Source: Chrysophaeum taylorii (taxonomy: Eukaryota; Sar; Pelagophyceae; Pelagomonadales; Pelagomonadaceae). From it: a DNA stretch of 45,000 bases. A model generated the notes under the pieces. The model ran no database searches, was not told the DNA's origin, and was given only the letters and a program-made list of their open reading frames with translations. Each line of letters opens with the position of its first letter. Within the stretch, counting starts at the first letter, position 1. Made by a program: the position numbers and the translations under genes. The stretch covers positions 1-45,000 of the forward strand of contig JAQMWT010000231.1 of NCBI GenBank assembly GCA_029834535.1. Direction: 5' to 3'. Below are positions 1 through 45,000 of the stretch, one piece after another.

Positions 1-260
1 ACACTCGTCGTTGTGCCTCCCGAACAAACGCAAAGTTTCATGACACAGTACGTGTTTGGTCAAAGCTCAACACATGCCTGTTATGGGAGAAGATAAACTT
101 GGTATACATATTTATGGAGTTGAATTTAAAGGACAATCATCTATCCAGAGTAATTGATGATAATGTCCCAAGATTTACACATTTGTTTAGCTTAATAACC
201 TGTTGCCTACTCTACCAGTTTTGATCGCTACACAAGCAACGAATAACGATCCCGCTCTAG

Positions 261-456
261 CACAATGGAAACTTCGCTTATACAGTTCGAATATGGTGCT
301 GAATTTAATGAACAACGCGAAGATGCTTAAACTATATTCCACCCCTCATGGCACGCGTAATTTAACGCTACCATGGCTTTAAACAATAATGGAAGCTCAC
401 TGCAGTTCAGACTATGTGCTTTTAATGAACAACGCGAAAGCAATATATTCACCCTC
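261..456 (+). repeat. Direct repeat of about 80 bp upstream of the A methyltransferase
   Basis: Bases 261-346 and 383-456 are imperfect direct repeats that share the core aatgaacaacgcgaa and the flanking cagttc. They lie just before motif I of the methyltransferase. A related short stretch precedes the methyltransferase of element D near 38400, so this is probably a duplicated piece of element linker. Confidence 0.6.
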
Positions 457-2115
457 AGAACCAACGTCGTTGCTCTGGGATGTCCACTCCTGCATTCTTG
501 GCTTGCGCTTCTAATGACTTGCAAATCAACATCAACGTTAAAGTTCTTGTTGAGAGCGACGACAATCTCACGCACATGCTACGAAGACGTTTTGGTAATT
601 CCATCGAAGTTTTCCCATCCCTACCTAAGTTTTGACATATCCATCGAGCATCGGACGCTGAACGTGCACGATATTACACGATATAGTGGAATTGACATCA
701 CCATGCACAAATCGCAACATAAATGGAGCATCCACATTTCTTCGATTCTTGTTTCACCTTCGAGCGGATGGATGATCCTTGTTTCCACGTGCTCTAAGTG
801 TACGCGAGCTTTTAAAGCCGCTTGTTCTTTTCAGGGAAATGACACCACCACACTCCGCATCGTATGAAGACCATATACGAGTTGCCAATCTCATCTTCTC
901 AACGATGCACTATACGGTGGACATATGTGACCGATTTCCATGCTATCTGTGTGAAGATTATCAAGCCAGAGAAAGATGGATCCTCGTTGCACGCAAATAC
1001 AACACCGGCCATCTTGATCTGCTTTCCTGGCCTATCAAACGAGTCACTTCCTTTCTGGACATTGCAGACCACGCTAATTCCATCAGTCGCAAGCTAATAG
1101 TCGACGAACCTTGGACGCAGGTCTTTCCCGACATACCATTCGTGTCCACACCTAAAACCCACAACATCTTTAGTCGTACAGGATCCGTGCGCTTAACTGT
1201 AACTGAGCTTGAAACCTTAACTATGCTGTTCCTTCGTCTGCACTCTAACAAAACAGTCGAACACCCCAGTCAAGATGAAATGGAGGGCATTTCTAACTTT
1301 CGCCTGGGATTCTTGACGAATTCAAGAAAACCACTTACTTGCATGAGATCCCCTATTGAACTCAAAGCTTTGGTGCTCCTCTATAATATTATGGGACGTT
1401 TGTTTCCTAAATCTATCACAGTACCTGTGTCCTTTCGTATTACAACTATCGAATATAACCAACCATCTCACAGGTTATTTTTCAATAAACCCTCTACTTC
1501 CTCCATCATTTACATCACTGGTGGAAGACATACAGGCGGAGACATAACAGTTTCTAACTCCTCTTCTAAATACCAGGCACATATAAATGCTTATGGCGAA
1601 ACCTATACCTTCCTAACACATGATGCCGGAATTGATAAGACTGCTTCTCTCGAACCTGTTACTGGTTTTCTTTGGCTTTGCCAAGCATACCATCATAATA
1701 ATGAAAATCAAGACACGCGTCGTCTAGTCCAAGCACTGGACACCTATACTTCTCCTGTATTTCACGATTCTTTGTCTTCTACCCTCCGGAGAATCGTCTC
1801 GAATTTATCGATAAAATGTTTGCTTTAAGTGACATGCATCTGTCCCAAAGCAGATATCTGGGCTTTATTACATCAAGCGATAGGAAGATGGGTGCCAATG
1901 TTCATTCTATATACACGCCTACTCCTACCATTCGTGGATTTGCTAATATGCTCTTGTACGATCCACGACTCGATCGCATTCGACACTACTCAACTCGCGA
2001 ATTGGCACGCGCCAATAACTTCACAGCGCACCAAATCAATTTTCTTTTGTCTTTGTCCCCGGACCTATGCTGTGACATAATCGCTAATGCTATTCCGGCT
2101 GGAAATATCATATAA
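449..2115 (+). pseudogene. C5-cytosine DNA methyltransferase region of element A (frameshifted)
   Basis: A C5-methyltransferase transfers a methyl group from SAM to cytosine in DNA. The motifs occur in family order but in different frames. Motif I-like CSGMSTPAF is at 471-497, followed by a VESDD stretch like motif II. Motif IV is DIVELTSPCTNRN with the candidate catalytic Cys at 704-706. A motif VI-like REMTPPH is at 833-853, with Glu kept. Motif VIII QARERWILVAR is near 965-1000. Motif IX-like TIRGF...TREL lies near 1930-2010 and motif X IANAIPAG near 2080-2105. Stops and frame changes between motifs I and IV, and again near 1828, break it. About 300 residues separate motifs VIII and IX, a long target-recognition region with a separate domain (see findings). 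The same module, in the same place before integrase, is present in elements B and D. The residue after the Pro-Cys is Thr instead of the usual Gln or Asn. The family call is confident; activity of this copy is excluded. Confidence 0.75.
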
Positions 2116-2659
2116 TTTTATAAACAGTTGTGTCAGCTTGTCTATGACTTGGAAAGTAATGCCTCTATCACGCCATCGTTTGACCCTGATCATCCCTCTC
2201 TCTAACCACAAACTATAGGTCAACCTTCTTCGCACATATATATACTTCCCAACAGATACATCTTAATATTACACCGGAGTTCCATTACAATGTTCTACAT
2301 TTCCAATAAAAAACTCTCATGTTGTGATATCTTGCTTCTAACCACGAACTTCACTTTTCATCTCGATTCAGTAGCTCATGTCTTCCTCCTCTCTAACACC
2401 TCTCCGCAGATATATCATCTCATACTAAAGAAAAACAAAGTCCTCTTATAACGCCAAGACAGCCCATGAGAAGCATGCGCCCTTCGATAAGAAAGTTCAT
2501 GCCAGGGGCACCCTTGCATTTCGAGATACGCAACAGCGAGCTACCAATTTTCACAACATCCACCATTCTAGTGATTCTCAAGCTATAAAAGCTCTGCAGG
2601 TTATTGCCAGTCCTGGACACCACCCATCTGACGTACCCTACCGTAAGTTCTGTGTGGAT
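2116..2659 (+). other. Linker between methyltransferase and integrase of A
   Basis: No open frame of note. A short TFDPDHPSL-like stretch near 2175 matches TLDPTL at the same place in D (about 39752), so this is decayed linker coding sequence. Nothing else is seen. Confidence 0.4.
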
Positions 2660-3940
2660 TGTACAATTCATAAAAACGATTTTTCTTTTCTACCTTATTA
2701 ATTCATCTCTTTCTCTCCACACATCACCTTACAAGCAAACCATCATCCGTATAAATTTGTTCAACTGGTGAAGCTGGGCATGTGACGGTGGTTACGTATC
2801 GTTTCTCCCAGAATGGGGATCTTTTGTTTCGACATATCATTGTTTTTAAATGTCTCATTTCTAAATTTTTGTTAGTGTACTTTGTCGTAAGCACTAACTC
2901 CAGCGAGTTTGTAACGCCCTTGAGTTTGTCCGCAATTTTTTGCTCTACTTGCGTTCATGTACAACTCAAACAAATATATTGTGATTCCTTTAAACCCTAT
3001 TTATCTCAGCATGTTACAACCCCCTTTCGTGTGGAACATGGTATTAACATGTCCGCGTTCCCCCCTTACTTACATGTCTTTAATCATGAAGTAGAAGCCG
3101 CTGTTGGTCATATAGCCACTGCCGCGTCTACACGACTCCGGCATATGCTTAATGTATCCTATAAAGGTCACCCCCTAACAGATCTGGCACCACGCTACCC
3201 GTGGGCTGTTATACATGCCATCCAATCGTATAATCTCCTCCCTAACGTTTCCCTCGAACGTATTTATAATAAAGTCCTAAGTCCCCAACAGTTTTGTGAG
3301 ACCAATGTAATGTTCCCCAACAGGACTACCTCACACCTTTTGGTTCTGTTTGTTATCTGCATTTGGAACCTAACGAATTTCATAAACATGAGCCTCGATG
3401 TCGTCCTTGCATGTACTTATGTGGTGCTAATGTTATAAACCCTTTAATAACACCCCATGTTAATCATTTAGCCGATGTTGTCCTTAATCCTGAAAACGGC
3501 CAAGTCCGTGTTTCCTCTAAACTGACTTTTCCTCATCTTATTTCTAAATCTCCTCCTGATTATGAACAGCATCCACCTCCAGCACCTTCACCCGACATTC
3601 CCTTCTCTGTTCACAGCACCCCCAATGATGCGACGCAGAGGGGGAATGCTATGCCTACCGACACTGATCACGAGAGGGGGACTCCTTCTTCTCATCTCCA
3701 TGCTCCCTCTCCCGTTCCCGCATGTGCTCCAGCTGCTTCTGCACCCGCTACTTCCGCCACCACACCTACATCGGAAGTGTCCTCCAACACTTTGCCACTC
3801 TTACCATCTTATCGGTCTCTCTATTCCCAGGATGTCCTACGTCTCACCCGTGGTCCTCATCACCCTCAACCTCGTCGCAAAACCAATCTCAAGGATGTTC
3901 TTACTCGTGTGTGTTGCCTCGCCTACTGTTGCCGCTTATA
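2660..3940 (+). pseudogene. Integrase of element A (frameshifted)
   Basis: The integrase inserts the cDNA copy into host DNA. A frame at 2782-3438 and a second at 3363-3941 align throughout with the integrase of element D. Conserved parts are ACDGGY (first catalytic Asp, now in a shifted frame near 2775), the CDSFKPYLSQHVTTPFRV stretch (second Asp, near 2975) and FNHEVEAAVGHIA (Glu, near 3085). This is a D,D-35-E-type core, divergent from typical Copia integrases. The C-terminal part and the following Pro/Ser-rich linker (VSSKLTFPHL to LPSYRSLYSQD) lie in the other frame. The HHCC zinc-binding part is not clear in A. At least two frameshifts make it nonfunctional. Confidence 0.7.
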
Positions 3941-6372
3941 AACAAGCCGGTGGTACGCTTGCCGACTTCAAGTATGACCTCTCCAAGCAGTACATCACTT
4001 TCTGCGACCCCGCCCTCCACTCCCTTCATCTTGCTCATGGCATCCACTGGACGGCTATACCTCCAGAGGGGGGATTTGCGTCATCCCTTCATCACCATGT
4101 GCACCAAGCGCTGTCACAGTCCTCTTCAGTTATGTGTCATAGGGACCATAGCCACCCATCGCCTGATGCTCCTCACGTTCACTTCTGCGACGACGTCAAC
4201 CTTGCAGACTTTCACCTTCCTCAAGCTCTCGTTCATTTAATTTCTGAACATGCTCACGCCTTTCAAGTTCCTCCCGCTCAATATGTTTGTGCTTTGTTCA
4301 CGCCCCACTCCATTTTGGATCATAATGACGCTTCTTATGGTGCCTCCGAGCCTCACCTCTCCTCCATCGAAGACTATATCAGCGTGCAATCGCATTACGT
4401 TGAGGCCCACCTTGGTGATGCTCCTCTACTAGTTGTTCAACTCGTCGAAGATCCCGATCATGCTCACACTCACGATAATGTCGCTTCTTACGCAATTACT
4501 CATCTTACGACGACTCATGACCCCAGCACTGTTGGTTCGGACGAATACAAGATTCAAGCCAAAGATATCAAAATTGATGAATATGAGTTGAGCTGCCTCA
4601 AAGGTCTTTCAGACGCTGATCGCAAAGCTTATATCGCCGCCATCTCCAAAGAGATTTTTTATATTGTTAAGTTTGGCTGCTCTAAACTAACGCTGCCAAT
4701 GGTCAACTCAAAGCCTATTGACACCCGCCTCGTCCTACGTATAAAAACCAACGCTGCTGGTCAGTACATTAAGCATAAAGCACGCCTGGTCATACGAGGC
4801 TTCTTAGCCTCTGTGGGCACCGATTTTTTCAACACATTCAGCCCTATGGCACAGCTTACTGGCATCCGTTGTGTTCTGGCGCTAGCAGCTCATCTGCGAC
4901 TTCCCGTCTACCATGTCGACGTACCTAACGCATTTGTTCAAGCTCCCATCGACTCTCATGTCCATGTCAAACTGCCACAAGGCATTTGCCTTCTCGATCC
5001 CGAAGATACTAAATATCAAGGCCGTCGTCTCCCAAAGCTACTTAAATCTCTCTATGGATTATGTCAGAGCCCCGCCCTTTGGAATCAAACCACAAACGGC
5101 TTCTTTGATTCATTAGGCTATACACGATTTCGAACAGACACCTGCATTTACGCTAAAGTCCAAGCTGACGCTACATTTCTAATTTGCTCGCTCTCAGTAG
5201 ACGACGTCGTCATTACTTGTACTTCGGAAACTCTACGTCGTGAATTCCAGCAAGCCCTGAAAAAGGAATACTCGGTCGACACCTTCGAGGAAGTCCATAC
5301 TCTCTCAGGCATGCGCCTTGCGCGTACAACTGATGGTTCTATATCACTGGATTGTCAGGCTAAACTTGATGCATTGTTCGAAGAGTACCCCATTTTAATG
5401 CAGCTACGTCCCACCTCCACACCGATGTCACCATCAACCACGTATAAAACTGGAGAGCCATCTTCTGATATGGACAAGTTCATCCTTCATACCTTCTCCA
5501 CTCTACTCGGCAAGCTCGCGTTTGTCCAATTGGCCTGTCGCCCCGATCTATCACAAAGTCTTAGTCGTTGTTCTCGAGGAATGCACAATCCAGTATTTCT
5601 ACATGTTCAAGTACCAACAGGAACGCTCCGCTACTCGCGCAAGAGCGAAAATCGCAATCTTCGCCTCTGGTACTACTCTGGCTCTTCCGCTCTAATGGAC
5701 CATCTTCGACTTCTTGTCGGTAATCGTACTGACATGGCCACCATGTTGGATTACACTAAAGAACAAGTTAATTCAGGTAATTTTGATCCATTGGTCGCGT
5801 TCGTTGATGCCGACAATGCACCCTCTTATGAACAAGACCGCAAGTCTACAACCGGTTACGCTGTCTTTGTGTTTGGTTCTCTCATCACTTGGAAGTCTAA
5901 GTTGCAGCCTATTACGGCTACTTCTACGCATGAGAGTGAACTTATCGCCCTTAGTGTGTGTGCCGATGATGTGGTCTGGTTACGCAAATTGCTAACGGAA
6001 ATGGCATTCGTTATAAATCCTCACGTCTATCTCCGCCAACCTTCAGGGAAAGACCTGCTACTAGATTATGATGCTCACGACAATCCCCTCCCATCGGACA
6101 TGTCGTTCATACGTAACAGTCCTATACTTGGAGATTCTGCCTCTGCTATTCATCTATCTAATAATCCCGACAGCGCGACTAAGGCCAAAGCTGTCAGCAC
6201 ACGCTGGTTCCGTATTCGCGACTACGTACAGTAAAAACGTATACGTCTACATCATGTTTCCGGTACTCACAACATTGCTGATGGATTTACCAAACCCTTT
6301 GGAGCTCCACTCTTCAGCAGATTTCGGACGTTACTCGGCTTACAACAACCCATAGCTCAACGAGATGGCTAA
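3904..6372 (+). pseudogene. Reverse transcriptase-RNase H of element A, one in-frame stop
   Basis: Copia RVT_2-type reverse transcriptase plus RNase H, which copies element RNA into DNA and removes the RNA strand. Motifs include RLVLRIKTNAAG, KHKARLVIRGF, HVDVPNAFVQAPIDSHV, SLYGLCQSPALWN, the catalytic SVDDVVI (Asp-Asp at 5200-5205, Ser-Val replacing Tyr-Val) and GKLAFVQLACRPDLSQ. RNase H shows VDADNAPSYEQDRKSTTGY, STHESELIAL and GDSASAIHLSNNP. The frame ends at TAA 6232-6234, but the usual C-terminal IADGFTKPF continues in the same frame to 6372, so this is a single nonsense mutation at the end of RNase H. No ATG start is expected because the protein would come from a polyprotein; the start is set where similarity to D begins. 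Confidence 0.85.
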
Positions 6373-6446
6373 TCCTTACCCTTCATTCTGTCCGAAATGA
6401 CCTTAAACTAACCCTCCTATGTAAAGGAATTCTTGCTCGCTAAAAT

Positions 6447-8498
6447 GTGAAATGCAATGAAAGATGTGATGCGGAGATCCCTTTTAAGATGAATCCCACT
6501 AAAAACAAAGATGCTGCGAGCCGGCGCCATTCTGTCCTGAACCGTGGCCGTGGTGGTGTGTCGTCACTATCCCCACCTTTCAATGCCCTAAATCCAAGCG
6601 TTGCTCCGACTAGTTCTCCTAATCGGAAGCATCAAACCTATCTGTCGGTGGCTCAAGGACATCAATCTACGCCCGTTGCGCCTAAGGCGCCCAAGGCAAC
6701 TGTCCAACAACAGTCTAAATCGCAAACATCAAAGTCTGAGTATTTCCTGCTCAAACATTGCAAGTTTGACGCACTTGCGATGATGTCAGGGAACATCACT
6801 GCTCTTGGTTCGTCCCCGCCGTATTCTCTTATCCCTCAACATAAGGATCCTCAGTGTTGGCTTAAGTCTTTGCAGCAGCTGCTTACCGAAGCACAACAGA
6901 CAGAGTTTGTGGATAAAGTCCAATATCTCAGTTCATTGCTGTGCGTCAAAGCAAAGCGCATTCGGAATGCCCCCGCTATATCACCTAATGAAGGTATTCG
7001 CTTTCACCGCTTTCCGCCCATTAAAGGGGTTGTCAAAGTACATGTGGCGTGTACAAAATGTTATAACAAAACCGATATGCCGGGTACACCCCTTGTGCTC
7101 ATCATATGCACTGAAGATGAGCTTAAAACGGACAGGATATGACAAATTATTGAGGATCATCTCGCGTCTGAGCAACATGCATCGCACTGCTTCGATGTAC
7201 CGCGCCCTTTCTTTCTGTTGATTTGTGTGATGTGCAACTTGTCGAACCACGGGATAGCGTTAATTCGCAATAATCAGCACCCCTTCCAACTCTCTTGCTA
7301 TAATGATCCAGCTGCCCACATAAGAGCTATAATCCTCCGCCTTGGAAAGTCCATTGCTATTAACAAGCTGCTCAAAGAGGCGCTCATGCAGATTACAACA
7401 TCCCTTAATGTTGATGCTTCTAAAATCCTCGTCAACCCTAACGCTAATGCCCCGCTTTTACTTCAGCTGCCCTTCATTTCGAGTGTAAATCTTGAGATCC
7501 TTGTAGCAGCTTGGTCTTTGTTACAGTCCGTTGAAGATAAAACCTGTGTAGTTACCAATCCTGATGAGTTACTAAATGTGCTCATCGAACGCTGTGTTAA
7601 CGATGTTTCTCATCAACTTGACGCAACTTCTTCCGAGACGGTACCGCCAATGCTTAACTACTTTCGCCAACTTCCACCTGATCAACAATTAGCATTTAAA
7701 AACGTGTTAGTCCAAGTTGGCTACCCATCCCACATAATTGACACCTTCTCTGATAATACCTCGTCTGAAGATGTGTCACCAGCGCCGATCGTTAATCCAC
7801 CGGCTGAGCCCACGCCAGATAAAGCTAACGACAATATGGCTGAATCTTTACACCAATTAAAAGAAGAGATTCGGTCTTTATCCTTACGTCTCACTAACAC
7901 CGAACAGCAATGGATGGCACGAGAACATCAACTATCGCTTGCACTAACTTCTCTCACACCGATGCAAGAGACCTACGAAACGCCAAATACTCAAGTGACC
8001 GAGAACATCAAGCATGTCTCTTTGTTAGATAACATCTTGTCAAGTCTTCAAATGCATCAGGACACCATAATCCCGACCTCTGCTGTATTTGTCCATATCA
8101 TTTCTCGGTCGCTTATCTCGTCTATTGGACAGTTCCCTCCAGATACGTATAATGAGGCACAGCGAGTTCTAATCGACGCAGCAGCTCACAGCCTCCACAC
8201 AGCTATGTCTGATGCACATGATCGTGTTATTCCTGCATTGGATCTACACGCTCTTACACCAGATGCTGCTATGTCCTTCCTCTCGTCTGTTATGTCACCC
8301 TTGGTCACCTTGAGTGATGCAATGACTACGCACAATACCAATACTGCTAACGACCTATCCTCCGATGATCATAATTCGTCTTCTCCAGAGTTAAAGGAAC
8401 TGGACGATAATAACGAGGATGAATTGGACCACACATCTGATGTTGTGGATACCGATACCGCTTCTTTACGCAACATCACAACACGCTCGACATCATGA
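6447..8498 (+). pseudogene. Third ORF downstream of RT in element A, unknown function, one internal TGA
   Basis: Two open stretches, 6447-7142 and 7218-8498, share one frame and are separated mainly by a TGA at 7140-7142. Together they span about 680 codons; ATG 6489 is an alternative start. The N-terminus is Ser/Lys/Gln-rich. Cys/His pairs around the stop (ACTKCYNK and ICVMCNLSNHG) could bind metal. A stretch near 7830-7960 (SLHQLKEEIRSLSLRLTNTEQQW) looks like a coiled coil, and the C-terminus is very acidic. I do not recognise the family. A diverged copy of its C-terminal half lies inverted at 14175-14880. The position after RNase H recalls the extra 3' ORF (env-like or other) of some LTR elements, but no signal peptide or membrane span is visible, so an envelope is not supported. 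It could also be the gag-like gene of a separate non-autonomous element. Confidence 0.55.
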
Positions 8499-8571
8499 TT
8501 AATTTGTCCTGTTTTGTTGTTGTTTGTTCCATTGTTCACTGTTCTCATGTATATTGCACAAGTTCCGCCCC

Positions 8572-8712
8572 AAGAACGTCTGAAATGCATAAACCGTTTT
8601 CACACGTTGAGGGGGTCCAGAGAGCGACACTATTATGTGTGCGACACTGGAAACTTTCACACCTATCTCGACAAGAGGGTTTTCTCTCCGTAATACGGCT
8701 TTCCCTCCCTCC
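8572..8712 (+). repeat. Conserved 3' non-coding block of the A family, plus copy
   Basis: Begins with aagaacgtctg and contains cacgttgagggggtccagag, gagggttttctctccg and cggctttccctc. The same ordered blocks occur on the minus strand at 13859-14015, in both cases about 70-160 bp after the end of the third ORF. This marks the shared 3' region (UTR or LTR part) of the family. Confidence 0.75.
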
Positions 8713-8790
8713 TTCCTTCCTTCCTTCCTTCCTTACCCTTCCGCAATTACTTATCCTAACTACTAATCGACAGATCCTTACTACTAATCG
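8701..8790 (+). repeat. (CTTC)n tract and 22-bp tandem duplication
   Basis: A CCTT/CTTC tract (about 8703-8736) is followed by a tandem copy of a unit containing ttactactaatcgacaga (about 8758-8797). This is simple-sequence DNA at the junction between the A 3' region and the large microsatellite. Confidence 0.7.
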
Positions 8791-8792
8791 AC

Positions 8793-9302
<510 letters not shown>

Positions 9303-10320
9303 CCCGATTTAGGGTAAGTATCAGGTAGGCGCGCGAGCCAGACAGTGATCCTCCAAGCCGTATAAAGCGACCTCGCTGACTATTTCCACGACCCGCTGCG
9401 GCTCTTTCAGTGCGCCATTCTCACGCCCCGTCGAAACGATGTTGTCGACGCTGACAACGCGCGCATGACCGCGGCCTTTTTTTCCCGGAGACGAGGCGTC
9501 GGAGTTCTTTTAGGCAGACTAGGTTGGGTCGGAAGACGACGCCTCGCTCTTTACAGTCGAGTCGACTCCCTGACAACCAACGGCATGCTGACTTTGAGCG
9601 CGAGCTTAAAGTCTTCGCAACCTCGACCCGTCGCACGGCCACTGCAACGGTACCAGATACATGATCGATCGTGTCGTGTCACCGAGGCTCCTCCAACCTG
9701 TATCCCTTAAGGCCCGCCGACGCCAAACGATCAACAAGAGCCAGGGCCAGACGCCCCGCGAGGTCGGCGTCCTCTTGCCCAAGCCCGTCTTCTGTCACGT
9801 CCAGCTCTACGTGGCTCTCTGTCGATCGGCAACCCCGGGGATATACTCTTCTGAGTCGACGACTCCACCCTACCCCACACGTGCTACGCAATACCTATAA
9901 GCCCCCTCCCGGCGTCTACACGCGCACTATAGGCGAACTTACTGGGACCAGGTGAACTTACTGGAACCAGGTGAACTTACTGGGGTTGGAGATTGGGACT
10001 AGGTGAACTTTGTGACCAGATGAACTTCCTGGGTCCAAGTGAACCTACTGGGGTTTTTAGAGTAAACTCAAAGGATAGCAGCGTGTGCGGATCAAAGCAG
10101 CTTAGATTGGCGGGGGTGACGGCGACGAGTTCAAAGGAGAGTGGATGTGAGCACGAGTGGGTTTACGCCGAATTTACTGGGGTTAGAGATTGGGACTAGG
10201 TGAACTTAACGGGAACAGGTGAACTTACTGGGGTTGGAGATTGGGACTCGGTGAACTTACTGGCCTGCACTTGTGTTTGTCTGTCTGTTTGTCTGTCTGT
10301 TTGTCTGTCTGTTTGTTTGT
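9303..10320 (+). mobile_element. Helitron remnant, tandem unit 1
   Basis: Starts with cccccgatttagggt and ends in CTGT/TTTG simple repeat. It shares nearly all its length with the next unit. It contains broken pieces of a Helitron-type Pif1-like helicase (see 9345-9900) followed by a minisatellite of the unit ggtgaacttactggg(acca) between about 9930 and 10270. No Rep/HUH part and no canonical 5'-TC or CTRR-3' termini could be assigned, so this is a remnant and not a defined Helitron. Confidence 0.65.
9345..9900 (+). pseudogene. Pif1-like helicase fragment of Helitron type, unit 1
   Basis: Helitron helicases unwind DNA during rolling-circle transposition. One frame reads CAILTPRRNDVVDADNARM, matching the conserved AILTP(R/K)N.DVD.iN stretch. 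After frame changes, the frame from 9661 reads [15 protein letters not shown] and [15 protein letters not shown], the classical C-terminal helicase motifs V-VI (usually INKSQGQT and GQLYVALSR). Only the C-terminal third of the helicase is present, without Walker A or B, and at least two frameshifts separate the parts. Confidence 0.75.
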
Positions 10321-11267
10321 CCCCCGATTTAGGGTGAGGATCAGGTAGGCGCGCGAGGCAGGCAGTGATCCTCCAAGCCGTCTACGGCGACCTCGCAGAC
10401 TGTTTCCACGACCCGCGGCGGCTCTTTCAGCGCGCCATTCTCACGCCCCGTCGAAACGATGTTGTCGATGCTGACAACGCGCGCATGACCGCGGCCTTTT
10501 TTTCCCGGAGACGAGGCGTCGGAGTTCTTTTCGGCCGACTAGGTTGGGTCGGAAGACGACGCCTCGCTCTCAAGAGTCGAGTTTTGAACTCCCCGACAAC
10601 CAACGGCATGCTGACTTTGATCGCGAGCTTAAAGTCTTCGCAACCTCGACCCGTCGCACGGCGACTGCAACGGTACCAGATACATGATCGATCGTGTCGT
10701 TGTCACCGAGGCTCCTCCAACCTGTATCCCTTAAGGCCCGCCGACGCCAAACGATCACCAAGAGCCAGGGCCAGACGCCCCGCGAGGTCGGCGTCCTCTT
10801 GGCGAAGCCCGTCTTCTGTCACGTCCAGCTCTACGTGGCTCTCTGTCGATCGGCAACCCCGAGAATATGCTCTTCTGAGTCGACGACTCCACCCTACCCC
10901 ACACGTGCTGCGCAATACCGATAAGCCCCCTCCCGGCGTCTACACGCACACTATAGGTGAAGTAAAACTGGGACCAGGTGAATTTACTGGGGTTTGAGAT
11001 TGGGACTAGGTGAACTGAGTGACCAGGTGAACTTACTGGGACCAGGTGAACTTACTGGGGATTTTAGAGTAAACTCAAAGGTTAGCGGCGTGTGCGGATC
11101 AAAGCACCTTAGATTGGCGGAGGCGAGAGCGAAGAGCTCGAAGGAGTGGGTGTGAGCTAGGTGAACTTACTGACCAGGTGAACTTATATGAAACTTACTG
11201 GACCAGGTGAACTTACTGGGGTTAGAGATTGGGACTAGGTGAACTTACTGGCCTGCACTTGTTCATG
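10321..11267 (+). mobile_element. Helitron remnant, tandem unit 2
   Basis: Second copy of the same unit, again starting with cccccgattt. Compared with unit 1 it has a small insertion near 10575-10590, scattered substitutions, and a rearranged minisatellite region (about 10960-11255) of ggtgaacttactgg units. Both units end with ggtgaacttactggcctgcacttg. After that, unit 1 runs into the microsatellite and unit 2 into the A 3' region. Confidence 0.65.
10366..10930 (+). pseudogene. Pif1-like helicase fragment of Helitron type, unit 2
   Basis: Reads RAILTPRRNDVVDADNARM in the 10365 frame and [15 protein letters not shown] plus [15 protein letters not shown] in the 10694 frame, the same two helicase pieces as in unit 1 with the same internal frame break. 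Because the break is shared, the fragment was probably already dead before the tandem duplication. Confidence 0.75.
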
Positions 11268-11522
11268 ACTATGAAGAACCCAGTCGGAAGCTCTTTTCCA
11301 ACATGGAGTAGGCCTCCAGGTGCGTACCGTCAGGTACGGGGTTGTCTGTTTACTTAACAGATGCTTCGTTCCTCGTTGTCAGTGTCAACGCTTCTATGGG
11401 ACCTAATGTCCTTAAGGAGTTAGGGCTTAAATCCCTACCTTGTGTAGTAGCATGTGACAAGCGGAATGGTCTGTACACGCCTAAGACTGCACGCAGTCTC
11501 TACCATGTACCCGGTGAGGGTC
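11268..11522 (+). repeat. 3' region / LTR-like unit of the A family, plus copy (resumed after insertion)
   Basis: From about 11268 the sequence again matches, in inverted orientation, the region 13553-13810; the best stretch is 11372-11522 against 13553-13712 (cctcgttgtcagtgt, ccttgtgtagta, gcggaatggtct, gtctctaccat, caaatctct). This resumes the A 3' region interrupted at about 8765. On the minus strand the matching copy directly precedes a gag start codon at 13522, so the unit probably contains LTR or leader sequence. Confidence 0.6.
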
Positions 11523-13522
11523 AAATCTCTCCAGTATTGTCCTCATCTTCTCCATCATCCTGAGTCTTATCTTGTTGCTCCTCCGATTTAGGTGGAGCTT
11601 CCCGAGCATTGCGACGAACGACAGCACTTTGGGTTTTCGCATTAATGCGCTGCAACAGCGGTTGCGGGATAATATCGATGTCTGTGTCACTGACAGTTAG
11701 AAAAGTGTGAAACAACTGTTCCATATCAGTGGTCCCCCTCTGCTCCGCATCACTGGGGGACATTGTAGGAGCAGAAGTAGTTCCATCATCTTTTTCATCA
11801 GGGACAGGGACAGATGATTCAGAATCGAGAAAACCAGCAATGGCGTTAGACATGGAATCGACATGATACATATAGAGTTGCACATTAGTGGCTTCCTCCG
11901 GGTCAAGTGTATGGGTTGAGGCATAGGAGGCAGCAGTCCACAATGTACTAACTAACTAACTAACTTCAGACCTCTCCCGAGCATGGGAGCCAGGCCGGAC
12001 CGGCAGGGTCCACAATGTACGTAGCAAAGTTTTCATCTCTTCCTGAACAGTCTTAACTTCAGCAGATGGATTTGGATTAGCATCTTGGAGTTTGCGAAAG
12101 AGATGCCTGAACCGTTCAGTCTGGTACGCAGCTCTTTCCATTGAACACATATTAGAGCGAGAACTGCAATTAGTCGTCTGAGGGTAAAGAGGGCGGTCGT
12201 AGCTGTTGCCTTTAATATTATAATTACTAGGCGGACGGTAATAAGAAGTATCTATGGGCGAAATCGAGGAGGATCTGTCCTTAGCGTCACGCAGCTTACG
12301 CGCATTGAAGCCAGATTTGCCAGTGGCTGTGGCCAAAAGAGAAGAGAGCTCTCTAAGCTGTCGTGGGATTCCTGAATGGTGTCCATTAGCAACACCTTCG
12401 GGGGCTTAGTAGAAGAAGTTCCCGGAATGTAGGGCACCCAAAAAAAAGGCTTATCCAATCGACGATTAGTCGTGTACTTTGTCTCGTTATAGATTTGAAG
12501 AAGATATTCAAGCAACGGACGTACGTCATTCGGATCTACAAGTTTTAGAGTGGAGGGGTCCCGAGTATTATTGTTGCTGGAACGAGTCTCAAACAATTTG
12601 CACCACTCAAGTAGTGACTGTGAGTACCTTTCGTGATCGGAGGGATCTGAATAATTCTTATATATCTCCTCATGCGCTTTAAGCGCGATGATGGAGTTAC
12701 TGAACTGAATTTTAGCTTCATCTGTGTTGAGTCGATTTGCCTGGGTCTGAAAAGCAAGAAGTTCTTCAACAAACGCATGTGCATACCAATTAACATTAAG
12801 AGTCATGCGATTAAGTTGCAGTTTAAGTTCAGACGCGCCAGTAGAAGACACTGACTCATAGTAATAATAAGCCAAGAGCACAATAGCTCGAGTTTTTATT
12901 AGGATGCGTACTCATAGCGTATAGCTCCTTCAGCTCCGCCCAAATGGCAAGAGCCGGCTTGTTGACTGATTCGTGGTTGAAGAACACGAAGAGGAAGGAT
13001 GCGTAAGTCTCTGAGTACTTAAGCCAGTCGGCTTTAGAAAGACATGTGAAAGTTATGTTGGTTAAAGAGTGGTTATACACAATTGATTTAGGAAACTGTG
13101 CGTTCAGTTGATCAATGACACGTTTGACTTCAGCGTCAATTTCAGGTCCCACGGGAATATACTCATTTCGATGGAATAGACGAGTCAAATCATTTCTTTC
13201 CTCATCAGTTAAGACGTGATGAGATGGCAGATGATACCATTTTTGAAGATGTTATGGAAGAGCATCAAGTATCAGGCAGACTTAGTGCCTGCACTAGTTG
13301 AAGATGCCAATTCGCAAACATCTCGTTGACAGGAGCGTCTAGAAGGGTATTATATTCGGGAGAATTGCGTGTGAATCCTTCATAGCTATCAAACGAAAAC
13401 AGATCATCGGCGTGGGCAAACGTCAGGTGCCTGCGATGCATTTCAAATTGAAGACTGACCTTAGTGGCATTATCTTGGAAACGCAAGCCGTCGCTTAATT
13501 TGTCGACTAATTGACTTTCCAT
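11521..13522 (-). pseudogene. Gag of element F, minus strand, frameshifted
   Basis: Gag forms the particle in which retrotransposon RNA is reverse-transcribed. It starts at ATG 13522 (MESQLVDKLSDG) and continues through frames at 13522-13265, 13188-12856, 12881-12252, 12336-11956 and 11943-11521. It aligns along its length with the gag of D: LFSFDSYEGFTR, FFNHESVNKPALAIW, STHPNKN, YYYESVSS, KAHEEIYKN and DTSYYRPP...NDRPLYP-type stretches. It is rich in charged and hydroxyl residues, and no CCHC knuckle is visible. Several frameshifts and a 59-bp retroposon at 11949-12007 disrupt it. The end abuts the oppositely oriented A 3' region, so protease and downstream genes of F were lost. Confidence 0.7.
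11949..12007 (-). mobile_element. 5'-truncated SINE-like retroposon with 13-bp target duplication
   Basis: Only the last 59 bp of the family (tail TTAGTTAG read on the minus strand) are present. It is flanked by perfect copies of gtccacaatgtac at 11936-11948 and 12008-12020. Truncation at the 5' side plus a target-site duplication is the signature of target-primed reverse transcription. It sits in the F gag, and joining the flanks puts the two gag pieces back in one frame. Confidence 0.9.
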
Positions 13523-13552
13523 GTTTAATATGTCCGTCGAAGAGACGGGCTT

Positions 13553-13810
13553 GGACTTGTAGAGATTTGTCCATCTCCGGGTGTATGGTAGAGACCGCGT
13601 GCGGTCTTAGGTGCGACTAGACCATTCCGCATGTCACGTGTTACTACACAAGGCAGGAATTAGCTCCTCACTTCCCCAGGGACATTAAGTCCCAGAGAAG
13701 CCTTCACACTGACAACGAGGCGCACAGCTACTGCCAATTACGCAGCAGACTCTGGGCCCTACGGCACGCAAAGGGTGGATTTCTCCTGTCAGGAAGAAAA
13801 CACTAGATGA
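13553..13810 (-). repeat. 3' region / LTR-like unit, minus copy, just upstream of F gag
   Basis: Inverted counterpart of 11268-11522. Read on the minus strand it lies between the conserved 3' block (13859-14015) of an upstream element copy and the gag ATG at 13522. This is the arrangement expected where two tandem elements share one LTR. Exact LTR ends (TG...CA) could not be placed. Confidence 0.6.
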
Positions 13811-13858
13811 GTTCTCATGTATAGTTTTACTTTAAAGCGGAAGGGGGGGGGGGCAAGG

Positions 13859-14015
13859 ATGAGGGAAAGCCGCACTGGCTCGGAGAGAAAACCCTCGTGA
13901 GAGATGGAGGTATGAGAGAAGGTGCGAAGAACTCCAGAGCGTTGTACATGTTATGAGTCAACTCTCTGGACCCCCTCAACGTGTGGGAATTGTTTCAACA
14001 TCCCAGACGTTCTAG
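13859..14015 (-). repeat. Conserved 3' non-coding block of the A family, minus copy
   Basis: On the minus strand it reads tagaacgtctgg, cacgttgagggggtccagag, cgagggttttctctccg and cggctttccctc, in the same order as 8572-8712. A poly-G run on the plus strand (about 13842-13853) lies next to it. Confidence 0.75.
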
Positions 14016-14174
14016 AGAGTGCACAGATTGTTTACCAGACGTGAAACGTCGAAAAATTAAACAAAACAAAACAAACGAAACGAAACAAAACAGACAGGTA
14101 TTAGCGCTCATGGTGAAGTGGAAGGCGCGCGCGTCGGAATACTGTGCAAAGCTGTTTGATCCACTTTTGAAGAT

Positions 14175-14880
14175 GAATTATAGTCCAGTTCGTCTTCATC
14201 ATCTTCATCTTCTTCTTTTCGTTTGTTGTCTACCACATCAGCAGTTTCGTCGGCTGCGAGTGAGTTTCAGCTTGCGAAGACTCATCATCAGCTGTGTCAT
14301 CACCCGCATTGCCATTATGAAAGGCAAAAAGGGTGCTAAGCGGGGGAAGAACAGAAATTACATAAGAAAGTGCAGCAGCTGTGGATAATTGACGAAGTTC
14401 GGTGCCAGGGGGTATGACTCCATTAGTATCAGATAGCGCATCTTGGAGACTTCGAGTGGCGTTTTCAAGCTTAATTTGCTGATCCGGATCATCTTCTGCA
14501 AACTGCTCCATGGATCCCAGTATTAACCGGGAGGTTAGTTAAGTAAGTTCACAGAACGCAGGCAGAAAGGTATCTTGGCGAGTTTGGTGATCTGACACTC
14601 GATCGTCTAAAAGTGCGATGTTCTTTTTGTTCTGCACAAATTGCTTGTCGAGTAGTTCGAGCTTAGAAGTGGGCTGGGCAATTGATTCGTGTGCAGTAGT
14701 TCGATGGTCTTGGAGGATACAAACTTGATTAGATAGTTCAGCAAGCTTTGCTTCGAGAGCTTGCAACTAAGGCGAGTTGTCAGAAACTTCGTCAGCAAAT
14801 GAAACACTAGACGTTTTCGCAGGAGTTATCAGCACCTGTGTGTCTTGCTTTAAATTTGAAAATGTTATAGTGATGGTAGA
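14175..14880 (-). pseudogene. Partial copy of the A third ORF, minus strand
   Basis: Frames 14766-14539 (LEAKLAELSNQVCILQDHR..., coiled-coil-like) and 14511-14230 (EQFAEDDPDQQIKLENATRS ... VIPPGTELRQLSTAAALSYV) align in order with the C-terminal half of 6447-8498, where VIPALDLHALTPDAAMSFLS occupies the second position. The acidic C-terminus and the following 3' block are also shared. The N-terminal half is missing. Function unknown. Confidence 0.6.
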
Positions 14881-15978
14881 TGGATGGGTACTGTGATTTC
14901 TTAATGATGCTTATAAATTGACCCTGATTCTCCGGTTGTAGGTCGGAGAAGTACAATCCACAATATTATTTCTGAGACGCGAGTGTGTCCGTCAGGAAAC
15001 TCTATCGGAACTCTACTTTCTGTTTTTTTACTAATGTATGTGCATAACGGCCCGAAAAAAAGTGCGTTTTTCAACGATATTATCAACGAACGGTAGAGAC
15101 AACATACTATCCCAGTTGCAGAGAAGTCTGCTAACTCCTACCCTTATTCCGTCCGTTGAGAACGCGATCTCTTCCTTACCCTTCTTCTTCCTTTTTACAC
15201 AATCAACTAGTCTTCTGATTTGTGCTCAAGCTCATCATCATGGTCTAGCGCGTCCCGCAGGTACGTAGTAATTACATGTTACACTGATGTGTTGCTATGT
15301 ATCGTCTGTCGTGTGCCGAGGCTAGGGGGACCTTACCTTTTAGTTCCCTGAAACCTACGTTGCCAGACTCACGCGGTGAGACGGGATGGTCTCTCAGTGA
15401 TCTAACCACTGCCTAGCGGAATTCTCTGCAGGTTATGGGCCCAGCGGGGTCCTGGGGGATCATGTGTTGCATGCACGTATACTTATTGGGTTTTGGACCG
15501 TTGCCGCGCCGGTCTAGCCTCGCCATGCAACACAATTGTTTGTATACGCTTTAACATGGGTTATACATAGCTACACCGCACACGTTAAAGACTGCGTACC
15601 CCTGCGTGGTTGTTTATAGTATCGTATTGTCGTGACAGTGTCGGTGTGTGTGTAGTCTGTACTAGTCTTGTATTGATTGCATGCGCGCTTGGAATATTTT
15701 GGGTATGTCCGCTAGGACACTCCACGATAGTACAAACCTACCGCTCTCCGAGCACCACCTTACTCAACTGCCTGTTCAGTGCATACCCTTTGACACTGCC
15801 AGGAACCACAGTTTGCACAGTTGCCATATAGGCGCCTCCATTGTTTACCAGATGAGTGTACATGGACACCGCTAGACAGAGCCCCCTATAATGTTCTAGA
15901 AGGTGTCAATTCTGCTCTCTGACAACCCACAGGTTCAGTCGCAGTTCTCTTGCAGAACAAGCAGTAAAGGTCGCACCC
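14881..15978. other. About 1.1 kb without recognised content
   Basis: Only short open frames, none with a motif or a match elsewhere in the window. A tRNA-like D-arm sequence appears on the minus strand near 15400-15420 but no cloverleaf closes (see rejected items). It may include the lost 5' end of element D or the upstream part of the minus-strand A copy; neither can be shown. Confidence 0.4.
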
Positions 15979-16700
15979 TAAGCAGTCCGGGTGCTGGCAT
16001 TCCCTTACCTAAGGTTCCCGTTGATTTTCTCAGCGAGAACAACCATTCCAACTCCAGAGTGGCGGTGTTAACATTGGTTATGTTGAAGATTTGCCTTTGA
16101 ACAACAGGTGTCTCATATCTGAGGCGTTCCCACTCATAACTAACTAACTTCAAACCTCTCCCGAGCATGGGAGCCAGGCCGGACCGGCAGGAGCCGGTGC
16201 GGAATCACAGAGGAAAATCACGCATTTGGGGCAGAGGCGAGGGACGAGGGCGGACTTGTTGATGGTGTACCGCCACTGCGCGCGGTCTTATGCGAGGTCG
16301 TGCAAAAGCGTCGCAGGCCGCGGACGTGTTGGTCCACGAACAATCGACCTGTCCGTCGCGTTCTGCCCAACCGAGCGAACCCCATCCCAGCGCGGACTTT
16401 CAGGGTGCTAACCGGCCAGCCCGGGAGGCGAGCAGGCACCGTCTCACTCCGGGACGGCCGGGGCCGCCGCAGGGAGCAAGCGTGTTAGGCGCCGTCCTCC
16501 ATCGCAACCAACGGTTAGCGATCGCAGGGGGTTCCCACTCATATCAGACCATCAAGTAGCACAGTTGGCTACTGTTTGCTACGCTAACGAGGTCAGGGCT
16601 TTTCCGCCCGAAATTGACGATCGCCCTGAGGATGGTGAATGCAGCCTTAACCTTACCCATTATCGCGAACTTGCTCTCGGCCTAGCCAGCCATCACGGAA
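15979..16700 (+). pseudogene. Partial duplicate (D0) of the D gag 5' segment
   Basis: Bases 15979-16138 and 16531-16700 match 17038-17500 of element D in the same orientation. Shared stretches include cccgttg(a/t)...ttctca, ccagagtggcgg, agaccctcaag/agaccatcaag, tagcacagttggc and the peptide VAQLATVCY. D0 lacks about 180 bp that in D encode FEFDSYEAYTR, and it is split by a full-length SINE-like copy. It is either a tandem partial duplication or the remains of a neighbouring element. Confidence 0.6.
16139..16530 (-). mobile_element. SINE-like retroposon, full-length copy 1
   Basis: About 392 bp, GC-rich, minus orientation, ending in a TTAG-repeat tail (seen as ctaactaac on the plus strand). 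Flanked by perfect 13-bp duplications gttcccactcata at 16126-16138 and 16531-16543. Nearly identical copies lie at 27764-28158 and 42980-43372. Open frames inside recur in all copies only because the copies are similar and GC-rich. A possible pol III A box (TGGTTGCGATG, one mismatch) lies about 20 bp from the 5' end, but no good B box was seen, so the RNA class of the source is open. Confidence 0.85.
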
Positions 16701-17084
16701 GAATTACTCCGAGGAACTCTGACCAGCACACGGTGCGAAGTCGACCATTAGGGCGGCTGGTTGGCCGTTGGCGACATTCGGCCCGTCAATCGGCGAGCTC
16801 GTCGGTGAAAGAAAACGCCCATGTCCTCTTAAAAGAAGGTGCCTCCCGCCGCTTCATCCACATCCTCGTCGTGTTCGTTGGTGTCGAGCTCGAAGCGCCA
16901 GGAGCCTGGTTTGGTGCCGTGAAAACACGTCGGGCGATTTGCTTTGAGCCAACCGGAGAAGCCATCGTCGAAGCCGATGAATATCCGTCCAGTCCCACAG
17001 CAGAAAGAGCAGCAAGAGCTGCACCCAAGGCAGTCACGGGTGCAGACATCCTTAAACTTGAAACACCCGTTGTTGACTTTCTCA

Positions 17085-17589
17085 ACGAGGGGAATTGCTC
17101 TCAATTGCAAAGTCGGAAGGTGTCACTCCAAGTGCGCCAGATCCGCCAAATGCTTCGCTTTCACGATGCACAGCTCTCTTCGAGTTTGACTCGTATGAAG
17201 CCTACACAAGATCTTGCGCTGACTATGAAGTCATGCGCAATGGAATTCTCGACCAGGTGTTCCTGGAATGGCAAAACGCCAGAGTGGCGGAACTCAATCT
17301 CGGATCTGTTGATGATTTGCCTCCTGAGTATCAGAACTGGCACTTCACGGCTGAGGCATTCCCCACCTTCCAGACCCTCAAGTAGCACAGTTGGCCACTG
17401 TTTGCTACGATAAAGAGGACCGGGCTATCCTGCCCGAAATCAACATCGCTTTAAGGATGGTGAACGTAACCTTAACCACAACTATCCTCGCGAACTTGCC
17501 TTTGATGGCAGAATCACTGCGCCAGTGTCCACGTTTGCTTTAACACACGCCGATTGGCATACTCACCAAAACACATATGCTACATTCTT
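17085..17589 (+). pseudogene. Gag of element D, N-terminal part
   Basis: The frame at 17095-17385 reads LFEFDSYEAYTRSCADY, matching LFSFDSYEGFTRNSPEY of the F gag. Downstream frames give ILPEIN and then THADWHTHQNTYATF, matching the F stretch KADWLKYSETYASF. At 17589 element B interrupts the codon series; the gag resumes at 27253. A TAG at 17383-17385 and frame changes show decay independent of the insertion. Confidence 0.7.
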
Positions 17590-17788
17590 TAGAGAACAGT
17601 AATTTCTTTTGCGTTACCCTTCAGCAGAGCGAAAGAGCAGTGATAGTCTGCCCTCGAATCTGTCTCCTATAACGATGACAGCCGGTGTGAATAACACAGA
17701 GTTTTTCTTAAATCAAAAAGTGCTAAAGTTAAGGGAACTAACCCTAGAATAGGGGGTACTAACCCTAATTCGGATTTTCTATCTCTAT
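17590..17788 (-). repeat. 3' LTR of element B
   Basis: On the plus strand it runs from tagagaacagtaattt to attttctatctcta. It matches the 5' LTR at 27054-27248 with short indels and substitutions. Termini are not TG/CA. Inside the element it is followed by cagattgaactcggtgagcg, a sequence also found at the same place in E. Confidence 0.88.
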
Positions 17789-17829
17789 GCCGTCACAGAT
17801 TGAACTCGGTGAGCGAAATCTGGATCAAA

Positions 17830-20460
17830 CTAAGCAGGGAGCGTCTTACCATCGACAATAACATAGAGAGTGTTCTGGACAGAGTCGTACGGTGGAAGAG
17901 TAGCAGAAAGAGTAACTTGGTGGGATGGTGGTGAAGAAGATGTAGAGTGAACACCGTCGGCGTTTTTGAACTTGTGGAATAAATTGCGTGGAAGGAGCTT
18001 CGAAAAATGATCAGCGACCTGGTAGTGAGTAGGACACCAGAGAGGACGAATGATCGAGTTGGATTGGTAGTCGCGAATGCGAAATTCTCGTAAGTTGATA
18101 TGACGAGGAGGAGCACTGACTTTAGGGTGATTAGCGACATGTAATGCGCTAGCGTTATCAATAAGCAGGGGAATAGCGTGAGCTTGATCACGTGAAAACA
18201 AATAAGGGTGAGAGGAGAAGAGCTCGTGGAACCAGTGACATTCATCGGCGGCTGCGCTGGCGGCGATGAGTTCAGCTTCCATGGTGCTTTTGGCAGTAAG
18301 AGTTTGGCGTTTGCTAGACCAGAATGCGAGATTGCCAAAGACGAAAATACATGCACCAGAATTGGATCTTAAGCGAGGGTCAGAACGGTCAGCGAAACTG
18401 GCATCAGTAAAACAAATAATGGGCGAACGAAGATGATGCAGTTTGGAATAGTTGCTGATCAGATGCTGAATAAAGGGTGCAATAGAGGGGCAGTCGGATG
18501 AATAGTCGAGCGAATCATTCGGAGTACCCTTCCAGTAGCGAAGTAAAACGTATAAGTGCAGAAGGTGGGTCTGCTCAGGGTTGTGCACACCATTGCAGCA
18601 TTTGTTGCACAAAGTGGTAATATCGGGGCGACATGTGACAGATAAGTAAATACTAGCGCCACAGTAGTGAGGAAAATGTTTGCGTAATACGTCTAAAGTA
18701 GGAGCCAAGTCTGAGAGAAGCTTAGCAGAAGGTTTTTGAGTGAGAATGTCCGAGTAGGGGACGTCCATAGTATGGAGGTTGAGCTTATGCTCGGCGAGCA
18801 TCTTGGTGATCTTCGCTGCTACATTCATAGTGAGGTGACCAGCGGAGACATTGTAGTGTACATCGATACCAAGGAAGGATCTGATGTTGTCATGCCACGT
18901 ACCTTTGCCATATTCCTTCTCCAGAGCGGTGCGAAGAGATGTAATTTTGGCAGTGTTGGTACCAGTGATCAATAGGTCATCTACTGAGACGGATAGTATA
19001 ACCCATCTGTTGATAGATCGATCCCGACTGATATAGAGGCAAGTGTCGACTTGTGAGCGTTCGAACTCATGTTGTCGAAGAAACGAGTCGAGCTTGATGT
19101 TCCACAACAAAGCTGACTGTCTGAGGCCATAGGGAGCCTTGACGAGTCGGATAGCGAGCTTGGACTCTGGGTGGTTCTTTTGTATCTGCTGGATATGATT
19201 TTGCGAGACACGTATTCCTCGAGGTAAGTCAATCCATACAGGGCGATTGAGTGCCGATTGGATGAATGCCTGCGGAATGTCCGCGTGCGCGACCTGGAGT
19301 TTGTGCTTCACAGCGACGGCGAGCAATAACCGGTTGGTGGCGAGCATTGCGGTTGGTGAGGATGTGGCATAAAAGTCAATGCCTACACGTGCCAAGAAAC
19401 CTCGGGCAACTATACGAGCTTTATAGCGGTCTGGGGTGCCGTCAGCAAAATACTTGATCTTCAGCACGAGCTTCGTCGGGATAGACGAACGGTCTGGCGG
19501 GAAAGGTTCAAGCTTAAAGACACCGTTGGAACACAAGCCTTCAATTTGTTTGCGAATCGAAGCGGTATGCTTCAACTTATCTTCTTCGCTTCGTCCTTTG
19601 AGTTCGACAATCTTCTCAGGCTCATAGACAATATCTTCAGTAGTCACGAGTTGTAACACGACGTAATCGATGTGCTGCAAGTCATAGTCCATGACTTCCC
19701 GGAGAATATCTTGGTTCGGATCACTTTGACTTAGGAAGAGGTGTCCGAGTTCGCCAGAATCATGAGTGAAGGCATGCCGGTGACGAGAAGCTAAGTGGTA
19801 GTGCTGACGCGCTGAGATGTCCCACAAAAGAGAGGAGCTCATACAACATAATTCTTGGTTCCATTGACGCGCATAGTACTCTGCCGGTGACAGTTCGTCA
19901 TGGCACACATAGTTCTCGAGAACAGAATTGTCGTTGTCCAGATGGTCGACCAATACAGATGAGTGGTACGGCTTCCTTGGGAAGTTGACGCACAAGCGTT
20001 CTGCGTTGGTTTCTCTCTGCATATCCAGTGCAGTGCCGCCGATGATACCATAGTCTTGTGTGGTATTTGCTAGGAGACATCCTTTCGGGACATCATTTGG
20101 CGGCTTAGCATCCCTTCTAATGTTGAGATCATATGCGATGCTGACGGCATGGCCCTGGTGCAGAGAGCTGACACTGATGAGGAACATCAATGTGCTGGAC
20201 ATGTTGGCTGTGGCGCGAGCCGTGGATTTCTCCTGCTGGTATTTCCAGTTGCGACCATACTCTGAAGCGATAATGCGTCTGGTGAAAAGTTTTCCATCAT
20301 CGACACGTTTCACGACATATAGTTGGTCCTTGGGAATGCTTACTCCGCGCTCGTCCTTTAGATCTGCCTTGAGTTTGTCACTCTGGTTGCGATGCACGAG
20401 AACTGGAGTAAAACCTGAATCGTCGAGAACAACCTCAAGTCGATCATTTCGTTTGGGCAT
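17830..20460 (-). CDS. Reverse transcriptase-RNase H of element B, open frame of 876 codons
   Basis: Longest intact retrotransposon gene in the window. RVT_2-type RT spans about residues 310-560: TKLVLKIKYFADG, RYKARIVARGFLARVGIDF, HADIPQAFIQSALNRPV, LVKAPYGLRQSALLWN and SVSVDDLLITG with the catalytic Asp pair at residues 493-494 (18976-18981). Later come RPDITTLCNKCCNGVHNP and RNase H: FTDASFADRSDP (near 18400), STMEAELIAASAAADE, DNASALHVANHP and VADHFSKLLPRN near the end. ATG 20460 is an open start, but similarity to linker sequence continues upstream in this frame (residues PQPAPPPDGSIPMP), and integrase lies in another frame overlapping by about 100 bp. The real product is therefore more likely part of a polyprotein reached by a frameshift, or the frame was lost at a T5 run near 20507. 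It ends 40 bp from the 3' LTR. Confidence 0.9.
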   Translation of the reverse strand: MPKRNDRLEVVLDDSGFTPVLVHRNQSDKLKADLKDERGVSIPKDQLYVVKRVDDGKLFTRRIIASEYGRNWKYQQEKSTARATANMSSTLMFLISVSSLHQGHAVSIAYDLNIRRDAKPPNDVPKGCLLANTTQDYGIIGGTALDMQRETNAERLCVNFPRKPYHSSVLVDHLDNDNSVLENYVCHDELSPAEYYARQWNQELCCMSSSLLWDISARQHYHLASRHRHAFTHDSGELGHLFLSQSDPNQDILREVMDYDLQHIDYVVLQLVTTEDIVYEPEKIVELKGRSEEDKLKHTASIRKQIEGLCSNGVFKLEPFPPDRSSIPTKLVLKIKYFADGTPDRYKARIVARGFLARVGIDFYATSSPTAMLATNRLLLAVAVKHKLQVAHADIPQAFIQSALNRPVWIDLPRGIRVSQNHIQQIQKNHPESKLAIRLVKAPYGLRQSALLWNIKLDSFLRQHEFERSQVDTCLYISRDRSINRWVILSVSVDDLLITGTNTAKITSLRTALEKEYGKGTWHDNIRSFLGIDVHYNVSAGHLTMNVAAKITKMLAEHKLNLHTMDVPYSDILTQKPSAKLLSDLAPTLDVLRKHFPHYCGASIYLSVTCRPDITTLCNKCCNGVHNPEQTHLLHLYVLLRYWKGTPNDSLDYSSDCPSIAPFIQHLISNYSKLHHLRSPIICFTDASFADRSDPRLRSNSGACIFVFGNLAFWSSKRQTLTAKSTMEAELIAASAAADECHWFHELFSSHPYLFSRDQAHAIPLLIDNASALHVANHPKVSAPPRHINLREFRIRDYQSNSIIRPLWCPTHYQVADHFSKLLPRNLFHKFKNADGVHSTSSSPPSHQVTLSATLPPYDSVQNTLYVIVDGKTLPA

Positions 20461-21830
20461 CGGAATGCTACCATCCGGCGGAGGCGCCGGTTGAGGAACG
20501 AAAAATCCAGTTCAGGTGTCTCGTCGCTGACGAGGCTTGGATCAGCAGCGGAGGTTGGATCCGGTTCTTTGTGCTCGTCGTCATCTTCAGGTTTGTCATT
20601 CTGGTCGTCATCTTGAGTCTCGCCCTCACTTTTCGATTCCCGTCTAGCTTCCGGCATTTGCTGTTCGCTTATAGCTGGGAGCGGGTCCTCTTGCCGTGCC
20701 TCTGTTGGGATCTGCCTGAGTGCTTTGATCCGTTCGATTTCCTTGTTGCGGTTGACTGGCATGTCTGCATCAACGTGGAAGTCGTTAGAGGTCACGATTT
20801 TTCCATATCGCCCCTGATGTGCAAGCAGGATAGAGCTATGAACATCACGGACAAATCGGTCCGTGCCGGGGAGGTTGGGGACGTAATTGTTGCTGGTGAG
20901 ATAGGAGGCGGAGACGCTGGAGGGTTCCAGCTTGTGATTTTGAGGGTAGACAAAGGTGACAGGCTCGCCAAAGGGAAGGAGCCTCAAGAGCGGTGCCGTG
21001 GGTGACACGATGCGCCGGGGGACGGTGCAAGTCATGTTGGTGCGCGAGGGCAGTCCATGAGAGCGCTGGTTGTCGGCTTGGATCTTGTGCAGCAGAGCAA
21101 ATGGGTGATAGTACTCGGCGGCAATGGACTTTCCTTCGATGCGGACACTGCGCAGATTGAGGAGGCGAACTACAGTGCCTCGGGTGTTTTCCTTGATGAT
21201 GTTTTCCGCAAAGTTCCGCTGGTGGAGGTGGCGACCAATGATTTGAAACTGGATACCGAGTTGCACCTTGAGCGGGTGGAATGCTTCGGAGCGGAAAGTT
21301 GAGAATGCATCGGACGAGATGATTTTCACATTTACATCGAATTCGACCTTAATCACATTGGCCACGTTGAGGATGCCAGCCAGAACGTCCTGTGCGTCTA
21401 GTTTCCGCCGGAAATATATCCTTTTGTGTGCTGAGATAATACACACAAAATGCATGATGTAACGAAAGCCACCATAGCATTTGCTGATGCTCGGTTATGA
21501 GACATCCATGTGGAGGTGTTGGCCTGGAGCATAGGCTAGTTCATCCTGTGACCAGGAGGTGTTCTTGTGACGGAAGCTGACATGCGATTCACAGCGCTTG
21601 CATTCGCTGCAGTCTTGCAGATACCGATCATCACCTGGGCGGAGATTCGTTACATTGGCGGCAATCGTGCGGCGACGAATCTCTAGTTGCTGGTGATGTG
21701 TGCGGTGCCAGCGAGAGACCAAAAGCACTCTTTTAGCGTGCTGAATGGTACCGGCCTTGTGCAAGTGGGGCAGAGCGGCAGTCGAAGCGCTGGGGGGGCT
21801 GGGTCGCTTGTCGACTCGGACTTTAGCAAC
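20358..21830 (-). pseudogene. Integrase of element B, one in-frame stop
   Basis: The GAG-pre-integrase zinc-binding part is at 21764-21495 (HRTHHQQLEIRRR ... CSECKRCESH), ending with HLHMDVS that holds the first catalytic Asp. A TAA at 21495-21497 interrupts, and the same frame continues at 21455 with IISSDAFSTFRSEAF (second Asp) and HQRNFAENIIKEN (Glu). A C-terminal acidic, Glu/Asp/Pro-rich linker leads to RT. The order HHCC, D, D, E is the Copia integrase layout. The next gene, RT, is in a different frame. Confidence 0.78.
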
Positions 21831-21833
21831 GGT

Positions 21834-22402
21834 TGCCTCGGCAAGAAGTGTCTCGAGGTTTTTCGATTTGCTTGGTTTGCGGCTCGCATCATAGTGAGGA
21901 GATCCTCAGGGAGAATTCTGCAACCTGGTTGATGTCTCCGGGGCTGGGGATGCCATTGCGTATTGTTGCCCATTCGATGTGAAAGCTCACGTGGTGGTGC
22001 GATTCGTGGAGTGCGAGGACAGCGCTGTACTTTGCCTGCAGCATGTGGTGCGGGACGGCGTTGGCCAGTGCCTTAAACGCGAAGTTGCCTCGGCAAGAAG
22101 TGTCTCGAGGTTTTTCGATTTGCTTGGTTTGCGGCTCGCATCATAGTGAGCATCTGCTACGGCATTGTAGAGGGAGGTGAGGTTGAGGTCCTCCTCTGCT
22201 AAGAGACGGCTGGAGATCCTCAGGAAGAATTCTGCAACCTGGTTGATGTCTCCGGGGCTGGGGATGCCATTGCGTATTGTTGCCCATTCGATGTGAAAGC
22301 TCACGTGGTGGTGCGATTCGTGGAGTGCGAGGACAGCGCTGTACTTTGCCTGCAGCATGTGGTGCGGGACGGCGTTGGCCAGTGCCTTAAACGCGAAGTA
22401 CG
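21834..22402. repeat. Tandem duplication at the methyltransferase-integrase junction of B
   Basis: Copy 1 (about 21834-22083) and copy 2 (about 22086-22402) are direct repeats starting with gttgcctcggcaagaag. Copy 1 lacks about 64 bp present in copy 2 (22158-22221). The unit covers methyltransferase motif X and the linker to integrase, so motif X (ANAVPHHM) is present twice and the polyprotein frame is broken here. Near identity indicates a recent event. Confidence 0.88.
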
Positions 22403-24113
22403 GCGGGTGCTGTTGGAACAGACGGGGCAGTTCCGGGTCCGAGTGGTGTCCAAACTTTGCGATTTCGTTGAGGGTCGCATAGCGGACGTGGTCTGGAGAG
22501 ATCAGCATCGAGGCGTTGGAGTAGCTCGTGTTGGTTGGGTACGAGCCAGTGACCGAGTAGCACTCGGTGCTTTTCTGAAGCGTGTCTCCGATGTGGCCGA
22601 CATAGTCCGCGTAAGTGGGACGTGCTTTGGACATTATGAGTCCCTTGGGGTCATCGAGAGTAATTCGCCCTCGTGAGTCGATCGCGGCAAAGCCAGGATG
22701 CGAGCGATTCATGTAGTGGACCCAAGTGGACGGGCGCGAGCAGCTGTGAGTGGCGGCCAAGGAGGTGGTGTAGGCGACGACCAGAAAGGCGGTGCCCTTG
22801 GGAACATCCAGGGAATAGGCGTGCGCGGGGAGAAGACTGCGGGTTGGTGTGAACAGTCCAATATCTGAGGGGGCCTGGAGTGTAGGGTGAGGGAAGCGCG
22901 GGGGAAGTAGCCACAGGCGACGGCAGTAGACGGTGCCGGTGATGGCTCCATTCAAATGGCAAGCGCATTTGGACTCTGAGGGATGAAACCAAGCGGCGAG
23001 AGTTGGATGTTGCGACAAGTGATTGTGCAGCAATGTGAAAACCAGGAGATGGGAGATGTACGTCATGGTAGCGTAGGGGGTGCCGTCGGCATCTAGACCG
23101 AGATCCGTGAAGGGCTTGGTGAAGCGTGCAAGCATTTGACAGATGCGGGCATTTTCGGAAATCGAGAGTTTAGAGGCGTTGGCGGGTGCGTAGGGAAAGG
23201 TGGCCTTGTGCTGGTAATAGGCCAAGGTGGAGCGGGGCACGGTGCCACGAAGGGCGGGGTTGGCGATCCAGAGATCGTCGGGGATAGTGTTGCTGGGGTC
23301 CAGAAGTGGAACCATGCTCGGAGGAGATGCTAACCAAGGAGAAGCGTTTTTCTCGAGGTTGTACTCGGTGAGCGGGTGTCGGGCATAGACAGCGAGATAT
23401 CGGGTCTTGCTGATGACGTCGCCAGAGACGGAGGCATTGTAGACACCGGAGTGTCGGAAGTAGCCTAAGCGCTGATAGCATTTGGCGAGTTGGGTGTACT
23501 CGTGATTCGGGGGTTGGGAGGGACGTTCTCGACAATGGCGTATGTCGGGAGCGTGCAGCGAACAACGCGGATTTGTTCTGTGACGAAAAGGTCGGCGGTC
23601 ACCGGAGTGGCGTAGCCGTCGTATTCTTTCATTACACTCAAATGTTGACATGGCAGTGTGAAAACCGCTAAGTCGAAATGGGGTAGTCTGATTTTGCCGG
23701 TTTGCAGAGCGGCATATAAGCTTTCTTAGATCCGAATAATGCTGAGCGTGCGGGAAGAGTTGTTGCGCGCGGGCGCGCATAATAGGGTGAATTTCACAGG
23801 TGACCACGACAGTCATACGGTTGTCGAAGCGTTTGCGAAAAGAGATAAAGCCTTCTTGGTGAAGTCCACCTGCAATAATAGCTGTTTTTAGCGGAGGGGG
23901 TTGTGCTTGCACAGTGAGGTCCGCTGAGCCAGTGAATGCATATTGGACGACAGTACGCGGGAGGCTAATGAGTTCCGATAGGAATATGGAATGATGCTGT
24001 AGCTTAGCAAAATCCAACATTTGGGATTGCGAGCGTGTCTTTGCGACATGCTGTGTGATGTGTGCAAGTTCGTCCTTGAGTGACATTCGTGTTCCGGTGT
24101 GAAAACTAACCAC
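22086..24113 (-). pseudogene. C5-cytosine DNA methyltransferase region of element B
   Basis: Minus-strand frame from 24113. A motif I-like LKTAIIAGGLHQEG (near 23890-23850) is followed by TCEIHPIMRARAQQLFPHA and YSDLRKL, typical of motifs II-III (Glu at 23793-23795). The next part is in the +1 frame: LAVFTLPCQHLS is motif IV with Pro-Cys-Gln at 23645-23653, and YAIVENVPP is motif VI with Glu-Asn-Val at 23522-23530. The original frame then returns with SKTRYLAVYARHPL (motif VIII-like), a long target-recognition region of about 300 residues, HVRYATLNEIAKFG (motif IX-like) and LANAVPHHML (motif X, about 22350-22382). Two compensating frame changes flank 23460-23720. B keeps the canonical PCQ and ENV that A and D have lost or changed. 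It would methylate cytosine in DNA; the target is unknown. Confidence 0.8.
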
Positions 24114-24245
24114 GGCGCGGAATGTTTGCTTGGATGAGACGGCAGGGACAACAGGCCATTGGTTTGGCGATTGGCGATAACTATTGCTGTTTTTCCTATA
24201 AGCGTGTTATAATCGTGGGGATCCGCGGTCGACGTGTTCGTAAGC

Positions 24246-24767
24246 TCAGAAAGATATGGTTCGTGTGGCAATGGCGGGTCGGTTGCCTGGACGTTCAGAG
24301 CTTCGAGCTAAGATGTCGCGATAACCTGTAGACCTTTGCGGAATTGCGGGACGACCAGAAAACAAGATATAGGGCGTAACCCGAGGATTCTTTTTTATCC
24401 TTTGAGGAGAGACCTGCGGCCTGCAAGTACAACAGTTTGACACCGATGAAATGGCTGGTCAAGGTGCCTTTTCCCATACGCATGGTGTGTTCGGGAATCC
24501 GGCGTATGGACTCGGGCACAAAGTGTTGAATTGGCGAGTGAAGCAAAAGGATGTGCCACCGTCAATTAATGAAGTTTCAGTGCCGGGTCCATTGCATCCG
24601 TGCAGCGAGTTAGTCTTCTTTGAGGTCTTTCCTGGAGTGTAAGTGGCACAAAGAAAATCTGCGACTCTGGGTGATATTGTTGATGAGGTCGGGAAATTCG
24701 TCATCGTGAGGCTCGGGGCCTGATTGAGTAAGATGTGGTTGGCGGCACAGGCGTCGTCAGCAACCAT
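24246..24767 (-). pseudogene. Aspartic protease region of element B
   Basis: Minus-strand frame 24767-24459 contains TETSLIDGGTSFCF, the retropepsin active-site motif (D-G/S-G-x-S), with catalytic Asp at 24561-24563. The following frame (24546-24295) gives VKLLYLQAAGLSSK, resembling the hydrophobic second half of Copia proteases. The frame changes between them and before 24767. It would cut the B polyprotein. It lies between the acidic linker and the methyltransferase. Confidence 0.6.
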
Positions 24768-25636
24768 CAGCGAAAAAGCTGACTCTGGTGGAGAGCACGC
24801 ATGTAGTCACTGTGACGTTGTGCGTAGTCTTCGGCGGAATCATCTTCATCGTGGATATCGGGGATGGTGTCGTCGTAGAGGCCCAGCTGTCCATGATCAT
24901 CATAGAAACCGAGAAGGCCTTGGTCATCTTTTTCGTCAGTTTCGCCCTCATCAGGTGTATCATCCTGAGGATCGGACGATAGCACCTGAAGAAACTCCTC
25001 GGCATCGCAATCTGCCTCGGAGAGAAGTATCTCATCGGAGATGGTGGTGATGAGGTTGAGTAGCTTGTTCATGCGCTCGGAGCTGGACGTATGTTGGCGA
25101 CCGGCTTGGCTGAGATTCCGTATAGTTTGGAGCTTGCGACGGACTTCACGAAGGGGGACCTTAAATCGTTGGTCAGGAGTAGATGGCTTGAGTGGATGCG
25201 GTTGGGTTGGAAAGGTATCCTTGCGAAGATGCGGGTGCTCTCGTTTGTCGGGGGTGACTGGAGCAGCACGGGGATTTTGCTTTGTCTTCGTTGGGGTGAC
25301 AGGGGTGGCCTTGGGTTTTGGACTGTCATTGATGTCATAGTACGACGGAGAGCGAGGATTCGGAGGGCTTTTTTGGGGGGGGCTTCTTGGGATGTCGCGT
25401 GAGCTGTTTCTTCCTATAGGCGTGAAGGTGTTGGATGAGATCATTGTCGTCATCTTCATCGAGGTTGGCTTCCGTGAGAAAGACGGCAACAGGGTCGGTG
25501 TCGTCATTGGAGGCTTCATTGGGATCCGGAGGGATGTCGTCTTCAGAGGCGGTGTCTTCTTCCTCGGTGAAGTGGAGGCCATGACGGCGGGAGCGAAGAC
25601 GTGGATTATCCTTGTCCTTAGTCGGCAGACGACCAA
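24767..25636 (-). pseudogene. Gag-pol linker region of element B, acidic and Pro/Lys-rich
   Basis: Open minus-strand frame. The real continuation of gag enters it at the C8A6 run near 25375; upstream residues of this frame are a shadow. Lys/Pro-rich stretches (PRSPPQKSPPNPRS, KATPVTPTKTKQNPRA) are followed by a helical segment and an acidic repeat-like end (LLGFYDDHGQLGLYDD). No domain is recognised. It is probably the C-terminal, RNA-binding and linker part of gag. Confidence 0.5.
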
Positions 25637-26963
25637 AGTCAGTGACGAATCGCGATGGCTTGAAATTGAGGGTGGGATGAGGCTCGAGGTGAGCCCAAAA
25701 GTTGCGCTCAGAGCTGGAGATGACTGTGATGCGAGCGATTAGCTTGGGAAGGTGGTTGATGGCTTCATTGTCTTCGTCGAGTAATAGCGAGTCGTTTGGA
25801 GTACGTAGACAATTCGCAAGACGCGCGAAGCCCTTGGTGTGTGTTGGGGCGCGGGAGTCAAGCAAGCTTGGGGGATACTTGAAGCGTAGGAGTTGGTGGA
25901 TTTCCTCGAGGATCTTATCGTCGGAAAGTTGGAGAGAGGCGTCGTTGGTGATTTGGCGGAGTTGCTGCTGAACATGGCGCATATAGTCGATATAATGCGC
26001 AGGCTCGTGGATCTCCGGGTTGAACGGCGTGTCCAGGAAGGCATTATAGACATAATGCGCATGGTGGACGTGGTTCTGGCCCGTGTGCTTGTCGAGTGCG
26101 AGGCGAACTTGGAGTACGAATTCGAGTCCTATCGGATGGGAAGATCCGAGTGCGTCAATTTCGTCGTATGCTGGGTGCTTTACGGAGTCGCTACCGGCAT
26201 GCAGGAAACGGCGAAAGAGGGGACGCACGGTCTCGCGGAGGTACACGATGAAGTCGGCTTCTTTTCCTTGGAGGTGGTGTTACGTGATCGGATACAACTT
26301 GCCTTTCGTCATATCGGTCGGGTCCTTGTCTTGGTCTTTAAGTTCTTGGAGCTTTGGCTCGTAGACGTTCTCCAAGAAGTGTTTGCCGAACTTGCGGTAA
26401 GTACCCTTGTAGTAGACGTAACGGCCTTGGAAATCTTGCGTGTTCCCGGCGGTATAGTGGTTGTCGGGATCCTTATCGTATTCCTTGATGCAGTGGCTGA
26501 GAAGAACGTCAGCGAGATCGTTATATCCGCGCAAGACGGATTCCCACGTGTAGAAGCCCTGCAGAAAGTATTGTGTTGTGCCTGTTTCAGCCATTTGATC
26601 TTCGACGAACAGCTGCATGACACGAAACGAAAGCATTTGGGGCGTGACTTGCGCGGAGTCCATTGACTTGAGGACGGCGCTATGTGGGTCACTAAAGGTG
26701 TTAGCCTTGGTCTTGGGGTCTTGTTGAGCTGGAGGGGGGGGTGGAGCCGCAGCAGCGACTGCACGTGGTGGTTCCTGCATGGCATTAACTCGCGATTCGA
26801 GTGCTTGGAAGCGAGCGTCGTTGTCTTGTTTTTGTGCTGCCATCTCCCTTTGATGCCGAGCTTCGTGCGCTTGAGCTTGTTGGTGCATGTCTCTTTGGTA
26901 CTTGGCTTCTAAGCGAGCTTCTTGTTCTCTTATCTCATTTTGGAGGTCTTGATTGGTTGGCAT
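25335..26963 (-). pseudogene. Gag of element B, one in-frame TAA
   Basis: ATG at 26961-26963 (MPTNQDLQNEIREQEARLEA) begins a clear N-terminal coiled coil to about residue 70, then a Pro/Ala-rich spacer and a helical core. TAA at 26280-26282 splits the frame, which continues to 25335. A longer start at 27047 is open but lies in leader sequence next to the LTR. The second half has HHAHYVYNAFLDTPFNPE and an acidic tail (EEEDTASEDDIPPDPNE) ending in Lys/Pro. It follows the 5' LTR by about 90 bp, the expected gag position. It is unlike the gag of D and F. Confidence 0.68.
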
Positions 26964-26999
26964 TTTGCTTGGGTTCAGGAACGACAGCGAGCGGCGGGA

Positions 27000-27053
27000 C
27001 TCTTCTGGAAATCCTGGGGCTCTGCTGATACCGGGACTGGTGCCCAATACCTA
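27000..27053 (-). promoter_or_regulatory. Leader after the 5' LTR of B, possible primer-binding site
   Basis: On the minus strand the LTR end is followed by tattgggcaccagtcccggt and then atcagcagagcc. Copia elements often use a TGGTATCAGAGC-type site complementary to initiator tRNA-Met; here the related string is shifted about 22 bp from the LTR and has an insertion. E has a similar leader (ttggacccagtcaggtac) at the same distance, which supports a shared function. Confidence 0.35.
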
Positions 27054-27248
27054 CAGAACAGTAATTTCTACTGTGCTACCCGTCTGCAGAGCGAGAGAGC
27101 AGTGATAGTCTGCCCTCGAATCTGTCTCCTAGAACGAGGACAGCCGGCGTGAATAACACAGCGTTTCTTAAATCAAAAAGTGCTAAAGTTAAGGGAACTA
27201 ACCCTAGAGTGGGGGGTAATAACCCTAATTCGGATTTTCTATCTCTAG
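27054..27248 (-). repeat. 5' LTR of element B
   Basis: Matches 17590-17788. The plus-strand end tttctatctctag is followed by the target duplication tctt (27249-27252). It contains a G-run and two actaaccctaa-like stretches shared with the E LTR. Confidence 0.88.
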
Positions 27249-27252
27249 TCTT

Positions 27253-27763
27253 ATATACTTATTTCAACCACGAGAGCATGAACAAAACCGCTCTAGAGGC
27301 CTGGCCAGCCATTACCAAGGTATACAACAAACATTATCATCCCAACAAAACGAGAGCGATCATGCTCATCACGTTTAACCTTTATGAGACAGTGTCCTCT
27401 AAGGATGTCTCGTACTTGAAACAGCAATTTAACGCTGCTGTGTATAATCCTGACTGGTATGTACATGTTTTCATTGAACGTGTGCAGTCTTTCAGACATC
27501 TCTCGTTTCAACTTCACCAGGAGGAAACTAGTCTTCAATTTGATTCTTCCACGTTGTACAGGAAAGTTTATGAGGAGATTTACAAACACTTCGCGAATAA
27601 TACCAGCACCAACCGATATGACAGAGGTTGGGTCGAATGGTGTGTCATGTATGAGACTCGCACATCCCCTAGAGCTCAATCGGAAGCCAACAGACTTTGC
27701 CACCCGTCCAATTCCGCTCGCATTCTTGAGTTCGCGCTCGACCTATATAACTCCGTATATAAT
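27253..27763 (+). pseudogene. Gag of element D, middle part
   Basis: Open plus-strand frame with YFNHESMNKTALEAWPAI, HYHPNKTRA, LYETVSSKDVSYLKQQFN, DWYVHVFIERVQSF, VYEEIYKHF and WVEWCVMYETR. Each aligns in order with the F gag (FFNHESVNKPALAIW, STHPNKN, YESVSS, NWYAHAFVEELLAF, HEEIYKNY, LEWCKLFETR). This stretch is undamaged between the B insertion and the retroposon at 27764. Confidence 0.78.
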
Positions 27764-28158
27764 AAACTAAACTAACTTCATACCTCTCCCGAGCATGGGA
27801 GCCAGGCCGGACAGGCAGGAGCCGGTCCGGAATCACAGAGGAAAATCACGCAGTTGGGGCTGAGGCGAGGGACGAGGACTCGTTGATGACGGACCGCCAC
27901 TGCGCGCGGTCTTGTGCGAAGTCGTGCAAAAGCGTCGCAGGCCGCAAACGTGTTGGTCCACGAACAATCGACCTGTCCGTCGCGTTCTGCCCAACCGAGC
28001 GAACCCCATCCCAGCGCGGACTTTCCGGGTGCTAACCGGCCAGCCCGGGAGGCGAGCAGGCACCGTCTCACTCCGGGACGGCCGGGGCCGCCGCAGGGAG
28101 CAAGCGTGTTAGGCGCCGTCCTCCATCGCAACCAACGGTTAGCGATCGCAGGGTTAGA
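27764..28158 (-). mobile_element. SINE-like retroposon, full-length copy 2
   Basis: Minus orientation, same family as 16139-16530. The flanking duplication tatataat is at 27756-27763 and 28159-28166 (8 bp; one more base may be mutated). The tail is degenerate (aaactaaactaac). It splits the D gag, whose frame continues after the second duplication copy. Confidence 0.85.
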
Positions 28159-29156
28159 TATATAATGCGGAGGACAAAAGGCGACTTGAACCTCCTGTCT
28201 CTAGGATTCCCTACGTGGAGGGTCTATCTACACACCAGAGTCCTATAATTATACTAACTCAACTGCGGGACACCACGGACGCTGAACTTGACCATACTGC
28301 ACAGGTGTTTGCCACACTTACTGCCGCATCGTCTGGACCGTCGAAACCCCATTTTAACGCTAGACGACTCAGGAACACGAAAGACGCAAGTCAGCCGTTC
28401 TCTCGCAATGACCTTAGTTACTATGGACCTGGTGACTCTTGCGTCGCCAAATCACGTGGTCTTGGTCAATCTAATGATCGACCCGTCTATCCTCGAACTT
28501 TCGATCGCTCTGCCCGATCTGACATGAAATTGCTCCATCGCACCAAGCACACTATGCTTGCCCTCAAAGAACAATGCAGAGAACTCTCCAAACATGCTTC
28601 GCAGAACGCTACTACTTCGCAATTGCAAGATAATATCAATAAGATGTTCGAGACACTACTACAGTCTGCAGACATTATAGCAACTACCACTTCGGACGAT
28701 AACGCGGATCTTCTTCGCATTGATGAGCAACTCCAGTATGCCGAAGACCTCGTGCGGGACACTCTCCCACATCTGCTTTCGACCGAAATCTCGTTAAACT
28801 ATGGGTCAGGACAACTTACCGAGTCTGGACCCAACGCTACTCTTCCCACTGACTCTGATGGTCCTTCTCACGCCATTTCTGCCGAGTCGGTGAACTTTAC
28901 TGAAGCTGCCATTGCCCAGCTTTAGCCGGAGCAGCTAAATCGGCTATCCTCTCGTGTGACAGCAGCGATGTGCCGCCACAGCACGACGCAACCTACAATA
29001 CATTCGAACAGCCGTCCCTTAACTCAACCGACAACCGCTGATCTCTCGCCTTTTGATCTTGAAAGTGGATTAGGTGTTGACAATGACGACTCCCCCTGTC
29101 GTCCCTGTCACATTTACTCATGTCATTATCACGTCCAAGTTGTTAAACCAGCCTAA
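28159..29156 (+). pseudogene. Gag of element D, C-terminal part, with candidate cleavage site
   Basis: The frame from 28215 continues the gag: HFNARRLRNTKDASQ, DLSYYGPGDS and NDRPVYPRTF align with the F gag. Helical segments follow, then STEISLNYGSGQ at about 28778-28814, one of three copies of a likely protease site. TAG at 28923-28925 interrupts, but the same frame stays open to 29156. The protease then follows in the next frame (+1). No CCHC zinc knuckle is seen. Confidence 0.68.
28778..28808 (+). other. Candidate polyprotein cleavage site 1 (gag/protease side)
   Basis: Encodes STEISLNYGS. The DNA core is tcgttaaacta. Near-identical peptides occur at 39901-39931 and 42048-42079. Retroviral and Copia proteases often cut at hydrophobic or aromatic residues such as Tyr-Pro or Tyr-Gly, so Tyr-Gly is the likely scissile bond by analogy. 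Confidence 0.55.
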
Positions 29157-29159
29157 TTT

Positions 29160-29460
29160 GTATGCAGCTAGCATCCCTTCTACCAGTGTCCACAGCGAAA
29201 ATGCCTTTCTTACCAAGTATATGAAGGAACATAACCTCCCCCTCCACTTTCAATTTCTCTACTTAGATAGTTGCGCTTCCATCTCGCTCATGACGACTTT
29301 TGATTTTGAAATCCCTAAGCATATTGTACCAATCGACCCTAAAAGCGCCCCTGTTGTCCAAATCGCCACAGGCCAACAACAAGTTTCACACATCATGCTA
29401 ACTAAGGACATTGTATCTCCTCTACCGGATCACCCAGGTGTCGGTTACGTGAAAAACTGA
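29160..29460 (+). pseudogene. Aspartic protease of element D
   Basis: Plus-strand frame containing FLYLDSCASISLMTTFDF, the Copia protease active site LDSGAS with Gly changed to Cys (catalytic Asp at 29266-29268). It then has VVQIATGQQQVSHI, matching the variable-substrate ANG...V stretch of Copia proteases, and ends at TGA 29458-29460. The Cys replacement and early stop suggest loss of function. It lies directly after gag, as expected. Confidence 0.7.
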
Positions 29461-29807
29461 CTACGCTCTCTTCCTCAAACCTGTGAAAGGACGGCATCTT
29501 TTCATTTTGAGTGCACCAAGTGGAATAAGGCTCAACTTACTGTCACGCTTAACGACAGTGATCAACCAAGTTTGTCCAATCTCACCAGCCTTATGGACAA
29601 GGATGTCAAGGTACCCATTCACTTGGTCGATCACGACTTACCAGCATTACCTTGCTTACCCTATGAGCTTGCACGTGACAGAAACATGGAATTACGCTCA
29701 CTGGCTTTTCCGCTTAAAAGGTGCAATGAGAATCGTGACCTGTGTCACTACTATGCTTATATTCTCAATAAATTACCTTCACGTCCTTGGCTCCGTCCAT
29801 TACTACT
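29461..29807 (+). pseudogene. Protease C-terminus and linker of D up to the E insertion
   Basis: The frame at 29572-29807 (VKVPIHLVDHDLPALPCLPY ...) is open across the junction with the E LTR, and the sequence continues in frame after the duplicated target at 38375 (NLRIRNN). No domain is recognised. Confidence 0.5.
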
Positions 29808-29992
29808 TAGAGAACAGTAAAAATCACTGTGCCTCTGGTAGAGAATGATGGCAGTGGTAGTGCCACCCTATTGCCCTGTCTCTAACGACACAAAGAGCGG
29901 CACGGTGTTCGACACCGCGATTTTATTGCTGATTGGGTGTGAGTGTGATAGGAGGGGGGGGTACTAACCCTAAATCAAATTTCTATCTGTAC
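29808..29992 (-). repeat. 3' LTR of element E
   Basis: On the plus strand it runs from tagagaacagtaaaaatcac to aatttctatctgtac. It has high similarity to 38191-38374, with differences mainly in the G-run and a few substitutions. On the minus strand an AATAAA polyadenylation signal (29920-29927) is kept in both LTRs. Confidence 0.9.
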
Positions 29993-30000
29993 GCCCTCGC

Positions 30001-33000
30001 AGATTGAACTCGGTGATGAGCGAAATCTGGAACAAACAAAACAAATGTCTGGCCAAAGACAACGAGAGGTTGAGTTGTGAAGTGTTTTGTGATGAGTCAT
30101 GTGATGAGAAATGTGCGAAGTGCACGAGCGAGATAGAGTAGAGCGGAGTAGCAGGGGAGTGTAAGTGAGAAAGGAGAAAGAGCGCAAAGTAGAACGTGGA
30201 ATAGGTTAAAAGTGGAAACAAAGTGAAAAGGAGAATGCAAGAAGAGGAGGCAACTAAGCTGAAAGGGAAAAGCATCGATCATAAAGAAGGGGGAACGTGA
30301 AAGAAGATGCTAAATGGGCTAAGCTTGAACGTGGCGATTACAGTACTAGAGATCAGATCATCATCTTGTTCAGTGACTGATGAAATAAGGATTGTAATGA
30401 CAACATCGTGGAGAATAAGTGAGTGTACTAGTGTCATCGTTGAATACGAGAGTCGCATGCATTAAGTCGTAGGTGTTCCATGATATAGGATGACTGTGCG
30501 TGCGGGTGGATAAATCCCAAGTGGCTGAGGGATCCTCGTAGTAGAGCGGGTGGTCTAATGGATAACAATGCAGGGATCATGGGTCAGGCGGTCGTGAAGT
30601 GTACAGCAGACCAGTGATTGATCGAAAGGCGAATAGTGAGAGTGACCATAGGAATGACATTCGATTGTGACTAAAGTTGGGCTATTAAGGGTGCGACGAT
30701 GTGACTGAGCGGCAGCGTTGTCCCATGAAGAGATACGTTCATTTAACCGAGTCGGTTTCGACATGGTAAAGAAATCGTCGTTGCGATAGCGAGTAGCGCG
30801 GAGCTGTTCCTGGAAGATGAGAGAACCAGAATTGCCTGTCACATACGTGTCGAAGCTGTCGTCCTGAGTGTAGCGTGGGGCAGCCGAAGCTAAACTATGA
30901 GCGTCTAAAATAACGTGCGAATAACCATCGTGTGACGTTGATATCGGGATAAAGTGGTCTGGGGGTGGCCAATAAATATGAAACAATTCTAAAGATAATT
31001 TTGCGATGCTAGAGTTTTGTCGTTAGTCCTGAGTTTTGGTTGTAGACCTGGAATTGTGGTCTGGTGGAGGTTGCCATTTGCTATCATCAAAAGATGATTG
31101 GACTGAGACGGAGGTTCGTGGGCGTATCGCGTATGATGGTGGATGCAGGCGTGTGTCCTGTGCAGAAGAGTCGGTGCCCTGTGCAGAAGAGTCGGGCAAC
31201 CGGAATAAATGCCTGAAGGCGATGGACTGTGCGAAGACATTGTCCTTGCCTGGGGGAGAGCCGACTTCGAAAGTATGGTCGGAGTCGCATCTTTCGTGTT
31301 CTATTCGGCAAAGTAGTCCTGGGTCGTGACAATCGACGGATCCAGAATTCATTTCATGTCCGGAGTCGTTTTCACCAGAATCAAACTTCCCTTGATGTAC
31401 AAGCGCGAGTGAGCGCGGTGCATCCCTGGTGAATTGTGCTGTGACTGAGAGTTGAGACATTCGACAGAAGGTTGTTGTCGATATGCGAGAGCTGTACAGT
31501 ATATAACGTGTTGGGAGCGTATGTTTCAAGCGAGAATTAATCTGTGGACGGGAGATGACCGCAGAGTGAATATGATGTGAGACAATGGCCATAGTGCGAG
31601 GACTGTCCAATAAGGAGTCATGCGAGACTGTGGCTGGAAGCGAGTGTGCGGGAATAAAGGAAGAGATAGGCATGGCAATTGACTTCCCTTGATTCGCAAC
31701 TCAACTGGGTGGGGCTAGCGGTGTGCGGCAGTGACATTCGGTAGAATGCTGGAAGCAGTGCGCGCGTCCAACCTGTGGAGATTGGGGGTTGTCCTCGCGG
31801 GTGCTACGGAAAATGTCGACTGGGTGCGAATCGCAATGGCGGCTGTTGGGCTCAGAGTTCTGCAAGATCGAACCTGCAGCGTGAACGGAGAGGAGTGAGC
31901 CGGGTGCGTCATACGAGCGTAACATGCGAGTGCAGTCTGAGCTGTGTCCGAAGCAGAATTCTGACCGTAATGTCGACAGATGCGAAACGTGAACAGAGCT
32001 GGGCGAGGATATCGCGTGAAGTCGTGCTGTAACCGAACCATAGAGGTGCAGAACTTCAACGTCACGCATAGTGCTGGGAGGGACGTTAAAGAGGCGAGCA
32101 AAGGACTCTGCGTGCGGCCGTCATTTAGTGGCGGGCTTTTGTTGTGCGAGTTTGGCGATAACTGCGACATGTGGCGTTGGCATGACAGAACTTCATTTGC
32201 ATATGGCAGCACACAGGATGAAATCGAGCGAGCTGGAACTTGAAAGGTGTGACCTGCAAGAGACTGATGGAAGAGCGTGGGAGGTTCGGAATTGCATTGA
32301 TGACGAAACTTAGTGTCATCACGAATCGTCACGAATTGAATCGTCGAGAGTCGCGTCGAAGCGGGGAGGGACGACGAGTGCTCATCAGGTCTTGTCGTGT
32401 GACAGAGGTCCTTATGAAGAGGGACTTCAGTACACGCCTTGAAGTGAGTTCCGATGTAGCCAGAGTACCCATAGATAGCGTGGCTGACACGAGTCGTAAC
32501 GGGCCTTGTCGGCGGGGGAAAAAGAATGCGCCCTCGTAATTTGAACTTGGTGAAACCTTAGAATTGCCGGTGAGGCTGAGAGACCGTGGTTGCGGAACGA
32601 GCGCAGAGCCGGGCGGCGGTCGGAGGGGGCGCGGTAGCGGTGACGGAGACGACAGTGTTGTGCTTATCCTGAACCAAAAGGTGTTCGGGCATCGTACTGT
32701 GCAACAAGCCAGCGTGCATCTCAGTTGACTGTGAGTGTACCATGAGGATGGCGCAATGTTGGTAGTTTAAACCGAGAGGGGCGGTGAGCGTGTCGTCGCG
32801 AGTGCGCAGGAGCCTGTACGGTGTCTGGGCTGTAATCGGAGTATGACGTATGGCGTCATACAAGGCGATGGGAACTGAATCAGACGTGATAGAGCTGGCA
32901 AACAGTGCGGTGAGCAGCATGTCGGGGGTGACGCTCAGAGATGAGGGTGGAACGCAGTCCACGTGGATCTTTGTTGCCGTATATGGCAGTACCACGAGCG

Positions 33001-35657
33001 TGAATATCTGACATGAAGGAAATGCTTGTGTCCCAAACGAGAATGCGGGTATAGTCGCATGGGATGGTCATCTGGTCTCTGCTGCAATCAATAGCTATGA
33101 AGGAAACCACTTTAGAAACCATGAGCACATGGGTGGAGTCTGGCGGCCAAGGTCCCTGTGTGATAGACTGAGTTGCATCCAAAATATAGTTCATGATCCG
33201 GGATGACTCAAGCGTTGCGATGAGTTCGTGCTCGAGATCATAGTCGTCCAGTATATGACGTGAAGTGGTCGCAAAGGGGCGATGCATCGACCTGGTGTCA
33301 GGGGAGACCGAGGTGGTGCAGTGACCTGCCTGGCTGAGGTGGCCGTGCTGGTAGGAGTCCAGTGGGTGCGTATAACTCTGGCGAGTGCTGCCATTACCTA
33401 GTGCCTGATCCGCATTCGTGTAGGGAGGCGAGATCGTCTGTGCTGGCGCGGATTGCAGCGGCAGGGGCGGGTCAGGTGCCTGGGAGGCTGGAAGGCGGCC
33501 TTTGTCTTCCAGAGGCGAAGGGAGCAAGCGAAGCTGTAGCTTCATCTCATCGTGATCAGATAGGCTCAATGAGCTAGTGCGCGTAATCGTGGTGCGCTTA
33601 TCTGTATCTTCATGATGTACCTGTGCGTCCTGCGGTGGTGCTTCTGCGAGCGGGACATGTCTGAAGGACTGATCCATCGGATGGGGTGCATCAGCTATGA
33701 ATGAGACAGGAGCCAGTAGCAGTGCAAGGTCGGGTGACAGAACGTGTGCGTGGTCGAGCGATTGAGCGTTGGACCTGGGCTTTGTCTGCTTAGTCTGGAA
33801 CCGTGCTGTGCAGCTGGTTTGCATTGTCTCGTCTGCTACATCGATGGGCTGACTGGTGTAGCTAACTTTTGTGGTCTTATCTTTCGCCTTGTCGTCCAAG
33901 AGAGACTGCGAGATAGTAGTCGTTGCTATGTGCGAGACTAGGAGTAGCTGTCGAGCAGCGGTGGGGAGCTGAGTGCTTTGTTGTCAGGCAGTTTCTGTGG
34001 CTGTGGAGTTCCAGCGACATGGTTGCGCAGCGCCAGACGTCTTGGCAGTGGGGATTGCCGCATAGTGACTCGCAAGTTCAAAGTCGGACGTCGGAGAATG
34101 CGTCGAATGAGCTCGGAGGTCCCCAATTTGAATACGCCCTCGTAAGGCGTGCGCGACATGGTGTAGGCGCGAGCAGCTTATGTTGGTGATCGGAAGGTCG
34201 TGAGACACATGGCGGCGCGGAGCGTCGGTGGAAATGACGAGTGTCTTGGTGTTAAAGGCGGTGACGCGGAGAGCATCGAGAAGCGGGTCATGCTCCAAGA
34301 GCAAAATCGCGTAATGCGAGTGTTCCGAAATCAGTGCCAAAATGGGTGTGGCGCGCGGCTGGCCTGTCTGCAAGGTAGTGCAGATGGGCGCGTGAGCTGA
34401 GATCCCGTGGTGGAGAATATCCGGCCTGGGATGCGTGGGGTCCAGTGCGGGAAATCGAAAAGGGGGATCGCCGAAGGAGAGTGCAAGTTCGCTGGGGTCA
34501 TAGTACGTGAGTGCAATAGAGCCAAGGGCGATGGAAGGGTCAATCATGCTGGGGGCATCCTCAATGACGGAGATGCGGGGACCAGAGCAACGAGTGCCGT
34601 AGTGACCAGGATTTGCCCATAGGCGTGTAGTGCTTGCGAAGGTGCGGGCATGTGACATGCGTCCTCGAATGAGGAGTGACGTGCCGAGGGATAAGACGCT
34701 TTTGAGGGAGGCATCGTGCGTGACTTGGGTGCATGTTTGCGGTGGAGCCGGCAGTTGGCTTTGAATCTTCGTCGCATATTCCTGTTATGCGAAAATGCTG
34801 ACAGGAGCGGTTCAGGTGGAGCGAGTCTGTGCAGTGCGCGCGGAGAATGTCTCCTGAGAGCGCAACGTCGATTTTCCGGAGGCAGCGCAAGCGTGTGGCT
34901 TCCAGAAGCGAGCTATGCAAGCGGACATAAAGGACCGAAGTGGTCGCAATAGAAGCGTGCGCAATTTGCGGCTGATCGGAGCGTTCGTAACTCTAGAAAT
35001 CTGTGTCTGTTACTGCGGCCATGGGGGAGGCTTGCCAGAAGCTTGGTCGTGGCGAGACATAAGGGTCAGCATCCGAAAGGAGTGCGTCCTCTGACTGAGA
35101 GTTGAAGAGCGGGTGATCATGTGCTGCGACTGATGCTCGTGCGATGACATCCATCGAATCGCAACATGGTGATCGCAGATGGGTCCACGCAATCTGCTGA
35201 GCAGTGTCGTCCAGTGCATCCGGCCGGGGGGGTGGATGGTGAGTGCAGCAGCGAGCGCCGGTGAGCGGTAGTGTGCGCCTGTCTTCGCAGAGAGAGGGCA
35301 GCGAGGTGGAACCAGCTTCGAAGTGATCGGGAGCGGCCGATCGAGAGATATCGAACAAGGCGGAGTGCCTGGCGAATCTGAGCTGATACCTGCAGGTGCG
35401 GTGAGTTCCTGCGAGTATGGTGACCGTGGGACCGTCGACAGCGTGTCTTGTCCTTGTGGATGCGGCATAGCGGGGGCATTGGTGATAGCGCTTGGATCAG
35501 GCGGCTGATCGGGGATGGTCGGGGAGAATATATTCGAGGCTAGTGAAGTTGGCCTTGCTTCTTCACTGTATGCGCCAGACCGGGGGGCTGAATCCGAAAG
35601 AAGGTTGTCAGTGGCCTGCGGCTCTGTTGCCTGGGGCATTGAAGACGTTGGGGCCAT
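30001..35657 (-). other. Internal region of E, decayed coding sequence of unknown type
   Basis: Open minus-strand frames at 30555-30986, 31023-31673, 31715-32332, 32558-32995, 32880-33899, 33984-34658 and 35010-35657 follow each other and overlap in different frames. The pattern suggests one long gene broken by frameshifts. The peptides are rich in Ser, His, Pro, Thr and Ala. Two segments (TPYRLLRTRDDTL...HCAILMVHS near 32800 and HSHYAILLLEHDPLLDALRV near 34300) look related. An LRGR[TI] tetrapeptide context recurs. No enzyme motif is seen, and I do not recognise the protein. Confidence 0.4.
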
Positions 35658-35788
35658 GGATCTTTGAGTGTGGTTGCCATAGTCGATGTAGGCATAATGT
35701 TCGGGAACATCTCGAGGTGTCTTGTGCGTTGACTTGTCGGTCGTGGGACCGAGGTGGCTTGGCGTTCCGTCGGCAAGGCTGCTTCCTG

Positions 35789-36110
35789 GGCCGTTGTGCC
35801 CGAAGAGAGAAGAAGCCCCTGTGCATGTCTTGGCAGCATGATGGTGATCATGACCATCAGGGAGAGTTGTTGGTCGATAATTCGAACATTTTCGACTCTT
35901 GATCTACATTGTTTTGCTTTTTGGTTTCGCTTTGCACGTCATCAGTGCTGCCGTCTGGGCCGTTGTGCCCAAAGAGAGAGGAAGCCCTTATGCATGCCGT
36001 GGCAGCTTGATGGTGTTCGTTACCATCGTATATAGAGCTGTCTGTTGCTGATTCCGAAGTAGTCGAATCTTGATGTTGGTGGTATTGTTTCTTGGTGTGA
36101 CTTTGCACGT
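35789..36110 (-). repeat. Tandem duplication of about 165 bp in E
   Basis: 35789-35938 and 35956-36110 share gggccgttgtgccc(g/a)aag, gagagaagcc, gtggcagc and ttcgacttgatctacat/ttgatgttggt. The two copies have diverged by several indels. Confidence 0.8.
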
Positions 36111-37712
36111 GGAGAACGTCGCAGGCGGCAGGGGTACGGTCGCCGGTGTTGGATGTGCGCCCTCGCAACCCGAACGCGGTGATGTGGTCGAGTTGGTATG
36201 AACCAGGTGGCCAAGGAGGCGAGCGTGTACAAAGTGGGACTGTGGGTGCCAGAGAGGCGAAGAGTGATGTTGCAGAGGAGGGGGGGGCGGAGATGGTGGG
36301 GGTTGAGAACAGAAAGGCGGAGCGGGCGGTGAACCAGGAGAAACGGGTCCGGGGCATCCGTGGCGGTGGTGATGGTACCCGGGTAGAATCGGGAGAGAGG
36401 CATCGGAGGTTTGTTCGGAAGGGGATGAAGGTAGGTGATGAATGGGGAAAGGAGGTGAAAGATCCAATGCAGCATCTTGGGTGGGGTTGGTGGCATCCAA
36501 GGAGGCAAGAATGGTGTGGAAGACGGCGTTGGTTTCGGAGTGGGAGTTGCGGATGTCAGCGTGGGCAGTTTCGAGCGCCTTGAGCTGGGTGTCCTCAAGA
36601 TGGAGTTCAGCGTGGGTGGAGACCAGTTCGTCGGCTTGGGTGGCGAGCTTGGCGGTGGCGAAGGCGAAGGCAGCGTCGGTTATGGTGAGTTTGGCGGCTG
36701 AGGAGGACAAAGCGTCGTCCTTGAGAGTGAGCGTGGCCTTGGTTGCGGCCAAGTCGGCGGTTTGGGAGTCGAGTGCAGCCTGGGTGGTGGCCAACTCGCG
36801 TTGGAGCGCAGACGGAGGTGCATTGGAACTTGGAGAAAGAAGGTGGCGTGATGCTCGGGTGGTGACGGGAGAAGGGTCGTAGCCATGGAGTGCGTAATCA
36901 CGCGGGTGGAGGTGAAAATCGGGGGGGCAGCGACTTTCCAAAGTTGAGGAAGATCGGGCAGGAAGGTCCGATGGTTGGGCGGCGGGAGCTTGAGCCGCGG
37001 AAGGAGCTTGGATAGGAATGGAAGTGCCGGAGCCGTCGTGGCCGTAGGTGGCATGGTCTTGTGGGTGGAGATGAAAGTCTCGAGGAGAGTGACTTGCGGA
37101 AGATGATGGATATCGGACAGGAGGGTCCGACGGTGGGGCGGCAGGAGCTTTAGCCGCGGTGGGGGCTTGGTCAGGGATGGCGGTGCCGGGGCCGTCATGG
37201 CCGTAGGTGGCATGATCGTCGGGAAGGGGGTGAGTGTTGCGGCGAGTGGGTGGACGAGGATGTTGGGGAACTTGAAGAGTTTGAGGAAATGGTGAAGGGG
37301 GAGTTGGCGAAAGTGGGGAGTTAGGCTCCAGTGAAGGAGGTGGAGGCTCAGGTGGAGTTGGTGGAGTGAAGGGAGCAAAGAAGAGTGGTGGTGGTGGTGG
37401 ATTGTTCAACATCGCTGGTGCGATATTCGAATAAGATGGAGTGTCCTCGTGAATGTAGGGTGTACCAGGTTGTGGAGTAACCTTGGCTATGCCAGGGTCC
37501 GGAGGGAAGGCAGTGGGGGCCGAGTTTGACGTGGGGTGTTTGACATCCGGCGGAGTGGACGGCAGAAGGTGGGTTTTGTCCATGTTCGAGAACGTGTTGA
37601 ACAGCAGGAGGGGGGGTGACCATCGGGATGATCGGGTCTTGGGTCGCGACTTCGTGGAAAGTTTGCTTGAGGGGGGTTTCGGTAAGAACGGCTGGTGGGG
37701 AAGCCAGTTCAA
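35988..37712 (-). CDS. Gag-like Pro-rich coiled-coil protein of E, 574 codons
   Basis: Open minus-strand frame. N-terminal two thirds are extremely Pro-rich with 2-3 tandem units of about 53 residues (HATYGHDG..T.IP.QAP motif). A long regular coiled coil follows at about residues 310-440 (ALQRELATTQAALDSQ, ADLAATKATL, KLATQADELVST), and a Pro/His-rich tail ends at 35988. The start at 37712 is only the first usable codon after a frame break: an upstream frame (38010-37743) carries the true N-terminus. It is likely the structural protein of this element because of its place just after the 5' LTR. No sequence kinship with B or D gag was seen. Confidence 0.5.
   Translation of the reverse strand: MNWLPHQPFLPKPPSSKLSTKSRPKTRSSRWSPPLLLFNTFSNMDKTHLLPSTPPDVKHPTSNSAPTAFPPDPGIAKVTPQPGTPYIHEDTPSYSNIAPAMLNNPPPPPLFFAPFTPPTPPEPPPPSLEPNSPLSPTPPSPFPQTLQVPQHPRPPTRRNTHPLPDDHATYGHDGPGTAIPDQAPTAAKAPAAPPSDPPVRYPSSSASHSPRDFHLHPQDHATYGHDGSGTSIPIQAPSAAQAPAAQPSDLPARSSSTLESRCPPDFHLHPRDYALHGYDPSPVTTRASRHLLSPSSNAPPSALQRELATTQAALDSQTADLAATKATLTLKDDALSSSAAKLTITDAAFAFATAKLATQADELVSTHAELHLEDTQLKALETAHADIRNSHSETNAVFHTILASLDATNPTQDAALDLSPPFPIHHLPSSPSEQTSDASLPILPGYHHHRHGCPGPVSPGSPPAPPFCSQPPPSPPPPPLQHHSSPLWHPQSHFVHARLLGHLVHTNSTTSPRSGCEGAHPTPATVPLPPATFSTCKVTPRNNTTNIKIRLLRNQQQTALYTMVTNTIKLPRHA
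36880..37215 (-). repeat. About 158-bp coding tandem repeat in the E Pro-rich ORF
   Basis: Units centred near 36885, 37045 and 37203 each contain gtaggtggcatg(g/a)tc or a diverged form, encode the YGHDG (or HGYD) motif, and keep the reading frame. The first unit is partial and diverged. Confidence 0.75.
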
Positions 37713-37742
37713 GTTGCTCGTCCTGGTCGAGTTGCTCGTTCA

Positions 37743-38010
37743 TAGCTTAGACTGTTGCGGCGAAATTAGCTTGTTCGACAGCATGTTATGCGGCGAACGC
37801 AGCATTTTCGGCAGCGAGTTCTGCAGCGATCGCATCACATCCGGCGTGGAAATCAGCTTTGATATCGTCGAGCTGTTGCAAAAGCCAGAGAGCTTGTTCT
37901 TGTGATGGGGTGAATTTCATCAAATAGTCCAGATTCAGACTTGTGAAGTCGTGAGTCGCCATCGTGTTGGGGCTGCGTTTTTGCGCTGTTGTTGGTTGCT
38001 TTGCGTCCAC
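37743..38010 (-). pseudogene. N-terminal part of the E gag-like gene
   Basis: Frame from ATG 38010 (MDAKQPTTAQKRSP) with a probable alternative ATG at MATHDFTSL (37962), helical, ending at TAA 37786. The same frame has a second stop before an ATG at 37743 (MNEQLDQDEQ) and then overlaps the 574-codon frame in another phase. It begins about 180 bp after the 5' LTR, the expected place for a gag start. Confidence 0.5.
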
Positions 38011-38190
38011 ACTTTTTCACACCTTCTCACCAGTAGCAGGCGATTACACTTGACTACGGTCTTAGAAACTTCAGGAACTTCAGGAGATTGCTTTTACCTG
38101 GAAATCATGGGTGTTTGTCCGAGACGTCGATCGAGATCGATGTCTTTCGGAGGGACGTTTATCTACCAGTACCTGACTGGGTCCAAACCG

Positions 38191-38374
38191 AGAGAACAGT
38201 AAAAATCACTGTGCCCCTGGTAGAGAATGATGGCAGTGGTAGTGCCACCCTATTTCCCTGTTTCTAACGACACAAAGAGCGGCACGGTGTTCGACACAGC
38301 GATTTTATTGGTGATTGGGTGTGAGTGTGATATAAGGGGGGGGGGGTACCCTAAATCGAATTTTATATCTCTAC
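38191..38374 (-). repeat. 5' LTR of element E
   Basis: Matches 29808-29992. On the minus strand it starts with gtagagatataaaattc, giving a TATAAAA string near the outer end, and holds AATAAA at 38302-38309. The leader beyond it on the minus strand (ttggacccagtcaggtac) resembles that of B. Confidence 0.9.
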
Positions 38375-38448
38375 TACTGAACCTCCGCATACGGAACAAT
38401 TATGTGCGGAACAACACAACGCCATTGGCCTGACTACATACGCGACCA

Positions 38449-39725
38449 GTGTTTTTGTCTGTTCAACATGGCAAGCCTCGCAAGCCATCAGTCATGTTAC
38501 TCTGTTCTGGTCTATCAACCCCTGCGTTCCTGTCACAAGCCAACAATGACTTGGTCTTGAACATCAATGTTAAAGTTGCTGTCGTGTCTGATGATACTCC
38601 TGTGTGCATGTTACGTAGACGACTTCCATATGTGTTAATTTCTCCATCCCTTCTCTCCTATATTAATCACCTCCACTTTATAACTGAAGAGGAGAGACGT
38701 GAACTGTACTGTGACATCATAGAAATCACTCCCCCGTGCACAGATCGTAATTTGTCGAAGAACACCGAAACTTCCGACCTTACCAGCTTACTTGACGATG
38801 CCCTCTTCGACAGCATGCTCACCATCGTCAAGTTGCTCAAGCCCCTCGTTCTTATGGCGCGGATAACTCCCCCACACAAACAGGTACACCGTGATCACAT
38901 TTCCGTGGCCAATCTCATCCATGCCACACTCAATTATACGGTCGATGTGGTCGATCGATTTCCAACGTTCCTCTGCGGCGATTACCTATCCCGAGAGAGA
39001 CGGATTTGTGTTGCTCGTAGATATAACACGGGCAGCATTGATATGCTTGCCTGGCCCAATCTCATCACCCTAAACGATTCTTGGACTTTGCTGACGATAT
39101 CAACTCTATTCCGAAAACTCTCTGGCTATCCAATGATCGCCTAAAGACTGGATCCGCATCTACCCTGATCCTCCGTTGGTTCCTTCACCTAAACCCTTTC
39201 CTTTATACACGCGCACAGGCTCTGTTCGGTTAAGTTTGAACGAACTTGAACCTTAAGTCTCCGCAAGTGCAAGCGCACCCTCAGGTCGACACTGCTCGCG
39301 GCCCTCTTCATGCCATTCACAGTCTACTAACTCGGTGCACACTTGTTATGCCACACTGTCTCGCTTACGACTCAGCTCGCGACCGATTCTCGTTTAAGGA
39401 CAAGCACTTAGCCCTAGAATATTATCATCTATCTCACAATCGGCATCTTGGATTCTCACGGATAGCGATCGCCAGCTTGGCTCCAAAATGCACTCAATGC
39501 TTGCTCCCGTGCCCACAATACGGGGATACGCCAACATCATCTTACTCGATCCACGTAATGGCAAACTTCGATATCCAACGCGTTCCGAGCTTATTAGAGC
39601 AAATAAGCACACTCGCTCGCAAGAGTCCTTCTTGCGTTCGCTGAAGAAGGACCTTTGCTGTGATCTTCTCGGCAATGCTCTACCGGCTGGTACTTATCAT
39701 ACGCTCCATACGCACATATCTGTCG
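38449..39725 (+). pseudogene. C5-cytosine DNA methyltransferase region of element D
   Basis: The frame 38449-39144 has a motif I-like MLLCSGLSTPAFLSQ (38494-38535), then VAVVSDD, and CDIIEITPPCTDRNLSKN as motif IV with Pro-Pro-Cys at 38731-38739. The motif VI position reads LVLMARITPPH, with Glu lost (E retained in A and B). Motif VIII is YLSRERRICVARR near 38985-39021. A stop at 39142-39144 and frame changes follow. TIRGYANIILLDP and TRSEL near 39520-39595 correspond to motif IX, and LGNALPAG at 39668-39691 to motif X. About 400 bp of the target-recognition region present in A are missing near 39260-39290. In this copy the catalytic Glu and the domain between VIII and IX are lost, so it is inactive. 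It lies between protease and integrase, as in B. Confidence 0.78.
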
Positions 39726-39738
39726 CATAATCGTCGAC

Positions 39739-41060
39739 ATGAAGTCCCTCACGTTGGACCCTACCTTACAACATGATATTGCCATTATGAAGAAGACTTA
39801 TGTGTATATTTTCCTCACTCGCGAACTGCACCCGTCCAGTCACAGTTCTGACACCATTTCTCAGGCATACGCATTCATGAGTCACATCGCCACCCGAAGC
39901 TTGACCGAAATGTCGTTAAACTACCGCTCCTCAGGAAATGCACCCGAAGAAGCACTTGCCTCGTCAGTCTCAAATGACAATGAGCATATGGACGTGGACT
40001 CCACCGATGACAGCAACGTCCCCTCCTTAGACTCGACTACCGAGCTCAAATTCAGCGTTCGGAGGAAACGACACATACACGTTAAGTCGATTCCTCGCAA
40101 ATCCCTCCCTGTCGAATACCAACACGCGAAGGAACGCGCCAGCCTCTTCCACAGAGTTCACCATTGCCCTGTCAATGTGGCAGCCAATGCCCCTGACGTT
40201 TTTGCACGTCCTGGCTTTTCTGCATCAGATCTCCATATCGAGATATCTGTATCGACTGCATCTTCCATAATAAACGTCACGGCCATGATCAACATAATCC
40301 AACTAAGCCCAATTTTGAACAGACTTACCAACCCGGTGAAGTCTGGGCTTGTGATGGAGGCTACGTTACCATTCCTTCAGAATGGGGTGGCTTCACCCAC
40401 ATTATCTTGTTTAAGGAGCTGTTGTCGAAATTTCTGCTCGCTTACTTTGCACGCACTACCAACGCGACTGAGTTTACGCAAGCCTTGGACTACTCATATG
40501 CGTTCTGCAGAACTCAACTCGACGTGCACTTGCGCACTGTATATTCTGACGCGTTCCGTCCGTACTTCAGCCAGCATGTGACCACACCCTACCGCGTCGA
40601 TAAAGGCATCAACCTTATCGCTTTCCCGCCTTACCGACACCATTTTAATCATGAGGTCGAACAGTGTATAGGCTTCATTGCCTCTGCCTCCTCAACTCGC
40701 CTCCGTAACCTTCTCAATGCACACTACCGTGGCGCCAAAATTGTTGAGCCGGCAATTCATTTTCCATGGGCTGTGATCCATACCATTCAATCCTACAATA
40801 TCTTGACTAGCGCCTCCCTCCAGCGTATCCACAGCGCCATCATTAGTCCGCAACAGTTTCTTTACAACAAGTTGAGCACCCCTCAACATGACCTTCTTAA
40901 AATTTTTGGTAGTGAATGTTTCCTTCTCTTGGATCCTCGTGAACACCACAATACGAACCATCGCGCCGCATATATCTGTACCTGTGCTGCGCCAACTCAC
41001 AAAACCCGCTCGTCTCCCCACATGTTGATCATCGGGCAGATGTCGTTCTCAACTCAGAGA
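39739..41060 (+). pseudogene. Integrase of element D, frameshifted
   Basis: The first frame carries the candidate cleavage site LTEMSLNYRSS, an acidic stretch and the start of a zinc-binding part (FHRVHHC). After a frame change, CIDCIFHNKRH and GEVWACDGGYVTIPSEWGG give the CC pair and the first catalytic Asp (40353-40355). The frame from 40407 has TVYSDAFRPYFSQHV (second Asp near 40548) and FNHEVEQCIGFIA (Glu near 40653). The C-terminal domain reaches SENGQLRISSKLTF before the Pro/Ser-rich linker to RT. The third-residue context NHEVE departs from the Copia NG..ER. Two or more frameshifts. Confidence 0.75.
39901..39931 (+). other. Candidate polyprotein cleavage site 2 (methyltransferase/integrase)
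   Basis: Encodes LTEMSLNYRSS; the DNA core tcgttaaacta is identical to the sites at 28791 and 42062. It lies between methyltransferase motif X and the integrase zinc-binding part, where a processed polyprotein should be cut. Confidence 0.55.
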
Positions 41061-41101
41061 ACGGTCAACTTCGTATTTCCTCCAAGCTCACCTTCACGTA
41101 C

Positions 41102-42979
41102 ATGCTCCAGCGCTCCACCCTTGATCCTGAACATGCTCCTCCACCTGGTGCTCCACATGTTTCTTTCGACATTGCACCCCATCGAGATGATGACCCCGAT
41201 GATGCGTTGCAGAGGGGGAATCAAACGCAGAGGGGGCACTCTCCTGCTTCTTCTCATCGACCTGCTCCCGCTCCCGCTCGGTCCTCGTCTCAGCCGCAGT
41301 CCTCAGACTCAACTCCAGTAGCTTCCCCTGCTGATGACGACAACACTATTTCACCACCGCCAATCCTACCGTCTTACAAGGACCTGTTTTCACAAGACAA
41401 CCTAGAACTGGTCCTAGGTTCTCGGCGCCCCAACAAACGCAAGGCTTCGTCCATGGCTTCCGTTACTGCTCGGCTGCAAGCGTCTACTGTTGGCGCCTAC
41501 AAATCCACTGGTGGCAAACTCGCTAATTTTCGATGGGATCTTCAGCATCGTTTTCTTGATTTCAAATCGCCCACCCTCTCCGCCACACAGGCTTTGCTGG
41601 TACAACACCTTCTACCATTGCATACCGATCTTCTATCTCGCTACCCTTTGCTCGATGGTGTATTGTTGCACACCAAATGTGCGTCTAGCATACAAGTGTC
41701 CACATACCTGACTACAGATGGCACTCCTTTCTGTCACCCTCCGTCTCCACTTATTGCCATGTTCGTTGAACATGCTTCGGCGTTTGGTGTCTCTCCATTG
41801 CAATATGCTTACACTTACCTATCACCCACCAACTTCATCGATCATAACGTCCATACTCCCCGGTCATCATCTGAGTTTGGATCTACGTCTTCCTCACTAT
41901 CTGACCTGGAGGAATATCTCCTCTGCTCCACCGAGTACATTACTCAGGTGCTTCATGAGGAACCACTCCTCTTGATTCAGATGGAACCTGATCATTCTAC
42001 CCCTGCCGCTTGTTCTACTCACGCTTATCCTGTAGTGTTATACACTGCTTCGACCGAAGAGTCGTTAAACTACGGCTCCCCAGCCACTGTAGGTCCGGAC
42101 GAATACAAAGTCCAGGAAGCCGACATTGCTATCGACCAGTAAAAGCTCAAGTGTCTACAAGGACTTACACCTGAAGACCGGCAAGCCTACATCAAAGCGA
42201 TCGCAAAAGAGCTACATGGCATTGTGCGATTTGGCTGTTTCAAGTTAGCCTTACCTGGCGCTTCGACTCGTCCAATTGACAGTCGCCTGGTTCTCAAGAT
42301 CATGACCAACTCCTCTGGGGAGTATACCAAGCACAAGGCTCGGTTAGTCTTGCGTGGCTTCTTAGCCTCACTCGGCGCCGACTTCTTTGGGACGTTTAGT
42401 CCCATGGCAACGATGACTGCTATACGTGTCATCTTATCCATTGCTGCTTACAAGAACCTACCCGTGTACCACAGCGACGTGCCCAACGCGTTCGTCCAGT
42501 CCGACATCGATGCTCACGTCTACGTCCAGCTCCCTGACGGCATCAAGCTGCTTGATCCGCAAGACGATATGTATCGCGGCCGCCGTTTACCCAAGTTGCT
42601 TAAGTCCCTGTACGGACCCAGGCAATCACCTTCTTTCTGCAACAAAGAGACCGACAACTTCTTTAGGAGTCTTGGCTACAAACGACTCCATGCCGACTCA
42701 TGCTTGTATGTCCGTATCTCTACTCACGCTCGCTTTCTTATCTGTGGCCAATCTGTGGATGATATCGTCATCGTCGCTAACGATGATAACCTTCGCACAG
42801 ACCTCCAGGAAGCTCTGCGCAAACAGTTTTCCGTCGAACAGTTTGAGCCTGTTCACACACTACTTGGCATGTGCATCTGCAGAACTGCTGATGGCTCGAT
42901 ATCTTTAGACGTCCAAGCCAAAGTATATGCCCTATTTGACAATCATCCCAGCCTGAAAACTGCAAATAACGAAGCAACT
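41102..42979 (+). pseudogene. Linker and reverse transcriptase of element D, one in-frame TAA
   Basis: Frame 41102-42142 is a Pro/Ser-rich linker followed by the RT N-terminal extension (AYKSTGGKLANFRWDL), with the candidate cleavage site STEESLNYGS near its end. TAA 42140-42142 is an isolated stop; the same frame goes on with RLVLKIMTNSSG, KHKARLVLRGF, HSDVPNAFVQSDIDAHV, SLYGPRQSPSFCN and CGQSVDDIVIVAN (Asp pair 42758-42763). A retroposon at 42980 cuts it, and RT resumes at 43377. It is very close to element A over its whole length. Confidence 0.85.
42048..42079 (+). other. Candidate polyprotein cleavage site 3 (integrase/RT)
   Basis: Encodes STEESLNYGS followed by PATVGPDEYK. Its DNA resembles the site at 28778 over about 30 bp (ttcgaccgaa..tcgttaaacta). 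It sits just before the conserved core of RT. Element A has no such peptide at the same place. Confidence 0.55.
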
Positions 42980-43372
42980 AACTAACTAACTTCAGACCTC
43001 TCCCGAGCATGGGAGCCAGGCCGGACCGGCAGGAGCCGGTGCGGAATCACAGAGGAAAATCACGCAGTTGGGGCAGGGCGACGGACGAGGACGGACTTGT
43101 TGATGGTGGACCGCCACTGCGCGCGGTCTTGTGCGAGGTCGTGCAAAAGCGTCGCAGGCCGCGGACGTGTTGGTCCACGAACAACCGACCTGTCCGTCGC
43201 GTTCTGCCCAACCGAGCGAACCCCATCCCAGCGCGGACTTTCCTGGTGCTAACCGGCCAGCCCGGGAGGCGAGCAGGCACCGTCTCACTCCGGGACGGCC
43301 GGGGCCGTCGCAGGGAGCAAACGTGTTAGGCGCCGTCCTCCATCGCAACCAACGGTTAGCGATCGCAGGGGG
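42980..43372 (-). mobile_element. SINE-like retroposon, full-length copy 3
   Basis: Minus orientation with a clean TTAG tail. A short target duplication aact lies at 42976-42979 and 43373-43376; joined once, the RT frame of D runs on without a stop, which confirms the ends. Few differences from 16139-16530 apart from a short deletion near 43075. Confidence 0.85.
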
Positions 43373-43376
43373 AACT

Positions 43377-44195
43377 GTAACCCCATTAAAATACCCTATG
43401 TCTTACACTTTTGCTTACAAAGATGGCTCTCCCTTTACCGACGTGGAAGTCTACATTCACAACCATTTCGCTACATTACTTGGCAAATTGGCTTTCATGC
43501 AAGTAGCCTACCGACCGGATGTCTCGCAAGCTCTAGGACGACGTTCGATAGGTATGCACTCTCCTACACACGTGCACGTTCAGATGCCCCAACATCTCCT
43601 ACGGTACCTCATTAAACCGGAGAACAGAGCTCTTCGCCATTGAACTAACTAACTAACTTCAGACCTCTCCCGAGCATGGGAGCCAGGCCGGACCGACAGG
43701 AGCCAGTCCGGAATCACGGGCCTGTAGACGAGGAGCGCCGAAAGGTCGGTCGGCGGAGAGTGACCATCAAGCTTGTCGCCATGCGACGAGGAGACCGCGA
43801 TGTGACTGACAACGAACTCGTCGATAACCTTCCGTCTTCGCCCCCCGGCCATACCCCGTCCCACTGCGAACGTTCCGGCTGCCAACCGGCCCGCCCGGGA
43901 GGCGAATACGTGCCAACCTACGCCGGGAGGGCGGATGCCCTCGCAAGGCTCAGGATTCATGAGGCACCGTCCTCCATCGCAACCGCAGTCGCCGATCAGG
44001 CACTCTTCGCCATTGGTTTCACCATAAAAGCAATGCTATCGAGAATCACTTGCGCGTCGTTTCCGCTGACAGAGTAGACTTGTCCACTATCGTTGACTAC
44101 CAGGATAAAGATGTTGCAACTGGCAAATTTGACCCCCTGGCTGCTACAAGTGTATCCGACCATAAATCCACTTTCAGTTTGCGCAAAAGAAAAAT
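43377..44195 (+). pseudogene. RT C-terminus and RNase H start of element D, split by a retroposon and truncated
   Basis: 43377-43642 encodes NHFATLLGKLAFMQVAYRPD and GMHSPTHVHVQMPQ, matching A. After the retroposon at 43643-44002 the same frame gives IENHLRVVSADR and VDYQDKDVATGKFDPLAA, matching A residues just before its RNase H Asp. Similarity stops at about 44190, after SDHKST, so most of RNase H and the 3' LTR of D are absent. Confidence 0.82.
43643..44002 (-). mobile_element. SINE-like retroposon, divergent subfamily copy
   Basis: Minus orientation. It shares its first about 75 bp (tail side, with gacctctcccgagcatggga) and last about 30 bp (gcaccgtcctccatcgcaac) with the main family, but the middle is different. 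Perfect 13-bp duplication ctcttcgccattg at 43630-43642 and 44003-44015. It shows a second subfamily that keeps both ends. Confidence 0.85.
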
Positions 44196-44509
44196 CGTTA
44201 CGACCCAAACCCGCGTGTCGCCCGGCCACACCCGCCGAAACGTCCCCTTGCGCAGTCCGTGAAGGTACAAGTGGCCTCGGGCGACCCGGCAGAGCGACGT
44301 GAGCCCTCTTTTAGTCCATTGAGGCTCAAAATCTGTCTTCGGTCGCCCGCGGTACGGATAAAACGGCTCGAGACCCCTGGATTTTCGACGCGGACTCCGC
44401 TCTGAAGTGTGCGGGGTACCCTCTCGGACCTACCGCGACACTGTCCAGTGGTCTACCACGAATTTATTCGGTAATAGAGTCCATGGCGCTGTTGCTGGCG
44501 CGCTGCAGT
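44196..44509. other. GC-rich DNA after the truncated end of D
   Basis: No element similarity and no convincing gene; short open frames only. The base composition changes here towards higher GC, and this may be the edge of the repeat cluster. Confidence 0.4.
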
Positions 44510-45000
44510 TCAGTCTGGGGGATGGAGCGATGGTTTCCGGCAGTCCGCTTGAGCTTCTGGGCATGGCGCTGGGTTTCGACCGCGAGATGGGCGATCTCGT
44601 CTTTGCCTCCATTCTCGGCATGGTAGACGAGCTTTTACTCGCGGGCGTCCGCGAGTACCGCGTGAGACGTACGCCTTGTTCCTCGAAAAGTGCCTCGTCT
44701 TGTGCTTTATCTGAGCGCGCTGCACGCACTTGGCGAGATCCTCGGCGGCGAGCTTTGAGTCGATGAACTCATCATCGCGTTTCTTTTTCTGGAGAGGCCG
44801 GCTCAGTGAGCTGTCTCCAACGGCACGATGAGCGCCCCGCTTCGGTCCCACAAAGGCCGGTGCACCCTTGGGCTTCTTCAGCGGCGGCGACGACGCGGCC
44901 GCGAACTTCGGCGGCGTCTTCGCCGTCTCCTCCGAGGCGATCGGCGCGCCCGCAGGCTTGCGCTTGTACGCCCGCGGCTCGTGTTCCCGCCGAAAGTCGT
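44510..45000 (-). CDS. Unidentified GC-rich open frame, incomplete at window edge
   Basis: The minus-strand frame is open from the window end (44998) to a stop at 44510 and lacks a start within the window. It is Lys/Arg/Ala/Pro-rich with short basic stretches (YKRKPAGAP, PPLKKPKGAP, PLQKKKRDDEF) that resemble nuclear localisation signals, followed by a possibly helical DSKLAAEDLAKCVQRA. The strong G/C third-position bias differs from the retrotransposons. It could be the last exon of a host nuclear protein or simply GC-rich DNA; the Arg-rich tail after about 44700 looks less like coding sequence. No family recognised. Confidence 0.3.
   Translation of the reverse strand, partial: DFRREHEPRAYKRKPAGAPIASEETAKTPPKFAAASSPPLKKPKGAPAFVGPKRGAHRAVGDSSLSRPLQKKKRDDEFIDSKLAAEDLAKCVQRAQIKHKTRHFSRNKAYVSRGTRGRPRVKARLPCREWRQRRDRPSRGRNPAPCPEAQADCRKPSLHPPD

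What the first reader, a model, noticed from the sequence alone, without database searches (positions are those of the whole stretch)
21987..39725. A Copia retrotransposon family carrying a C5-cytosine DNA methyltransferase between protease and integrase
Three elements (A at 449-2115, B at 22086-24113, D at 38449-39725) share a module with ordered C5-MTase motifs: motif I, Pro-Cys motif IV, Glu motif VI, motif VIII and NA[LIV]P motif X. In B and D it sits between the aspartic protease and integrase; in A it precedes integrase. This is seen directly, though split over frames. Capture of cytosine methyltransferases by retrotransposons has been reported (a dinoflagellate and a charophyte, de Mendoza and colleagues 2018, from memory). 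Whether this family is one of those or a new capture cannot be told here. Inference: the element may methylate its own or host DNA.
Basis: partly seen in the sequence, partly recalled or inferred. Interest (0 to 1): 0.92.

Follow-up and report, generated by a model that had tools for sequence, protein, structure and literature searches.

The report
Copia retrotransposons carrying DNA cytosine methyltransferases
Three abundant families of "copy-and-paste" jumping elements in this algal genome carry their own DNA-methylating enzyme just before their integrase, kept intact by selection, which raises the question of whether a genomic parasite writes the very mark that cells use to silence it.

Summary
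Window elements A, B and D are decayed copies of three Ty1/Copia families (B: 17590-27247, with LTRs), each with a C5-cytosine methyltransferase (MTase) domain just upstream of integrase. Broken frames hide it from Pfam in the window. Uninterrupted copies elsewhere in the same 70.8 Mb algal genome show it plainly: B-type exceeds the PF00145 cut-off; A- and D-type are tied in through seven independent PF00145-positive proteins (metagenomes, MMETSP), whose profile (motif IV to X) hits A, D and B at best E 4e-65, 3e-68 and 1e-25, against 0 of 2499 shuffled frames. At least 74 B-, 116 A- and 150 D-type places exist (capped searches). dN/dS is 0.065 (A), 0.20 (D), 0.22 (B). The host has DNMT2-like and DNMT5-like genes of its own. 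Published DNMT retrotransposons are LINE, DIRS and Gypsy (one 2025 sentence says "LTR Copia"). An MTase before the integrase of Copia, with no close cellular or viral relative found here, is a new variant of that kind. Self-methylation of cDNA is inferred; no clear CpG-decay footprint was found.

The parts
17590..27247 (-). Element B, Ty1/Copia LTR retrotransposon with gag, PR, MTase, INT, RT-RH
   Evidence: LTR pair 91.4% identical; ends TAGAGA...TCTCTA with flanks TTCTT/GTCTT, 4 of 5 matching; RVT_2 E=2.9e-39
17590..17787 (-). 3' LTR of B
27052..27247 (-). 5' LTR of B
22173..23930 (-). MTase domain of B, with a frame break around motifs IV-VI; motif X duplicated downstream
   Evidence: 77% identical to the natural copy L024; motifs; profile E=8.5e-14
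17833..20511 (-). RT-RNase H frame of B
   Evidence: PF07727 E=2.9e-39; RNase H by position, not by a profile
20361..21494 (-). Integrase region of B (first part of the frame)
   Evidence: 20487-21896 is 88.7% identical to residues 895-1364 of the L024 pol frame, where rve is matched weakly at 1016-1110
429..2115 (+). MTase domain of element A, spread over several frames
2755..3438 (+). Integrase region of A
   Evidence: 51.6% identical to the D integrase region
3526..6234 (+). RT-RNase H frame of A
   Evidence: PF07727 E=1.6e-38
38434..39727 (+). MTase domain of element D, lacking most of the target-recognition region and the motif VI Glu
40197..41321 (+). Integrase region of D
   Evidence: rve E=0.0067, below cut-off; homologous to the INT regions of A and B
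41486..42955 (+). RT region of D; it continues beyond a short insertion at 43383-43637 and 43972-44175
   Evidence: 46% identical to the A pol frame
27065..29457 (+). gag and protease region of the D element, 5' of the nested insertion; protease-like motif DSCAS at 29266-29283
   Evidence: position and motif only; 27284-27643 matches the D-type copy L031; no Pfam family over cut-off
29808..38373 (-). Nested LTR element that splits D between protease and MTase (not part of the MTase system)
   Evidence: 185-bp terminal repeats 91.9% identical; TAGAGA...TCTCTA ends and CTACT on both sides

Best explanation
A, B and D are decayed members of three Ty1/Copia LTR-retrotransposon families whose pol polyprotein contains a C5-cytosine DNA methyltransferase between protease and integrase. 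SHOWN: presence, position before integrase, homology, copy number, purifying selection. INFERRED: the MTase travels with, or stays joined to, integrase in the virus-like particle, acts on the newly made double-stranded cDNA or on DNA at the integration site, and so delivers a pre-methylated copy. The likely benefit is that the new copy is silenced, or its chromatin set, at once, limiting harm to the host and hence to the element. Target sequence and activity are unknown. (Identity of the system: about 0.95; this mechanism: about 0.6 among the ones listed.)
For: Uninterrupted natural copies: B-type L024 (1952 aa) holds PF00145 (E 1.1e-7, 32 bits, cut-off 22) at 349-475, rve at 1016-1110 (weak) and RVT_2 (1.6e-38) in one frame. 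D-type L031 (1691 aa) holds MTase, INT and RT in one frame; A-type L029 (1464 aa) holds MTase, INT and the start of RT. Seven relatives from metagenomes and MMETSP carry PF00145 (E 1e-16 to 1e-7); the three longest continue into integrase. Their profile, which runs from before motif IV to X, hits A, D and B over nearly its whole length; P0003 alone matches D-type copies from motif I to X (residues 1-531). hhalign of B against A/D plus P0001: probability 97.3, E 1.8e-11, 496 columns through motif X. Foldseek of a P0003 model: 48 of the 50 hits listed are C5-type MTases. dN/dS 0.065, 0.20, 0.22. Of the 150 best RVT_2 hits, 63 have a listed A or D MTase 2.5-6 kb upstream on the same strand; 0 in either control orientation. 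MTase and INT pairwise identities rise together (Spearman 0.89, 28 non-independent pairs).
Against: The four A/D-type proteins tested reach no Pfam MTase hit on their own, and B against A/D without P0001 gives probability 1.6, so the link runs through intermediates. B-type PF00145 matches mostly stop before the second half of the model. dcm (TIGR00675) matches lie below its curated cut-off. Motif I is unorthodox (IIAGGL, LLCSGL) and motif VIII in B has one Arg only (SKTR or SKNR). The P0003 model has mean pLDDT 51. MTase is two- to three-fold less constrained than INT in the two pairs compared. No clear methylation footprint: C-to-T differences at CG over CH 1.38 (B), 1.06 (A), 1.06 (D) fold; G-to-A at CG over other G 1.08, 1.32, 1.16. 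No methylation, expression or enzyme data for this genome.
Confidence: 0.6

Rival explanations
1. The MTase methylates host DNA or competing elements (a genome-wide effect) rather than its own cDNA.
For: Hundreds of copies; SymbioDIRS-Dnmt3 MTases methylate yeast genomic CG de novo (PMC5890265, read).
Against: No methylome here; five stretches taken as host show CG observed/expected of 1.26-1.43, no depletion.
Confidence: 0.15
2. The domain keeps a structural or DNA-binding role in integration (targeting or cDNA protection) and methylation is secondary or lost.
For: Upstream of INT in each long copy read (L024, L029-L032); blocks 200-500, the target-recognition part, are also constrained (dN/dS 0.06-0.29); no clear CpG footprint.
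Against: Catalytic Pro-Cys kept in 21 of 21 aligned copies and the VI Glu in 20 of 21; the lowest dN/dS in A (0.01) and D (0.08) lies over residues 100-200, motifs VI-VIII. Copies were chosen for open frames, which favours intact ones.
Confidence: 0.15
3. RNA rather than DNA is the substrate: the enzyme methylates the element's genomic RNA or primer tRNA, as DNMT2-type enzymes do on tRNA.
For: The C5-MTase fold includes RNA enzymes (DNMT2 is among the Foldseek hits); weak CpG footprint.
Against: A target-recognition part of about 350 residues, unlike the compact DNMT2; best library matches are named DNA methyltransferase, though a name is no test.
Confidence: 0.08
4. Chance motif resemblance, assembly artefact or contamination.
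For: Window frames alone have no Pfam MTase hit; a few contigs look duplicated (C10 and C297 give identical scores).
Against:: hundreds of copies on many contigs, independent relatives, 0 decoys.
Confidence: 0.01

Closest known systems
KnitGypsy-Dnmt3 (Klebsormidium nitens; de Mendoza 2018, PMC5890265)
   Same: LTR retrotransposon with a C5-MTase inside Pol; purifying selection (Ka/Ks below 0.2 in that paper)
   Different: Gypsy, Dnmt3-related MTase, DIRS-like repeat arrangement; here Copia (RVT_2), MTase directly before INT, MTase not assigned to a host family
SymbioDIRS-Dnmt3 (Symbiodinium; PMC5890265)
   Same: Retrotransposon-encoded C5-MTase in Pol; de novo CG methylation shown in yeast in that paper
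   Different: DIRS with tyrosine recombinase, Dnmt3 type; here rve-type integrase, LTR Copia
SymbioLINE-Dnmt (Symbiodinium; PMC5890265)
   Same: Orphan lineage of C5-MTases in many intronless retroelement copies
   Different: LINE, MTase in ORF1, CG-depleted; that paper states that Symbiodinium Copia lacks any DNMT domain. Here Copia, and no clear CG loss specific to MTase carriers
DNMT3 in 'LTR Copia' (one sentence of PMC12344493, citing de Mendoza 2018)
   Same: Names Copia as a carrier
   Different: The cited paper describes Gypsy and DIRS; no structure is given, so it may be a slip or an undescribed case

Membership tests
Ty1/Copia LTR retrotransposon | RVT_2-type reverse transcriptase | tested here: met
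   A and B window frames 1.6e-38 and 2.9e-39; D-type L031 7.7e-42
Ty1/Copia LTR retrotransposon | Integrase upstream of RT | tested here: met
   INT then RVT_2 in one frame in L024 and L031; rve matches weak, below cut-off
Ty1/Copia LTR retrotransposon | LTRs and about 5-bp target duplication | tested here: met
   B: 91.4% LTRs, flanks 4 of 5 matching. A and D families: no LTR pair found within the stretches fetched (L029-L032)
Ty1/Copia LTR retrotransposon | Aspartic protease | tested here: inconclusive
   Motif and position only (IDGGAS in L024, DSCAS in window D); no Pfam hit
C5-cytosine methyltransferase (PF00145) | Profile match over curated cut-off | tested here: met
   B-type copies and P0001-P0007 over cut-off; A/D only through these relatives
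C5-cytosine methyltransferase (PF00145) | Ordered motifs with catalytic Pro-Cys (IV), Glu (VI), Arg (VIII), Asn (X) | tested here: met
   In 21 open-frame copies (8 B, 5 A, 8 D): Pro-Cys 21, Glu 20, Arg 21 (B has one Arg only), Asn 21, Pro of X 20
C5-cytosine methyltransferase (PF00145) | SAM-dependent cytosine methylation | not testable with these tools
   needs an enzyme assay
DNMT3 (as in KnitGypsy and SymbioDIRS) | Groups with DNMT3 in a tree | not tested
   No DNMT3 reference set was fetched; the 50 Foldseek hits listed name no DNMT3, not decisive at pLDDT 51
SymbioLINE, SymbioDIRS, KnitGypsy elements | LINE, DIRS or Gypsy replication module | tested here: not met
   Copia RVT_2, INT upstream of RT

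The most novel reading that the evidence does not exclude
An old clade of C5-methyltransferases that lives only inside Copia-type retroelements of algae and other microbial eukaryotes, fused upstream of integrase and inherited with it, works as part of the integration machinery: it methylates the element's cDNA or the integration site before or during insertion, so that the parasite itself installs the silencing mark on its new copies.
Probability: 0.35. Interest if true: 0.88.

Novelty: new variant of a known kind. Interest (0 to 1): 0.75.

Why it matters
It adds the Copia superfamily, with a defined arrangement (MTase directly before integrase), to the few retroelements known to carry cytosine methyltransferases. 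The combination is large here (hundreds of copies), under purifying selection, and shared with proteins from other microbial eukaryotes, two of them from transcriptomes. Because the MTase sits next to integrase and is conserved, the question whether retrotransposons methylate their own cDNA becomes directly testable.

Tried and rejected
Nested element 29808-38373: two weak tblastn matches to the B pol frame (E 3e-4 and 0.002) hinted at a fourth MTase; the family profile finds nothing there at E 0.01, so rejected as chance. CpG decay as a sign of methylation: not clearly supported. Source of the MTase: viral contigs and prokaryote genomes gave no relative at the tool's sensitivity; the B MTase alone had no hit among the 7993 candidates scored. 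Profile or sequence searches against PDB sequences: A3, A5 and P0003 none; A2 only a ribosomal protein at E 0.97; B (A1) best M.HhaI at E 0.044. Host identification: the PsaB fragment L051 matches PsaB chains with near-ties at 791-794 bits; that these are red-lineage algae is recalled, not read from the call; not resolved further. Paper searches listed many papers; none that I recognised by title or abstract describes a Copia element with this arrangement; three were opened. A first dN/dS script stopped with an error and was rerun. Rows dropped before the 21-copy alignments: 16 of 24 fetched B-type loci and 4 of 12 fetched D-type loci (L038, L039, L041, L042), because interrupted or partial; 0 of 5 A-type.
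Full report
CHECK. The window lies in a 70.8 Mb, 697-contig assembly. One contig, C697 (103,599 bp), carries two PsaA/PsaB-family genes, so the host is most likely a plastid-bearing alga. None of the six MTase-bearing window frames tested scores against Pfam MTase models: B is frame-broken over motifs IV-VI, A is spread over several frames, and in D about 195 profile positions shrink to about 110 bp and the motif VI Glu is gone.

ELEMENTS. B is an LTR element on the minus strand, 17590-27247: LTRs 91.4% identical, ends TAGAGA...TCTCTA, flanks TTCTT/GTCTT, Copia-type RT at 2.9e-39. A (from the left window edge) and D (about 27.1-44.2 kb) are plus-strand Copia elements; D is split by a nested LTR element at 29808-38373 with CTACT on both sides. 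A and D are sister families (MTase about 47% identical; INT 51.6% between the window copies). B is remote (L024 RT 34% to A and 32% to D).

NATURAL COPIES. In the same genome, capped searches scored 74 of 782 candidates for B-type MTase, 150 of 920 for D-type and 116 of 1071 for A-type, and listed 84, 150 and 120 matching pieces. These are lower bounds, though a few contigs look duplicated (C10 and C297). Of the 57 PF00145 matches, two are host-like: C634, DNMT2-like (CFT motif, recalled as DNMT2-typical), and C621, an MTase followed by SNF2 in one open frame, DNMT5-like. Of the other 55, 19 were read at length (L010-L028) and three in part (L043-L045); all 22 carry B-type MTase; 33 were not read. 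B-type L024 has a gag frame (578 aa) overlapping a 1952-aa PR-MTase-INT-RT frame, offset as for a -1 shift; L025 and L019 show the same offset. D-type L031 has gag, PR and MTase-INT-RT (1691 aa) in one reading frame separated by stops. Of the 150 best RVT_2 hits, 63 have a listed A or D MTase 2.5-6 kb upstream on the same strand, 0 downstream, 0 on the other strand; 87 are unmatched, all lists being capped and B not included.

IS IT AN MTASE? B-type copies exceed the PF00145 cut-off, mostly over the first half of the model. The four A/D-type proteins tested do not. The database search with the D MTase found one protein, P0001 (28% identity, E 4.9e-33), with PF00145 at 3.2e-11. A profile search with A4 found six more, two of them MMETSP sequences; all six carry PF00145, P0003 at 1.3e-16. 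P0003 also matches dcm through motif X, below that model's cut-off (35.5 of 100.65 bits). Three of the seven (P0001, P0004, P0005) continue into integrase; for the other four this was not seen. A profile from these seven alone, running from before motif IV to X, hits A, D and B copies over nearly its whole length, best E 3.7e-65, 3e-68 and 1.3e-25, with 0 of 2499 decoys. P0003 matches 126 pieces at 71 scored places of the genome, best E 7e-35, D-type from motif I on. hhalign: B versus A/D alone is not significant (probability 1.6); with P0001 added it is 97.3, E 1.8e-11. A low-confidence model of P0003 (pLDDT 51) retrieves C5-type MTases as 48 of the 50 hits listed; the other two are HEN1 methyltransferases.

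SELECTION. Pairwise Nei-Gojobori on open-frame copies: A 5 copies, median dS 0.85, dN/dS 0.065; D 8 copies, 0.24, 0.20; B 8 copies, 0.37, 0.22. The minimum is over residues 100-200 (motifs VI-VIII) in A (0.01) and D (0.08); in B it is residues 0-100 (0.159), which hold motifs I and IV. Choosing open frames biases against stops, not directly against replacements. INT is more constrained than MTase in both pairs compared: D 0.047 against 0.149, A 0.032 against 0.063.

FOOTPRINT. CG observed/expected is 0.83-1.05 in the MTase domains, 1.03 in the nested element without detected MTase, and 1.26-1.43 in five stretches taken as host (two MTase loci and three element-flanking stretches whose nature was not checked). 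C-to-T differences at CG against CH are 1.38, 1.06 and 1.06 fold in B, A and D. This is at most a weak sign of CpG methylation and is not specific to MTase carriers.

ORIGIN. No relative in viral or prokaryote contigs at the tool's sensitivity. MTase and INT identities correlate (0.89). A+D and P0004+P0005 group in both trees; B joins A+D in the INT tree (0.948) but P0001, without support (0.152), in the MTase tree. This fits, but does not prove, one old acquisition followed by joint descent. An RT tree with MTase-less Copia was not made.

LITERATURE. PMC5890265 (abstract, parts 1-3 of 7 of the text, and passages): DNMTs in Symbiodinium LINE and DIRS and Klebsormidium Gypsy; Symbiodinium Copia "lacks any DNMT domain". 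PMC12344493 (section 5 and passages): one sentence names LTR Copia and DIRS, citing the former; it also describes orphan DNMTs. PMC9998398: passages only. Searches were seen as listings; I recognised no paper there that describes this arrangement.

Noticed in passing
window 29808-38373: Nested LTR element that resembles B over about 80 bp at the LTR/internal junction, but whose six tested frames have no Pfam match and in which no RT or MTase was found by the family profiles; possibly a non-autonomous element mobilised by the B family.
   Followed up: partly
window 16137-16531, 27765-28153, 42979-43372: A repeat of about 393 bp, 94.7-97.0% identical between copies, present three times, two of them inside the D element; partial copies at 11950-12007 and 43643-43717.
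   Followed up: no
window 21832-22399: Internal tandem duplication in B (188 bp at 99.5% and 67 bp at 100%) that doubles motif X; L024 has a 218-bp tandem duplication at 1557-1991.
   Followed up: partly
window 8756-11262: Long simple-repeat tract open in several frames (CLSV-type repeats and the reverse), followed by an 88% direct repeat 9256-10274 / 10278-11262.
   Followed up: no
L024 2000-3736 and 3697-9555; L031 1321-9231: B-type gag and pol overlap as for a -1 frameshift, whereas D-type gag, PR and MTase-INT-RT lie in one frame separated by stops: two expression strategies.
   Followed up: partly
G000:C621 (L009) and G000:C634 (L001): Host DNMT5-like (MTase plus SNF2) and DNMT2-like genes; no other host-type MTase among the PF00145 loci read.
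   Followed up: partly
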